Shown here: positions 1-64,000 of the stretch, piece by piece | Layout of the letters: every line of letters starts with the position of its first letter | Position numbering within the stretch: the stretch's first letter is position 1 | Assembly: GCA_029204225.1 (NCBI GenBank) | Contig: CM055110.1 | Span: 42,761,862-42,825,861 of the forward strand | Direction: 5' to 3' | Source of the DNA: Diphasiastrum complanatum | Lineage: Eukaryota; Streptophyta; Lycopodiopsida; Lycopodiales; Lycopodiaceae | Length of the DNA stretch: 64,000 nt | Notes under the pieces: generated by a model | Told to the model about the DNA's origin: nothing | Database searches by the model: none | The model's input: the letters and a program-made list of their open reading frames with translations, nothing else | Position numbers and translations under genes: made by a program

Positions 1-422
1 GAGAGTGCAATGCCTCTGCTACAGTGCCTCTGCTACGTAGGCCCCACTCCATCCAAGGAAAGATATCTCTTGTTTTTCCCTTAGCCCCATCCATCACCAT
101 TAGATGGAGTGGGGCCAGGAGGAGTGTTGGTGAGGTGCACTCCTTAAGCAGCCTTGAGAGTCCCTCGTATCTAAGAGGCACGGGGCCATTTGGCCCCAGC
201 GCGTTGTGAACCACATTTTTTTTAAAAGGCTGCCGAGAGCGCCATGTCACCGATAGAACTTTATTCCATAAACATTTCTTGGAGTTTCCTTGGGCGCCAT
301 ATTAATGACAATGTGCCCACTCTATCACATGAGCTTGGGTGGCTAGGAGATGGGTGCCGATGTTGGTGCATGGGGCTTGGCCACTTGGGTCCGCCGCCTG
401 ACGCCCCGACACCCGAGAGATT

Positions 423-900
423 GCTCGGGAGCTGCGATGCCCGTCGCCCGGGGCCATTGCCCGCGAGAGCAACCCCTCGTTGCATGGCGCCTGAGGGCGT
501 TGCCTAGGATGCGAGAGCGGCTGCCTAGGACCGGTTTCGCTCTCCCCCATGCCCAGGGTGCTCTTCCTAAAAAATAGGGCGCCCGTGAGAGAATTTTCCC
601 GAGCACCTTGCCTATTCTGGCAGGGGAGGGCCCCGGCATCGTATGGAGCACACCCAAGGGAGCTCGGGAGCTGCGATGCCCGTCGCCCGGGGCCATTGCC
701 CGCGAGAGCAACCCCTCGTTGCATGGCGCCTGAGGGCTTTGCCTAGGATGCGAGAGCGGCTGCCTAGGACCGGTTTCGCTCTCCCCCATGCCCAGGGTGC
801 TCTTCCTAAAAAATAGGGCACCCGTGAGAGAATTTTCCCGAGCACCTTGCCTATTCTGGCAGGGGAGGGCTCCGGCATCGTATGGAGCACACCCAAGGGT
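423..900. repeat. 239-bp direct tandem duplication (2 copies)
   Basis: Copy 1 covers 423-661 and copy 2 covers 662-900, both beginning GCTCGGGAGCTGCGATGCCC. By eye they differ at only about four positions, so the duplication is recent. The unit is clearly more GC-rich than its surroundings. It ends about 160 bp before the lectin-like start codon, so it sits in that gene's promoter. The overlapping open frames on both strands here come from the GC-rich composition and are probably not genes. Confidence 0.93.
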
Positions 901-1063
901 CCGCACCAAACGCTAAACACGTGTGGCGCGTGCCTTAAATCGGGAGAGGAGGGGTCTAGAACATTATGAAAGATCAAGTTTGAGAGTGTGAGAGAGAAAA
1001 AAAGTAAGAGCAAGCAAGAAATAAGTGCAATAGGACAGAGGAAGGCCGACAGATCGAGAGATT
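901..1063 (+). promoter_or_regulatory. Presumed proximal promoter and 5' leader of the lectin-like gene
   Basis: This is the stretch between the tandem duplication and the ATG at 1064. It becomes purine-rich (gagagagaaaaaaagtaagagcaag-like) from about 985. No clear TATA box was seen. It is called from position only. Confidence 0.3.
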
Positions 1064-2158
1064 ATGGAGCAATTGAGAATGGCGAGCAGAAGCAGCAGCA
1101 ACGCCTTGTTGCTGACATATCGTCTTCTCCAGGTAGCCATGATTTTGAGAATAGCGAGCGCTCTACAACCATCTCAGCCTCTCCCTGCTGCTGCCAACTT
1201 TTCTTTTCCATCCTTCTTCACAAATGCTAATACTACCTCAGATCTCCTTTTGATTGGAGATGCTCGCATCGCTGAGCAGCAAGGCGGGCACCCGGAGGTT
1301 TTCCTGCAGCTTTCTGGATCAATGCCTGCAACAGCCGGAGGACTGCTCTATCGCAGGCCTATTCAAATGTTCGAGCTCTCTTCCCGCATCCCCTTTTCAT
1401 TTTCCTTATCTTTTATCTTTATGCTGTCATCAAGTAGTGAAGACTATCTTTCTTTTCTTATGCTTCCTGATAACACTTCCTCACAAGATCTTAGCTCTTG
1501 CTTAGAGGGACAGAATAAGGCTGTTTTCTGCTCTAGCTTAGCGATTAGGTTTCGCATTTCGAAAACAGAGCGTTCATACTCTGGAAGTAGTGATGGTGAT
1601 GTAATTATTGATGTAGATCTAGGTGATGTTATAACAGAATCTTCATGTGAGTTGATAAGTGATTGGAACGATGGAAGAAGATTATATACCTGGATAGACT
1701 ATGACTCTAAATGCAAGGTGCTAGATATTAGAATGAGTGATGCAGATAATGATAGTCCTAATACTTGTTCGATAGCACACAATCTTGATTTGACAAAGAT
1801 TATTGACAGTAAGATGTATCTAGGGTTTATTTCTTCTAGTGGCACGGCTAATCATAAGAACATTTTATTTTCTTGGAACTTTCAAAATGGAAAAACCACA
1901 GGGCCTTCGGCATCTTACAGGAAGAGTACGATGCACTCTATTCCTGTTGATCCATCAAGGTTTGAAGATCATAATTCTTTCAGAAAAGATGGCGGTGGAC
2001 CTTGGGGTTCAGTCATTGTTGGACTGTTGTGTGTGGCAAGCATTAGCTTGCTTGCTTCAACTGTATGTGTTATATTTCGAAGAAAATCAGTATGCAATGA
2101 TGCAGAATCTGATGGAATTGCTCGTCATTCTGTTTATCAGAAACTTGGTGCTACTTAG
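1064..2158 (+). CDS. L-type (legume-type) lectin-domain type I membrane protein without kinase
   Basis: A single 364-codon exon. Residues about 15-35 are hydrophobic and act as a signal peptide (LLLTYRLLQVAMILRIASAL). A legume-lectin fold follows, about 43-280: the opening strand NFSFPSF, LIGDARIA, the AGGLLYRRPIQMFE strand, FSFSLSFIFML, the late strand YTWIDYD and the closing MYLGFISSSG...LFSWNF. A transmembrane helix lies at about 319-341 (SVIVGLLCVASISLLASTVCVIF), then a basic stop-transfer RRK and a tail of about 20 residues. L-type lectin receptor kinases have a cytoplasmic kinase here; this protein stops, and I see no kinase sequence downstream. The usual metal-binding VEFDT..N motif is not visible, so sugar binding is doubtful. 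The first ATG is used; MASR six residues later is an alternative start. A cell-surface receptor-like or co-receptor role is inference. Confidence 0.82.
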   Translation: MEQLRMASRSSSNALLLTYRLLQVAMILRIASALQPSQPLPAAANFSFPSFFTNANTTSDLLLIGDARIAEQQGGHPEVFLQLSGSMPATAGGLLYRRPIQMFELSSRIPFSFSLSFIFMLSSSSEDYLSFLMLPDNTSSQDLSSCLEGQNKAVFCSSLAIRFRISKTERSYSGSSDGDVIIDVDLGDVITESSCELISDWNDGRRLYTWIDYDSKCKVLDIRMSDADNDSPNTCSIAHNLDLTKIIDSKMYLGFISSSGTANHKNILFSWNFQNGKTTGPSASYRKSTMHSIPVDPSRFEDHNSFRKDGGGPWGSVIVGLLCVASISLLASTVCVIFRRKSVCNDAESDGIARHSVYQKLGAT

Positions 2159-3561
2159 CTGACTGAGTCTACTCCTTATGCTGCTAACAAAGGCTATTTA
2201 AGCAATGCAGCTAGCTTCTCTCCTTTCTAGAGCATATTCTGACTTACTTCACTGCTCAGAGGAACGATTGCTTTTGTTTATGTCTTAAGACACAGGTTTC
2301 GCATTTTACCAGTTTAAATTGATTGTAAGAAAGTTTTACACAAAGGACGAAGATCAAACCTTGAATATAGTGAGTACATACTAAGCATTCTATTTCCTCT
2401 CTTCTTAAATGGATGCTGGAAAGATAGGTTTCAGAATTGGCTTGATATAAACGCTAATCGAATGGAGGCTCTTTTTAAAGGATGCCAATCAAGCATGACA
2501 GAGATGTATGCTAGATCATGAATTTACTGTTGACTAGAATGAAAATTTTCAAATCTCTTTAGTAACATAATTTCACCTTGAGGCTTGGTCGTCAAAGCAT
2601 ATGTAGTAAATTCAAGAAAAGTTCTAACAAGTACAAAATTCGTGAGTATGCAAGACCAAAATTTGGAGGCTGGCCTGATGGAGGTTGCTTTGTGGTTCAC
2701 AACTTTACATTGTTGATAGTTTTCCTCCATCTGTACATGTTTTTGGAGCTTTCAGCAAGTGCATAGTTTTCTAGTTTTGCTTGCATGAAAATGACTAAGA
2801 AGAAAAAATTTCACTTTCCTCGGCCCTTTATCGTTCTTCATTGGGTTACTTTTTTAGCAAATTGCTTGAAGCTAAACGTTGACTTTGATCTATCTGCCTA
2901 AATGCACAAGTAGAAATGCACATTGCAGATGCATCTTGATTGATGTAAAGTCACATTAGTGTGGGACTTGATGGCATGAGTGGTTATTCTGGCTAGTGAG
3001 GGGAGGCCTAACCTTGTTAAACTTTTGGAAAATCAAGTGGCTCCCCATCGATCACTAGAGCAATTGCCCTTTCTTATACATATTACTGTCATTTTTATCG
3101 ATGCAGTTGGCTGAGTAATGCCTTATATTTGAATGGAATGGAAAGATTTGGTTCAATCTCAGTCTAAAAATTGTATGTAGCTTAGACTTTTTATTTGTTG
3201 AATTTTGTATAATCATAATGATATGGATCATTTGACGCTTTTTGTTGCATGCATGTTATTCCTAACCTTTAACTAATGGGCATCACTAACTTTTGAATGA
3301 ATTTGGATATATTCCAATTCTACAAACAAATATAGTATAAAGCTTTTAAGCTTTCCATAGCAAAGGTGTTCCTCTTTATATTCAGTACTTTTCACGCGTA
3401 TGTGGACTTCTCAAACAATGTGAATGATCTCCTAAGATGTGTGTGATTGCACGTAGATCAATCTAGATTGAGATACAAGCATACTAGCTCAAAAATCTAA
3501 GGCAAGAGCACTCTACACATGCATCTATCACAAACCATTCATCACACATAATGAAAGGACA
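2159..3561. other. 3' flank of the lectin-like gene; no gene seen
   Basis: AT-rich sequence with only short open frames and no recognisable protein. The first few hundred bases presumably hold the 3' UTR, but no poly(A) signal could be fixed with confidence. Confidence 0.5.
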
Positions 3562-3699
3562 CTTTGGATGAAAAAAGCTAAGTACAGATTTGGCTGGCTC
3601 TTGGGTAGATAGAGAATGCTACGTAGAGCTCTTTGGATGAAAAAAACTAAGTATAGTTTTGGCTTGCTCTTAGGTAGAGAGAGAATGTTACATAGAGCT
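3562..3699. repeat. 69-bp direct tandem repeat
   Basis: Two copies start CTTTGGATGAAAAAA at 3562 and 3631, a period of 69. A partial third echo of the GGTAGAGAGAGAATGT part follows at about 3702. The second copy overlaps the end of the LTR-like unit at 3634-4096. Confidence 0.8.
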
Positions 3700-4096
3700 C
3701 TCGGGTAGAGAGAGAATGTAAAACAAAAACTAAGTATTGGAGTTTGCTACATCAAGATCTCTTCAGAAAACTAAGTATCGACTCACGCTCATAGTAGCTC
3801 AAGATCCAAGAGTATGGAAATGAAGCAAAATGATTGCACCTCTAAGAACATCATCTCTTACTACTTGGTTGGACCATTTTGTTGCACCTTACAATATGAT
3901 TGGCCCAAATTGACAAATGAGATCAAGAGGTGCTATGTCACTAATCCTCTAGCATCAAGCCAAGTGTAACTAGTTGACACTACCATGAGCTAACCCACTT
4001 CCAAAATTGGCCTAATTACTTATTTACAACTGTACAATGAGTGGATTTAAAAGAGGATCCTCAAACCTCAAAATAGATGGCTTTTACAATTTCACA
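3634..4096 (-). mobile_element. Probable solo LTR of a copia family
   Basis: Read on the minus strand, this begins TGTGAAATTGTAAAAGCCATCT. It matches over about 140 bp the copia LTR that starts at 39653 and resumes at 46359. The unit is TG...CA and is flanked by CTCTT at 3629-3633 and 4097-4101, as expected for a target duplication. The left CTCTT lies at the junction of a 69-bp tandem repeat, so the left boundary may be coincidental. No internal domains lie beside it. Confidence 0.6.
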
Positions 4097-4101
4097 CTCT
4101 T

Positions 4102-5045
4102 GAGAGCTCAAATCTTGAGCTATGTCTAGCATAGGTTGGGTATTTTAAAATGGTTAGAATTTCTTAGCATTTATTTCTACTTAAAACACAATTAATGAAA
4201 GTGGCTAAAAATCAAACATTTGTTTAGGTTGTGCGAACACCATGGACGCTCTGAGGCTATGCTTAGCATGGGAGGATTGGAAGGCGTATGTTGAAAGCAA
4301 TATAAACCAACAAAGCTCATATAGAGAGCACAAGAGTGATAGAAAGTATAAACAAGAACAGCAAAGGCGGGTAATGCATAGGCGTTGCCCCTTAAATTGT
4401 TATAGGTCAATGTCCATGATTGTCACATGGAGGCCAAGAGACCCCGAAGGCTAGTATACCATGTCGATGGGAGCCCAAGAGGCCATTAGGCCCAAGAAAA
4501 TAAGATAGCCATTTCGGCGGGAACAAGGTAGGGTGACGGGTAGCATGCCTTGGTAGGAAAGGGACACGATCACCTCCATGAGACAAGCCTGTAGAGGATG
4601 TTAAGGTGCTTTCTGCCACACACAACAGGGGAGACACATTGGTAAATGAAGGACAAGGTGCGGGGCAAGGATGGTGCATGACCTTTTTTAGGAGTTTACT
4701 GCAATGAAGAGGTGATTACTAGCTGTGGAGAGGGCTTTGAAAACAAGGCACATGTTTTTAGTAGGGGTGGCTTAGTAGCGTTATGTGGGCAGAGGAGTTG
4801 CAAGATGAAGGTTCTCTATTGATAGTTGGTGCACAACATGTACAAGTTTTTCTTACAAAGCAAAGGTCAAGATTTAGAAATTTTTTCAAGCAAGTCATAC
4901 AATGACGAAACGTCAAAAACTATTGTTTGAATCACATGAAATTTGTAAGGTGAATGTAGTATGCTGTGTTTTCAGTTATTTGCAAAAGTTAAGTAATACT
5001 GAATCAGAAGTATTCTAACAAAGTTTTTTTTATCATGGACTAAAG
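4102..5045. other. No feature recognised
   Basis: Short open frames on both strands here lack recognisable motifs. The stretch 4440-4680 is less AT-rich than its flanks. Nothing else stands out. Confidence 0.4.
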
Positions 5046-5572
5046 ATGATCATTATTACTATGTGTTCAACTATAAAACTTGATTTAAAAAGTTATTCTT
5101 ATTTTCTAGAAACAATTGAAGTATGTTATAATCCTATCAAAGGAATTCACGCAATTGGAAATTCAAGACTCGCTCGTATCCACATGAGATCACAAAAGGA
5201 TCTAAGTTTGCAAGGTTTGGTTCAAGGATGAACGACTTTTCTATTGTCTTAATTGCAAAAGCATGGTTAGCACATTTCATGGATGTGCATACCAAAAGGC
5301 TTCCAAATTTTCTATATTTCCATCTTCTAGAAAATTTTACAAAATTGGAAATATTTTTGATGAATGTTCCACATTCAAGTTATTCATATTTCGTGAAAGT
5401 TTGGAAAAGGGACTTTGGTCATATGAAAATTCCTAAAAAATCTAGAATGTTTGTTTGTTCGACTTGCGAGCAATTGATAAATGCTCATGGAGCAAGCCAA
5501 AATTTTGCAAGAATTTTTTTTTTGACAATATATATTTTATTGTTTTTAATAATCATTTTACTCATACATTAA
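5046..5572 (+). pseudogene. Relic of a transposase-like protein (unnamed family)
   Basis: Two frames (5046-5231 and 5228-5572) abut and overlap by a few bases. The first ends in an IGNSRLARIH-like segment. The second carries an aromatic W...H segment (VKVWKRDFGHMKIPK) followed by SRMFVCSTCEQL with a CxxC pair. This order resembles the N-terminal half of a widespread uncharacterised transposon-derived protein family, in which a small helix-turn-helix-like part precedes a W-x(n)-H and Cys-rich segment. The C-terminal end runs into a hydrophobic AT-rich tail and the catalytic half is missing. A related piece may lie at 35763-36302. The family assignment is from memory of the general pattern, not a search. 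Confidence 0.4.
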
Positions 5573-5665
5573 AACGAAACGAAGCGAAGAGAAACTTGAA
5601 CGAGCTCTGATATTGATTTTTTTGCTGAAAGCGAAGTGATCGCGAAGCGAAGCGAAACGAAACAT
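5572..5665. repeat. CGAAR-type low-complexity repeat
   Basis: Irregular iterations of CGAAGCGAAACGAAAC-like pentamers are seen around 5573-5595 and 5640-5665, interrupted by about 45 bp of ordinary sequence. No function is inferred. Confidence 0.6.
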
Positions 5666-6390
5666 GAAATGAAAATAGTCGCGAACAAAATCAGTTCGTG
5701 TGGAATTCAGATATGATTGCTGGTCACTGCTGGCTATATCATTCCTACAATCCTCTAGAATGTAGACAGACACTACTGATCTACGTTATAGATTAATACA
5801 ACATCCAACAAGATTGAACCAGTGTGTGGAATTGAATAAACAAGTAGATGAGATACACGAATAATAGCAGACAAATATTCATTCGAGATCATACAATCAT
5901 TCAGAATAATATGTGCATAATAACTACAATATTATCTATTGATCCTCTTGATTTCAAGAACTATGTGACAGATCCACACAGTGCATTGGCGTGAGAGAAA
6001 TACAATTCTCCCACGAATAGCGTCTCGCTTACTAGCGGACTTCTTGGATCTGTTGTTCCTCTTACAAAATTGTCTCGCTCATAGGCGGACATATATCTCG
6101 TATATTTTTGTCTCACTGTTTTATGCATCAAGCAGAATGTATATTGTTCGCGAACTTTTTCGTGTCGCGTCGAGTAACTTCCCTGATCAGACAGATTAAA
6201 CATCTATAACTAATCATGGACTACAAAGTAGTCATATCACCCTATCCAAGCACATACAATCCAACAATATAAAGAACAACCATCACAATCTAGACATTCC
6301 TTGACTTATCATGAATATCCACCTAAAAGTCCAGAACCACTTGCCATATAAGATAGCTATGCCATTACACAAGGGCCATTGAACAACAGA
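5666..6390. other. No gene recognised
   Basis: Moderately AT-rich DNA with short open frames on both strands and no recognisable motifs. It leads into the gag zinc-knuckle relic. Confidence 0.4.
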
Positions 6391-6510
6391 TGTTTCATTT
6401 GTGGTGAACGCCATTTCATGGTTGATTGTCCAGTCAAGACCAAATACCACACCGAGTGTCCCGACTGCGTCAGGAAACATAGTTTCAAAGACTGCCCAAA
6501 CCAACCAAGT
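6391..6510 (+). pseudogene. Gypsy gag double zinc-knuckle relic
   Basis: The plus-strand frame reads CFICGERHFMVDC and then CPDCVRKHSFKDC, two Cys-Cys-His-Cys knuckles spaced as in the gypsy gag at 22.6-23.2 kb and at 47.3-47.7 kb. Upstream translation is Pro/Gln-rich but broken by a stop. Downstream stops follow soon. It is a small fragment of a Ty3/gypsy gag with no other domain nearby. Confidence 0.65.
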
Positions 6511-7245
6511 AAGATCCTACCTGCCAGCCACGTTAGTTATGAATCATGATAGGATCCTCATGACAACACCACATGACCACCATAGCAACAAATAATTAAA
6601 TCTGTTGCTCAATTGAGAAGTTCCTTGAAAACTTCTACATCACACGACATTTACCAGATCAATAATCACACATAGACGCCACATGAACTGAGTTATTGCA
6701 AGATGTAGAGGAAACCGATATTCTATCATCTGCTACTATTCCCAAACAAGAGCACTCTCCCCAGGGAATTGGCATTTTCTCCCCTCTCCTACAACCTCAG
6801 GTCTATATGTCGATCTACTTTCTAATGAGATTTCCACTACCTGCATATCACGACACCACTTTGAGAAATAGGAAATCTAAACGAAGGTTTATTTATGAAT
6901 CTCATGATCTGAAGGATACTAATGGAAATAGTATCCTCTCCTTCTACACATTTCAAGCCATACCTTACAATATCTACTATCAATGATGGTAGATTTCGTG
7001 TCACCAACCCTGCCTTGTTTTTGACAAGGGCATATCAAAGTAAGTCTTCTTACTCTACAAAACAAATGGCATATTGCAATTGTCAAGGTGCATTATCAAT
7101 GTTGATGAATGACTTTTTGTTTGACAAGTACTCTGCAGTTTCTACTCTTTGTAAAAATAATATCTTCCTTGTTTATTTTTGGTCCGAAGGTGACAAAGGC
7201 GACAGTGTCAAGTTTTTTGCTTGTGGAAATTCCTGAGCAAAAATG
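6511..7245. other. No gene recognised
   Basis: Open frames at 6696-6986 and 6922-7236 have no motif I know. This may be residual retroelement sequence downstream of the gag relic. Confidence 0.35.
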
Positions 7246-7247
7246 CA

Positions 7248-7385
7248 ACCTGTCGCGACAATCAATGTAAAAATGCAGACTGTTGGATAAAATAGTTCAT
7301 ATTTTGCAAACTACTTGAGAGAGTGATTTACATGAAAAGGAAAGAGGGCAGTTAGGATGAATAAGAGTAAGATTAAACTCCAACA
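7248..7385 (-). mobile_element. Start of the 3' LTR of copia element A (partial)
   Basis: On the minus strand the polypurine tract (complement of 7386-7400, AAGCTTAAGGGGGAG) is followed directly by TGTTGGAGTTTAATC, the typical start of a plant copia LTR. The far end of the LTR could not be fixed. Confidence 0.6.
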
Positions 7386-7399
7386 CTCCCCCTTAAGCT

Positions 7400-7670
7400 T
7401 ACTACTATAAATCTGAACTGCAATCGAGATTTATCATATCTACTAAAGTAGAATGTTTATCTCTAGACAATGGCTTTGTCAAAATATCAGCCAATATACT
7501 GTCTCTATGATAGTAGCTTAGCACAACATCTTGTATCTGAACCTTCTCTCTAAGAAAATGAATTGAACTTCTATATGCTTAGTTCTATTATGAGTTCGTG
7601 AGTTCAGAAATAGAGCTATGCAGCTCTGATTGTCGCATTGGAGTATTGTTGGACCGATCCGTGAGAATTG
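7400..7670 (-). pseudogene. Copia RNase H C-terminal relic (element A)
   Basis: Minus-strand translation shows CDNQSCIALFLNS, then RTKHIEVQF and a DILTKPL-like segment, in more than one frame. These are the last motifs of copia RNase H and the end of Pol, ending just before the polypurine tract. The frame is broken. Confidence 0.65.
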
Positions 7671-7905
7671 CAGATCCTATTGTAGCCTTCTAAGCCAAAT
7701 TATCTCCTTTACTACTTATGTAGTTGCAACGTATTCGAATTCTATAAAGGACAACGAAATGCATTTCTGCTTTCTATTGTTTCATGAAATGGGTCCTCCT
7801 GCAAGGAAACAAATATATCCCGATGTGGATTTTCTGGTATCGACGTCTCTTGCCCAATCTGAATCTGAATAGGTGACTAAAGTGAGTGCAACTTCTGTAT
7901 TACCA

Positions 7906-8370
7906 TTATAGCTCAAAGCATAGTACTTCGTAGCTTGAATGTACTTCAATACTCTTTGTAGAGCCTTCCAATGTTGTAGGTCTGCACATTTCTTGCTGAT
8001 CTATTTGAGTTCTGGGGCACATGTCTTTAGACAGCTTGGATCTTGGATCCATGGGTGTGTTTATCGGTTTGCAGTCCTCCATGACATATCTGCGAAATAC
8101 ATTGGTTAGATAGGACTCTTGGCTTATAGCAATCCTCCTGCTTGCGTGATCTCTGCTGATCTCCATATCAAGTAGGTAATGAACTGGGCCTAAATCAATC
8201 ATCTCAAATTCTGATGAAAGCAGAGATTTGGTTTCCTGTAATAACTGATTTGAATTGCTGATAATTAAGGAATCATCAACGTATAATGCTATTATAACAT
8301 AGCTTGACCTTTTACGCTTGAGATATACATTAGAGTCTGCGGAGCAAGAAGTAAAATGATGCTGCAACAA
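7906..8370 (-). pseudogene. Copia reverse transcriptase, C-terminal half (element A)
   Basis: A 154-codon frame has the intact catalytic YVDDSLIIS motif, the EFEMIDLGPVHYLLDMEI segment and SYLTNVFRRYVMEDCKPINTPM. All are standard order for Ty1/copia RT (strand turn, LG.. loop, thumb). The RNase H domain that should follow is frameshifted. It belongs with 8511-8792 and 8925-9734 on the same strand. Confidence 0.85.
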
Positions 8371-8429
8371 GAATGATTGATTCTGTCATACCAGGTCCGG
8401 GGAGCTTACTTGAGGCCATATAGTGCCTT

Positions 8430-8792
8430 GTGCAATTTACATACCAAATGCTCTTGGCCTTGAAGGACGTAACCTTTTGGTTGATAAATGAATATGTCTT
8501 CTTGTATATATCAATGAAGGAATGCTATTTGGACATCCATCTGGTGAATGTCCAGATCCTCTGCAGCAGCTATAGCCAACAAGGTGCGAATAGATTGATG
8601 CTTTACCACTAGACTAAAGGTGTCAGTGTAATCTATTCCAAATACTTGCTCAAATCCTTTGACCACCAATCGAGCTTTCCATTTGGATACTAATCCATTC
8701 GGCTTAAGCTTTAGCTTGAAGATCCACTTAGAGTCAATAGGTTTAATACCTACAGGAGGATTAACAAGACTCCAGATCTTGTTCTTCATCAA
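8430..8792 (-). pseudogene. Copia reverse transcriptase, N-terminal half (element A)
   Basis: The 8511-8792 frame reads KWIFKLKLKPNG...KARLVVKGF...GIDYTDTFS...QMDVQIAFLH, the N-terminal RT fingers and first palm Asp (MDV) of copia. A shifted frame below 8511 continues with YQPKGYV and a KALYGLK-like motif before the YVDD half. At least one single-base shift and a stop separate the halves. Confidence 0.85.
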
Positions 8793-8924
8793 GGTCTGGA
8801 CGCATCGATGGTGAGTGGAGCTGTTGGGACAAAATCTTGAATTTGAACATTTGTAGGTCGATGCCTATCGATGGAGAATGGAGCTGCTGTGACAGACTCC
8901 TGCATTGGCTGCTTCTGCTTAAAA

Positions 8925-9734
8925 TCATGGAATTTGTCTGCAAGGAAGACAATGTCGCGGCTGACTGAAATCTGACCTGTATATATCATAAATGTGATAA
9001 GCCTTGTGTGACATTGAATAGCCAATAAAAATATATTTACAACTTACTGGGTCTAGTTTCTTCCTTAGAACAGACAATATTTGAGCATAGCAGAGACATC
9101 CAAATACACTTAAGTGTTTCAAACTTGGTTTGTAGCTATAGTAGGCTTCAAACAGTGTATTGGAATTTACTGCCTTCGTGCTAGAATAATTTTGTAGATA
9201 GCAGACTATAGAAGTTGCTTCAGCCCAAAACTTCTTGAGTAGTTGAGTGTTGACAGTCATGGATCGTGCAGCTTCCAGTAGTGTTCAGTTCTTAGCTACG
9301 CCATTGTGCTGTGAAGTGTAGCTAGCTACGTACTGATGGTCCATGCCACATGATGATAAGTAGTCCTCCATTTCATTTGATAGGTACTCTCCCCCTGAAT
9401 CAGACCGCAGGGCCTTGATTCTCTGACCAGTCTGATTCTTAGCATATTGCTTGAATTCTTTGAAGAAATTGAATGCTTTTAACTTGTTCTTTATGAACAT
9501 CATTATGTTGAACCGGGAGTAGTCATCAATGAATGTGATAAAATATAGAGCTTGACCCAAAGAGGGTACACTCATGGGACCACATAAGTCACTATGAATC
9601 AATGGCAGAATAGACTTCACTCTTCTGGCTTGTCCTCTTGAAAATTTTGTTCTAGGTTGTTTCCCTAGTAAACAATTTTCATAGACAATCTGATTAGTTG
9701 TAGAAACAACATTGATACTCATATCCTTGACCAA
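8925..9734 (-). pseudogene. Copia integrase with one in-frame stop (element A)
   Basis: Two frames, 9285-9734 and 8925-9260, are in phase and separated by a single TGA at about 9285. The order is: end of the GAG-pre-integrase zinc region (NCLLGKQPRTKF), HSDLCGPM, FIDDYSRF, the RSDSGGEY catalytic region, HNGVAK, then FWAEA, SVFGCLCY and KYIFIGYS. These are the copia integrase core residues D, D and the following glutamate region. Near 8960 the frame shifts before the spacer leading to RT. It is a decayed but nearly complete core. Confidence 0.88.
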
Positions 9735-9739
9735 TTTTT

Positions 9740-10085
9740 TTGTGATGCATGTACAAGATTGAACGCATGTTTAAGTGACCTAGTCTTTGATGTCAAACGT
9801 GAGCATCTGTACTACTCACCAAAAGTGCATAATCGTGACTCAGAATATACAAATTTTTTTTCTTTGTTAAATTGGGTACGTAAAGTACACCATCTAACTA
9901 CCTAGTGATGTCGTCAAGGAACTGAAGTCAAACAGTGTCTTGGCCTTCGACTTTGTGGGAGCTTGAGTCATCAAAGAAAATGTACTTTAATTCTATTGGT
10001 GTGAGAGTAGAAAATAGGTTCTTACATGGCGTCATGTGCTGTGGTGAAGCACCTGAATCAAAATACGACTGATCTTGATTAAGCT
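9740..10085 (-). pseudogene. Copia protease and GAG-pre-integrase relic (element A)
   Basis: Minus-strand translation from about 10080 reads FDSGASPQHMTPCKN, the retropepsin motif. It is followed by a broken DGVLYVPNLTK segment and HQRLGHLNMRS, the start of the GAG-pre-integrase domain. Stops interrupt it. This marks the 5' truncated limit of element A, which directly abuts the integrase of element B. Confidence 0.7.
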
Positions 10086-10304
10086 TTGTGATTGGCACAG
10101 TACCCCGATTCTAGATTGTTCAACAAGACCTAGTTCAGAAGATATGGCTAATTCACAATCTAGCATGCTAATCAATAGACTATGATAGCAATGACATTCA
10201 AAAGCTTCAAATTTGTGCTTAATGAACATGGTTGTAGACCATCTAGAATAATCATCTATGAAAGTGATAAAATAGATCGCATCTTCTAATGACGGAGTTG
10301 GCAT
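10086..10304 (-). pseudogene. Copia integrase N-terminal relic (element B)
   Basis: The frame carries FITFIDDYSRW...MFIKHKFEAF, the beginning of the integrase core. It then runs into element A sequence: the tail of this frame is the out-of-phase reading of element A's protease region. A second integrase start only 0.5 kb from that of element A shows that two elements have been joined here. Confidence 0.75.
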
Positions 10305-10333
10305 TGGACCACAGAGATCGCTATGTACAAGAT

Positions 10334-10564
10334 CTAATACATGCTTTGTTTGATAGAATGAGATTTTGGAAACTTGCTTCTAGAGTGTTTCCCATAGATG
10401 CATGATTCACAAAAGAAAGATTTCCTATCTAATGAAGATGGGAAATTCAAACCATCAACTAGATTATTACAACGCATATAAGAAAGTAATCTTGTATTTA
10501 TGTGTCCAAATTGACTATGCCACAAAATAGCACTGTCATTTACATTTTTATTAGAGATACTAGC
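10334..10564 (-). pseudogene. Copia GAG-pre-integrase domain (element B)
   Basis: The frame contains LWHSQFGHINTRLL and CESCIYGKHSRSKF, giving the His-Cys zinc-binding pattern of the domain that precedes copia integrase. Its N-terminal side is cut by the LTR-like insert at 10565-11035; the missing part resumes at 11036. Confidence 0.82.
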
Positions 10565-11035
10565 TGTTACGTACCCATAAGGGTACACAACAAGAAACTT
10601 GAAGTGACAGTCTCAGTTATGGGATGGAACGCTGATCTGGAGTTATAGGTCTTTTGGGTGCCATGTGTCAATGTCTTATTGGTGTGTGGTGACTCGTTGT
10701 TATAGACCCGTGTTAGTGTGCACAACTGTCGTGTGTCGTTTGTCATGCGTGACTCCTATGGAGGGAGATGACCCACCTGGACTATGTATATAGAGGTGGA
10801 TCTCCATGAGCTTGGCATTCATTCTCTGCTGGATAATGAAGAGCTCTTCCACTGGTGGTCAGGTCAGGACGAGTATCTAGGCCCCAGGATGTAGGTAGGC
10901 AAGGGTCGAGGGTAAGGCATGGTGGTATGGGACACCATGGCTTACATGAGATCCGAGCTTGCTTGATGGTGGTCTGTAGCTCCAGTGCACGAGGGTGAGG
11001 TAGTAGTACCTCTATGGTTGGGTGGTAACGTAGCA
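10565..11035 (+). mobile_element. LTR-like insert (possible solo LTR) within copia element B
   Basis: This 471-bp block interrupts element B between the protease-side frame and the GAG-pre-integrase frame. It starts TGTTACGTACCC and ends GGTAACGTAGCA, that is TG...CA with imperfect inverted ends. A TATA-like stretch, GTATATAGAGG, lies at about 10786 on the plus strand, and a GTACCC/GGGTAC hairpin lies at the left end. The flanking five bases do not match, so a clean target duplication is not seen. A solo LTR or another small insert are both possible. Confidence 0.55.
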
Positions 11036-11500
11036 TTCGTCACATGTTTGTGCTTTAGCAATGACCGGCATGATGATGGGGATTCTAACACTAGCTAATG
11101 CAACTGAATTAGAGAGTAAGTAAAGATTTCTGACTCTAGTGCATGTAGTCACAATAGTATCTTCCTCGAGTATTGTACACTGCTCATATGTAAAAGTAAC
11201 AGTGTAGCCCTCATCAGTTATCTTAGAGACTGATAACAGGTTCTTTGACAATTGAGGAACATGAAGGATGTTAGGAACACAAATGGACAGATCGTTGTTG
11301 AAGCTGATCTTCACTACTCCTTTGCCTTAAACGCGTATGGTGCTAGAATCTCTGAGGTAGATAAATTGGTCTCTGTTGTAAGCTGTGTACTCCGTAAACC
11401 ATTCCTTGCGAGAGGTCATGTAATGGGTAGCGCAGTTGTCCAGGTACCAGCTATCACAGTCTTCGCTGCTGCTGGAAGCCATTAGCAAGTGTGTATCTGA
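11036..11500 (-). pseudogene. Copia protease region (element B)
   Basis: Minus translation shows WYLDNCATHYMT at about 11440, in place of the usual D-S/T-G motif, then, in phase with 11012-11314, ILHVPQLSKNLLSVSKI and RNLYLLS. These are the protease and the following strand-rich segment of copia Pol. The protease Asp is present but the neighbouring Gly appears lost (DNC), and there is one stop between the two parts. Confidence 0.75.
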
Positions 11501-11539
11501 CTCCTTGAATTTTGCCGTGTTGGAGGAGTCTAGCTGCTG

Positions 11540-11800
11540 CTGCTGTTGTTGCTTCTTTGCCTCGTTGTAGATGCAGATGTGACACTCCTTGATGTCGTGA
11601 TTAGCTCTTTTGCATTATCCGCAGAAAAGCAGGCTTGCGCGATCCACCATGCTCACCTTGAGTGTGAGGCTTCTGCTATTGCTACTGCATTTGATTCTTG
11701 CCCTTGGAATAGTCTTTCTTCTTGGTGTATAGAGCCATGGATTTGTCTTTGATGGACAGGCTGCTAGTCCTTCTCCGCATTTCTTCTTGAAGAAGATGAC
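11540..11800 (-). pseudogene. Copia gag zinc-knuckle relic (element B)
   Basis: Minus translation is Lys/Gln-rich. Around 11600-11640 it has a Cys-x2-Cys...His-x4-Cys pattern interrupted by a stop, as expected of a decayed gag zinc knuckle between gag and protease. Confidence 0.45.
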
Positions 11801-11810
11801 CGATCACCTT

Positions 11811-12356
11811 TTAAAGAGTGAGGCCGGGTTGTGTGGAGATCATCACCACAAAGTGCTCGTAGGACTTTGGAAGAGAGGAAAGCAAGGTCATAACGGCATC
11901 ATCATCTTGAATAGAACATCCTACAGCTGATAACTGATCTAACAGGGACTTGAAGCTGTTGATGTGAGAAGTGATGGCAGTAGAATCAGACATGCTAAGA
12001 GTAAATAAATTTCTTCTTAGATGTAATCTAGTGGTTACATCGTGAGTCTCATAAAGACTTGATAATAAGTCCAGTGCTTCCTTAGAGGTTTTGAACGTGG
12101 TAACGTGAGATATTTGGGAGTCGGCCAGATTGAGTGTGATACATGCTAAGGCCTTTTGATCTTTGATCCTCCAGGTCTTTGCTTGATCACCATCTTCTTG
12201 TTTCAGGTCTGCACCTTCTACTACATCCCAAAGGTCTCTATCTATCAACATCATTCTAAGTTTTAACTTCCAAATGTAGAAGTAAGAACCATTGAACTTG
12301 TCAATGACTCTAGCTTCACTTAGTGATGAAGATGAAGAGCTACCTATATGAGACAT
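11811..12356 (-). pseudogene. Copia gag (UBN2-type) of element B
   Basis: An open frame of about 180 codons from ATG at 12356. It starts MSHIGSSSSSS, followed by FNGSYFYIWKLKLRMML, LWDVVEG, the SKEALDLLSSLYE segment, RLHLRRNLF and LLSSLPKSYEHFV. These are the ordered landmarks of Ty1/copia gag proteins. It lies 53 bp after the primer-binding site at 12409-12420. The frame stops before the zinc knuckle, so it is probably C-terminally broken. Confidence 0.85.
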
Positions 12357-12408
12357 GATAATAGTACACAAATAGAACAAACTAAATCTCTCGGTTTATT
12401 TGAGCTAA

Positions 12409-12420
12409 GCTCTGATACCA
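12409..12420 (-). promoter_or_regulatory. Primer-binding site, initiator-tRNA-Met type (element B)
   Basis: The minus strand reads TGGTATCAGAGC, the classic plant copia primer-binding site complementary to the 3' end of initiator tRNA-Met. It is correctly placed upstream of gag. Confidence 0.9.
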
Positions 12421-12427
12421 ATTCGAT

Positions 12428-12888
12428 GGGACAAGGGAGATAGAAGAACGCGAACGGAGAAGAGAGCAAAAATATTGCGAAACAGCTCTCCCGTTCTAAT
12501 CGGATGCTAGGTGCAAAAACAGTCGAATAGACAGCTTATGCTAAATGTAATCACAGCTTCAAGTGTTCTAATTGCCCAACAGAATCTTAAAAATTAATTC
12601 ATACTCTAAAATAAGAGTACAGTCCACCGAAGAGATTAGAGATGGTTTGTCTGTGGTGCTACTGAAAGTAAATGGAAGAGCAGTATGATATCGCGAGTTC
12701 CTCAGGCGTCAAAGACAACCACCGTCTGAGTTTTAGACGTCCGTGTAAGGCGTTCTATTTAAAGTATATTTTCGGCATCGCCACGGTGTGCTAGAAGCTG
12801 CTGCTACTATATTACACTAAAGCACAATCCAAATAACAATTACAACAAAAAACGGGAGGCTCACGTAATGCGCCTCATGGACGGAACA
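12428..12888 (-). mobile_element. Possible 5' LTR of copia element B
   Basis: Upstream of the primer-binding site a block running on the minus strand from TGTTCCGTCCATG (12888) to ...CTTGTCCCA (about 12428) has LTR-like ends. A TTTAAATAG-like promoter sits at about 12760. No second copy was found in the window, so the limits are a guess. Confidence 0.35.
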
Positions 12889-13088
12889 ACCCGTAATTTG
12901 TGCTTGGATGATCTATTTATAGACTTCATATGTGTATTAATTACATTGAATGCTTGTCACCTAATTAGGAAAGCCGTTGTACTTGGAAGTATATGGCTTT
13001 TGTAACAATTGTACATAGTATATACGATCAATAATATAGCATCGTTGATGCGGACGAGGACGTCGCTAGAACGTTCCTCATTTATTTG

Positions 13089-13244
13089 AGATGACCTTCG
13101 GGATATTTCTCTCTCTTCGCATTTTTTGCAAGAAGCCGAAGGTGCCCTAAAAAGACGATGTTTTAAAAACAGCTTAATGTATGAAAGTAGATGACCTTCG
13201 GGCATTTTCTCTCTCTTCGCATTTTTCACAAAGAGTCGAAGGTG
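13089..13244. repeat. Two-copy 100-bp direct repeat, each copy a hairpin
   Basis: Copies at 13089-13144 and 13189-13244 share AGATGACCTTCGGG...TCTCTCTCTTCGCATTTTT...CGAAGGTG. Within each, ACCTTCGG near the start pairs with CCGAAGGT (copy 1) or a one-mismatch version (copy 2) near the end, giving a stem with a loop of about 40 bases. Confidence 0.8.
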
Positions 13245-13439
13245 TGTTAAAAATAGTTAAGCTTTTGAACTATGCAAGTGTCGCATTTCGGGGAAACGCG
13301 AAAAAGCCGAAGCTGTTGAAAACATAGTGTATTTCTGCAGACTGTTGAAAAAGTAATGTATTTCTGGAGACTTGTTCTTAATGCAAGTTTTGTGGAAGTC
13401 GTTGAAGATGGCCAAGTCTTCAATGACTTCAAATTATTA

Positions 13440-14440
13440 AACTTGACATGTGAACTTTGAAACCATGATAGGGTTGGTTACCCTTTCTTGGAGATCAACC
13501 GGAAGCCCATTGTAGACGTTCTTCAAATAAATTGGTTGTCTAAGTTTGTGATTCCTGCAGGTATCAGATGAGCAGATGCAGAACCAAAATTGGTTTCACC
13601 TGACCCTAGATCAATGATCAATAAACATGCAGAAAGAATCATGAAATAGAAATTAGTCATTCACCAAGGAGAAAATTGTGGGCTTAATTTCCAACAACAT
13701 GTAGATAGTGTGTGCAAGCCTATCTCAACTAATCTAAAGACTTACATACCAGTCAATGTTCAAAGCTTTCACTTCGCAACAAGATTTTGTTTCAGCATTT
13801 ATGGGTGCATATCAATTGTCGTTATGCAATTTGTGAACTTTTCTTAAAAGTTGAAAAATCTACATTTCGAAAGAGTTAATGTTTGTGCTTTCAAATATTT
13901 GTGGCTTTTGCTCTTAAAAGGGAGATTTGTTCAGTAGAATCTTGTTGGTTTTCAACAAGTTTCTATTTCTTGGTTATAGAAAGGGATTTGGGATTTTCAC
14001 AACCATAAGCATTTTTAATTGTATGATTATCGATGTGTTGTGAAAGTGTTAAAAATAACTGCAATGAGCTAAAATTTGTTATAATAGAGTTAGGAATGGA
14101 AATTTCAGACTTCTCTAAAAAGATTGCAGAACATTTTTTGAATCACATTATTGTTTGGTGTTTCTAACAAAAAGAAACTTATGGCATCAAGAGTTTACTT
14201 TTTGGTAGTGAATTGAGTTAAAAATGTAGCAAATCTTTGTAAAGATAGTAACTTAGCCTCTATGAGAAAACAGAACTTTAATATTGCTTTGATTGAGATG
14301 GAAGCAAGGAAGAGGTGGGGCCTGTTGGAATAAGCCTTCCATTCCTTGTCAGCTTATTTTGATTTGCTTTCATTGATTGAAATCATGGTTAAAAGCTTAA
14401 AAAAACTTCAAATTTGAACAGGCTGTAATAAAATAGATGA
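13440..14440. other. No gene recognised
   Basis: AT-rich DNA without long open frames, recognisable protein motifs or clear repeats. Confidence 0.4.
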
Positions 14441-14514
14441 CTTGGGAGACAGGGTGGACAACGGACAGCAAACAATAGACAGAAGATGGGTCGTAACTCT
14501 TAATTGTTGGTTGT

Positions 14515-14617
<103 letters not shown>

Positions 14618-15289
14618 TCACATTATCGCTATTTTTCATCTCAAAATCCTAAAGAAATCCTAACCCTAAACAATTCCTGAAAATCCACTCTCTCTCTTCT
14701 CTCGTGTTTCAAAAAACTTAGTCTCTCAGAGGTGGAATTTGCTTGCACCTCCAAAATTCTGATCCATGATAAAAGCATTAGCGATTATGTCCATAAACCG
14801 GTCCATAATTCTCATCGTTCAGTAACATCATCAGCGTTCTATCAAGAATCAATGAGAGATAAAAAAATTCAGACTTGTCATTACGCAGGGGAAGGCCCTC
14901 AAGGCAGGGCCTTTCCCCCCACGAAAACTGGATGTCATGCATGTCGTAGGCTCTATCAACTGTACGTCATTGAAACTTTTGGGCATACGTGGCCCAATGA
15001 AAATGCTTAAAACGTGTTTTATTTGACTCTGGTGTCTCTCTCTCTCTCCAACGGGTGACATGGCATTTGCTCGTCATTTGATGTGGTGACTCTCTCATTG
15101 GCCCATCACTAAAGTTCTAGGGCACATGTGGCCCAATACAAATCCACAAGAGCCTATATTCTTCTCTCAAGTGTTAAGTATATAAGTGCATTGCCGACCT
15201 TGGTTGGCTTTTATGTCCCACGTGGAGCTGGGAGATGCCTTAACTGGATCGTGTTTATGAGTTTGGAATCTATGCTTCTACCTTCTCCT

Positions 15290-16088
15290 TGTATCATTTT
15301 GTGTCACATTTCATTGATTCATTGTCTCTCTCTCACACACACACTCACACTCACACACACACCACCTTTTGCAATGTTTTGTGCTTTTGTATTTCTCGAT
15401 CTGTCTCTTGTGGAGAATATTATACGAACAGGAATTTAGATCTGTCTCTTGTGAACAATGCTACGAACAGGCTGCTTTCCTGACAGATGCCTTGGGTATT
15501 CATCTCTCCTTGTCGTTTCACTTCAGGTCTTTCTCTTTTTCTTGGCTTTTTTGGCTTTCTGCTGATGATTGCAAAATCCCTCGGCTTCTGATGCATCTGT
15601 TGCGCTTGTTTTCTTCTGCTGTCAGCTGCTTCCGAGAAAGAAAGTTTGGAGTGAATATATGGCGGAGCTGGTGTTGCTTGTTAATTAGCGGTAATGGCAC
15701 CCCGACTTGAACAGCTTCTTTGCAGCCTGTTTTGCAAAAGCTTCATCACAAGGACTTATTGGTTTATTGTTGTTTTAAAACGGGCAAATAAGTATTCTTT
15801 CTCTACTTTGCCATGCTTCCCTGCTATACTGGTAGTGTTCAGGTCAGCTGCTGCTTTAATATCTGACTTTGGTAAATTAGCCACTTCATCTTGTTCGTAT
15901 CAAGATATGTTTCTTGTATCCAACTTATTGACAAATCTCTCTCTTAGTTTCATGGTTGGGGTGGCAGGATGATTATAAGGATCACTATCAGTGCAAATGT
16001 TAATATGGATGTAGGTCTCTTCTAACATATTCTGCAGGATTATTCTGCATTTGATTACTATCTGCATAATCTCTTTAACTTTTTCACA
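15290..16088 (+). promoter_or_regulatory. Presumed 5' region of the syntaxin gene
   Basis: A (CT)n/(CA)n stretch lies at about 15324-15362. A plausible 3' splice site (CTAACATATTCTGCAG, ending 16037) lies 51 bp before the ATG, suggesting a 5'-UTR intron. A possible donor GCGGTAATG lies at about 15690. The transcription start cannot be fixed. The open frames at 15369-15972 have no recognisable motif. Confidence 0.35.
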
Positions 16089-17024
16089 ATGAACGATCTT
16101 CTTTCTCGATCATTTTCCGGAAGCTATACGGATCTCAAGAAGGATGCCTCTCGTAACTTGGAAGGGGGGATAGGGAGTGAGATGACAGGCTTCGATAACG
16201 AGAAAAACTTTGGCCGTTTCTTTCAAGAAGTGGAGGATATCAAACGTGAGATGGGCAAAATAAAGCAGCTTTTAGTGAGGCTTGAGGATGCGAATGAGGA
16301 GAGTAAAACTGCACACAAAGCACAGACCATGAACGCTTTACGAGATCGAATGGACGCTGATGTGGTGCAAGTATTAAAGACGGCAAAATCTATCAAAGCA
16401 AAGCTGGAAGAGCTTGATCGGGCCAACGTTGCGAATCGTAAAATCCCAGGGTGTGGAAAGGGGACTCCTACAGACAGGACTAGAAGTTCTATAACCAACA
16501 CATTGAGGAAGAAATTGAAAGATCTTATGGAAGAAGTTCAAATTCTTAGACATAGAATGATGAGTGGATATAGAGAAACTATTGAGAGAAGGTACTTTAC
16601 TCTCACAGGAGAGCATCCAGATGAGCACACGATTGAACAGATTATTGAAACAGGCGAGAGTGAGAATTTCTTGCAGAAAGCGATTGAAGAGCAGGGAAGA
16701 GGGCACATCGTCGAGACGATTCGAGAAATTCAAGAGAGGCATGACGCTCTCAAGGAGATTGAGAAAAACTTGCTGGAGCTTCATCAGATATTTTTGGACA
16801 TGGCTGTGCTTGTGGAATCTCAGGGAGAACACCTGAATGACATAGAAGCACATGTGAACAGTGCTGCAGCTTATGTCGAAACTGCCGCGGTGCATCTTAA
16901 AACTGCCAGGACTCATCAAAAAAGCTCAAGAAAATGTATGTGCATCAGCGTAATCTTGCTCCTTGTCATTATCGTCCTCGTTGTGGTTCCTATTGTCATA
17001 AGCTTGACGAAAAAAAAACGATAG
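16089..17024 (+). CDS. Qa-SNARE syntaxin, plant SYP1 family (SYP12-like)
   Basis: A complete 311-codon intronless frame encoding a plasma-membrane-type plant syntaxin. Such proteins pair with Qbc- and R-SNAREs to drive vesicle fusion at the cell surface or cell plate. Residues about 1-35 are a short variable leader ([11 protein letters not shown]). The three-helix regulatory Habc region lies at about 38-170 and includes [21 protein letters not shown] and [13 protein letters not shown]. The plant signature [20 protein letters not shown] precedes the SNARE helix at about 210-270, whose zero-layer glutamine is in VESQGE (about residue 245). One C-terminal membrane anchor (about 285-306) ends in KKKR. 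Length and order are normal for the family. No defect is seen, so I take the gene as functional. Which SYP1 subgroup it belongs to is inference. Confidence 0.95.
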
Positions 17025-17122
17025 CTATAATATTTTTTTGTCGGATTCGTTATTGCACTTGAGCAGAAGAAATGAACTTTTGATGAAACCGCCGTAAACA
17101 GCTATGAGTGTCAGTAAGTGGA

Positions 17123-17128
17123 AATAAA
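17123..17128 (+). terminator. Candidate poly(A) signal of the syntaxin gene
   Basis: AATAAA lies about 100 bp after the stop codon, in an AT-rich stretch. It is a motif match only. Confidence 0.35.
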
Positions 17129-17129
17129 A

Positions 17130-17717
17130 TTCAGCTTCATCAAATATATTATGATCATGATCATCTGATGAAGAAAATTCAATCTGCAAAGAAGCGGCGA
17201 AAAAGCTGAGCAGAAAACTTCCTAGCTTAAATTTGAGGGTTGACTAATACCTACAAATCACCTTTGATGCTCATCTTGAGAAGGATTGTTATTTTGAGCT
17301 CATATAAGATGCAGCTGATTGCTTGTTGTGCCATTGAAGATCATTGAAAAGGCAAGGCATGCAATTAAGTAGGTAGGACGCTCAAACGTTTTCTGCTTAA
17401 GAGTTTGCAACTGCTAAAGAAACTTTCCTAATTCTTTTAAAGGCAAGATTCTAGATTTTTCCTACAAAGTGATGATTTTTCAGTGAAACAATTGAACAAA
17501 TGATTAGACAGATACATGAATCTCCTTTATTTAAAGTTATCAGTGTTTCAAGCTGCTCAATGGATGAACATATCATATGATCCATTTTCTGGGTATGTCG
17601 GATTAGGAGTTTCGGTGATTGATCCAACTCTTGCATAATATCACTTTTTAGAAAAAATTATAGTAGAATTGAGATAATCCGCAAAAATAGTGAACCCAGC
17701 CTTCTGAAGCAAGCTGA
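17130..17717. other. Spacer between the syntaxin gene and the FLA relic; no gene seen
   Basis: AT-rich DNA. The short minus-strand frame at 17451-17636 has no recognisable motif. The syntaxin 3' UTR probably ends early in this stretch. Confidence 0.4.
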
Positions 17718-17999
17718 TCAGGTCCACCTGGCCTGATGCTTTGTTGCTAACACATTAGGCATCATGAACATACGATCAATCTGAAAAATGGATATGTTAT
17801 AAGGAAAACTAGCCACACTCTTCTCGAGAGTTGCGGGTCCGCCTCCCACCGGCAGATCAAATCCTATTACTCCAGATTTACTGACTGTCAAGTTCAGGAA
17901 GCCATCGTTCGCGGCAGCCCGTCCAGTACCCGGATAGAGTGTAGTTATCGGAACGCCAGTGGCATTTGTCATGGATCGAATCTCATTTGTGATGGCCAC
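17718..17999 (-). pseudogene. Fragment of a fasciclin-like arabinogalactan protein (FAS1 domain end)
   Basis: A 93-codon minus-strand frame contains TNATGVPITTLYPGTG, GFLNLTVSKSGVIGFD and the terminal FAS1 signature SFPYNISIFQIDRM. This is the layout of the C-terminal half of a plant fasciclin-like arabinogalactan (FLA) domain, a GPI-anchored cell-wall adhesion protein. A TGA lies directly upstream in frame. The signal peptide, the first FAS1 half, the Pro-rich linker and the GPI tail are absent, so it is a relic or a lone exon. FLA genes are often intronless, which favours relic. Confidence 0.65.
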
Positions 18000-18009
18000 C
18001 CTTCAACTT

Positions 18010-18240
18010 CAACTTGTTTATGAAGGTTTCCTTTAGCCCATTCGGCTTATAACGGGCCTGTTTTTTACTCATTAACTGCCAGCCCTTTTACTCATAAACT
18101 GCCAGCCCTGCTAATAACGTTATATAAGGCCAGCCCTGCTAATAAAGTATTAGATAACGGGCCCTGACAAATTGAAGGCCTCACTCGGGCTCGCCTTTCA
18201 ATTTGTCATAACGGGCCCTTGATGGGCCTTCCGGCGCGTT
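18010..18240. repeat. Short repeats around AACGGGCC and CTGCCAGCCC, with a hairpin
   Basis: ATAACGGGCC occurs near 18048, 18155 and 18207. CTGCCAGCCC occurs twice near 18076 and 18101, with a GGCCAGCCC variant near 18128. TGACAAATTGAAGGC (18165-18179) and GCCTTTCAATTTGTCA (18193-18208) form a stem of about 15 bp with one bulged base and a 13-base loop. It lies just downstream of the unrecognised minus-strand gene. Confidence 0.75.
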
Positions 18241-18406
18241 AACTAACATTATTAGCAAGTGTGGCCGAAATTAAATTGAATAGTAAAATATTATATGGAT
18301 CGTTTGCTATCTCCATGGATGATGCATCGTCTTTGTCCTCGTGGATCTTCGTTGTGCTTTGCTTTGCTGAACGTCATGACAAACTTAACTATGTATGTAA
18401 ACCTGT

Positions 18407-18661
18407 TTAGATATCTAACTCTACATATTCGTCACCCCCCTCAGATTTATCTAGATCAAGATCTTCTTCTTTTGAAGAATCTGTGTTTGGGGATGATTCC
18501 AAGGTGTTATGGACCTCCAAGTACGCTTTCGTTTGTTTTACATTTTCTGCACTGTCGACAACTATTAAATTTCTTCCAATGTTGTTCAGGAGTGGTGCTA
18601 CATAGTAAGACATTCTATAAAGACACACGGACAGAGAATGATTCAATAATATCGCTGACAC
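18407..18661 (-). CDS. Unrecognised gene, last coding piece (C-terminus)
   Basis: This minus-strand frame of up to 84 codons ends in a strongly acidic tail (SSKEEDLDLDKSEGGDEYVELDI) before a stop. It overlaps the previous piece (18615-18917) in another frame, so an intron or a frameshift joins them. An acidic C-terminus after a basic and hydrophobic core looks like a genuine protein end. The family is unknown to me. It is listed as CDS because coding character is clear, though the exact structure is not. Confidence 0.4.
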   Translation of the reverse strand: MSAILLNHSLSVCLYRMSYYVAPLLNNIGRNLIVVDSAENVKQTKAYLEVHNTLESSPNTDSSKEEDLDLDKSEGGDEYVELDI

Positions 18662-18917
18662 CTCGCCAATGTTTTGCTCTCTTTTTGTAAACTGGTTTAC
18701 AAGTCACAAAACTTTTAGAAGATTTTCCACTGTCGCCGAAGCATAGGGTTAACAATTTAAGTTTGCTATGCACACATCCAGCAACATCATCCGGAGAATC
18801 TGAGTTATATAAGACAAACAACACTGGCTGCAGGTTTTGAACAGACAAATTGCGCTGCTTCAATGGATCTACGAGCTCGTAATAACCTTCAAAGACCTTG
18901 AATTTTAAAACTTTCAT
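18615..18917 (-). CDS. Unrecognised gene, coding piece 6
   Basis: A 100-codon minus-strand frame starting MKVLKFKVFEGYYELVDPL and containing LQPVLFVLYNSDSPDD and LKLLTLCFGDSGKSSKSF. The alternation of hydrophobic and charged residues suggests a folded domain. It follows piece 5 by 16 bp and precedes the acidic tail piece. No known motif was recognised. Confidence 0.4.
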   Translation of the reverse strand: MKVLKFKVFEGYYELVDPLKQRNLSVQNLQPVLFVLYNSDSPDDVAGCVHSKLKLLTLCFGDSGKSSKSFVTCKPVYKKRAKHWRGVSDIIESFSVRVSL

Positions 18918-18933
18918 TTTGTGAAGGCTTGCC

Positions 18934-19110
18934 TTATTCCCTCTTCATACCTTGTTCTAAGAACAAAATGACAACACAAAGTTTATGTTGTGTCACGAGG
19001 GTCGCCATGCAATGCCGCACCATTGACACGATATAGGACTCCTCCAAAGAATCTATATTATCAAATATATACAAGGTTGGTCGTTCCCACGAGGAATATG
19101 GAACACTCAT
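18934..19110 (-). CDS. Unrecognised gene, coding piece 5 (short)
   Basis: A 58-codon minus-strand frame from ATG at 19110 to TAA at 18934-18936. It reads SSWERPTLYIFDNIDSLEE and then a hydrophobic QHKLCVVILFLEQ strand. A strand-loop-strand with DNIDSLEE is compatible with an enzyme core, but I cannot name it. It lies between pieces 4b and 6 on the same strand. Confidence 0.35.
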   Translation of the reverse strand: MSVPYSSWERPTLYIFDNIDSLEESYIVSMVRHCMATLVTQHKLCVVILFLEQGMKRE

Positions 19111-19124
19111 AAAATTAGATTATT

Positions 19125-19500
19125 CTACACCGCAGCAAATGGCTTCTTCGCCTTTAGAATTCCTGACTTTACAAAAACAAACCTCCATCTTGTATTGGAG
19201 GTGTTGGCAGAAATATTTGCGGCCAAATATCTTTTCTTCAATTTATTTACAATTAATCTTAAGGATGAAGGAATATCACCAACCAAGGTGGATATGGTTA
19301 TGTTGCTCGCACCAGTTGTTGCCCGCATCCAATCGTTGGCAAACCTTTTATTAATAGATTTAGAAAGCAATTTAATATTTTCTTTGTCATACTCCACATT
19401 TGGCGGCAGGTTGTTTTCCAAAGAGATTAGATATTTTACAAAATTGAGAGCACAACTTTCACGTACAAGTGAAGTCGCGCCCTCCTCGATGTGCTTATCT
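19125..19500 (-). CDS. Unrecognised gene, coding piece 4b
   Basis: The minus-strand frame is open across 19500-19125. It includes ESCALNFVKYLISLENNLPP, KLLSKSINKRFANDWMRAT and LRLIVNKLKKRYLAA, a helix-rich basic segment. It would continue piece 4a in phase if the A8 run at 19508-19515 had one more A. That makes 4a and 4b one unit of about 280 codons broken by a homopolymer shift. Confidence 0.45.
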
Positions 19501-19504
19501 TTAT

Positions 19505-19978
19505 TTATTTTTTTTCGAAATACAGCTTCCCATTTATTAGCTTTTTACATATGCGATCACAAAGATGGTTTGGCACATATCTCGAGCTTCTCAAGAATCT
19601 AATTGTCATCGGAATCATTTTCACTCTCTTACCAGATATAATTGCCGGCTCTTCATAAGAAATTTGGTTTGCACAGTAAAATTTCATAACATCCAAAAAG
19701 TTTTTGAATGTCTCTTTAGATCGTAGGAGAATTCGCGTGTATTCCTCAAACTTGTCATACAAGCTTTTGAGGGCCACATTTCCTGACAGTGTCCCAGTTA
19801 TCTCACTGCCAAATACCCCTCTCAATCCGAGATAGAATTTGCACATTCTCTTTCTTTGTTCAGGAGAGAGTTTGAGGCCCTTGATATATCTTGGTCGTTC
19901 ACATTCGACCCAAAGAGCGCGTCCACGTTGGCATGATCTCCGCCAAGGTGCTCTTCTTTCTCTTATTTTCCGGTTCAA
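19505..19978 (-). CDS. Unrecognised gene, coding piece 4a
   Basis: A 157-codon minus-strand frame: basic start (NRKIRERRAPWRR), ALWVECERPRYIKGLKLSPEQ, KFYLGLRGVFGSEITGTLSG, KFEEYTRILLRSKETFKNFL, then IPMTIRFLRSSRYVPNHL. It is mostly helical by appearance. It ends at the A8 run, where a shift passes the frame to piece 4b. No family was recognised. Confidence 0.45.
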   Translation of the reverse strand: MNRKIRERRAPWRRSCQRGRALWVECERPRYIKGLKLSPEQRKRMCKFYLGLRGVFGSEITGTLSGNVALKSLYDKFEEYTRILLRSKETFKNFLDVMKFYCANQISYEEPAIISGKRVKMIPMTIRFLRSSRYVPNHLCDRICKKLINGKLYFEKK

Positions 19979-20084
19979 AATTCAATCTGTCAGATTCCAA
20001 AATGTAGTGACTCTGATCTCGGAAAATGCAAATTCTTGCATGGACAAATCTAAACCGCGACTCAAAAGTAGCTGTTAATAATCT

Positions 20085-20460
20085 TCATGTTCTTAACACT
20101 TCAACAACAACCTTGTTGCAAGCACAACAAAAGTGTTGACCGTCAATTGGTTCAAAGCGACAGTTTTCCAGAAACCGATTTTTAGATAGACCATCTAACT
20201 TCAAGCCTGGTGCTAAATCATCTTCCTTTGGATATCTATCAGCATATACCTCTTTATTATTCTCCATATCCCATGTTTGAAAAGTTTTAAAGGCCTTCTC
20301 AAAATCTTCAGGATTGTCAAATTGAACAGTTGTTTTGGCACTTTCCCGGTAATATATGGGCCTCAAAGTAATGTTGATGGAGGCTGGTGATGGACCTTGA
20401 GGTGTACTCACAGATTGGAAAAGTTGTTTAACAAAATTATAATCCAATGCACGTTGGTTT
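20085..20460 (-). CDS. Unrecognised gene, coding piece 3 (Cys-containing)
   Basis: The minus-strand frame includes DYNFVKQLFQ, INITLRPIYYRESAKTTVQF, FEKAFKTFQTWDMENNKEV and ends RFEPIDGQHFCCACNKVVVEV. The C-x-x-C element preceded by His could bind a metal if completed elsewhere. The frame would follow piece 2 in phase if the A7 run at 20483-20489 held one more A. A stop follows at 20085. Confidence 0.45.
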
Positions 20461-20992
20461 GTAGAGCGAGACTCGGTGAATGTTTTTTTGTCTCCACATG
20501 AAACTGATGTCTACCCCAAACATATTCAACATCATCTGTAGAAAAGCAGTCTAAGTTGACATTTGTGTTGCCTTCGAATTTGTCCACGTCGACATGTTCC
20601 TGATCTGATTCGGAGCTTGCATCACCCGTCCTCGGAAACACTGTAACATGGGGCTCCAACGGTTGCCTCCCTGCCCTTCCAATAGGTCTTCCTGCTTTCC
20701 ACCCATGTTGAATATCCACGCTTTTCCTGCATACAGATGGTCTTTGTTTTGTAGTCTTGTCTTTTCTCCTTGATGAGCATGGATTCCGTTCTGACACAAA
20801 AGGAACAATATCGAGGCAAGCGACTTCTTCGACTTCCATGTCTTCTTCCAATGGACCAACTTCGAGGCCAGCGACCTCTCCGACTTCATTGTCTTCATCC
20901 AATGAAGGATCCTCCAATCTGTCATGTAATTCCGGTGACGTATCCAAAGTTGAGAGAATTGAAGAGACCATTGTGCTAGCCTCCATAAAGAT
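20408..20992 (-). CDS. Unrecognised gene, coding piece 2 (acidic linker)
   Basis: A minus-strand frame of about 190 codons that begins in phase with piece 1, after a single TAA at 20993-20995. It is acidic and low-complexity at first (LEDPSLDEDNEVGEV, EVEEVACLDIVPF), then basic (SSRRKDKTTKQRPS), then acidic again (SDQEHVDVDKFEG), ending VEYVWGRHQFHVE. It looks like a disordered linker. The last residues after the A7 run are out of frame. Confidence 0.45.
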   Translation of the reverse strand: MFMEASTMVSSILSTLDTSPELHDRLEDPSLDEDNEVGEVAGLEVGPLEEDMEVEEVACLDIVPFVSERNPCSSRRKDKTTKQRPSVCRKSVDIQHGWKAGRPIGRAGRQPLEPHVTVFPRTGDASSESDQEHVDVDKFEGNTNVNLDCFSTDDVEYVWGRHQFHVETKKHSPSLALQTNVHWIIILLNNFSNL

Positions 20993-21402
20993 TTATTCAT
21001 TTGTATTGTTCAAGCTCTCATATTTTCTAGCTAGAAGGAACATGCCACTTGCCAGCTGTCCTTCAAAATTCAAACAAACCATATTTTCATCTTGAGTTTT
21101 AGGCGGGATAGTGAAATGCATGAGGTCTTCACATGAAAGAACAACATGATGCTCAGTCCCATCTTGAGTTCGTGTCATAAACTCTACGCGATCAAAATCG
21201 ATCTCGTCGTGAAAATAGATCCCTCGAATTAAACCAAGGGACTGAACATCATCGTCCATACTGAACGTGGGATCACCTACAAAATTTTTTGAAACCACCA
21301 CAAACACTTTAATATGACTTTCAGAAGAGCAAGGTTTTTTTGAAATCTTCCAAGCCCTTGTCAAAAATAAGAGACTTGGTTCCTTTGAAGGTCAGAACAC
21401 AG
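20993..21402 (-). CDS. Unrecognised gene, coding piece 1 (N-terminal seen part)
   Basis: The minus-strand frame includes SHIKVFVVVSKNFVGDPTFS, LGLIRGIYFHDEIDFDRVEF, HHVVLSCEDLMHFTIPP and ends FLLARKYESL. It is strand-rich. A short upstream run in another frame (LTFKGTKSLIFDKGLEDF) joins it at an A7 run (complement of 21335-21341). No initiating ATG is visible, so the true first exon may lie further upstream or be lost. The function is unknown. Confidence 0.45.
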
Positions 21403-21479
21403 TCTCGTCAACAACATTAAAAGCCTGGCCAAATTGCAGTCATCCCAACTTTAGTTAGTGCACTGTAAATGTTTTTTGC

Positions 21480-21700
21480 TTATTCTGAAAAAAAAAAATC
21501 TATTGGTTTCTATATTTTTTTTTGTTTTTTCAAAAAAAAATTGTGGAGAAAACCATCCGCCGCGACAAATGGCTTCCTACACTTTTTTTTTGCTTTTTTA
21601 AAAAAAAAAAAATGATGACAAAAATGTTTCTACCTTTTTTTTTCTGTTTTTTCAACAAAAACAATTTTTTTTTCAAAAATATAAAAAAATCAATATTCTG
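21480..21700. repeat. A/T homopolymer-rich spacer with one palindrome copy
   Basis: Alternating T8-T12 and A9-A12 runs flank a single copy of the CCATCCGCCGCG...ATGG palindrome (about 21552-21575, mismatched on the right arm) of the type that fills 29.6-32.7 kb. Confidence 0.75.
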
Positions 21701-21900
21701 ACAAACAGACTCCTTGTTAGAATTTGTGAGTCTTACAGTTCAATTTATCTGTCTCTCCACGATTTTTGAGCTTGTCTGCGAATTCTATTACAACCAGAAA
21801 GACCAGTTTTGTCCTACACTCTCCATTCTGCAAGCAAACTATCTTTTTACCAAGTACAAAACTGACCCGATCATCTGTACTCTTCCCTATACTCTGCATC

Positions 21901-22632
21901 ATGTCTCGAGACTGTGCTAAATCTTCTAATCCGGCTCCTCCACGACTAGAACGCAGAATTCCACGTATTGATGCACCAAAGTACGATGAAGAATCTGGCC
22001 CCGTCCAATTTCTCCAAGACTTTGATAATGCATGCCATTTTTATGGCGATACCTCTAAAACTGAAAAGCTTCGTCTATTTCCCATGGTACTCTATGGAAC
22101 AGCCAAGGAGTGGTATCTAAATTTCGAAGCTCCTGATCTTGCTTCTTGGACCACCCTCAAGGATGCTCTTGTCAAACGTTTCAAACCATCTAAACTGACT
22201 CAGAGCCTATTCATCCAAATTACCCATATCAAGATGCGTCGAGAAGAGTCTGTTCAAAACTACATTGAGTGTTTTAAACGTCTCAAAGTAGAATGTGTTG
22301 ATGAAAATATCACCGAACATATGGCCATAAAACTGTTCATGGTTAGATTGCCAAAAAACATCCGCCGTGAACTCAAACCAGTTGACCTTTATGATCATCT
22401 TAAAGATGTGATGACTGATGCTATCTATGAGGAAGACGAAGGTTCCAACGATGACTTTGACCATCGTGAAAAGAAATCTAAGAATCCGGACCGTCCTAAT
22501 CACCCGAAGTCTGATAATATTGCCCAATCTTCTGAACTTCTACATCAAATGGAAGCCTGGCAAAAAACTCAACAATCTCATATGAATTACGCTCATTGCC
22601 GATTTTCAAACCGCCATGAAACAGATTGTTAA
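21901..22632 (+). pseudogene. Ty3/gypsy gag
   Basis: A 243-codon frame from ATG at 21901. The central retrotransposon gag region is RIDAPKYDEESGPVQFLQDF, KLRLFPMVLYGTAKEWY, WTTLKDALVKRFKP and NYIECFKRLKVE...RLPKNIRREL. This is the conserved capsid-like order of plant gypsy gag. It ends at 22632 after a single-base shift at about 22.6 kb; the reading continues in the next frame (22616 onward) with FFPARENVW and zinc knuckles. It is the first part of a gag-protease unit extending to 24475. Confidence 0.85.
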
Positions 22633-23660
22633 GAAATTCTTTCCAGCAAGAGAAAATGTCTGGTGTCCAATCTGCTCACATCATCACATTGCTAATGAAT
22701 GCCCTCAACGGCGAAACCATTTTCCAGCAGCAACCAGACCCACCATCTATCAAGCATACCGCCCCTACCCTCCACAACAGTCTATGCCACGACCAGGGGT
22801 CTACCAACCACGACCAACTGCACCAAATCAATACCAATCACCATGTCAACAGTTTGTCGTTAATCAGCCTGCCCCACAACACGTTTTCCATTATCTTGAT
22901 CCGAATACCATCGATCCGGCAACCTGGTATGTGGAAAACAATACTCAACCGCAATACTCTACTGAAATGGTTGTTTATTATACCTATGATTCTAATGCTC
23001 AAATAGTGGATCCCAATGCCCAAGCTTACAATCCAAACCAAGCTGTCTTTGCTGCACATTAACTGCCCACAATACAAGGATGTTTTATCTATGCAGGTAA
23101 GCATCCTAGTATTGGCTACCCAGATAAACTCCGTTTTCCTCCAGCTTGTGAAAACTGTGGTATTGAACATCACATGAAGGACTGCCCATCCTGATTCAAA
23201 CCTGCTGCTCCTATCTGTTCAGTGCAAGTAGAAACTTTACCAGTTGAAACTCATCCTGCTTGGGTCTTGACTCGGGCACAAACCCAACGCCAAGCCCCTA
23301 CACTTGCACCCAGCAAAACTCAGCAACAGGTTGTCCCTCCAAGTGAAGATTCAACACCGATAGTTTACCCTCACCCATCTGAAAAAATTCGGCTGCATCA
23401 TCAGTATCGCCAACAAATCCGCAATGCCGACCAACAATCTTCCACTTCCCATAAAGTACCTCACAAGTCTTTTGAAAGAAAAACCCTTGAAGGTACCGAA
23501 GTCTGGGGAGATTTACTACAAGTCAATGTCACTCTTCCTTTCCATGTTCTCTGGAAGCATGCTGGCAAATGGAAACACCAGATCCAATCCAATACCACCA
23601 CCAGTTCTGATGAGTTACTTGAAATGCCCTTACATCTAACCAATCCACTTAGCGAATGAG
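22596..23660 (+). pseudogene. Gypsy gag C-terminus with two zinc knuckles
   Basis: In one frame (same phase as 22616, 23222 and 23843) come CPICSHHHIANEC, a Pro/Gln/Tyr-rich linker (YRPYPPQQSMPRPGVY), CENCGIEHHMKDC, then another Pro/Gln-rich linker and the segment ERKTLEGTEVWGDLLQ. In-frame stops lie at 23060-23062 and about 23192. The two knuckles separated by about 150 residues match the family seen at 6.4 kb and 47.3-47.7 kb. Confidence 0.82.
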
Positions 23661-24475
23661 GCAACATCAAAATTTCAGCTACCCATCACCAATCACGTGA
23701 AGTTTTAGTAGTACTCGATGGTGGCTTCGGTGTCAATATCATTTCCACATCCCTCATGCTAGCTAGAATGGAATCTGAGAGACAAGATGGCCAAACCCAC
23801 TTGTCAGCTTCGGATGGCTGATCAAAGTGTTTCCTTCCACAAGTGCTGATCAAACTAGGAGGTCTCAAATTTTCTGTCGATCTAGTAGTACTTGATATTC
23901 CCAATAATGCCTATTCATATGAATTACTACTTGGTCGTCCGTGGCTCACCAATGTACAAGTCATTCATGACTGGAGCAAAGGCCGAGTCACTTTTGGAAA
24001 TCGTGACAGTTCTATCACCATTGATTCAACGGACAAACTCAAACCTGCACGCATCCATGATGAAAGGTCCTCAACCACCAACTCAGTGTTTGAACCATAC
24101 CAGTCCAGCCACGAAAAAGGTCATTATGTTAAATCTACTAGTATCATAAACTGGAGTCACGGTCTAGCTACCATTGATTCTGTGAATGCCGATTACTGTG
24201 CTCAACATCAGGATAATTGTACCTCTCCACTCCCGATCGATCATGACCAATTACCTGATCTTGATACCCCTATCATCAATATTAATTTTATTGATATCCT
24301 TCCACACAATGATGAGTTACTAAATGTCGCATGGCTACCTACTAATGAATCAGAAGATTTATTTGTCGATGACAAGAATGTCTTACGAATTCAGAATTGC
24401 CCAGAAGATTTGGACATTTCTGATATTCAAATCCTCAATTACATGGAGGCACTTCCACTTAGGGCCTATCCGTAA
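23660..24475 (+). pseudogene. Gypsy retropepsin-like protease region
   Basis: The same frame continues through a TGA at 23657-23659. It shows VLVVLDGGFGVNIIS, an aspartic-protease flap region with DGG in place of D-S/T-G, then a second stop at about 23819. It resumes as LIKLGGLKFSVDLVVLDI and YSYELLLGRPWL, the ILG motif end of the protease fold. A divergent linker of about 170 residues follows. RT does not follow on this strand; a matching pol lies inverted at 25.0-27.3 kb. Confidence 0.8.
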
Positions 24476-24479
24476 CATG

Positions 24480-24995
24480 CTTCCACAGTGGAACCGGTTG
24501 CCAAGATTATAGTTGAAAAGCCTGATACAAAATTCTACCGTGCCAAACGCCCACACTATCCATGGGATCTCTGCGAGGAGGAGACCATCTTTGCAAAAAT
24601 TTGTCTGATCAGAATTTGCAAAGATCACAAAAAAATCGTGGGAACTATTTTAAGCTTCAGCGAATTATCTGTGAATTTTGGTAGTGGATATCTGATGAAA
24701 AAAAACTAACTTTTTCTATTTCTAAAAAGTTTGTCTCTGAAACATAATTCGTGGAGGCTAAAAATGAGTCGTGCACTGTAAAAAAGAGGTCATTCTATCT
24801 GAGATATTGTGAGACAAATCTTTTGAAAATAATGACTTTTATGGTTTTCTCAGAGAAAGACTGTTTGTAAGTCTGATCTGATAGTATCTTGATGGTTTGA
24901 ACAAGAAAGCACAGCAAAAAATTTGTCAAAATGGCAGGCAGGTAGTAAAGAAAAGTAAAGAAGAACAGTAGGAAAGAAAATAACTAATAAAGATA
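24480..24995. other. Junction between gag-protease (+) and pol (-); no gene seen
   Basis: After the protease frame ends, the sequence has only short frames without motifs. It contains an expected turn-over point between two oppositely oriented gypsy parts, but no LTR ends were identified. Confidence 0.35.
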
Positions 24996-24999
24996 AAAA

Positions 25000-25669
25000 T
25001 AGGGTTCGTTGTACTTTCTTGGTCTGCTCCCATTGACCACAGTGTCGAGGATATCGCCTTGAAGGATTTGGAGTTGTACATATCCAGAGGCAAAGATTTT
25101 TTTAATGACGTAAGGACCTTGGCCAGAAAATTTCAATGTGTCTTTGAAGGCTTTGGCCTGGTATAGCAGGACCTTATCTCCAACCTAGAAGTCTCTAAGT
25201 TTCAATGATCGATCATGCCATGCTTTTTGTCGACGTTTGTGGAGATGCTGATCTGTCGTGTTTCACATAGTTGTTCCAGATGGAATAACCTGTTTGCTAG
25301 AGTCTGTTGATTATCGAGCTCAAGATAATAGGCCACTCGAAGGGAGGGGATATGGAATTCTACAAGCATAACGGCTTCTTGGCCATATGTTAGCTAGAAA
25401 GGGATTAAGCTTGTAGCTCTCTTGGGGGTGGTGCGATAACCCCAGAGAGTAGCATGAAGTTTGAGTTCCCAATCAGATCGGTTGGATTCGACGGTTTTGG
25501 TGAGAATTTCACATAGGATTTTATTGGTGGATTCCGCCTGGCCATTGCATCGTGGATAGTATGGGAAACTTTTGCGCACCACAAATTTTTTTGAAAGGAG
25601 ATCTGCTATGACAAAGTTAAAGAAATGTATATCCCTATCATTGATAAGTTCTAGAGGACATCTGAACAA
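25000..25669 (-). pseudogene. Gypsy integrase C-terminal half
   Basis: Minus translation begins FRCPLELINDRDIHF, SFPYYPRCNGQAESTNK (the conserved integrase core end with the catalytic Glu region), WELKLHATLWGYRTTPK. It then passes through several frames to GQGPYVIKKIF and VNGSRPRKY, the GPY/F-type C-terminal module, at about 25.0-25.1 kb. The zinc-binding N-terminus and first catalytic Asp are missing, so about half of integrase is deleted between this and the RNase H piece. It is broken by stops. Confidence 0.82.
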
Positions 25670-25877
25670 GCGTCAACATTGTGAACAGCTCTTGCTTCAG
25701 CCCATATGGTGCAATAACCACATATACCATTGCCAAGGCTTCATGTTCGGTAGTGGTATAATTGACTTCAGCATATATCAATTGTCTACTAAGAAAATGG
25801 ATTGGGTCATCCTTTTTTAATTCTCCCGATTGGGTGAGCACTGCTCCAATGGCATACTTGGACGCATCGGTATGCAC
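25638..25877 (-). pseudogene. Gypsy RNase H fragment
   Basis: The frame carries HTDASKYAIGAVLTQ, HFLSRQLIYAEVNYTTTEHEALAMV, the first Asp and catalytic Glu of gypsy RNase H. The rest is replaced by unrelated sequence leading straight into the integrase fragment. It lies downstream of RT in correct minus-strand order. Confidence 0.85.
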
Positions 25878-26013
25878 ATGGAATTCTTTAGAATAATCAA
25901 GAGCCCGGAGGATAGGTGCATTGGTAAGGGCTTCTTTGAGTTGATTAAATATGACGCGTTGTTAATCCGTCCATTTGGAAACTACAACTACTTTGTAGAT
26001 TAAGCGTGCTTTG

Positions 26014-26466
26014 TTAGCGAAATTGAGAATAAAGCACCGATAGTAGTTGGTGTGGCCAAGGAAAGAGTAAACTTCGCGTATCGTACGCGGTTCCGGTAGA
26101 TTTTGAATGATAAGATCTTTTCAGGGTCAGGGCAATGCCATTTCGGGAAATAATATGTCCTAACACAATACCATGTGTTATCCAGATTTGGCATTTTTCA
26201 GGATTAAGAGAGATGCTGAAGCGTTGACATTGGATAAAAAAAATTTCAAACACAAATAGATGGCGTGTTTCTTCTGAATGTGCACCTAAATCGTCCAAGT
26301 AAACCTCTAGGGTATCGCCCATATGTTGAGAAAAGGCCGCTTGCATAACACGTTGGAAGGTGCTAGGGGCATTGCAGAGACCAAAAGGCATGACTTTCCA
26401 GCAGAAGGTTCCCCATTTTGTGGCAAAAGTGATTTTATGTTGATCTTCTTCAGCAATTTGGATCAT
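26014..26466 (-). pseudogene. Gypsy reverse transcriptase, catalytic half
   Basis: A 150-codon frame with HKITFATKWGTFCWKVMPFGLCNAPSTF-type palm sequence (key residues W, PFGL, NAPSTFQ), the catalytic VYLDD box, FSISLNPEKCQ and GHIISRNGI. All are hallmarks of Ty3/gypsy RT. It is separated from the N-terminal half by a shift at about 26475. Confidence 0.88.
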
Positions 26467-26486
26467 ATTGTATCCGCTAAAGCCAT

Positions 26487-26765
26487 CTAGTAAGCCTCAT
26501 CTCCTGCTAGATTTTCTAAGACGGATTCTCCGAAAGGTAATGGAAAATGATCACATTCGGTGACGACGTTAAGTTTCTTAAAGTCAACACAGATGCAAAG
26601 TTTTCCATTTTTCTTGGGAACGATGACAATTGGGGAGACCCACTCAGTATGCTCGATTTCATAGATAAATCCCGCATCTAAGAGGCATTGTAAATATTCT
26701 TTGATCTTGGCCTTATAGATTGGATTGCATCTATATGGACGACTAGCAGTTGGTCTCGCACCCAT
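26487..26765 (-). pseudogene. Gypsy reverse transcriptase, N-terminal half
   Basis: The frame shows RPYRCNPIYKAKIKEYLQCLL, WVSPIVIVPKKNGKLCICVDF and KLNVVTECDHFPLPF, the fingers and the first part of the palm of gypsy RT. It overlaps the end of the upstream linker frame, giving one more shift. Confidence 0.88.
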
Positions 26766-27244
26766 GGTCTCGCACCCAGTTTAAGCGGGATACGATGCAC
26801 AACTATTTGGGGTGAGATGCCTTTCATGTCTTTATAGGTCCATGCAAAGACATGTCGATATTTTCGCAGGAGCTTTTCAAGCCGTCCGCTTTGTTCACGA
26901 TTGAGACGAGCTCCGACGTGGACAATGTATTCGTTGGTTTTATTTGGCTCACTCAAAAAAAGGGTGATGGTTTGTGCAGGGCCTTCATAGGTCGAATTAC
27001 CATTTGGCTCACATTGATCTTGGGGTAATTGGATTGTGACATCCTCGATCGTATAGTCCTTAAAGTATGTAGGGACATCATGGGTTGGAGATTCGAGGGG
27101 GGCCTTGCCTTTCACCGGCCAAGATGGTGATTGGGGACATTCGGGGGTTGGTGTAGGAATAGAGGCAATCTCAGGAACTTCCCTAACAAATGTGAGGTCG
27201 CCAGGCGGTTGAATTTGAAGCGGTTTTTTCATCTTCTCTTTCAT
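26678..27244 (-). pseudogene. Gypsy pol N-terminal linker preceding RT
   Basis: A 188-codon frame. A Pro-rich start is followed by PTYFKDYTIEDVTIQLP, TNEYIVHVGARLNREQ, LLRKYRHVFAWTYKDMKGI and VVHRIPLKLGARP, the standard segment that leads from protease to RT in plant gypsy elements. The preceding protease is not found on this strand; a gag-protease unit lies at 21.9-24.5 kb in the opposite orientation. Confidence 0.82.
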
Positions 27245-27469
27245 AGCATGGCCACGTGGTTGAGGCTTTGGTTGTGGGGAGGTGTGTGGATGAGGAACGA
27301 GTGGTACGTCATGGAGGATCTCAGTCAGACATTTTTCTTATTTTGGCATAAAAAAATCACTTACAAGAATTCATCGACCCTCAGAATGTTGTCTTAAAAT
27401 TTGCAACCATCATCACCAAATCGTGGACACTGAGGACGTAGATTTGCGAATTCCCTGACATAAAAAGTC

Positions 27470-27478
27470 TATATATAG
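27470..27478 (+). promoter_or_regulatory. TATA-like box upstream of the 27.5-kb unit
   Basis: TATATATAG lies 71 bp before the ATG at 27549, with a pyrimidine-rich leader (CTCCACCCTTCTCTCC) between. The spacing fits a plant core promoter, possibly the end of an LTR. Confidence 0.4.
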
Positions 27479-27548
27479 ACCTCCACCCTTCTCTCCACGA
27501 ATTCATTTTAGATTCCTACTCTTAAATCAATCTAAAGTCACTGCTACT

Positions 27549-28774
27549 ATGGCCTCTCGTGATTCCTCGCTCTCTCTGCATCGCCGTAAACCCCCTAGGC
27601 CTTATTCAAGGGACATTTTTATTATTTGTATCAAGAATTATGTCGAGTAGCTGATTTTGGCCAAGGATATCCTCACAAACTTTGGATTTGATCTTACTCA
27701 CTTCCGTGACAAGCAGAGCGAGAGCCTGATCCGAGCGGCCTATTCCACCTATTCGGATGAATTCCAGACTTTTAAGCTTACATCTAAGAGTGACAGTTAT
27801 ACAATCATCAACGTCTCTCCTGAGCATCTACAGAATATTGGCTTTCCTAATCTCGGAAAGACAATCCATGGCAAGGGCACCAGTTATGATGCCAAGTATT
27901 TTACAAAGTTTTTGACAGAGGACGGCAAAACTATTGCCCAAACCAACGACGAGATTGCCATATGCCTCATCACAGATCCCCATCTCTAGGCTGCCTCATA
28001 GCTCCTCGTCACCATGGTCAAGATGCATATTGCCAAGATGGATCGCATCCCACCGAGCGACCTCTTCTCTTTGACCATCACCATGGACGATCCCACTCAA
28101 AACTACAAGTGGGCTGAGAAGGTCGTAGAAAAGTTGTGCGGGGCCTTGAAAGCTAGAAAATGAACTACCAAGTGTGGATATCTCCTCCACATGTTGGTCA
28201 CCAAAGAGTTGGGGTCTCGGGCGGCTGCTGCCATCAAAGAGCTTGATGATCTCTATTCGAGCACTAAGAAGCGAGCCACCCCCCAACCGACAAGAAGCAA
28301 AAAGGGAAGGCAATCAACACAGAAGTCGATGTCCCTCACGACATTTTATCCAGCGACATCGGGACTGAGTATGCTGAATCCGGAGGGAGCCTTAAACCCT
28401 CTCAGGTCCCAAAGGATATCCTAGCGTAGCAGGAGGCCTTACTCCACCAGGCCCAACAACGTAGACAAGCAGTAGCGGCAACAGCAGGCAGCTCAGTTGA
28501 TTGAGACAACTCAATTGAGGCAGACACTTCTAGTTGAGACAGCTCAATTGAGGCAGACACTTCTGGTTCTGATCCTATGGGCATGGTTTCGTCCACACAG
28601 GCACCCTCCACAACCCCAACTCCCTCACTTGCTCTCACACTTCCACCACCACCTCTACCATTTACTGCTACCTCCACACTGTCACTCACTCTCAACACGG
28701 GCTTTGATTCCACACTTCCACAAAAGCCCTCACCTGTACAAATATCCACCCTACTTGACTCTCAGTCAACGTAG
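27549..28774 (+). pseudogene. Unrecognised repeated coding family, copy 1
   Basis: From ATG at 27549 (MASRDSSLSLHRRKPPRP) one frame runs for about 290 codons with in-frame stops at 27648, 27987, about 27999 and 28161 but no indels. Landmarks are ILTNFGFDLTHF, YTIINVSPEHLQNIGF, KFLTEDGKTIAQTND, FSLTITMDDPTQNYKWAEKV and ELGSRAAAAIKELDDLY. Near 28395 it shifts frame into a Gln/Ala-rich and then Ser/Thr/Pro-rich region ending at 28774, with a 33-bp tandem duplication (SIEADTS twice). Copy 2 at 36430-37320 keeps codons where this copy has stops (W for the first TAG after HL). This shows a once-coding family. It resembles a retroelement accessory or gag-like protein only by context. Confidence 0.65.
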
Positions 28775-29301
28775 ATAATTTTGCATTACAATTGCTAATC
28801 GGAGTTTCATCAACCACCGTCACTACTAACCCACTCCACACATCTCCGCCACGTAGTATCTCCCCACCTCTTTCACCCATCATCCCTCAATCATCGCCAC
28901 CTGTCTTTCATTCATCTCCATCTAACCCTTTTCATGATTTTCTATCCTTTAATCCAATGTCATATCCTAACTATACACGCACCCTCCCTGACATTGGCCC
29001 TTGGGAGCAGTTACCCCTTGCAGCCCAAAAAGCGGTGTGGTTGGTAAATGAGCTCCAACACAATCTATTTGGCACCCTTGGGGGACAATATACCATGTGG
29101 CAATTTGACGATGGCACCATGGCGGACCTTCAGAAAGAAAAAGCAAGGCTGGAAGTGGAAAATAAACAACAACAGTTGCAGATCCAAAATCTCATCACTT
29201 ATAATCAACAACAACAACGGATGTTCCTCCACCTCCAAAACCAGCTCCAACGTAATGTTATCACAGCACCTGTATGTCCCATGAGACTTGTTGTTGGCTG
29301 A
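28759..29301 (+). CDS. Pro/Ser-rich plus Gln-rich coiled-coil frame, possible C-terminus of copy 1 family
   Basis: An open plus-strand frame of about 180 codons, without a clear ATG at its start. It has Ser/Pro/Thr-rich sequence (SPPLSPIIPQSSPPVFHSS), then LPLAAQKAVWLVNELQHNLF. A charged Gln-rich coiled coil ends it (ADLQKEKARLEVENKQQQLQ). It follows copy 1 by one frame change and may be its continuation. A retroelement accessory protein is possible. No known family is assigned. Confidence 0.4.
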   Translation, partial: LSVNVDNFALQLLIGVSSTTVTTNPLHTSPPRSISPPLSPIIPQSSPPVFHSSPSNPFHDFLSFNPMSYPNYTRTLPDIGPWEQLPLAAQKAVWLVNELQHNLFGTLGGQYTMWQFDDGTMADLQKEKARLEVENKQQQLQIQNLITYNQQQQRMFLHLQNQLQRNVITAPVCPMRLVVG

Positions 29302-29333
29302 AAAGCTTCAATGACGATCTGCGCTTATGGCTT

Positions 29334-29456
<123 letters not shown>

Positions 29457-29579
29457 AAGGGGCATTTGAAATGGGGAGGTGGGGAGGAGTGGGGCCACGC
29501 AAGGACACAATGTGCATGAATGAGGAGGGTCATGCATCCTCTTTGTCCCACTTTTTCAAAATAGAGGATGCATGGATGA

Positions 29580-30640
29580 GGGGGAGGAAGCATCCGCCGT
29601 GGCGGATGGCTTCCGGAAGAAATCCCAAAGAAAATACACGAAAGAATCTCGAAAATCCCCGAAAAAGACATCTGTAAAAATCCTCGAAAAGATCCCAAAA
29701 ATCGACAAAAATATCTCGAAAATCTGAGAAGATGCCGAAAAGATCTCCCAAATTTACGAAGAAATCCCGAAAATCCGCGAAGATGCCGAAAAGAAGCCAT
29801 TTGTTGTGGCGGATGGCTTCCCCCAGAATCTCTGAAAAAATCCATGAAGATCAAAGAAAATACACGAAAGAATCCACAAAAATCTCCGAAAAGAACTTAA
29901 AAATTCTGGAGGAAGCCATCTACAGCGGCGGACGGCTTCCCCAAGAAACCCCAAAGAAAATACACGAAAGAATTTTGAAAATCCCCCAAAAAAAACATCC
30001 GCAAAAATCTCCGGAAAGATCTCGAAAAGATCCCAAAAAGATCTTGAAAATCGACAAATTTTTTTTCGCAAATCTGCACAAATGCCGAAAAGATGTCAAA
30101 AAGATGTCGAAAAAATCCCCGCAAATCCACGAAGAAATCTCGAAAATTCGCGAAGATGCCGAAAAAAAGCCATCCGCTGCAACGGATGGCTTCCTCCAGA
30201 ATTCCCAAAAAAATCCGCGAAAATCAAAGAAAATACACGAAAGAATCCGCGAAAATCCCCGAAAAGAACTTAAAAATTCTGGAGGAAGCCATCCGCCACG
30301 GCAGATGGCTTCCCGAAGAAATCCCAAAGAAAATACACGAAAGAATCTCGAAAACCTTCGAAAAAAACATCCCCGAAAAGATCTCAAAATGATCCTAAAA
30401 AATCTTGAAAATCGACAAAAAAATCTCGAAAATCCACAAAAATACTGAAAAGATCCTCGCAAATCCATGAAAAAATCTCAAAGATCCGCGAAGATGCCGA
30501 AAAGAAACCATCCACCGCGGCAGATGGCTTCCTCCAAAATCCCCAAAGAAATCCATGAAGATCAAAGAAAATACACGAAAGAATCCGCAAAAATCTCCGA
30601 AAAGATCCCGAAAAGAACTTAAAATTTCTGGAGGAAGCCA
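29580..30640. repeat. Palindrome-bearing tandem array 1
   Basis: Repeated CGAAAATCCCGAAAAGATC-like sequence is punctuated by palindromes of the CCATCCGCC...GGCGGATGG type at about 29591, 29796, 29911, 30168, 30288 and 30505. The same classes recur at 29796/30168/30505 and 29911/30288, a higher-order period of about 340-375 bp with two palindromes per unit. The first is a perfect 8-bp stem (CATCCGCC/GGCGGATG). Long Phe/Arg/Ser-rich minus-strand frames and Lys-rich plus-strand frames are by-products. Confidence 0.9.
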
Positions 30641-30642
30641 TG

Positions 30643-30925
30643 GCTTGATGAGTTGTACAAAACTGAGAAACGCAAACAAGAATTGATGAGTTGTACACAA
30701 ACAAGAGAAAAATGAGAAACGTAACTTGGCTTTGTGAACTATATTGAAATAAAAAATGAAGACATAGATTGATGAGCTGTACACAAACTGAGAATCGCAC
30801 GCAAGGATTGATGAGCTATACACAAACAAGAGAAAAATGAAAAATGTAACATAGCTTGATGAGCTGTATAGAACTAAGAAATGTAGTCATGGATTGATGC
30901 GTTGTACACAACTTAGGAAAACTAT
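30643..30925. repeat. Degenerate minisatellite GATTGATGAGCTGTACACAA
   Basis: About six imperfect units of GATTGATGAGYTGTACACAAAC followed by an A-rich GAGAAAAATGAGAAACGTAAC tail. Spacing is irregular, about 35-70 bp. Confidence 0.8.
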
Positions 30926-31199
30926 ATAAGCTGAGCCATTTCAATCCATGTTATTTTAATCCAAACTTGTATTTGAGAGGCTTTTGTTCAAGCAGTTGCA
31001 GATCATTTTTAGAGGTCGTTTTTTATTCTCGTTTACATGATGTATATGTATTTTTGAAAATGTGTTGAAGAAGGAGTTAGCCATGAGGTTAGGGCAGCTT
31101 GGAGTGGATTCAAGTCCCCCAAAGACACAAAAAAAAGTTTCAATCAAATTTTTAACCTCAATTAGTTTTCAACAGAATTAGTTTCTAACTTTCATTAGT

Positions 31200-32700
31200 T
31201 TTGAAACAAAATTTATTAAAAAAAATTTGAATGAAAGTCCATCCGTCACGGCGGACGGAACCTCCCTCTTAGATAGACTTTCATAGCTGGAATAAGCTGG
31301 GAAGAGAGCGACAGAGAGAGATAGAGAGGGGTGAGGGGAGGACAGACGACTTTCTCCATAATTTTTCTATGTTTTTTCTTAAAAAAATCTTGTTGTTTTT
31401 TTTTTAAATGTAGAACTGAATTTCTAAGAAAAATCTTTAAAAAAAATTCATAAAAAAACAATTGGAGAAAGGTCCATCCACTTTGGTGGACGGACTCCCT
31501 CAAAAAAATTCAATGTAAAATTGTTTTTTTAATAAAAAAAAATCATTTAAAATCAATTTGTGAAAAAACAAATTTGGATTGGGGTCCATTCGTCGTGGGA
31601 CAACCCCTTAAAAAAATTTCAAATCCCGAAAATCACGAAAAAATCGCGAATAAAACCTGAAATCCCGAAAAAATTCCGAAACTCTGAAAACCCCGAAAAT
31701 TTTTTAAAATCATGGAAAGAAAACCCCGATAATGTGGAAAACCATCCGTCGTGACAGATGGCTTCCTCCATTTTTTTTCTCAAAAAAAGAACATCCCGAA
31801 AATTATGAAAAAAATCGCGAATAAATCCCAAATATATCCCAATATATTTCTAAGAAAAACCATTAAAAATCAATTTGTAATAAAACAAATTTGGATTGGG
31901 GTCCATCCGTCACGGCGGATGGACAACCCCTACAAAAATTTCAATTCTCGAAAATCCCAAAAAAAATCGCGAATAAAACCCGAAAAAACTCGAAATACTG
32001 AATAAATCTCGAAACTCCAAAAACTCCCAAAAATCTCAAAAAAAAAATCTGATAATGTGGAAAACCATCCGCCGCGGCAGATGACTTCCTCCATATTTTT
32101 TTTTTCTTTAAAAAACGAACATACCAAAAATTACAAAAAAAATCGTGAATAAATCCCGAATATATCCCGATATATTTCTAAGAAAAACCATTAAAAATCA
32201 ATTTGTGATGAAACAAATTTGGATTGGAGTCCATCCGCCGCGACGAATGGACAACCCCTAAAAAATTTTCAAATCCCGAAAAAAATCGCGAATATAACCT
32301 GAAAAAATCTGAAATCCCGAATTAGTCCCAAAACTCCAAAAACTCCAAAAAATCCAGAATCACGAAAAAAAAAACCCGATAATGTGGAAAGCCATCCGTC
32401 AAAGCGGATGGCTTCCTCCATATTTGTTTTTCAAAAAAAGAACATCCCAAAAATTACAAAAGAATTTGCGAATAAATCCCGAATATATCCTGAAAAATAG
32501 CGAAAACCCGAAAATCCCGAATAAATTCCAAAAACTCAAATACTGGAAAATCAAAAAAATCCTCAATCCCGAACCCCCAAATATTTTGAAAATCAAGAGA
32601 AAACTCGAAAAGGTCCGAAAAATGTGGAAACCCTTCTTAAAAAAAAAAGAATTTTTGGAAGAGGTCCATCCGCCGCGGCGGATGGACCCCCTAATAAAAT
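31200..32700. repeat. Palindrome-bearing tandem array 2
   Basis: Two palindrome classes alternate. GTCCATCCG...CGGATGGAC occurs at about 31238, 31472, 31583 (degraded), 31901, 32230 and 32664. ACCATCCG...GATGGCTTCC occurs at about 31741, 32064 and 32391. Matching positions repeat every 318-329 bp (31583/31901/32230 and 31741/32064/32391), giving a unit of about 325 bp with both classes. Between them lie AATCCCGAAAAAATC-like islands and an AAACAAATTTGGATTGGGG block. Confidence 0.9.
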
Positions 32701-32759
32701 TTCAATATCCACTTTTTTTATTTAAAAAATTATTATTTCTCAAACAGACTTTAATCCCT

Positions 32760-34017
32760 GAAAAAATCTAAATAAATAAATAAATAAATTTTTTCTTTGG
32801 CTGGTGGTCCCTCCCCGCGTTTCAATATCCAATATTCAACTAAAAAAAATATTCAAGAACCTCTACTTATGCTCCCTTTAGTCACTTTCCAAGATTGATT
32901 ATGGGATAATTGGTATTCCACGTGTCAGCAATGTGTGCATTTATTATTTTGAGCTAATTTTTTTTTGTGGTCTTTAAATGAGAACCCAATTAAAAAAAAA
33001 AGATTGGCCAAAATTGTTGAGAAGAACACTAATTTAAGCTTCTATGTATAGCTTGGAAAAATTCCATGTTTAACCAAATGCTTATGGGATAAATATCCTT
33101 AAGTTAATGGCCAGTCCTCATTTCTCCTAACTATATTGCCAAAACCTTGAAACAATATATTGCCAAAACTAAAAACAAACTATATTATCAAAAAAACTAA
33201 AACCAAACTAAAAACTAAAAAACAAAAGATAATAAAAAGAAAATTACAAAAAACTCGAAGTTAAAAATAAATAATAAAAATTAAAAAAATGAATAGCAAA
33301 GACTCAAAAAATTATAAAACAACTCTATAATAAAAATCATAAAACTATAAAACAAATGTAAATATTATAAACTGAATTTAAAAATTATAGAACAATTATA
33401 CATATTGTAATTTTTTTATTAAAAAAATCAACAAACTTTAAAATCGATCTAAATATAAATATAAAAGTCAAAAAACAAATTAAAGAATCTAAAAATGAAT
33501 AATAAAAAGTCAAAAAACTATAACACGAATCTGGAAATTAAAAAATGCATAATAAAAAGTCAAGAAAATATATAATAAATTTGAAAATTAAAAAAAAAAA
33601 CAAACTATAAAATAAATCTAAATATATATAGAGAAGTTAAAAAAACAAATTAAAAAATCTTAAAATAAAATAAAACCAATCTAGGAATTGCAAAATGAAT
33701 ATTAAAAAGTCAAAAAAACTATATAATAAATCTATATACTCCTCATCTCTTCATTTATTCTACATTATTAAAGAGAAAAAAAGAAGTAAAAAACATAAAT
33801 ATATTGTCAAATCCTTGAAAATATAAAATCCTCGAAAAAATAACCAAAAAATTAAAAAAATAAAACACAATAAAAATTAAAAATTAAAATTAAAAATAAG
33901 ACTTAAAAACAAAACAAATCAAAATAAATAATAAAAATTTTAAAAGTAAATAACAAAAGTCAAAAACCTATAATTTAAATCTAAAAATTAAAAAATGAAT
34001 ACTAAAAGTTGAAAAAA

Positions 34018-34020
<3 letters not shown>
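32760..34020. repeat. Very AT-rich region with degenerate AAAAAGTCAAAAAACTATAA units
   Basis: From about 33160 loosely repeated units of AAATTAAAAAATGAATAATAAAAAGTC and ACTATAAAACAAATCT recur every 60-65 bp with many changes. No gene is seen. Confidence 0.75.

Positions 34021-34098
<78 letters not shown>
34021..34098. repeat. (TA)n microsatellite
   Basis: 39 uninterrupted TA dinucleotides, closing the AT-rich block. Confidence 0.97.
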
Positions 34099-34099
<1 letters not shown>

Positions 34100-34102
<3 letters not shown>

Positions 34103-34210
34103 CACTAAGACCGAAAGGCCAAGGGCGATGGGTGAGGACCAAGGGCCTTAGGGCTAGGACTAAGGGTTGCTAAGAGCTACAAGCTAAGGGCCACCAGCTA
34201 AAGGACAAGA
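34100..34210. repeat. Short purine-rich CTAAGGGC-type repeats
   Basis: Irregular iterations of YTAAGGGY and CCAAGGGC immediately follow the (TA)n run. It is a small degenerate minisatellite. Confidence 0.5.
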
Positions 34211-34480
34211 TCTAAGTACTACTGTTTCATATTTTGTTACATTTTTATAATAATTTTGTTAATTTTACTTTCGATAGTTATTTGGCACTATTTATTACAG
34301 TTTCATAATATTGCTAATTATACTTTCAATAGCATTGCAAATCCTAACGTAAAGTGTACCTATATTATTTTTTTAGGGTCACTACATGGACTGCTCAAGA
34401 AAAGATGTTCCAATTGTTTTATTTTTTCGCAAAGAGACGGTTGCATTTGGAAATGTCTTAACTACTGAATCAAACAAAAC

Positions 34481-34732
34481 ATGTTTTTCAGAGAAGTTGG
34501 TACGAATAAAAGTGTGGTCCTAATTTCAAAGGTGTTTAAAATGGATTATCCTCTGCCATACCCTCATGATGAATTTGATCACCTAAGAGAAGTTCACAAC
34601 TATATTTTCATCGATCCCAATGCAAAAAAAAACTTGTGGGATAATGCAGATATTGTTGACATGAATGAACTCGTTCTTGTCAACTGTCCATTATACAATA
34701 TTGATGACATCGTTGATTGTATGGGGTACTAG
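34481..34732 (+). CDS. Unrecognised ORF (83 codons)
   Basis: ATG-initiated frame MFFREVGTNKSVVLISKVFK...YPLPYPHDEFDHLREVHNY, then DPNAKKNLWDNADIVDMNE. Composition looks protein-like (aromatic and acidic, no low complexity) and unlike the flanking AT-rich DNA. It is followed by 34766-35542 and 35763-36302 in the same direction and may be one exon of a longer gene or mobile element. The function is unknown. Confidence 0.35.
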   Translation: MFFREVGTNKSVVLISKVFKMDYPLPYPHDEFDHLREVHNYIFIDPNAKKNLWDNADIVDMNELVLVNCPLYNIDDIVDCMGY

Positions 34733-34834
34733 TTTGCACTGCTAAATTCAAAGGCTACTATCCTAGTGAAAAAAAAATTGCTTGTTATTGTGAAGTTGAC
34801 TTCAATTACAACAGAAGGAAATATTACGAATGCC

Positions 34835-35542
34835 ATGGCAGATGACGAAGGCCCTTTCTACAAACAAAACGAAACAATGATTTGGTGTTTGTCAAAACTA
34901 TCTTTGCACTCTAAAAAGAGAAAACATGTATCGTTTACTGAACCATTAAGTGAGTGCTTTACATATTATTCTAGTGGCTCAAAAAGGAGCAACATCAATA
35001 AAATGTTGGCCTGTCAGCCTGGTGATTCAAAAAAGGATAGCATCCAAAAAATGTCGACAAGATCAGTATATAATTCAGATTATGTAAGTGGTGTAGAAGA
35101 TGTCAAAAACAGAGCCGTCGACTGCAATCCAACAAGATCATTGACAAGTAACTATAACTCGGATATTTTGACAAGAATCGAATATATTTCTCATAGTTGT
35201 AATATGTCAAGATCAGTGTATAACTCAGATATCTTAACAGATGTCGAGGATGTGGTTACTCATAATACATCTGCATCAGCATACAACTCGAATATTCTTA
35301 CAGGTGTGGAGGATGTTGGAGAGGCTGTTGATAACAACAAAAATAAAAGACGTCATTTTCAAATCAGCATTCAAATAAAACGTACACCAAATTCGTCAAG
35401 TTTGGCAAGTGCAAATGCATCCACCCGCTGTAATTCAGATTTTTCGAAATTCGATTTCGATGAACATGATTACACAAGCAACATATTACATGATGATGAT
35501 GACAAACGATCCTACAAGATCAAGATGGTCACAAGCAGATGA
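34835..35542 (+). CDS. Unrecognised ORF with YNSDILT-x-VEDV repeats
   Basis: An open frame from about 34766; the first ATG in frame is 34835 (MADDEGPFYKQNE). About 235 codons, mostly polar and Ser/Asn/Asp-rich. Four imperfect copies of a motif, VYNSDYVSGVEDV, NYNSDILTRIEYI, VYNSDILTDVEDV and AYNSNILTGVEDV, recur every 20-32 residues in the middle. A basic RRHFQISIQIKR patch and an acidic end (DEHDYTSNILHDDDD) follow. The frame shifts at about 35.5 kb into 35409-35681. No known domain was recognised; it may be a disordered mobile-element protein. Confidence 0.45.
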   Translation: MADDEGPFYKQNETMIWCLSKLSLHSKKRKHVSFTEPLSECFTYYSSGSKRSNINKMLACQPGDSKKDSIQKMSTRSVYNSDYVSGVEDVKNRAVDCNPTRSLTSNYNSDILTRIEYISHSCNMSRSVYNSDILTDVEDVVTHNTSASAYNSNILTGVEDVGEAVDNNKNKRRHFQISIQIKRTPNSSSLASANASTRCNSDFSKFDFDEHDYTSNILHDDDDKRSYKIKMVTSR

Positions 35543-35762
35543 AGTTTTTGAAGATCTACAAAGAGAGCCTCAAGTATGTCCAAAATCCTTTGAAACTCCT
35601 CAGAGTTTCAAAAGAAAGCGTGTGTTTGCTTATGTTGCACCAAAAAAAAAACTAAATATGTTTTATTGTCAGAAAATATAAGGGAAACATTGATGCAACC
35701 ATGTTGTAGTAAGTTGTGCATTCGACAAATCACCTACAAAGAATGTAAAGACTTGCGACTAG

Positions 35763-36302
35763 GTGTGTGGAGAAAATGAGGAGCTGACAAGCATAATCAG
35801 TTATTGCATATGTTTAAATATTTTTTTCATGGGAATATCAAACACAATGTTTGATATTTTGAAGGAACCCAAATTGCGTTTCAAACCTACATTGGATGGT
35901 AAAGTTGTATGCATAAAAGCATATCAGAATCTGCTGGAAATTTCCCATGGAATGTTTTGGCAAATAATTGTTGAGGCACGTTATTCCATTGTGTACAAGT
36001 TTCATGGAAACATCGGCACATTCAAGCAACGTGGACACTCTTCAAAAGGGCTAGCCCTAATGCGTGGGATTTTGGAAAAGCACACATTTCCTCAACCACA
36101 TCTTCAACATAAATCAAAAGATGGCGTTGTTATTTGCGAACATCATCTCCCACTTGGCATGCATAAACGTGATGTCTTCAAAACTATAAAAACACATCTT
36201 AAAGATACGTGTATTCTTGAAATTTCAAGATCCACACTGTACAGGATGTGGCTAATGACGGTGCAAGACCAAGTGGACAAAGTTGTCCAGGACTCAAAAT
36301 AA
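35763..36302 (+). CDS. Transposase-like N-terminal fragment (unnamed family)
   Basis: A 179-codon frame. Segments ISYCICLNIFFMGISNTMF, GNIGTFKQRGHSSKGLALM, LEKHTFPQPHL, then HHLPLGMHKRDVFKTIKTH and ISRSTLYRMW, match in order the N-terminal part of a widespread uncharacterised transposase-like family (small helical domain, HGxxG-like loop, LP-rich linker, S-x-F/Y-x-x-x-W). The following W...H and Cys part expected next is replaced at about 36303 by the copy 2 sequence. The fragment at 5046-5572 could be the complementary segment. Assigned from memory of the pattern only. Confidence 0.4.
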   Translation: MCGENEELTSIISYCICLNIFFMGISNTMFDILKEPKLRFKPTLDGKVVCIKAYQNLLEISHGMFWQIIVEARYSIVYKFHGNIGTFKQRGHSSKGLALMRGILEKHTFPQPHLQHKSKDGVVICEHHLPLGMHKRDVFKTIKTHLKDTCILEISRSTLYRMWLMTVQDQVDKVVQDSK

Positions 36303-36429
36303 CAAGTGGTGCTGTTGGCGGGACAACTAGACCTAGCAGAGCTTGAAAGCAAACATCTTCAAGGTGAATTGGATGCGACCACCCTTGAATGTGATTCCTA
36401 TTTGCAAACACAAGTGTCTGATTGCCTAG

Positions 36430-37320
36430 TCACAATCTTACATCTAAGAGTGGCAGTTACACAATCATCAACATTGTCTCCTGAGCATATACAAATCATT
36501 GGAGAGACGATCCATGGCAAGGACACCAGTTATGATGCCAAGCATTTTACAAAATTTTTGACAGAGGACGGCAAAACTATTGCCCAAACCAACGACGGGA
36601 TCGCCATCCACCTCCTCATAGATCCCCATCTCTGGGAAGCCTGAGGAATCCTCGTCACCATGGTCGAGGTGCATATTGCCAATATGGATCGCATATCCCC
36701 GAGCAACCTCTTCTCTTTGACCATCACCATGGACGATCCCACTCAAAACTACAGGTGGGCTGAGAAGGTAGCAGAAAAGTTGTGTGGGGCCTTGAAAGCC
36801 AGGAAACCAATTACCAAGTGTGAATATCTCCTCCACATGTTGGTGACCAAATAGTTGGGGTCTCGGGCGGCTGCTGCCATCAAAGAGCTTGATGATATCT
36901 ATCCGAGCACTAAGAAGCGAGCCACCCCCCAACCGATGACAGAACCAGTTTCACCAGCACCACCAACTAAGAAGCAGAAATGGAAGGAGATCAGCACGGA
37001 AGCCAACATATCTCATGACATTTTATCCAGTGACATCGGAACTGAGTATGTTGAATCCGGAGGGAGTCTTAACTCTCTCAGATCCCGAAGGAGGTCCTAG
37101 CTCAGCAGGAGACCTTACTCCACTAGGCCCAACAACGCAGTTAAACAATAGCGGCAGCAGCAGGCAGCTCAATTGAGTCAGGCACTTCTGGTTCTGATCC
37201 TATGGGCGTGGTTCTATCCACATCGGCACCTTCCACAACCCCAATGCCCATAGAACCAAACAAGGAGTTGCGCACCTCTCAAGAGTTTGCCAAGAAATAT
37301 CCAACGACAAAAGAGTGAGG
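36430..37320 (+). pseudogene. Unrecognised repeated coding family, copy 2
   Basis: Homologous to 27.7-28.6 kb at DNA and protein level: KFLTEDGKTIAQTNDGIAIH, FSLTITMDDPTQNYRWAEKV, CEYLLHMLVTK, LGSRAAAAIKELDDIYP, then SSDIGTEYVESGGSLN and the shifted Gln/Ala-rich region. Its 5' end starts abruptly at about 36430, so about 280 bp of copy 1 are missing. Stops lie at about 36643 and 36852. The stop after the first conserved block differs in position from copy 1, so the copies decayed independently. Confidence 0.65.
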
Positions 37321-37330
37321 TGGCTACATA

Positions 37331-37620
37331 TTGCCAGATTTGGACCAGTGTCAAACACATAAGGAAGCAGTAAAACTCTTGGATCCACAACCTCTTTGGC
37401 GCCATCAGCTTTTCCTACAAAGTAGGACCTTGATGGCACGGTATATGGAAGCTCCCTCCTATATATGCACAAATCTTTATTACTATCCAGTAGCGAGGCG
37501 AGAACCGTTTCTTGCCACCAAGGTCAAGAACAAGATATTTTGGCCCAAGCTCACAGGCGTTGATACCGGCAACTTAGCAGAAGCCATGGTCACCAACTAC
37601 CGTGTATTCTATTAGAAGCA
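37331..37620 (+). pseudogene. Unrecognised downstream frame of copy 2
   Basis: A frame of about 95 codons beginning PDLDQCQTHKEAVKLLDPQPL, with WRHQLFLQSRTLMARYMEAP and KIFWPKLTGVDTGNLAEAM, ending at a TAG after YRVFY. A further coding-like stretch (GNPDRAIRYFVDNCDLERKK) follows in phase. It may be the C-terminal part of the copy 2 protein. Not recognised. Confidence 0.4.
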
Positions 37621-37699
37621 CCATGGCAACCCTGATCGCGCCATTAGATATTTTGTGGACAATTGTGACCTGGAACGCAAGAAGACCACATCAGCGTAG

Positions 37700-38870
37700 C
37701 AAGGCTTTATTATCGCGCTGCATTCACTTCAGCTCTGCACGTTGATATGGTGGAGCTATGGAAAACCCCACAACTTTCTATAGGGTATGCCCCATTATTA
37801 CAAACCAATGCCCTTCCTGAACAAAATACGGTGGCAAATGATGGAGGGCATTGGTACCACAATCTACCACTCTCAATAGCAACAGTCTCGCCTCCAAAAA
37901 GCACAGAAGATCCAGGAAGAAAAGGCTTCGATTGGTCTGGGACCACCAATCCAATAACGAGGGGAATAATGTTAGCATCTGTGCTAACACAAAAAAAAAT
38001 AAAAAAGAGAAAAATAAAACTCCGTGGCATGTGTTTTGTAAGCCCACGTACGAGTGTCTGTTAATAAACTTCCGCCATGGCATGTGTTTGTAAGCCCATG
38101 AGTAGAAGCTTAAAAAATAATAAAATAACTTAAACCCCCTATTTAGAACTTAGACTTAGAAAATTTAAGATTAGAAATATTTTGTTTTACGTTTTTCTAA
38201 GTTAAGAAACTTTGAAGTTCTAAATCCTAGGTTAGTAGTTCTAGAAAGGCTAGAAATAGATTAGTCCCATAAGTTAGTAAATACTTATGGAAGACCCTCC
38301 TTGCCATAAAAGGAGAGGTATTTGCCTTGTAAATAACACTTTTGAGATTAAGCTATCAAGTTTTCTATTTTTGAGATTATCTCTCTATTTTATTTGTGTT
38401 CCCTTTGGGAAGGTGCATAGCTTGAGGGAAGGTGCTCGGGCCTCCTCTTGCCTCCTTCTCATTGGTTTGTATTGTGGCATGTATTTTGTTGATTGATTAT
38501 TAGTTAGCCGCAATCTTCCATTCTAATTCCCTTTGGGTGTTAATCTAGGATTTAGTTTAATCACCTTGCTAGTTGGGTAAGCCTTAGTAAGGTTTTGTAT
38601 TTTGTCATCTTAGTTAGTTTCATTTCTATTTTGAGAACTAGTTGGGTCAGCCTTAGTGCTTTCATCATTGTTTTCTATTTTTGCACTCTGTTTGAAGCTT
38701 GATACAAATTTAGAAAGTGGACGATCCTCTCTATACTACACCACATCATGAGTAGATCTAGCCAAACATTCGCAAATCAGATTTACTTCCAACAAGAAGT
38801 AGATTTTTTTCAAGATCATGCATTTATTAGTCAATTTAGATATGCTCTCTCCATGCTTTAAAAAGTTCAT
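37700..38870. other. No clear gene; possible LTR-like DNA
   Basis: Plus and minus frames at 37710-38093 lack motifs. CTAGTTGGGTAAGCCTTAGT at about 38570 recurs with changes at about 38639. The final 110 bp translate weakly as the end of a copia RT. Confidence 0.35.
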
Positions 38871-39630
38871 ATGGAAAATTGTAAGAGCATAGATACTCTT
38901 ATGGAGCATGTTGTAAAAGATCCTATCAAAGGGGATGAAAGATCCTTCGAGGAAATCACCCTTTATAGGAGTCTTATTGGCTCCCTTATTTGGTTGACAA
39001 TAACTAGGCCCGATTTGAGCTGTAGTGTGCATAAATTGAGCCAATTCGTGCCAGATCCAAAGATTTGCGATTTGAAATTGACCAAAAGGATCTTGAGATA
39101 TGTATCCTCCACACTTGATTATGAATTATTTTACAAAAGTCAAGATTTATCAATGGTTGCCTATTCGGACTCAGACTTGGCAAGTGACAAGGTGGATAGA
39201 AAGTCCACTAGTGCATTCACTATTATTATTGGAGTCAATCTTGTGTCTTGGTTATCCAAGAAACAAGACACCACATCTTTTTCATCATGTGAGACTGAGC
39301 ATAAGGCCCTTACAACTACTACAGAAGAAGTTTTGTGGATTAAAATATTGCTTATGGAGCTCAAGTGCATCAAGGATGGAGATCTACCTATCATCAAGTG
39401 TGACAACATATCGGCCCAAGATCTTGCTAGAAAAATTTCATGCAAGGAGCAAACATATTGAGATTGCATGTTACTTTGTAAGGGAAAAGGATATTGGAGG
39501 AGAAATCAATTTGGAGCATGTTGGATCTTCATCTTGTATTGCCAATCTTCTCACCAAACCATTGCTCAAGAGTTCTTTCATAAAGTTCAGATCTAATCTA
39601 GTCTTGATTCCAAGATCCATGTTAAAGTAG
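38871..39630 (+). pseudogene. Copia RT end and RNase H
   Basis: Frame 38871-39461 begins ENCKSIDTLME (RT end), then SLIGSLIWLTITRPDL, VAYSDSDLASDKVDRKSTSAF (first RNase H Asp), LVSWLSKKQDTTSFSSCETEHKAL (catalytic Glu) and IIKCDNISAQDLARK (Asp). At the A-run near 39430 the frame shifts by one. The end continues in the frame to 39630 as HARSKHIEIACYFVREKD and IANLLTKPLL, the usual last residues of copia Pol. The rest of the element to the left is missing. Confidence 0.88.
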
Positions 39631-39637
39631 ATAGATT

Positions 39638-39652
39638 TCTTTTAAGGAGGAG
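39638..39652 (+). promoter_or_regulatory. Polypurine tract of the copia fragment
   Basis: CTTTTAAGGAGGAG immediately precedes the LTR start TGTGAAATTG. It is the plus-strand priming site of the copia element whose Pol end is at 38871-39630. Confidence 0.75.
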
Positions 39653-39674
39653 TGTGAAATTGTAAAAGCCATCT
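39653..39674 (+). mobile_element. Copia 3' LTR, first part (split by a nested element)
   Basis: The LTR starts TGTGAAATTGTAAAAGCCATCT and is cut after CATCT by the nested LTR element 39675-46358. It resumes at 46359. The continuity is shown by the related LTR at 3634-4096, which has the same sequence uninterrupted. Confidence 0.85.
39670..39674. other. Left 5-bp target duplication CATCT
   Basis: CATCT here and at 46359-46363 flank the nested LTR element exactly. Confidence 0.9.
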
Positions 39675-40138
39675 TGTAAAGACCACTAGGGACAATCCCC
39701 TAAGTTGAGGATAGGAAAACACAAGAGAGACTGTGGAGCAAAACCACCCAACCAAACCTAGATCTAGCTCCCAAGCCATGCCAATGTGACAACAAGAGGA
39801 GAAGAGCACATCGGGTAAGCTAGACCAAGTCGTCGACGGAATAATCACTACCTCAATATATAGAGAGTAGGATCCTATGCATGAGTCCATGCAATCCCTA
39901 TATAGGTCAACTATAAATAGGTTACAGCTCTACATGCATACCTCCTGCCTACATCAGTCACATATGAATGCACTACTCCATATGTCTCAATTAGAGTGTC
40001 TGGGTCCTCTCAAGGTCATTAGTCACCAACATGCCTTGACTTGGAATAAAATAGGCGTGACCACTAATCTCGAACACTAGAGGGCCGGTCTACCATATTA
40101 GAACTATTCCATATCCTTAACCGAATATAGTCGTAACA
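39675..40138 (-). mobile_element. 3' LTR of the LARD-like element (464 bp)
   Basis: Reading on the minus strand it begins TGTTACGACTATATTCGG and ends GGTCTTTACA. It is very similar to 45869-46358. It lacks about 23 bp (a CCCTCCTGAAGAATCC-containing piece) present in the other LTR. Confidence 0.92.
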
Positions 40139-40155
40139 TTCTTCCTCCCTTAAAC
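40139..40155 (-). promoter_or_regulatory. Polypurine tract of the LARD-like element
   Basis: The minus strand reads GTTTAAGGGAGGAAGAA directly before the 3' LTR. Confidence 0.8.
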
Positions 40156-43100
40156 AGGTTCTGTCCTCAGAACGGAAAAAAAAAAAACATGAAACTATTC
40201 CTTAAGCTTTCAAATCTTTCCCATGAATCATTATTCTTATTCTGATCTTTCCATCTGAATAAGCACTCAGAGATGCAACAATTCTTTAATTGCTTGCCTC
40301 TACTCATGAATACTAATTCAAATTCCAAAAGATACACTAAGCTATAAATCTTCCAAATGGGTTGATCTACTCCAAATCAAAAGTTCATCACCTTCATGTA
40401 ATCCTAATTACATGAACCACTGGGTGAATTAACTTCTTTATTTTAGAGATCAAGTCCAAAAGCTAAAGAAATTCCATTTCAATTTCTTGTAGAAAATAAT
40501 GCTTCTTGATACCAGTATTCTTAGAATATCCAAATATTCTAAAATATTACAATTCAGTCATCTGAAATCTCTAGGAGATCCATCAAGTCTCAGACAATCA
40601 TAACTCAAACCAGAGTATTGCAGTTACTCTAATGAGTTAACAGCCCCATTTCTAGCATCATATGCAAGAAATCAGATCTATCCGTATCTTAATAGATTTA
40701 TCTGTCTCCTACAAAACTGGACATGTAGATTGAACTTTGTACACAGGCACTTATAGACTACAATTTGTAAGGTAAGAAAATTCCTCATAAGTAAGGAATC
40801 ACTTAATGAAAATGCCTGTAAGATCCACTCAATCTCAAGTATGCACTGGAGTAAAGAAATTTAGAGTTCAACCAAATCCTTTACTCTTCCATATTGATCA
40901 AGAATTACTCATTATCTTAAGAATCCTCATATTTTCTTATAATCTTCAAATGATCTTTAAGTATCAGTTTATGATCCGTCAATCATAAACATTTAGAATC
41001 TTATGATTCGTCAATCATAATTTACAGGATTCCAAAACCATACTTAATCATTGGAAGATATTGGAGTATATGTACAACATACAACTCAAAGAATATAAAA
41101 AATCATTCTGAACTCTTTTCCACAAGGAAAATCACTGGATTTCAAGAATATTCTTCCAAACCAATTCTTAATCAGATTATGAGTTCCAAATTCTACAATC
41201 AACCAAGTAATTAAAGACTATTATAACATTCATCTTTAACAATGTAAACTTTATACAATCTCCTAGAGCAACATCTAGAGATTTCAAAGTTCTATTGAAT
41301 TCCCAAAATTCAGTTTACCATTCTTGGCACCATTAGGATCTGGTATCCAATTGAGCTCACTGGGATACTATCACTAATGAATCAAGTCTATTTCTCAATT
41401 GAGAAATACTCATCCAAGAAATCAGTTTCCTATGCACACAATTCCTTAATGAATCTGAATGACTCATAAATTATGTGTCTTACAAGCAACACACACAAAA
41501 CAAACAGTTTCTGGTGAATTCTCTTCACACTATCTGTTTTACCAATTAACTTCCACAGGAGTAAATCAACTACTCAAGTTAATTGCTCATGACTTAGAAA
41601 TCATAAATGTCTAGGTGCAGATCTTAATTGTACAGTACAACACCACATTTAGATCCATATCCAAATCACATTTAAGCTAACCTATAGATCTATAAAAACA
41701 GATCTGTTAATTCTGCAAGTAATTGTCAAACACAATACTTGATTATATGTCTATGTTCATCAACTAGGTTAAGTGCACCAAATAACCTTAGTAACCAGGA
41801 ATACATAGCAGATCCACACAAGATTAATCGTGCACATATGAGAAAAATCTTACTATGACCCAGTACATAAACACATATGTCTTTATCTGGCAGATTCCTC
41901 CAAAACCCGCATATGTTACTCACATATCTCACTGAGAATCTTGTAACTCAATTACAGAAGTTTCTATTTCTCTTGAGTAAATAACATATGGGAGATCTCT
42001 GAAGTGAATAATTCCACATCACAAGTTTTCCAACCATCATACTTTTATCAACAAAATTCCTTCATCCAATCAACCTACTTCAGATCTTAGTGCACAAACC
42101 AAGATTAGGCTGACTTATACAGACATCTTTGGACAAAAGGTTCAGATTAAAGCTTTATTCCACTGATCCAATCCATAACTAAATGGTATTTGGGTGAACC
42201 TTAATTCAATCTTTACCACTACTTCCCATATTCATGAATATTTCACAACTCAAAAATTTCCCAAACTCCTCTAATTCCAAATTATTCAAAATAAATCACT
42301 AGAGATTTTCTCTATTCCACTGGATAGTTCCACCATTGCACATAAACTGGATTCCACAAAAGAAATCTATGCAACTGGTTGATCCCATGAAAGTTTGATT
42401 TCTATTATTTTCTTCTCTCCCTTTTAAAAGAAATTTCATAATTTCGATCAAAAAGTTCTCAGGAGACAACGTATAAGATATCAAAAATTCGAAAAAGTCA
42501 GTAATGACTATTACAAACCGGATTTTTTTCTTAAAATCATAAAATATCTTATCCCGAGTGATAGAAACATTACTCTCAATAATCAGCTATCAAATAGAGA
42601 TAATAATCTGGGCTCAGAAAGTCTAAATTCCACTTAATCAATTGATTCTGAGCTATATTCACAAACCTGAAATGGAAGCATGAATTCATATAACTTAAAC
42701 AGTCCTTCAGAATCTAGTTCTACACTGGAAGGAATTATATGAATCTCAATCCAATTATCTCGTATATAAGAAATTTCTAAAAAGTAGAGGTTCAAAATTA
42801 AAGAAGTAGCTTTTAAGGATTTCCGATTTGGAATTTATGAGATACCATTGAGAGATCCGGATCTATATCTCATAACCTCTCCAAATACCCTAAATAGGCC
42901 TTACCAATGGTTTCAACTGTTAGCATTACTATTAATGTAAATACTACCCATTGGCCTACAGATCATTCTCGCACAAGAATTTTCTCTTTGAAATCACTGA
43001 TGTCCCATACCACCAGTTTTCTCTCCAAGAAAGCCCTTTGCTTTTAGATCCCACCATCAGAAAATCAAAAAGACTATCTGACCATCCTATATCAAATATA

Positions 43101-45855
43101 GGGTCCAATCTTCAAAAAGATCTAAAATCACATTATCCGATATTCCAGAGATCTTAAAAACTCTATCTAGATTTTCAATACCAGATATGCATATATCTAT
43201 TCCACCAAATACTGGAGTATCCCCATATTTGTTCCCAATGGATCACAATAATCCATTAACAAAATTGTGATTTAACAAGAATCAGCACATGGTTTTACCG
43301 TCACATAAAACAACCCCTATGGTTGGTACTAACATCCCAAATTCCTAGCATCTGAGAGTTACAACTCTTAGGAATAAGATACTTTAGAGTACAAATGTGA
43401 ATCAAGTGTCATTCTCGTTCCATTTCACAATTTCCAATAACAAATAGGGACAACTCATGGTCCTATAGATATTCAAAATAAATTCAACTTAGTGAATTCA
43501 AAAATCCGGTGTTATGCAATTTCCTTACAAAGATTCTTAACCAACCCAAATTACACAACATTATCACATTTACCTACTCAGGTGTCTCATTTTCTTCCTC
43601 CCTTAGATTTTTCGGTCATTCGAAATTTCTTTTAGCAAAGGTCCCCGAAAATTACTTAGGCACAAGTAAATGCTAGGCTACTCCCTTTTTTACCACACCA
43701 GTTTATTTTCATTACTTCGTTAAAGTCGTCTGAATCAATGAAAAATCAATAATATTTGGATCCAGATACTCTTTACGATATTCGATACACTTGTTTTTTT
43801 AATCGAATATAGAGCTATCTCCCAAAAATTACAACCTTATTCCATTTATTCACTTTAACAAGTAAATGAAAAGCTTTAATTTGCCTTATCTTTAAAGATC
43901 AAAATCATTTAAAATAAGCCTATCGATGCACACTGAGTCCAAAAGGAAGAACCAAAAATATCATTTAACTCAATTAACTGGGAATATTGCTACTCCAGAG
44001 TTAAACCGATAAAAAGCACAGTACTAGGAACCCGAAATTCCACTAACTGGGTACTTGCCTAGAAAAAATTACCATGAAAAAATTCTATTGTCAATCCTAA
44101 ATCCATGGATCCAATCACATGGGAAAAATGTTAGGATAATAGAATTTATTTTCTCAACAAAACCTCGAAAAAGAATTCGGAATATAGGTAATCCGGGTTG
44201 CGTAACCATAAAACTGTTACGAATAGCCAAGCATTTCCCAAATGCTCCAACCTCCTTTGCAAAAACAATGGAATCCATGCAACCATAAGGCTACCATCAT
44301 GCACAACTCAGTGAACTAACTGAGACCTTCATCCACATGTTTTACCATGCAACCAGAGGAAAGCAAGAAGTAAAAAAAACTTCATGCAAATCCAATAAAG
44401 GCCTCCCAAAAACCTAACATCAAAAGTTAGGTATTGTGCCTTTTCAGCCGCCATACACACAAAATCAGTTTCCTGCCACCATACACACAAAATCGGGGAT
44501 GCAGGCAGTCGCACCATCGAGAGAGAGATTCACATCCTTGAGACAGAGATTTCAAACACGGTAAGGTTCTGAATCGCACATTAACGATCCATTGAAAGGT
44601 CTCCACCGTTCTCCATCGCAGGGATAGGACTACCATCTCCAACAACGACCGGTTGTGGTCAAGTTTACCTCCAAGTTTGAGATCCGAGGTAATGTATGCT
44701 GCTCATTATTCAAGCACTTCCCACATTCACTTCAAAAATCGTTTTTACAATGATCTTGCCCTCTCCATAAAGTAAGTGAAAGACGCATGATTATTCATTC
44801 AAAATAATCTAACAGATGCATCTTCTGTCTGCACTCACAACAAGAAAGGGTGTTTAGCACAGATCATAAGATTTGAAATGAAAGGAAGGGTGAGCAGTGT
44901 CTCATGACATCATCTATCCCATCCTTCAGAAGACAAAGAAACAGCTACGGTTTGCCTACTGCCTTCTAAATTTACATGCAGGCAGAGCAAAGCCTGACTA
45001 CTTCCTAGCCCATGGTGTTCTCTATCTGCAACTCCTATGCAGAAAAAAAAAAATTGAGAAGACCACAACAGAGCTAGCACCCGCTATCCCATAGCTTTCA
45101 AAATCAAACCAAAGCTTCAAATCTCAAAAACGAGTTTGAGAAAACTCAAAAGCTTGTTTATGGCACAAAAACCAAAGTCACATCTTACATGCATCAAATC
45201 TGATTCACAGGCTCCACCAGAAAGGTAAAATTACTCCACAAGAACCAGATTGCATGTACCCACTATCAAAAGTCTAAATCTGCCACAGTTTAGAGAGTCA
45301 CTAATTTACAGTATCCAATCTATGTTTTCAGTTCTCAGTTCACAGTTTACATGCTTCACAAGAGGATTAGTCTAAGAACCTTAAATCCTCTCATGCAAAC
45401 CGTAATTTCAAATTTCTAGCAGCAGTCAGCTTATTCATCCAGGATAAATCGATTCCTCGTCAATCTATCAACAAATAGCCTGCTACTTAATTTGGATCAA
45501 ACTGTCCAAAACATTATGGATTCATGCAAATCACTCATCTAAGAAAAACAAATTTAAACAAGAAAGTGGATCTCTTCAAGCAGATCATTCTACTTCAAAC
45601 GAAAATTTTTCCAAGGCTTCAGAAAATAAGAATGGATTCCACACTAATTCACAGCGTCTCTAACAGAATCAAACAAGGAGAAGAGCACTCTACCACCAAG
45701 TTTGGAAAGCATGCCACAACCAAGAATTAGTGAATCCAATTCCAATTTTCTTTGAAAAAATAGCACACCATCCGCGATGTAAATCCAAGTGCATTCCCAT
45801 TCCGATTTGATGTAGAACTTCTCTCTGTCCCATCCAAAAACCGCATCTTAGTCGG

Positions 45856-45867
45856 GCTCTGATATCA
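45856..45867 (-). promoter_or_regulatory. Primer-binding site of the LARD-like element
   Basis: The minus strand reads TGATATCAGAGC one base after the 5' LTR, one mismatch from the initiator tRNA-Met type TGGTATCAGAGC. Confidence 0.82.
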
Positions 45868-45868
45868 A

Positions 45869-46358
45869 TGTAAAGACCACTAGGGACAATCCCCTAAGAT
45901 GAGGATAGGAAAACACAAGAGAGACTGTGGAGCCAAACCAGCCAACCAAACCTAGATCCCTCCTGAAGAATCCTCCTGGATCTAGCCCCCAAGCCATGCC
46001 AATGTGACAACAAGAGGAGAAGAGCACATCGGGTAACCTAGACCAAGTCGTCGACGGAATAATCACTACCTCAATATATAGAGAGTAGGATCCTATGCAT
46101 GAGTCCATGCAATTCCCATGCAGGTCAACTATAAATAGGTTACAACTCTATATGCATACATCCTGCCTATATCAATCACATGTACATGCACGTCTCCATA
46201 TGTCTCAATTAGAGTGTCTGGGTCCTCTCAAGGTCATTAGTCACCAACACGCCTTGACTTCAAGTAAAATCTAGGCGTGACCAATAATCTCAAACACTGG
46301 ATGGCCGGTCTACCATATTAGGACTATTCCAGGTCCTTAACCGAATATGGTCTTAACA
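45869..46358 (-). mobile_element. 5' LTR of the LARD-like element (490 bp)
   Basis: The minus strand starts TGTTAAGACCATATTCGG and ends GGTCTTTACA. It contains a CTCTATATATTGAGG TATA-like core at about 46075 (complement). Confidence 0.92.
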
Positions 46359-46488
46359 CATCTGTCTTGAGGTTTGAGGGTCCTCTTTCAAAACCACTCA
46401 TTGTACACATGTAGTTAAGTGATTAGGCCAATTTTGGAAGTGGATTAGCTCATGGTAATATAGGCTAGTGACACTTGGCTTGATGCTA
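46359..46488 (+). mobile_element. Copia 3' LTR, second part (truncated)
   Basis: Continues the LTR begun at 39653: CATCTGTCTTGAGGTTTGAGG...GGCTTGATGCTAG. It matches the complement of about 3950-4096 and stops at the junction with minus-strand gypsy coding sequence at about 46488. The rest of the LTR has been deleted. Confidence 0.85.
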
Positions 46489-47246
46489 GCCGGTATGTAG
46501 ATGGAGATTCAAGTATATCCATGACCAAAAAAGTAATCACATACTGCATACCTGCTATCCTTAGGGGAATATCAGCAACTACACCTTTTGGTTTCACACA
46601 TGATTGATCTGCTAGTTTGATGGCAAATCTGGCTGGCTTCAATCCTTGTAATCCCCATTTTTTGTACAAAGTAGTGGAGATCAGATTGACACCCGATCCT
46701 CCATCTACCATCGTCGCCTCGTCCTCGTATCTCTTGTGTTTGATTGACAAAGTGATGTTGTGTTCCTCACTTTCCCATGCTGCTCCGATGTGGAGGACGT
46801 TACTTGCTTCATCATAGCCCGCACAATAGATGGGCTCAGGCGCTACTGGGTCCTCATCCGCCTTGGCCCATTCAGCTAAAAGGCTTTTCGCTTGTGGTGC
46901 AATCTGCAGTAGTTTCCCGAGGGGTAAACTAACGTGGCCGGATAGCAAGAGTGTGAGCCTTTCAATGCGTGGTTCCTCAGGCTCCACCATGTGAAAAGGT
47001 GGTTCATGTTGGTGCAACCGATTATTCTGATCAATGCGCAGTGGTGAGACCGTTTGCGGATCGGCGTTCGACGCCGACTGGAGGTTCTGTGCGATTGTTT
47101 CGTTCTTGCTCTTTTTCCTCCTCTTGTGCTTTTTGTACCCAGTGTCTTATTTTCTGGTACTGCCCTCTCTCTTCCCTCACAAGTGGATATGGTGCTGAAG
47201 TTGAGGATTGGTCGTCAGTGACCGATGGTGGTGGTGAGGGAGCCAA
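46489..47246 (-). pseudogene. Gypsy protease region (partial)
   Basis: A minus-strand frame 46445-47017 and, upstream, a Pro/Thr/Glu-rich frame 47031-47246. Protease landmarks are EDEATMVDGGSGVNLISTTLY (DGG at the active site), KLADQSCVKPKGVVADIPL and ITFLVMDILESPSTYR. The frame then reads through into copia LTR sequence, so the last about 20 codons are not gypsy. The truncation removes the ILGRPWL end and all of pol. Same family as 23.7-24.0 kb. Confidence 0.85.
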
Positions 47247-47264
47247 TTCCTTCCTCTTATGTGC

Positions 47265-47800
47265 TCACATAACAGCTAACATAGGAGCGTAGTCGTGTCG
47301 TCCTTTCGATGGCATCCCTGCTGGAACTGTTGATTGTTGTATGGCAATAAGGTTAAGAGGTGCACTGGTTCCAAGTTTAAATGGACAATTCTTGAAACAA
47401 TGTCCATAACCGCAATCCCAACAGGAGGTTGTATATTGTCCTTTGTAGGGACATTCTGCAATTCTGTGTCCCTCGTCGTACCCATAGCAACCGTAATTTC
47501 TTCCACCTTGACATTGAGTTTGAGTTTCATAGGCCGAAACATATTCATTTATGGCAGGATCCATAAATGGTTCATCTGGTCTATACCACTGCTGCTGCTC
47601 CGGTTGAGGTGACATTTGCAATTTATGTTCTGCTGCTGTTAGGTTTACATGGGCCACTTGTTGATTGGCTGGCCCTGGTGGAGCAGGTAAGGCCATGCGT
47701 TGTGGTGGATTGGGTACGCCGTACCTTAGTGCCGCGTTATGTGCCCCTTGATGATAAGGATAAGAAGTCTAATAAGGACTTCTCTTCTGTTGAACAACCC
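47265..47800 (-). pseudogene. Gypsy gag C-terminus with two zinc knuckles
   Basis: A minus-strand frame of 143 codons: Gln/Pro-rich start, YVSAYETQTQCQGGRNYG, CYGYDEGHRIAEC and CWDCGYGHCFKNC. The first knuckle carries G for a Cys neighbour (CYGYDEGH), so it is degenerate. The capsid part of gag is missing; the preceding sequence to 48.7 kb is an untranslated leader. Confidence 0.82.
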
Positions 47801-47903
47801 TGGGGTTAAACGGGCAAAATGTCGTATCGTGCGATGTTGCATTGCACAGATCTGCGAGGGTCCAAAATCACTTTTTGTGCTTGATCTTCACCAAATCTTC
47901 ATT

Positions 47904-48540
47904 CTAACTCTCGCAGGCTTCATCACTGATGTAATTTGACATTCTGAATCGATTGAGAGGGTCTGCAAGAGTTCTTACTGGAAGGATTTGTTGGATCTTC
48001 ACTTTTTAGTGATTTTTTAGCACTTAAATCCAATTTTCTGCTCACCAGAATCAAACTAACTCTCGCAAGCTCTTATGTGTCCTAGTCTCACTGAGATAGA
48101 ACTTCAGAATCCTCTACAAGAGTTCTTGACCACTGGAACTGAAAATTTCACTGTCTACGAGGGTATTCACTGGTACTTTCCCGTCTTTTTTTCATTGGGA
48201 ACTCTCGCACAGACATTTAATCATCAAACTAACTCTTGCAAGCTTCTCTGTGTCCTGGTCTCACTGAGATGGAACTTCAAAGGACTCTGCGAGAGTTCTT
48301 ATGAAGATTTGAATTTTTTTGGATTTTTTCAAGGGTTTTTTGAATTTTTTATGATTTTTCTCTTATTTTTACAATCTGCTTGGAACTAACTCTCGCAGGC
48401 TTCTATGCAGGTCTGGGACAGTACCCTGGAGCTGCTGCCAGTCATGGAAGGGTTAATTTCCACTAATTCTAGAGATATAAAAATCTGATGAGTTTTTTTG
48501 GCTGTTTTTCCCTCCAAAATACAGCTTGGTGTGTTTTTTG
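47904..48540. repeat. Tandem repeats in the gypsy leader (period about 150-175)
   Basis: CTAACTCTCGCARGC recurs at 47904, 48056, 48229 and 48386 (the third with one change), and TGTGTCCTRGTCTCACTGAGAT twice. Within units CTCTCGCA and TGCGAGAG (or variants) form inverted pairs. The array lies between the primer-binding site and gag on the minus-strand element. Confidence 0.82.
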
Positions 48541-48751
48541 AGTTTTTTGGATGATTGGTTTGGGTTTCAAGCCCTTAGAGGTTGTTCGAGGCCTCCTCTA
48601 CCCTCTCACACCTCCTCCGCTAGTTGTGAACAGTCCAAACACAAAAAAATACAGAAAACTAACTCTAAACTCCCAAAAATCTACCTAAACTACTCTAAAA
48701 AACAAGAAAATAGCTAAAATGCAACTAAACTAGTTAGTGGAAACTTATCTC

Positions 48752-48768
48752 CGGCAACGGCGCCATTG
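48752..48768 (-). promoter_or_regulatory. Gypsy primer-binding site (GGCGCCGTTGCCGG type)
   Basis: The minus strand reads TGGCGCCGTTGCCGGAGA just after the LTR end CCCCACA. It is the well-known sequence beside many plant Athila-like and related gypsy LTRs. Confidence 0.85.
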
Positions 48769-49590
48769 TGGGGTCGAAGATCTTTTGTAGTATAGCCCTT
48801 CTGCCTGTCAACAAAGGTTAGATCACTAGATAGGTGCCTAACTATGCATAGATGCTACTTTTAGTTAATTTCCTACTTTCTCCCTTAACTCTACTCACCA
48901 CTATACTACTCCTCTTTAACTCTACTCCTCTACACTAACATTCATCATAGTTTTGGTTGAAGGGAAGGGATGGAGAAGAAGAGATTGAGAAGAGAAGAGA
49001 AAGAGAGAGAAAGAGAGTGAGGGTGAAGGTTAGCTCAAATGCTCCTTATGCTTGCTAATGGAAAAACATTCACTATGGCAAACAATAAGACATGGAAATA
49101 GAAAGCAATAGAAAACACAACCAAGAGCAATAGCAAGTAGTTAATACAAATGAGGATGCTTCTCTTCCAAAAATGGTAGAGTTTCCTCCTTCTCATTAAG
49201 CATGGAAATAGTGTACAAATGGTGCCTTTTTATAAAATGGAGAAGGCCCTTGCCCCTCAATCTTATTGGCTAATATTCACAATGATCCTAACCATTCATC
49301 TTGGACCCAACTTGATCCAAGGGTTCACAAAAAGTACATTAGAAATCACAAGATTCATGTGAGTCCCAATTTGGACCCAACTCTAAAAAGTGATCTCTAA
49401 GTTTTAAAATGACATTGGGCCTCTAGTTTTATTTTTATTACAAGGCCCAAGTCAAGTTTATTTTATTTACAACTTCAATTGCGTGCTCATTGGGCCATGG
49501 GCTTATACACGCAGGATGCCATGCCCTCGCAACACAATTTATTGGATAATTTTATTTATTTACACTTTGTTGGGAATACCCCCAACAACA
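48769..49590 (-). mobile_element. 5' LTR of the minus-strand gypsy element (about 820 bp)
   Basis: On the minus strand it runs from TGTTGTTGGGGGTATTCC or TGTTGGGGGTATTCC (49590 or 49587) to GACCCCACA (48769). It holds a purine-rich GAGAAGAGAAGAGAAAGAG stretch at about 48975-49015. It is inserted into the copia gag relic that starts at 49591. Only one LTR copy was seen. Confidence 0.75.
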
Positions 49591-49706
49591 ATCTCCATCA
49601 ACTCATTCATCTCCAATAAGGACTCCATCCTCACCTTCCAAGTTGAATAGTTGATTGACGTAAGCCTATCATTGCTCTCCAACATAAAACCTCCACTTGT
49701 AGCCAT
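49591..49706 (-). pseudogene. Copia gag N-terminus (39 codons)
   Basis: ATG at 49706 begins MATSGGFMLESNDRLTSINY, then STWKVRMESLLEMNEL, the opening of Ty1/copia gag (F.G.NY..W...M...L). It is cut by the gypsy LTR at 49590. The leader to the primer-binding site at 50284-50297 is about 580 bp with no other gene. Confidence 0.8.
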
Positions 49707-50283
49707 GTTGAAGTGACCTGATCTTTCTCTTTCAACCTATTCCAATGCACAAAGCACTCTCTTGAATTTCAACAAATGAACTCAAGAAGAAATCACAAAG
49801 ATATGGAACCTCTCAAATATCTTCTAGCAATTCTAACTAGAAAATCAACACATAGAATAGTCAAATCTTAATCAACCTATGATCTATCCTCAATCTAATG
49901 ATTCTTGCCACTTCCTAAGATTGAAACACACTCAGTAACCTCACAAAGTAGAGATCCAATCAAAATTAGGGTTTTGACAAAATCACAAAAAATTGAATAT
50001 CTCAAATTCTACGTGCAATTTCTAGAAACTTGATATATCTTATTGTAGACTCCAATGAGATCTTCCTAATGCACCAAAAATCATCTAAATCCAGTAAACC
50101 AAGTGTAAAATCAAAATTGATCAAGTATATAACCCTATATTGAGTTTTGACCTACAAAAGATCAATTCTACACATGCAAAAATGTTGATTTTTGAGTAGA
50201 AATCAATCTAGCATGCTCTAGCATTGGTAACTCCTCCAAATCCTTGCTAAAGATGGCTGATCCTTTCATAACCTGAAACATAA

Positions 50284-50297
50284 GAGCTCTGATACCA
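50284..50297 (-). promoter_or_regulatory. Copia primer-binding site
   Basis: The minus strand reads TGGTATCAGAGCTC directly after the LTR end CCTTCACA, complementary to initiator tRNA-Met. Confidence 0.92.
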
Positions 50298-50941
50298 TGT
50301 GAAGGATTTCAGATCATTCAAGATCCAATCCATGTCCCTGATCTTTGGTTACAATAAGGAACAGACCACCAATCCTGCCAATGTAGAAAAATCAGCATCT
50401 ACATACAAAATGAGATGCAAACTCTAAGTGATACTGATCAAACATGAACCAAAACATAAAAAATGTTTGTTGTCCGTACAATTACAGTACCCTACTGAAT
50501 GTCACACGTGTGAAACCTAAAATAACAAAATATGAGCATTCTACACACAAGATTGCAAGATAACATCAAGAGAGTGCACCAATGAGTAGTAGAACCCAAA
50601 GAGAACCATGTATAATGATGAAATGAGAGAGAGAAGAGAGAAGATGTGTCTCTCCATGACTTACATCCTTTTATAGAGTTTTCAAACCCTATTTGGCCAC
50701 TTGGCTTTCCCTCCAAAATGTAAACCCTACTATTTTTGGGTCTAGATTCAATGTACCCAAAGTTCAAATTTGAATCTCTCTCAAACTCGACTACCAACTT
50801 TCCCACACTTTCAAAAAGAGTTTATTGAATGTATTTAAAACTAATATAACTTCAAAAAGTTTATCTCTAAGTCTAAAATGAGTTTTGGTCTTTTATTGAC
50901 AATTTACCAAAATATGACTAAACTAGTTGAAATCTCTCACA
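50298..50941 (-). mobile_element. Copia 5' LTR, minus orientation (644 bp)
   Basis: The minus strand runs TGTGAGAGATTTCAACTAG ... CCTTCACA. It contains CTCTATAAAAGG as a TATA box (complement of about 50670). The LTR at 57349-57991 is the same family in the opposite orientation and looks about 97% identical over the parts I compared. The 104-codon frame inside it is an LTR frame, not a gene. Confidence 0.9.
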
Positions 50942-51299
50942 AATTACGGGATTTTTTTGTTTTTTTCGAAAAAATCATTTTGAATTGATTTTGTGAATCC
51001 CAGTGCTAATTTCCTAGTCTCTTGGCAATTTACGTGAAAATTGATTTTTATTGAAATCACTGCATGTCATATAAGATGCATGCTGGATGTTTCAGAATCC
51101 TTCCAATATGATATCGTAATTGTGAAACTGTCAAGTTGATGTTTGGTCGATTTTCGCAGTTTAGGTCCATATTGAATGGAACATGAAAGTCCCAGTTTAC
51201 GTAAAATTTGATGAAACCATGGACGTTTTCGATTTGTTCCAATTCTTTGGTTATTGATCAAACAAAAATGACTTATAAAGTGAATGATCTTACTGAGTT

Positions 51300-54200
51300 G
51301 AAATTAGTCAATTGTTAAGATCACTGTACCCTTCACTTTTAGTTGAAGATTTTGTGAATCTGTCAATTAAGGAGCATTTCTTGTTCTGGGAATCAATAAG
51401 GACCAAGAATAATGTAAATCCAATAGAACAATTTTATGCTGATCTATAAGGGGATTTTCCAGGGATTAAGTGAGGCACTTAATGAACAAATCAAAACTGT
51501 TAGAAAATAGTGCTAAAGTTAGCGATACCAAATTGAACTTTTTCCTAGTACAATTTTGGGATTTTGTTAACCGGAACCATTTTTGGAAAGAAAAAAAAGT
51601 GGAATTCTGATATGTAGATTATTGCTGGCCTTAAGGATCCAATTATTTAATTTACATTCAATTCCTGAAGTATAACTAATTGCAAGTGAGAATAAAATTG
51701 GAAATTATTTAAGAAGACTGCCTCTGGGAATTTGGATTCCTTTTCCCCAGTGTGAATTAGAATTTCGAGAATTCGAGGATTCTAAGGGAAAAGTAGTGGC
51801 AAGACTGACAATCCATTTATGGAATCATCTCTGTTTTGCAATTGGATTTGGATCTTGCCAAGTAATGCAGATAGAAGGTGTTCCATACATGAATCTAGTA
51901 ATTTGGATTCTTTTCAGTTATAGAGTATTTCTCTATAATGACAGTAACAACCAAGAGAGTTCTAACTTGTTAAAAGAATCAAGTTCTTTTTATCGATTCT
52001 GGAATAGATATCGGATATTTGGGACAGTATGATATTTGGTTTTGTTAAAATCTATGGTCCTTTTGGGTTAGGATACATTCTATTGTATTGGGATGATACA
52101 TTATGTTTACCCATGTTAGGTACAATATGAAATGGTATTCTTTGAGTAACACTGAAGAAGCATGAGAGATTTCAATTGTTAGGATTATTTCTTGGAATTG
52201 GTTGTGAATTTGATCCTATATATGGGCATAGGATAGCCAAATTGTCTTTTTTGACTTTTTGGACAAAACTACAGAGAATTCTTTGAGGAAAAGCTGGTGG
52301 TATGGGACATCAATGATTCTAAAGGGGATTTCTTGGGTAGAATGATCTGTAGACCGATGGTTAGTGATTGTTGTAATGGTAATACTAACAGAGTCCATTG
52401 GTTTTTGTTAAGGGTATTTTGAAAATTATGAGATATAGATCGATCCCTAAATCGTATCTCATTAACTACAAAATATGGAAGCCCTTACATCTATTTCTCT
52501 ATTTTATTAGACCTCTACTCTTTAGAAATTTCTTATTACATGACAATTTGTGGATATTTGTCAGTTTATAACCTATGTTTATGTATAGGAGCATAGTTGG
52601 ATAAGTTGCTTATGTACATCTTAATCTTGTGGATCTACTATGTGTTTCCTATGTACTGAGTTTATATCATATACTTAAACTAGTCAGAGTACGTAGACAT
52701 ATGAACAAGTAATGTGTGGAACAGTTACTTGCAGGTTAATGTCTCCTTCTGTGGAAAGGATAATTCATTAACTTATTTATGGTTTGGAAGAAGTTCTAAA
52801 TGTGGTGTTATACATGTATAATTGAGATCTGCACCTAGACATTTAAGATTTCTGAATCATTTACAATTGACTTGAGTAATTGGATTACTCCTTATTAGAA
52901 GTTAATTGGATAAATAAGCAGTGTGAAGAGAATTCACCGGGAACTGTTTATTTTGACCTATATTGCTTATAAGTCACATGATTAGTGAGTCATTTGGATT
53001 CATTTATGAGAATTGTGCATAGAATATAGAAGATTCTTGATATATAATATTTCTTGAAGTAAAAATATCCTAAGTTATTGACTATATCCCAGTGAGCTCA
53101 TATACATACATTGGATGACAGAGTCTAATTAATGTCAAGGATAACCACTGAATTCAATTGGAAATCAGCAGAACTTTATAATCTCTAGATGTGGTTCTAG
53201 GTGATTGTATAAAGTTTATCATTTGTTAAAGACAATCACTTAATTGATTGTAGAATTTGGAACTCATAATCTGGTTAAGAATCGAAGTGGAAGAATATTA
53301 TTGGAATCTAGTAATTTTTCTTGTGGAAAAGATTTCAGAATATTTCTTATATTTCCTGAGTGGTATGTTGTGCATATACTCTAGTATCTCTAAATGATTA
53401 AGTATGGGTTTAGAATCCGATAGATTATGATTGACGAATCATAAGATTCTAAATGTCTATGATTGACGGATCATAAATTGATACTTAAAGGTCATTAGAT
53501 AATTATATGGGAAATATGATGATTTTTAAGATGATGAGTAATTCTTGATCAATTAGTGGAGTTAAAATTTAGATTTGTTATTGAGCTCTAAATTTGTGTA
53601 CAAACTTGAGATTGTTTGGATCTCACAAGCATTTTCATTAAGTAATTGTTTACTTATGAGGAATGTGCTTACCTTTACAGATTGTAGTCAAGGAATGCTT
53701 GTGTACTATTTTTCAGCCTAAAATCTCTGGTTAATTAGGAGCAGTTAAGTCTATCAAGATTGAATGGTTGCTATTTTCTGGTATCTGATGCTAGGGATAG
53801 AGCACTTATCTCAGGAGAGCATCTGGGGTACTCAGGACTGAGTTGAAGTCATTTTTATCTTGATGGATCTCCTAAGAGATTTTGGTGGGATGAGTTTTGT
53901 ACCAAAAAGCATTTATGACAGGTCTACAAGTAATTGTGGATAGTCTTGGACTATAATTGTTTTGGATCTTTAACTTTTTAGCATTGATTTCCAATATAAG
54001 GTGAGGACTACCCCAGTGATTCATGTAAATTGAGGTACATGAAGGGGATGTTATTAGATTGGAGAGAATCAAACCCAATAGGAAAATTTATCTTTTCGTG
54101 TACTTCTAAAAGGTCGATATAGTATTTCAGTGTAGAGATAGATAGTTGGAGAATTATCCCATCTCTAAATACTTATTTGATATTAAAGTCATACTAAAGA

Positions 54201-54561
54201 TTGATTTTTAGGGTAATTGTGAAAGTTAAATGATTGATTTATTAGCTTTTAAACTTAATCTTCAAGTTTGGTCGATTGCTCATCCAATGTATCATGTAAA
54301 TTTGTTTATATGATGATGACAGTTTGATGTATTGAAGATTTTGCCCATTTGGAAGATTTATCGCTCAATGTACCTTTGGACCCTGAATAAGTACTCAGGA
54401 TCAGAGATAAACAATTGAGAAATTATTCTATCTCTATGTGCTTGCTTAGGTTGGTTGGTCAAATTGAGGATAATGATTCATGGGAGAGTTAAAAGCATAC
54501 AAATTGGGTTTTCCCTAGTTACTCGTTCTGAGGACAAAACTGGTTTAAGGGGGGGAGAATG
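51300..54561 (+). mobile_element. Truncated relative of the LARD-like element, opposite orientation
   Basis: AT-rich DNA without long frames, homologous to the complement of the interior of 39675-46358. Examples: the paired GATTGACGAATCATAAGATTC / GATTGACGGATCATAAA segment (53445-53475) matches about 40973-41020, and 52290-52380 (GGTGGTATGGGACATCA...AGAATGATCTGTAG) matches 42960-43010. It ends in a polypurine tract GGTTTAAGGGGGGGAGAA at about 54541-54558. The left limit is uncertain and the 5' LTR is missing. Confidence 0.8.
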
Positions 54562-54778
54562 TTACGTCCATGTCCTGTATAAGGGAATCGGAATAATTCC
54601 TGACGTGGATAGCCGGTCACTCTAGTTGTATATGGTTATTAGTTATGCCTCGTCATTCCGGGCTTGGCCTGTAAAGTAATTAATAATCATATGAGGACCC
54701 AGACCTATAATTGGACATAGGAGCACATGCATAGTGAATGACTGCCTTAATGCAAGAATAGGAGGTTAATAGCTCTAG
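54561..54778 (+). mobile_element. Truncated 3' LTR of the second LARD-like element
   Basis: Starts TGTTACGTCCATGTCCTG after the polypurine tract and keeps landmarks of the 39675-40138 LTR (GGTCAC.CTAG, ATGAGGACCCAGAC), but diverged. It is cut by copia sequence at about 54778. Confidence 0.75.
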
Positions 54779-56928
54779 GTGGTTCTGATTCTCTTTTGAT
54801 GTGTTCTTCAAGTCCAATATCAAGTGAAGGTGACAAAGATTCATGGTGGATTGATAGTGGAGCTAGTTCACACATGACTAGTCACAAGGAGTTCTTTACT
54901 TCTTTGGTCACTTATGATGGAGCCAAGAAAGCAATTCACATGGCCAATGGTGGTGAGTGTGTGATTAAAGGTATTGGTTCAATTCCTATTTGTCTCTCTA
55001 CTGATAGGAAAGTAAGACTTGATGGTGTTCTTTACATTCCTTCACTTTCAAAGAATTTGTTAAGTGTTGGTCAAATGATAGAGAAAGGATACATGGTAAA
55101 GTTTGGTGGTGATGCTTGTTTCATTACAAAGGAAGAAATCTTGGTTGCTAGGGGCAATAAACAAGGTAGACTTTTCAAGCTTGATGCTTTTGTTATGGCT
55201 AGCAACAAGGATGGAATGGAAAAGGAGATTGGTCTCAACTTTCCAAAGTTACCTTTTAGCATCAATAAGATTGGTGGATCTTATGCAAAGTCTAAAAAGC
55301 TTCCTTATGCTATATCTAGGTCAAGATCTAATATGCTTCTTGGATATGTTCATCTTTGTCCTAACTTGGCTAGCCTTGAGGATAATGATGGTGTTTCAAT
55401 GCCTCTTCATGGCAAGTGCAAGAATGCAAAAGGTAAGGAAAGAGCTAACTTCATCAATGGAGGTGAAGGTTCTTCCTTGAAAAAGATTGTTGTTAATGAT
55501 TTCTTTGATCATATGGAAAAAGATGTTGCTAGGTGCATTCATGGAGGAGATGGTTCTTCTAAATTCTTTTCTGATGATTCCAAGAAAGTCATTTTTCCAG
55601 CAAGTGGAGTCACATGTCTTCATAAAGAGAGTAGATCAAATGGTTCTATCAAGAGACTTGGTGAGGGAGATAGTCACAAGTCAAGGAGAAGAGAGGTATG
55701 TGAAGAGTTCAAAGTTGGATGTACTTTGAAAGATGTAATTGAGAATGATAGTGAGGAAGAATCATTATCATATGAGTCATTACCTAAAACATTGAGTAGA
55801 AGTTCTTGTTTGAAAAAAGAGAGTACTTCAATTATTCTTATGTTGAAGGTACTAATCATTTTTTTCATGGCTTCTAATGTTTTTGAGGTCTCTACTTCTT
55901 ATGATGCAATCATTAAGAGAGAGTCTTATGAAGGAAAGAGCAATGGAAGATTGGTTCTCGGGAAGATCCAAAGCATGGATCTCACATCTCTTCATCAACT
56001 CAAAGGATTCTATGATTGTGAATTGATCACTCATGATCGAGATGGCAAAAGGTTGGTTGGAGAAGACTACATGGAGCAAATCGAGAGGCAATTTATTCAA
56101 GACAAGGGAGATCTCATTGGTGAGCTTATTGAGGTTTGTTATGGACTCAAGAAGGCTGGATTTATTAGGTTTGATACTCATCTTCACCTACTCTACTTCA
56201 TGTTGGATGGAAAGTTTGGAATCCATCTTTTGATTTATGATGGTGACATTGGTGACATTGTTTTCACTAACCTTTGTGGAAATTCAAGATCAAGCATTGA
56301 TGAGATCTTGTTGGATCTAGATCATATGTTTGAGAGGGAGTATTTCCAGTGGTTCAGGTCTAAAGATATTCATATCTTTGATATCTTTGATGATCAAGAG
56401 GAAGGTAATCAAGTGGAAGCGACTCACTTTGCTTTACTCACATGTTTTGGAATATTTTCTTGTGTAGATGATGCTATGAAAGTGGATATTGGTTCTCATG
56501 GTTTATATACTAGAAAATCAAGTAATGGATCTGGAAAACAGATTTTGTTCAATGACTTTGATGGTCAAGAGGAAGATCAAGAGGTTGGTCTCAAAGGGCT
56601 TCAACAACACAAAAGGAAAGGTGGCAATTTGGAGCTAGTCAAGAGCATCAAAGAAAGGTTATTTGGAAAATATGTTGTGGATCTATGTTTGCAGCTTATT
56701 GAAGACTCAAGTAAGGTCAAAGAAACAGCAAGAAAGTGTTGTTCAAGTTTACTTTACTTGTTTTATCTCATGTTTGAGCTATTTCATGTGGATGTGTGCA
56801 AATTGTCAAGATATGGACAAACTAGCTACATTGTCTTGCAATATCTTATCGTTGGAGTTGTACTAGCATTCTTGGCTGGTTTTGCTGATGGAAATGAAGT
56901 ATTGGAGGTTCATTATGTCACTCATTAA
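54778..56928 (+). CDS. Copia-derived Pol-like polyprotein, open frame with altered catalytic motifs
   Basis: One unbroken frame, first ATG at 54796, 710 codons. The N-terminus is a clear copia protease (SWWIDSGASSHMT, then LDGVLYIPSLSKNLLSVGQM). Traces of later Pol follow in order. HLCPNLASLED and the Cys region are GAG-pre-integrase-like. SIKRLGEGDSHKSRRREVCEEF sits where integrase has its RSD.GGEY catalytic segment, which is replaced. EDYMEQIERQF and LIEVCYGLKKAGFI match the RT YMEQPEGF and LYGLKQ positions. LLIYDGDIGDIVFTN is where RT has YVDD. Most of the RT N-terminus is absent. Two hydrophobic stretches (LKVLIIFFMASNV; YIVLQYLIVGVVLAFLAG) could be membrane segments. Enzyme activity is not expected, yet no stop occurs. 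The 5' LTR and gag are missing. Confidence 0.75.
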   Translation, partial: GGSDSLLMCSSSPISSEGDKDSWWIDSGASSHMTSHKEFFTSLVTYDGAKKAIHMANGGECVIKGIGSIPICLSTDRKVRLDGVLYIPSLSKNLLSVGQMIEKGYMVKFGGDACFITKEEILVARGNKQGRLFKLDAFVMASNKDGMEKEIGLNFPKLPFSINKIGGSYAKSKKLPYAISRSRSNMLLGYVHLCPNLASLEDNDGVSMPLHGKCKNAKGKERANFINGGEGSSLKKIVVNDFFDHMEKDVARCIHGGDGSSKFFSDDSKKVIFPASGVTCLHKESRSNGSIKRLGEGDSHKSRRREVCEEFKVGCTLKDVIENDSEEESLSYESLPKTLSRSSCLKKESTSIILMLKVLIIFFMASNVFEVSTSYDAIIKRESYEGKSNGRLVLGKIQSMDLTSLHQLKGFYDCELITHDRDGKRLVGEDYMEQIERQFIQDKGDLIGELIEVCYGLKKAGFIRFDTHLHLLYFMLDGKFGIHLLIYDGDIGDIVFTNLCGNSRSSIDEILLDLDHMFEREYFQWFRSKDIHIFDIFDDQEEGNQVEATHFALLTCFGIFSCVDDAMKVDIGSHGLYTRKSSNGSGKQILFNDFDGQEEDQEVGLKGLQQHKRKGGNLELVKSIKERLFGKYVVDLCLQLIEDSSKVKETARKCCSSLLYLFYLMFELFHVDVCKLSRYGQTSYIVLQYLIVGVVLAFLAGFADGNEVLEVHYVTH

Positions 56929-57353
56929 TGGCCAAGTCATCAAGTATTGATGATATATTGTGGCAAGATGGAGATGGAGGCTCATTCATGGAGTTTTATA
57001 GTGGAGACATATCAAGAAAGGACAAAGTTGGAGGAGACAAGCAAGCAAATGGTCATCACTCACATTTATTGTTTGGTTGCTGTAATTTTCTAGAGAGTTC
57101 AAATTTTGAAACATGGAGGAATCATTTCATTCACATTCTATTTGGTTCTTCATGTTCTAGTTATATCTGGATGTGTAAAATTGATGTAAGAAATAGTGAA
57201 GCATCCAATTTGTACACTATTCTCTATATCAATTATGAAAGATACTTCAGAACCTTAGAAAGGAGATCTATACTTGGGATGGAGATCATTCTAAAGTTGG
57301 ATCAAAGTTCTATTGTCAAAACTATGCCAAAACTAGTTGAAGAGGGAGTGTGA
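56928..57353 (+). CDS. Second ORF of the copia-derived element (overlapping TAATG)
   Basis: 141 codons. The ATG at 56928 overlaps the upstream TAA (TAATG), and the stop lies at the LTR start. It has an acidic start (SSSIDDILWQDGDGGSF), a Cys/aromatic middle (LLFGCCNFLESSNFETWRNH; IHILFGSSCSSYIWMCKID), then TILYINYERYFRTLERRS and SIVKTMPKLVEEGV. No known domain. By position it replaces the end of Pol or RNase H. It could be a shifted continuation of the first ORF. Confidence 0.5.
   Translation: MAKSSSIDDILWQDGDGGSFMEFYSGDISRKDKVGGDKQANGHHSHLLFGCCNFLESSNFETWRNHFIHILFGSSCSSYIWMCKIDVRNSEASNLYTILYINYERYFRTLERRSILGMEIILKLDQSSIVKTMPKLVEEGV
57336..57348 (+). promoter_or_regulatory. Polypurine tract of the copia-derived element
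   Basis: GTTGAAGAGGGAG immediately precedes the LTR start TGTGAGAG. Confidence 0.75.
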
Positions 57354-57991
57354 GAGATTTCAACTAGTTTAGTCATATTTTGGTAAATTGTCAATAAAAG
57401 GCCAAAACTCATTTTAGACTTAGAGATAAACTTTTTGAAGTTATATTAGTTTAAAATACATTCAATAAAATCTTTTTGAAAGTGTGGGAAAGTTGGTAGT
57501 CGATTTTGAGAGAGATTCAAATTTGAACTTTGGGTACATTGAATCTAGACCCAAAAATAGTAGGGTTTACATTTTGGAGGGAAAGCCAAGTGGCCAAATA
57601 GGGTTTGGAAACTCTATAAAGGGATGTAAGTCGTGGAGAGACACATATTCTCTCTTCTCTCTCTCATTTCATCATTATACATGGTTCTCTTTGGGTTCTA
57701 CTACTCATTGGTGCACTCTCTTGATGTTATCTTCAATCTTGTGTGTAGAATGCTCATATTTTGTTATTTTCGGTTTCACACATGTGAAATACAATAGGGT
57801 ACTGTAATTGTACAGACAACAAGCATATTTTATGTTTTGGTTCATGTTTGATCAGCATCTCTTAGAGTTTGCATCTCATTTTGTATGTAGATACTGATTT
57901 TTCTACATTGGTAGGATTGTTGGTTTGCTCCTTATTGTAACCAAAGATCAGGGACATGGATTGGATCTTGAATGATATGAAATCCTTCACA
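57349..57991 (+). mobile_element. Copia 3' LTR, plus orientation (643 bp)
   Basis: TGTGAGAGATTTC ... CCTTCACA. TATAAA lies at 57615-57620, followed about 30 bp on by the likely transcription start region. It is the same family and nearly the same length as 50298-50941 in the opposite orientation. The 107-codon frame inside is shared with that LTR and is not counted as a gene. Confidence 0.92.
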
Positions 57992-60120
57992 ATTAGCCTA
58001 GCCACTAGGAAATCTGCTTTTTGAACTAGAATTGTCAAAAATAGCTTCATGCAAGAAATCTTCTGATCAAACTACTAATTACGCATGCAACATGCATCCA
58101 TGCATGCATACAGGTTTATCCATACATTTTCATCAATACATTTTCATCAACAGACAAGCACAACATTGAGTTACAAACATGCATGCATCAGAACATTTCA
58201 AAAAATTTGTAAATTTTAGCTCAAAAATTGCCAAACTTTCGACAGCCATAACTTTCTCTACAGAACACCAAGTTGGTTGCTGTAAAGCACAGTATGGAGG
58301 GAGAGTGAGTCTACAAGGCACTTGCCATGTCACCCTGCACCCTTGGCTTCACACATACGAGCAATAAATGCATGAAAAACAGGTAGGAGGGCGCACTTTT
58401 GTGGAGAGGAATCTTCAAAAATCACATCCCAGCCCAATAAGCCTTGGATCAGAGGTTACAAGCATTCTACTAAGGTTCATTAGAGAGGCATTGAAGCTTC
58501 TAACAGGTCCAGAAAGCAATCATAAGCTCAGATCATGCAAAAAATGCATTTTTGGCTCAACAAGCGATAACTTCAACATGATGGTGTCTTATGCTCACCT
58601 ATCAAAATTGGCCTCCTTCAACAAGCAAAACTTCAACATGATGGTGTCTTATACTCACCTATCCAAATTGGATGCATGATGGCTCAAAACAGACGCAATC
58701 CATCATATCTTTAAGCTTGTAACAAGAACCAACAGGTTCAGACCCCCAATTGAGAGGTATTCATGCTCAAAAATCATCAAAAATACACTAATTTTTGGTG
58801 TTTTGAGCCCCCTAATGGTGTCTAATCCCTTTTAAACTTCATGACAGCTCAACGACAGCTTCATTACATCTCTGAAAACGTCCATACCAAGTCTTGTCTG
58901 AGAATTTTGAGATCTACCCCAAAATTAGTCCAAAAAACATCAAAAAACCTTGGTTTTTGACTAATTTTGACCAAAATTTGTGGGAAAAATCCACAAATTC
59001 GTGCAATCAGATCCAAATCCCTGTAAATATTAGAGGAGTTCTAAATCCAAAAAAGACCCTTTGTAAAGATTCTTTTTATATTTTTTCTTACACATGGACC
59101 AATCAAAACACTCAAATTTGAAATCTACGTAACGTAACTTTTTGAGTCCACATTTTGATTCCACACTAAAAATGGCATAGATTTTTAGCGGTAAGTCCAA
59201 ATTTAGCGAAGTTTGGTGCATTAGAAAGCGCTCGACAAGGGCTTTCCAATGATATGTTAGATGACATACTTTTGAGCTACAATTAAAAAGTTATGGCAAG
59301 TCAAAAATATTAGTGTTATAATATTTTAATAATATAAACAACATCTTGCACGAATTCTTAAAGGGTATTTTTGAAGCTCAAAACTCCTCTAATGTCCATT
59401 GCATGCAATCACCAAAAGTTTTGATTCTAGTCAAACATGGTTTCCATAGCCCATTTATGGTCCAAAAAAATTTTTGGTCCAAAATCACTATCTAATCCAC
59501 CTTTTGACTATTCCAGCATCATGCAATCATTAGATCCAATCAATAATGACTATAAAACAGCAAGTACAATCTGGAAAACGTACTACACCAATACCTATGA
59601 TCAATTTCAAGCAAAAAACTTCAATTCTAGGTGAAAAATTCACTAAAATCATCAAAAATCCATAGATTTCTACCAAAAACTATGGAGAAACCCCATAATT
59701 ATGATCTTTAGGCTGAAAGTACACCAAATTCAGAGAAGCCACCTACTTGGAGATCAATTCCACCACTTGGAAGTAACATGCAAGGAGAAATCACATTCAA
59801 TCAGTGATCTGATCCTATAGGCTGATAGAGCTTGTTGTTATCTTTTCAAAAGTACTAAGTTTGTGTGATTTGAATCAATATTGAGGAAGTTATGATCAAA
59901 TTAATGGAAATGGGTCAGACTAGCTAGAATTTTGGAAATTCTTTTACAAGTGAGAGAGAAACACTTCAACTTTAAAGTTCAGTTTCTTTGTAAAAAAATT
60001 TTAGTTTCTTCATTCTGAAGTTTCAGAGTTTTAAAAAAGAAAAACCTAACCCTACCTACCTACAGCTTCAACTAAACCTAGCCTAACCATAAGCCCTAAA
60101 TAAAAACTTTAAAAGAAAAA
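57992..60120. other. No gene recognised; one short duplication
   Basis: AT-rich DNA. CTTCAACATGATGGTGTCTTAT occurs at 58571 and 58631, a 60-bp imperfect direct duplication (about 58562-58681). Many AAAAATC-type short words occur but no ordered array. Confidence 0.5.
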
Positions 60121-60734
60121 GTGCAACACTGTCGGCGCCAACCTCATGCCACCCGAACACTAGATCGAATCTTTATTCAAACACTCGGTCGAGTCTTCAT
60201 CCAAACACTTGGCTACTGGGTTCCCATTACTCCACGACTTGTTCTCTCCTCTCACGATCGGTCCACATCTCCTCCATCCTCCAGACCCGACTCGGTCCAC
60301 ATTTCCTTCCACGTTAGTTTGAGGACATCCGATCCTTGAGTGCCTCGACAAGAGCGACCGATTTGAAATTTTCTAAATGGCGAAGAAGATCTTTTAGCAG
60401 GTATGGATGTTCTTGTCAAGGGCCTCCCGCTTGAAGTACTAATTTGAAAGGAGGACTGCTCATCATCGGTTACTTTTACACTGCTCATCATCAGTTACAG
60501 GCGAATCATAGAGAATTGATCTTGATCTAAGAAATGCATGTGAAAAGTGGCCGAGTTTATTCCTGCAGACATGCGGCCTATCTCAAGCCAATGAGTAATT
60601 CCATGCAATTGCAGATGCTCATAATTCATTCTAGAAGCTCAAAAGCTTCACATACCAAAAACTCTTAATGCAGCGCCTTCAGTGTAGCGCAGGCATCCCA
60701 AAGGGAGCCGGGATCCACAACTTAGCTTCCCAGT

Positions 60735-61090
60735 CTTCAACTCTTGCCATCCAACCCACTTGACATACAAGCAGCCAACTCACCAACAATGATCAGACTT
60801 AACCAACTTGAAGTTCCGAGAACCAAGATTGAGATCCAACCTGGCGCCATGCCAGATCGGGGGTCCCGATGTGGGTGACTTCCCTCCAAGCAAGCCGCCC
60901 GACATACATCAAACTTAACCAACTCGAAGCTTCGTTACAAACGAGTAACATCCATTCCAAGCAAGCGGTCTGACTTACATCCGACTTAACCAACTGAAAG
61001 CTTCGTCACGAGTGCTGGAAGCCAACCTGGCGCCACGCTAGACTGGACAGCCATAAACAAGTAACTTCCACCCAAGCAAGCCATCCAACT
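60735..61090. repeat. Composite degenerate tandem repeat (about 187 bp = 116 + 71)
   Basis: ACTTAACCAACT recurs at 60797, 60913 and 60984 (spacings 116 and 71). CCAACCTGGCGCCA recurs at about 60836 and 61022 (186). CCAAGCAAGC recurs at about 60888, 60957 and 61072. This fits a two-subunit repeat of about 187 bp. Confidence 0.7.
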
Positions 61091-61203
61091 CAGCCGACAG
61101 GTTAGAGCCCGTTCCCCAACAGCTTAACCCATTCATGTTCATGCAAGGAACATTCAGAACCACAAGCCACGACAGATATGGAGTCAACCAGTTCCTGGAC
61201 CAA

Positions 61204-61274
61204 ATGGTCCCAACAGCATACCGCTGGCGCCACGGACTGAATGGTCCCGACGACATACCGCTGGCGTCCCGGGA
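61204..61274. repeat. 37-bp direct tandem repeat
   Basis: ATGGTCCCAACAGCATACCG at 61204 and ATGGTCCCGACGACATACCG at 61241, each followed by CTGGCGYC. Confidence 0.85.
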
Positions 61275-61289
61275 TACGACCCTCAGCTA

Positions 61290-61920
61290 TGTGCCAACTT
61301 AAAAATTTGGATGCGGCCTTACAACTGGCGCTTTTACCGAACACTGAAACCCAGAAGGTAATCAGAGTCAGTTTGAGAAAAATCCCATTTTATTGAATCT
61401 GAGAAGGTTACATTTCAAGTGTGTGACCAACCCTAGTCTCCGGGGCGCTAGCATGCCAAGGCGAGAGCCATGACAACATTCCAGCAAGGGAGGCTGAGAC
61501 TTGGTTGGAGCTCGCCCTGAGTCGCAACCCGCACTCCCCTATAGTATTGGTGTGATTCGGCACCCCCCCTCATACCAAGCACTCTACCCAAGCTGGTAAA
61601 GCACATTTTTCTCTCTCTAGGATTTTCTCTTTCTAGAAAGTCATTTTCTCTCTCTAGATTTTATTGATCCCCAGGATTCCTTTAATCATGCCTAGATCGT
61701 GTGAGGTGATTGCACATCGATCTGAGCTCTCTGGACTCCGCTAGAACCGATCAAAGATTTTCAGCCATAGAAACTTGGCGCCGGTTGGATTCTGGTCACA
61801 GTGGAGCCGGGAGCAACAGGGGCGTTGCTGGCACCGAGGACATAGCTGGCACCAGTGGCGCCGAAAGTAAAGCTTGTAAAGGTAGCTTTACAACATCCAC
61901 CCCACCTTTATAAAATCTGA
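61290..61920. other. Possible LTR end with GGCGCC primer-site-like sequence
   Basis: CTTGGCGCCGGTTGGATTC at about 61772 resembles the TTGGCGCC-type site after gypsy LTRs. It is preceded by TCTCTCTAG-rich DNA (61610-61665). No second LTR or coding domain was found, so this is weak. Confidence 0.25.
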
Positions 61921-63670
61921 TGTCCTCATCAGATGTCAAATTAAAGTAAAGGTGTCTCCAAATTAAAATAACTATACATTTAAGCTACTTGGCACAGTAC
62001 TCAATTTACTGGCCACTTTTTATTAACATTTTAGCTGGCACACCACAAGTCGGAGGCTCAGCTCTTTGTACTGAAAAATTACATAACTTGAAAATATGTC
62101 TTTGTCTGGGAAAAGCGTAGATTTGATATCGCTTTCGTAAAACCCAAGAACCTTATTAACTGGTGACAGAGGCCTTTCTTTGAAATGTTCGCCCCTGTCG
62201 CTTTTGACTTTCAACTTTGGAACTCCTTTGAGCTCCTGATTTGTCCTTGATGCACTTTGTGTTGAGCTCCCTGAGCTCCAGATTTGATCAGTTCCGCACA
62301 GGTATCAAGGCTCCCTGAGCCAAAGGATTTATCGTTTGATTGCCCACTTTGTGGTCCACTCCGTGCCTTGTTGCTTTTGCACCTTGTTTTCTCTCCTTGT
62401 CCCAGCCTGATCTTGATGCTTTTCCATCTTGGGTCTTTAAGGTAGGCAAAAATTGAATACTCCGCAATGCACCTCTCACTCAGCTTGAAGTAGCTCTTTA
62501 AATCAACCCAAATGTAATCATTGACCTCGTGGAAAGCCAAAGGGTCGTATCACTGGTCAGTTGCCTCACAGTCAAAACAACAAGTGTACATCGAGCTTGG
62601 CTTCAAGTAGTTCTCTTTGAATCAGACACATGCACCCAGAGTTTGCACTAGTCCGATCTCAACGTGAACTGTCCCTTAGCGTCCGTTCGAAATACCAAGT
62701 CTCTCATGCAAGACTCAACTTTCACAGTTCCTTCATTGATCAGCTGCCTTACACGTAACACAAGCCAGCGTACTCATATGTTTCCTCATCATTGCTGGTC
62801 CAGAGAAAGCCTATAACAAGCTTTCCTTTCCACAACAAAAACTTGTCAACTTATTAGATCCAAAGTTCGCCAGTCTCCTCGTGTGAGTATGGCTAGGTCA
62901 CCTTGGATTTGCCCCCATTTTGATCAACTTTCATTCAGAATTTGCCCCAAGAGAGAGGTGTGTGTGATAGTTCCCCTCCACTTATAAAATCAGCTGATCG
63001 GACTTAGAGTAGAGTTCTTCGGACAAAAAGCCTTTCCAACACTTTGCTTCCCATTTGTTAGGATTATGGCTCGATCCAACTTGTTGCCAATCTCTGAAGA
63101 GGATCCTAGTCTTTCCCCTTTGAGGAAAAACCCAACTGATACTGGATATCACCCATGCTCAGTGAGTTTTCAGTTCTGAAGGTGGCCGTCCCAAAATAAA
63201 GACCAACTACTCCATAGAAGATCTATCCTGAAATTGCTCTTTCCAACTTTTGACTTCCTGCTTGCGTCTGGTGGGCATTGTCGCAAATGAAACCAACCCA
63301 AGAAACAGGCTAGCCATCCATCCTTTGCAAACATTGAGTCGTTTCGTTGCCGTTCACGTGCGAATACTTGAACTGCAAATCCGCCCCACAGATTCTGTAG
63401 TCCTCTTTGTTTGATGGTATCAGCCTTCAAAAGAAAGATTCCTTCTCGAGCCATCAGCTCCTTGTATTACAAGCAATCATGCAAACCAGACAAAGCACGA
63501 GTACCAAGACTCACCACGAATACATACAAGTAAGACACTCATGCAGGTTTACTAACAAGTAACAAAGACAAGGTCCCCCTTTGAAATGGTCCTGCCAACG
63601 GACCTTTGCCTGGCCATGCCCATACAAATCGATCACAGAATCAGCCCACATAGGACACCCCTCCAACTAT
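61921..63670. other. No gene recognised
   Basis: Open frames at 62023-62540 and 63170-63454 (minus) contain no motif I know and have stops around them. The stretch 62220-62360 has short TGAGCTCC / TTTGATC-like repeats only. Confidence 0.4.
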
Positions 63671-63671
63671 C

Positions 63672-64000
63672 CGTGCTTTCACCATTAAGCAGCAAATTGC
63701 CTCAGTCACGCCCCACCACTTTTTGGTCGATAGCCCTTATAACTAAACGATCAGCAGCTATCCTTGAATATACCACCCCCGTGGACGCACCCGTGCTTTC
63801 ACCGTTAGGCAGCACACTGCCTCAGTAATGCCCCCACCAAATCTAGTCGATAGCCCTTATAGCTAAACGATCAGCAGCATACCCCCAATCGTGGACGCAT
63901 GCGTGCTTTCACTGTTAGGCAGCACATTGCCTCAGTAACGCCCCCACCAAATTTGGTCGATAGCCCTTATAGCTAAACGAATGGCAGCTATCCTTGAATA
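63672..64000. repeat. Tandem repeat, period 110-120 bp, running off the window
   Basis: CGTGCTTTCAC starts units at 63672, 63792 and 63902. Each contains TTGCCTCAGT or CTGCCTCAGT, CGCCCC(CA)CCA and GGTCGATAGCCCTTAT followed by AACTAAACGA or AGCTAAACGA. The array continues past 64000. Confidence 0.92.

Follow-up and report, generated by a model that had tools for sequence, protein, structure and literature searches.

RLG_Quinta of einkorn wheat, whose partner is RLG_Cereba, is a centromeric Ty3/gypsy element that encodes Gag and a further product, DUF1; its LTR ends and primer site are common to the autonomous partner, and recombination between the lineages has been described (PMC11302176). 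The family analyzed here is likewise a non-autonomous LTR element: its Gag is intact, a further coding stretch has no known function, and neither reverse transcriptase (RT) nor integrase is present. Unlike Quinta, it belongs to Ty1/copia, encodes a protease, and has a tail that is much longer and bears weak Pol traces. The description of DUF1, in the part on which we draw, includes no test of constraint on the frame versus constraint on the amino acids (PMC11302176). Wheat RLG_Sabrina_SA, termed "semi-autonomous," also has an intact Gag-Pro ORF without RT or integrase; however, it is a Ty3/gypsy element, and the portion of its account cited here describes no long open tail after the protease (PMC9744471). 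Non-autonomous wheat RLC_Angela is a copia element like the present one, with non-autonomous copies tied to an autonomous family, but its coding sequence is reported to be strongly degenerate and rich in frameshifts and stops, whereas young copies of the family described here are open (PMC9744471). TR-GAG elements are similarly non-autonomous with an intact Gag ORF, and one of them, a copia, transposed in Arabidopsis ddm1; as described, they consist of a single Gag ORF, to which the present family adds protease and an in-frame tail of 700 to 770 codons (PMC8704663). TARE1 of tomato, considered as a counterpart, is a different case as far as its source describes it (PMC3701649).

Features of the window

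The window, i.e., the whole 64,000-nt stretch of Diphasiastrum complanatum DNA that was analyzed, contains what sequence comparison identifies as a 5′-truncated copy of a high-copy Ty1/copia family. Family homology begins at 54774, identity to the complete copy L014 is 94.9% across 3232 bp, and searching the 1.74-Gb assembly yielded at least 40 scored matches to the element, the window itself counted. The features are as follows (positions of the window).

54774..57993, + strand: 3′ portion of the copia-family element, equivalent to positions 2089-5320 of L014
54796..56928, + strand: 710-codon open frame, protease plus tail, 5′-truncated (stop-to-stop frame, 54751-56928)
54844..55092, + strand: aspartic protease region (DSGASSHMT; Pfam Pol_BBD, residues 17-99, E 4e-25)
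55231..56439, + strand: X-mid, ~400 codons (converted from L014 codons 438-840)
56440..57353, + strand: X-end, ~305 codons (converted from L014 codons 841-1145)
56928..57353, + strand: "second ORF" of the original prediction, the tail shifted out of frame by a 1-nt indel
57349..57993, + strand: 3′ LTR (TG...CA), with a polypurine tract before it
49586..50941, − strand: 5′ portion of a same-family element, inverted, 94% identical to L014 positions 1-1376

The single uninterrupted 710-codon frame of the original prediction is indeed present without a stop, and the protease motif at its start sits inside the Pol_BBD match. The separate second ORF, said to overlap the first as TAATG, turned out to be the same tail displaced by the 1-nt indel of the window copy, which lies close to family-frame codon 994. 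A fixed two-ORF layout is ruled out, since other copies read straight through. The family stop codon corresponds to LTR bases 3-5, at 57351-57353 in the window copy. The inverted element comprises the 5′ LTR (50941-50298), the primer site, the leader, and the start of gag.

Structure and relatives of the family

Complete copies (~5.3 kb) display Ty1/copia features: paired TG...CA LTRs, a tRNA-type primer site, and a polypurine tract. Target duplications of 5 bp are frequent, identical 5-bp flanks being found in 8 of the 13 LTR-paired copies. LTR pairs were compared in these 13 copies, with 0/652 differences in L014, L024, and L025. The primer site in LTR-paired copies is TGGTATCAGAGC or a near variant, for which the tRNA assignment is our assumption. 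Intact copies have one frame of about 1,088 to 1,203 codons that runs from Gag through protease and the 700- to 770-codon tail to a stop inside the 3′ LTR. Pfam searches with full copies placed Retrotran_gag_2 (8.9e-22), zf-CCHC (zinc knuckle), and Pol_BBD (4.1e-24) above the cut-off and DUF4219 below it.

The same genome is rich in relatives whose integrase is uninterrupted and in relatives that have retained RT. Among the scored integrase matches listed, 148 of 150 contain no stop, and an RT-start pattern had 1,193 genomic matches versus 0 for the reversed control. The copia gene order was pieced together from separate relatives, with Gag-protease-integrase in L032/L035 and RT in L041. The latter, read in its 3′ half, has RVT_2 matches (1.9e-31 and 8.4e-39) flanking one stop, ends on the same in-LTR stop, and carries an LTR 79% identical to that of the family over 599 bp. 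The genome also holds a second RT-less family, in which the RT-deletion junction was found in 9 of 12 loci (L029, L037, and L038 were unmatched by the expression used). In L030 and L031 of this second family, a stop inside X-end precedes RNase H remnants, so that their frame falls short of the LTR.

Intact integrase, RT, and RNase H, as expected of an autonomous copia element, are not found in the family, whose intact, constrained Gag and protease without RT or integrase correspond to a Sabrina_SA-type element; the in-frame protease and tail depart from the Gag-only ORF of TR-GAG. TRIM and LARD elements are, by definition, without coding capacity, whereas this family has a long coding frame. 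In Sirevirus-type copia elements, Pol is followed by an envelope-like ORF with conserved membrane-spanning segments. Here, the strongest X-end hydrophobic segment (KD 2.44) is lost in both second-family sequences tested, with values of 1.45 for L030 and <1.4 for L033, which rejects a conserved membrane protein and leaves the hydrophobic segments pointed out originally without standing as a membrane feature. The family is best read as a semi-autonomous Gag-protease Ty1/copia element, most similar to the known wheat cases Sabrina_SA and Quinta. The earlier call of a non-autonomous element with a long ORF and no polymerase is right.

Content of the tail

It had been proposed that the tail keeps the Pol order. 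What stands of this is weak similarity to the integrase region and RT: the tail scored 85 against the start of the L036 integrase region (best of 200 shuffles, 60) and 65 against L041 RT (best shuffle, 54), while a Pfam search of three tail pieces gave no match at E ≤ 10. The integrase similarity extends over ~100 residues at the start of the region, and the reading of LGEGDSHKS as an integrase motif is not borne out because the alignment to L036 misses the catalytic core. The RT YVDD position reads YDGD in the alignment to L041, which is itself weak. Agreement of the last part of the tail with RNase H is confined to the final 11 residues. X-mid shows faint integrase-region and RT traces, with the DNA match to relatives limited to 31 nt. 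An ordinary Pol in a shifted frame was checked by alignment and is not the case, as only these 31 nt match relatives' DNA across codons 430-841 and other frames gave no convincing match.

The Pol reading does not extend to the last 305 codons (X-end), which correspond to Pol in none of the relatives seen and are 84% identical in DNA to a segment of the second RT-less family. X-end is absent from the 3′ end of the RT-bearing relative L041, except for its last 44 nt, which are 91% identical. The tail was modeled with AlphaFold2 at a mean pLDDT of 26, which is uninformative, since the method failed as well on an intact integrase piece for which the alignment was shallow (32).

Openness of the frame

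The tail of L014 has 0 stops in the coding frame, against 20 and 94 in the remaining frames, and shows base periodicity of the coding type. Chance openness is ruled out by simulation with a dinucleotide model, in which 50 stops are expected per 750 codons and the minimum in 2,000 simulations was 33. Other copies, which the original prediction called for, exist in large numbers, and many of them are open. Among 40 young loci picked by Gag identity, 39 have frames of 1,088 to 1,203 codons in eight length classes, which are not 39 independent events because young copies stem from few source lineages; one of the 39 has a stop listed in its match, and the fortieth (C14:701727) is in neither tail list among the matches listed. 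Of 53 young loci in the tail-similarity list, the frame is shorter in two (1,061 and 991 codons). In the 20 fetched copies, the frame is open from gag to the LTR in 4 and the tail fully open in 10; stops are carried by 21 of the 40 full-length matches listed, many of them older copies.

Length changes involve whole codons both within the family (171 and 174 nt) and between families (9 and 12 nt), and segments of 57 to 58 codons have been gained or lost among copies. The tails read numbered 23, the window copy among them, out of thousands of candidate family members. Three frame-breaking events were found in the tails of the first 20 copies (L011/L015, L017, and the window copy); indels of these copies were kept out of the evidence because similarity to that stretch was the criterion by which they had been ranked. 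Single second-family copies (L034, L036, and L039) have frame-breaking indels in X-end.

Within the family, stop-creating changes in strict context numbered 12 versus 19.3 expected (P 0.039), with another frame also in deficit (25 versus 32.1, P 0.067; shared class, 5 versus 10.5, P 0.027). This version replaced a coarse-context test (singletons, 8 versus 17.5 expected, P 0.0065), relative to which the deficit is weaker. For X-end, fixed between-family changes that create a stop numbered 1 versus 4.9 expected in strict context (P 0.027), compared with 6 versus 4.3 and 8 versus 5.9 in the other frames. Six between-family comparisons of aligned X-end codons, which diverge by 0.13 to 0.16 per site, gave 0 to 1 stops versus 7 to 8 expected; these counts skip gapped codons, so that the L034 and L036 indels fall outside them, and leave out the mostly deleted L039. 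New in-frame stops amount to about 0.2 to 0.6 of expectation.

Tests of selection on the tail

Between families, Gag, nucleocapsid, and protease have ω values of 0.23 to 0.30, with Gag-protease dS of 0.45 to 1.05; Gag and protease are under purifying selection. Gag tests left out the window copy, L011, L015, L019, L022, L023, and L026 (Gag damaged, divergent, or missing). Within the family, ω is 0.92 for the protease, on few changes, and 0.86 for the tail (0.70 for its first part, then 1.01 and 0.97). With ω of about 0.7 to 1.25 overall, the tail is not clearly constrained at the amino acid level. The suggestion of a protein under some selection holds for Gag and protease and not clearly for the tail, where selection looks confined to the open frame.

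Our main reading, to which we give a probability of roughly 55%, is a semi-autonomous Ty1/copia family, truncated in the window copy, with partners acting in trans and a tail held open for ribosomes to run to the LTR. RT and integrase would be supplied by relatives, the family itself would provide Gag and protease, and packaging would rely on its own LTR and leader signals. Several modest tests suggest that copies closing early amplify poorly, which would keep the tail open without clear amino acid constraint. The most likely reason would be a need for ribosomes to reach the LTR. If the frame closed early, as much as ~2.1 kb of 3′ UTR would precede the LTR and the genomic RNA would become a target of nonsense-mediated decay; alternatively, translation would be uncoupled from packaging. 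Long 3′ UTRs are reported to invite decay of plant and retroviral RNA (PMC6277124, PMC5580461). Rous sarcoma virus RNA, as described, similarly faces such decay and has an RNA stability element after the gag stop, whereas the present family would extend its frame to the LTR (PMC5580461); the parallel is one of mechanism, not descent. That translatability alone is selected, with residues and whole segments free to change, closure barred, and ribosome passage protecting or licensing the RNA, is a tentative proposal that we hold at somewhat under even odds.

The tail could instead encode a functional protein that evolves fast, either an extension of Gag or a domain with an accessory or host-antagonist role; selection on it would be diversifying or mixed, so that ω is near or above 1 while stops and frameshifts are rejected. 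The open frame, whole-codon length changes, coding-like periodicity, and ω of 0.70 for the opening part of the tail are consistent with it, as are the replacements among tail singletons (254 versus 237 expected), the between-family ω of X-end (0.99 to 1.25 by NG86; 1.31 to 1.65 by permutation), and the Gag plus domain of unknown function reported for wheat Quinta (PMC11302176). However, the same X-end changes give 1.19 to 1.38 in untranslated frame 1, so that the excess is hardly frame specific; moreover, 57- to 58-codon segments come and go, the strongest X-end hydrophobic segment is not kept between families, and Pfam yields no match. We regard such a protein as rather unlikely.

We consider it improbable that the tail is under no selection and hitchhikes with the selected Gag-protease, open since function loss is recent and copies are young. 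The near identity of young copies, their few source lineages, the stops in many older copies (21 of the 40 listed), and a within-family deficit at P 0.039 only, partly in another frame, fit this idea, but it is at odds with the scarcity of stops in an X-end that has diverged free of amino acid constraint, the full frame of 39 Gag-picked loci in eight length classes, the Gag-protease dS between families, and an X-mid that is barely recognizable yet open. Finally, a cis-acting RNA (packaging, dimerization, or stability) in X-end or another part of the tail, passed between the two RT-less families with openness secondary, would suit the different places of X-end in these families, its 84% identity versus 76% for Gag-protease DNA, its near absence from the L041 3′ end, and third codon positions that are not the most variable class, but it is quite improbable, as folding along one copy was unremarkable (1 of 26 windows below z −2, in X-mid) and an RNA role alone leaves whole-codon length changes unexplained. 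These alternatives are partly compatible, and their odds do not add up to 1.

If the frame alone is selected, this family would separate the openness of a frame from the function of the encoded protein, two things usually confounded in annotation. Such "coding without encoding" would explain long unrecognizable ORFs in some non-autonomous elements, could account for "domains of unknown function" in semi-autonomous ones, and would caution against equating a long conserved ORF in a repeat with a working protein. It would also provide a natural test of long-3′-UTR surveillance shaping retroelement evolution. Three of the copies read have identical LTRs, and Gag is nearly identical across 40 loci; this recent burst makes the family testable in the living plant.

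A Gag-protease-tail family in the window and in the genome

The window holds two parts of a Ty1/copia family in which Gag, protease, and a tail of 700 to 770 codons share one frame in intact copies:

49586-50941, minus strand, family element part, recognized by homology to the family
54774-57993, plus strand, family element part (the window copy), recognized by homology to the family

Family homology of the window copy begins at 54774, and all upstream of the zinc-knuckle/protease linker is missing. The single open frame of the original prediction was confirmed as stated (54796-56928, 710 codons), its sole Pfam match at E ≤ 1 being Pol_BBD, a protease-region model. The overlapping second ORF described there turned out to be the last part of the tail, put out of frame by a one-base indel near codon 994. 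The two parts lie in inverted orientation, flanking a Ty3/gypsy-like relic; combined, they lack 712 bp of the element's middle, and the 5-base flanks read at the pair do not match. Either one element was broken and inverted or there were two insertions.

The search for further copies proposed with that prediction was productive. Within the assembly searched (1.74 Gb, 5,176 contigs), the frame-bearing stretch matches at least 40 scored loci, its own included, from 7,172 candidates, and the other 39 are 94 to 96% identical across the greater part or the whole of its length. For 20 copies, the flanks were retrieved as well. Among 13 LTR pairs compared, those of L014, L024, and L025 have no differences in 652 bases and the remainder diverge by a K of 0.017 to 0.043; a primer site is discernible in these elements, and 5-base flanking repeats are identical in eight of the 13. 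Two-LTR elements measure ∼5.3 kb, and a subtype represented by L011 (near-duplicate, L015) ∼4.5 kb. In four of the 20 fetched copies (L014, L024, L025, and L028), a single frame of 1,145 to 1,164 codons runs uninterrupted from gag to the LTR and includes Gag (with Retrotran_gag_2 and a zinc knuckle), the protease, and the tail; the tail is fully open in 10. The stop codon of the family occupies bases 3 to 5 of the 3′ LTR, likewise in an RT-bearing relative (L041).

Relatives and origin of the tail

A second copia family in the same genome (L029 to L040; L017, oriented 124-3488) is abundant, with uninterrupted integrase and the opposite half of Pol lost. It carries Gag, protease, and integrase, with RT replaced by a segment related to the last ∼305 codons of the tail (X-end). 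This junction was found in nine of 12 fetched loci, integrase lacks stops in 148 of 150 scored matches, and in L030 and L031 remnants of RNase H, lying in a different frame, follow the X-end. An RT-start pattern derived from the junction matched 1,193 places (reversed control, 0). At L041, one of these places, the RT yields RVT_2 matches (1.9e-31 and 8.4e-39) flanking one stop; its LTR is 79% identical to that of the family, and its last codons are similar.

Comparison of the family with its relatives gave 76% DNA identity over codons 0 to 430 (Gag-protease), nothing but one 31-nt DNA match over codons 430 to 841, and 84% identity to the second-family X-end over codons 841 to 1137. Codons 395 to 690 weakly resemble the beginning of the integrase region (score 85, against at most 60 in 200 shuffles), with no alignment to the integrase catalytic core, and codons 690 to 905 weakly resemble RT (score 65; best shuffle, 54); the RT YVDD position reads YDGD in the tail. 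The X-end shows no likeness to RT or RNase H apart from its last 11 residues.

Openness of the tail is not due to chance, because that of L014, a complete copy, has no stops in its own frame (the other two frames contain 20 and 94), versus a mean of 50 and a minimum of 33 in 2,000 draws from a first-order model matched in composition. Its base periodicity is like that of Gag-protease, and the tail therefore probably descends from sequence translated in the same frame. A second frame inside it (L014 codons 394 to 600) is open for ∼126 to 205 codons (20 copies).

Amino acid constraint, weak at most in the tail

Gag, nucleocapsid, and protease have diverged between the two families by a dS of 0.45 to 1.05, at a dN/dS (omega) of 0.23 to 0.30. 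The comparison of dN/dS across copies suggested with the original prediction gave a divided answer within the family, as pooled omega was 0.42 for Gag (14 copies) and, for the tail (21 copies), 0.86, with values of 0.70, 1.01, and 0.97 for the successive thirds of the analysis; protease gave 0.92, on few changes. The X-end yielded 0.99 to 1.25 in six between-family comparisons. The amino acids of the tail thus appear at most weakly constrained. The main rival to the reading proposed below takes the tail to be a fast-evolving protein.

Probable selection on the open frame

We put at roughly 80% the probability that selection keeps the tail open. The figure is no higher because each test is modest, the number of sources behind the young loci is small, and stops are also deficient in one off-frame subset. 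For frame conservation across copies, likewise raised earlier, 40 loci were ranked by near-identity of Gag, a selection blind to the tail; 39 were among the matches listed in tail searches, with open frames of 1,088 to 1,203 codons in eight length classes and a stop listed in the match of one, and the fortieth was absent among the matches listed in both searches. Shorter frames (1,061 and 991 codons) occurred in two of 53 young loci from the tail searches. Large length changes within the family (171 and 174 nt) and X-end differences between families (9 and 12 nt) all comprise whole codons. Indels that break the frame or are large do occur in individual members of the second family (L034, L036, and L039), as expected of dead elements. 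A 174-nt X-end segment, present or absent at a similar place in both families, separates L042, L033, L034, L036, L039, and L040 from L014, L028, L030, and L031, as if exchanged by template switching.

Fixed substitutions between families created one X-end stop in its own frame versus 4.9 expected when trinucleotide context is preserved (P = 0.027), and 6 versus 4.3 and 8 versus 5.9 in the other frames; the single pair L014/L033 gave 2 versus 5.8 (P = 0.041). Within the family, 12 of 529 tail variants created stops (19.3 expected; P = 0.039), with 25 versus 32.1 (P = 0.067) and 45 versus 43.5 in the other frames; the deficient off-frame subset had 5 versus 10.5 (P = 0.027). An earlier, coarser within-family test gave a stronger-looking deficit. 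The next rival is that no selection acts on the tail, neutrality being combined with the youth of the copies.

A proposed need for end-to-end translation

With a Gag and a protease that are both conserved and complete, the family most likely supplies itself with coat and protease, relying on relatives for RT and integrase. It would then be "semi-autonomous" in the sense applied to wheat Sabrina_SA (PMC9744471), and it closely resembles Quinta, in which Gag is accompanied by a domain of unknown function and for which an autonomous partner is described (PMC11302176). A limited literature search of partial texts turned up elements with Gag alone, with Gag-Pro, or with Gag and an unknown region, and among these texts none described a tail under selection solely to stay open.

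We propose that translation would be needed to the element end whatever the sequence, so that a dead tail stays open; such a sequence-indifferent need would account at once for amino acids that evolve almost neutrally, for length changes in whole codons, and for the shortage of stops. Since the stop codon lies within the LTR, an open tail leaves no 3′ UTR ahead of it; a stop right after protease would leave ∼2.1 kb (708 codons). Excerpts of two papers state that long 3′ UTRs favor nonsense-mediated decay in plants (PMC6277124) and that retroviral RNA requires protection from this decay (PMC5580461). Against translation to the LTR, the second-family frame in L030 and L031 ends before it. Another rival is a cis-acting RNA role of the X-end, which occurs at different places in two RT-less families.

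Other features of the window

52208-54741 and 39954-43109, related stretches in inverted orientation (69 to 74% identity), which we take to be gypsy-like
16026-17024, plus strand, stop-to-stop frame of 332 codons, its product presumably resembling a plant syntaxin
29583-32710, degenerate tandem repeats in which each strand carries long open frames
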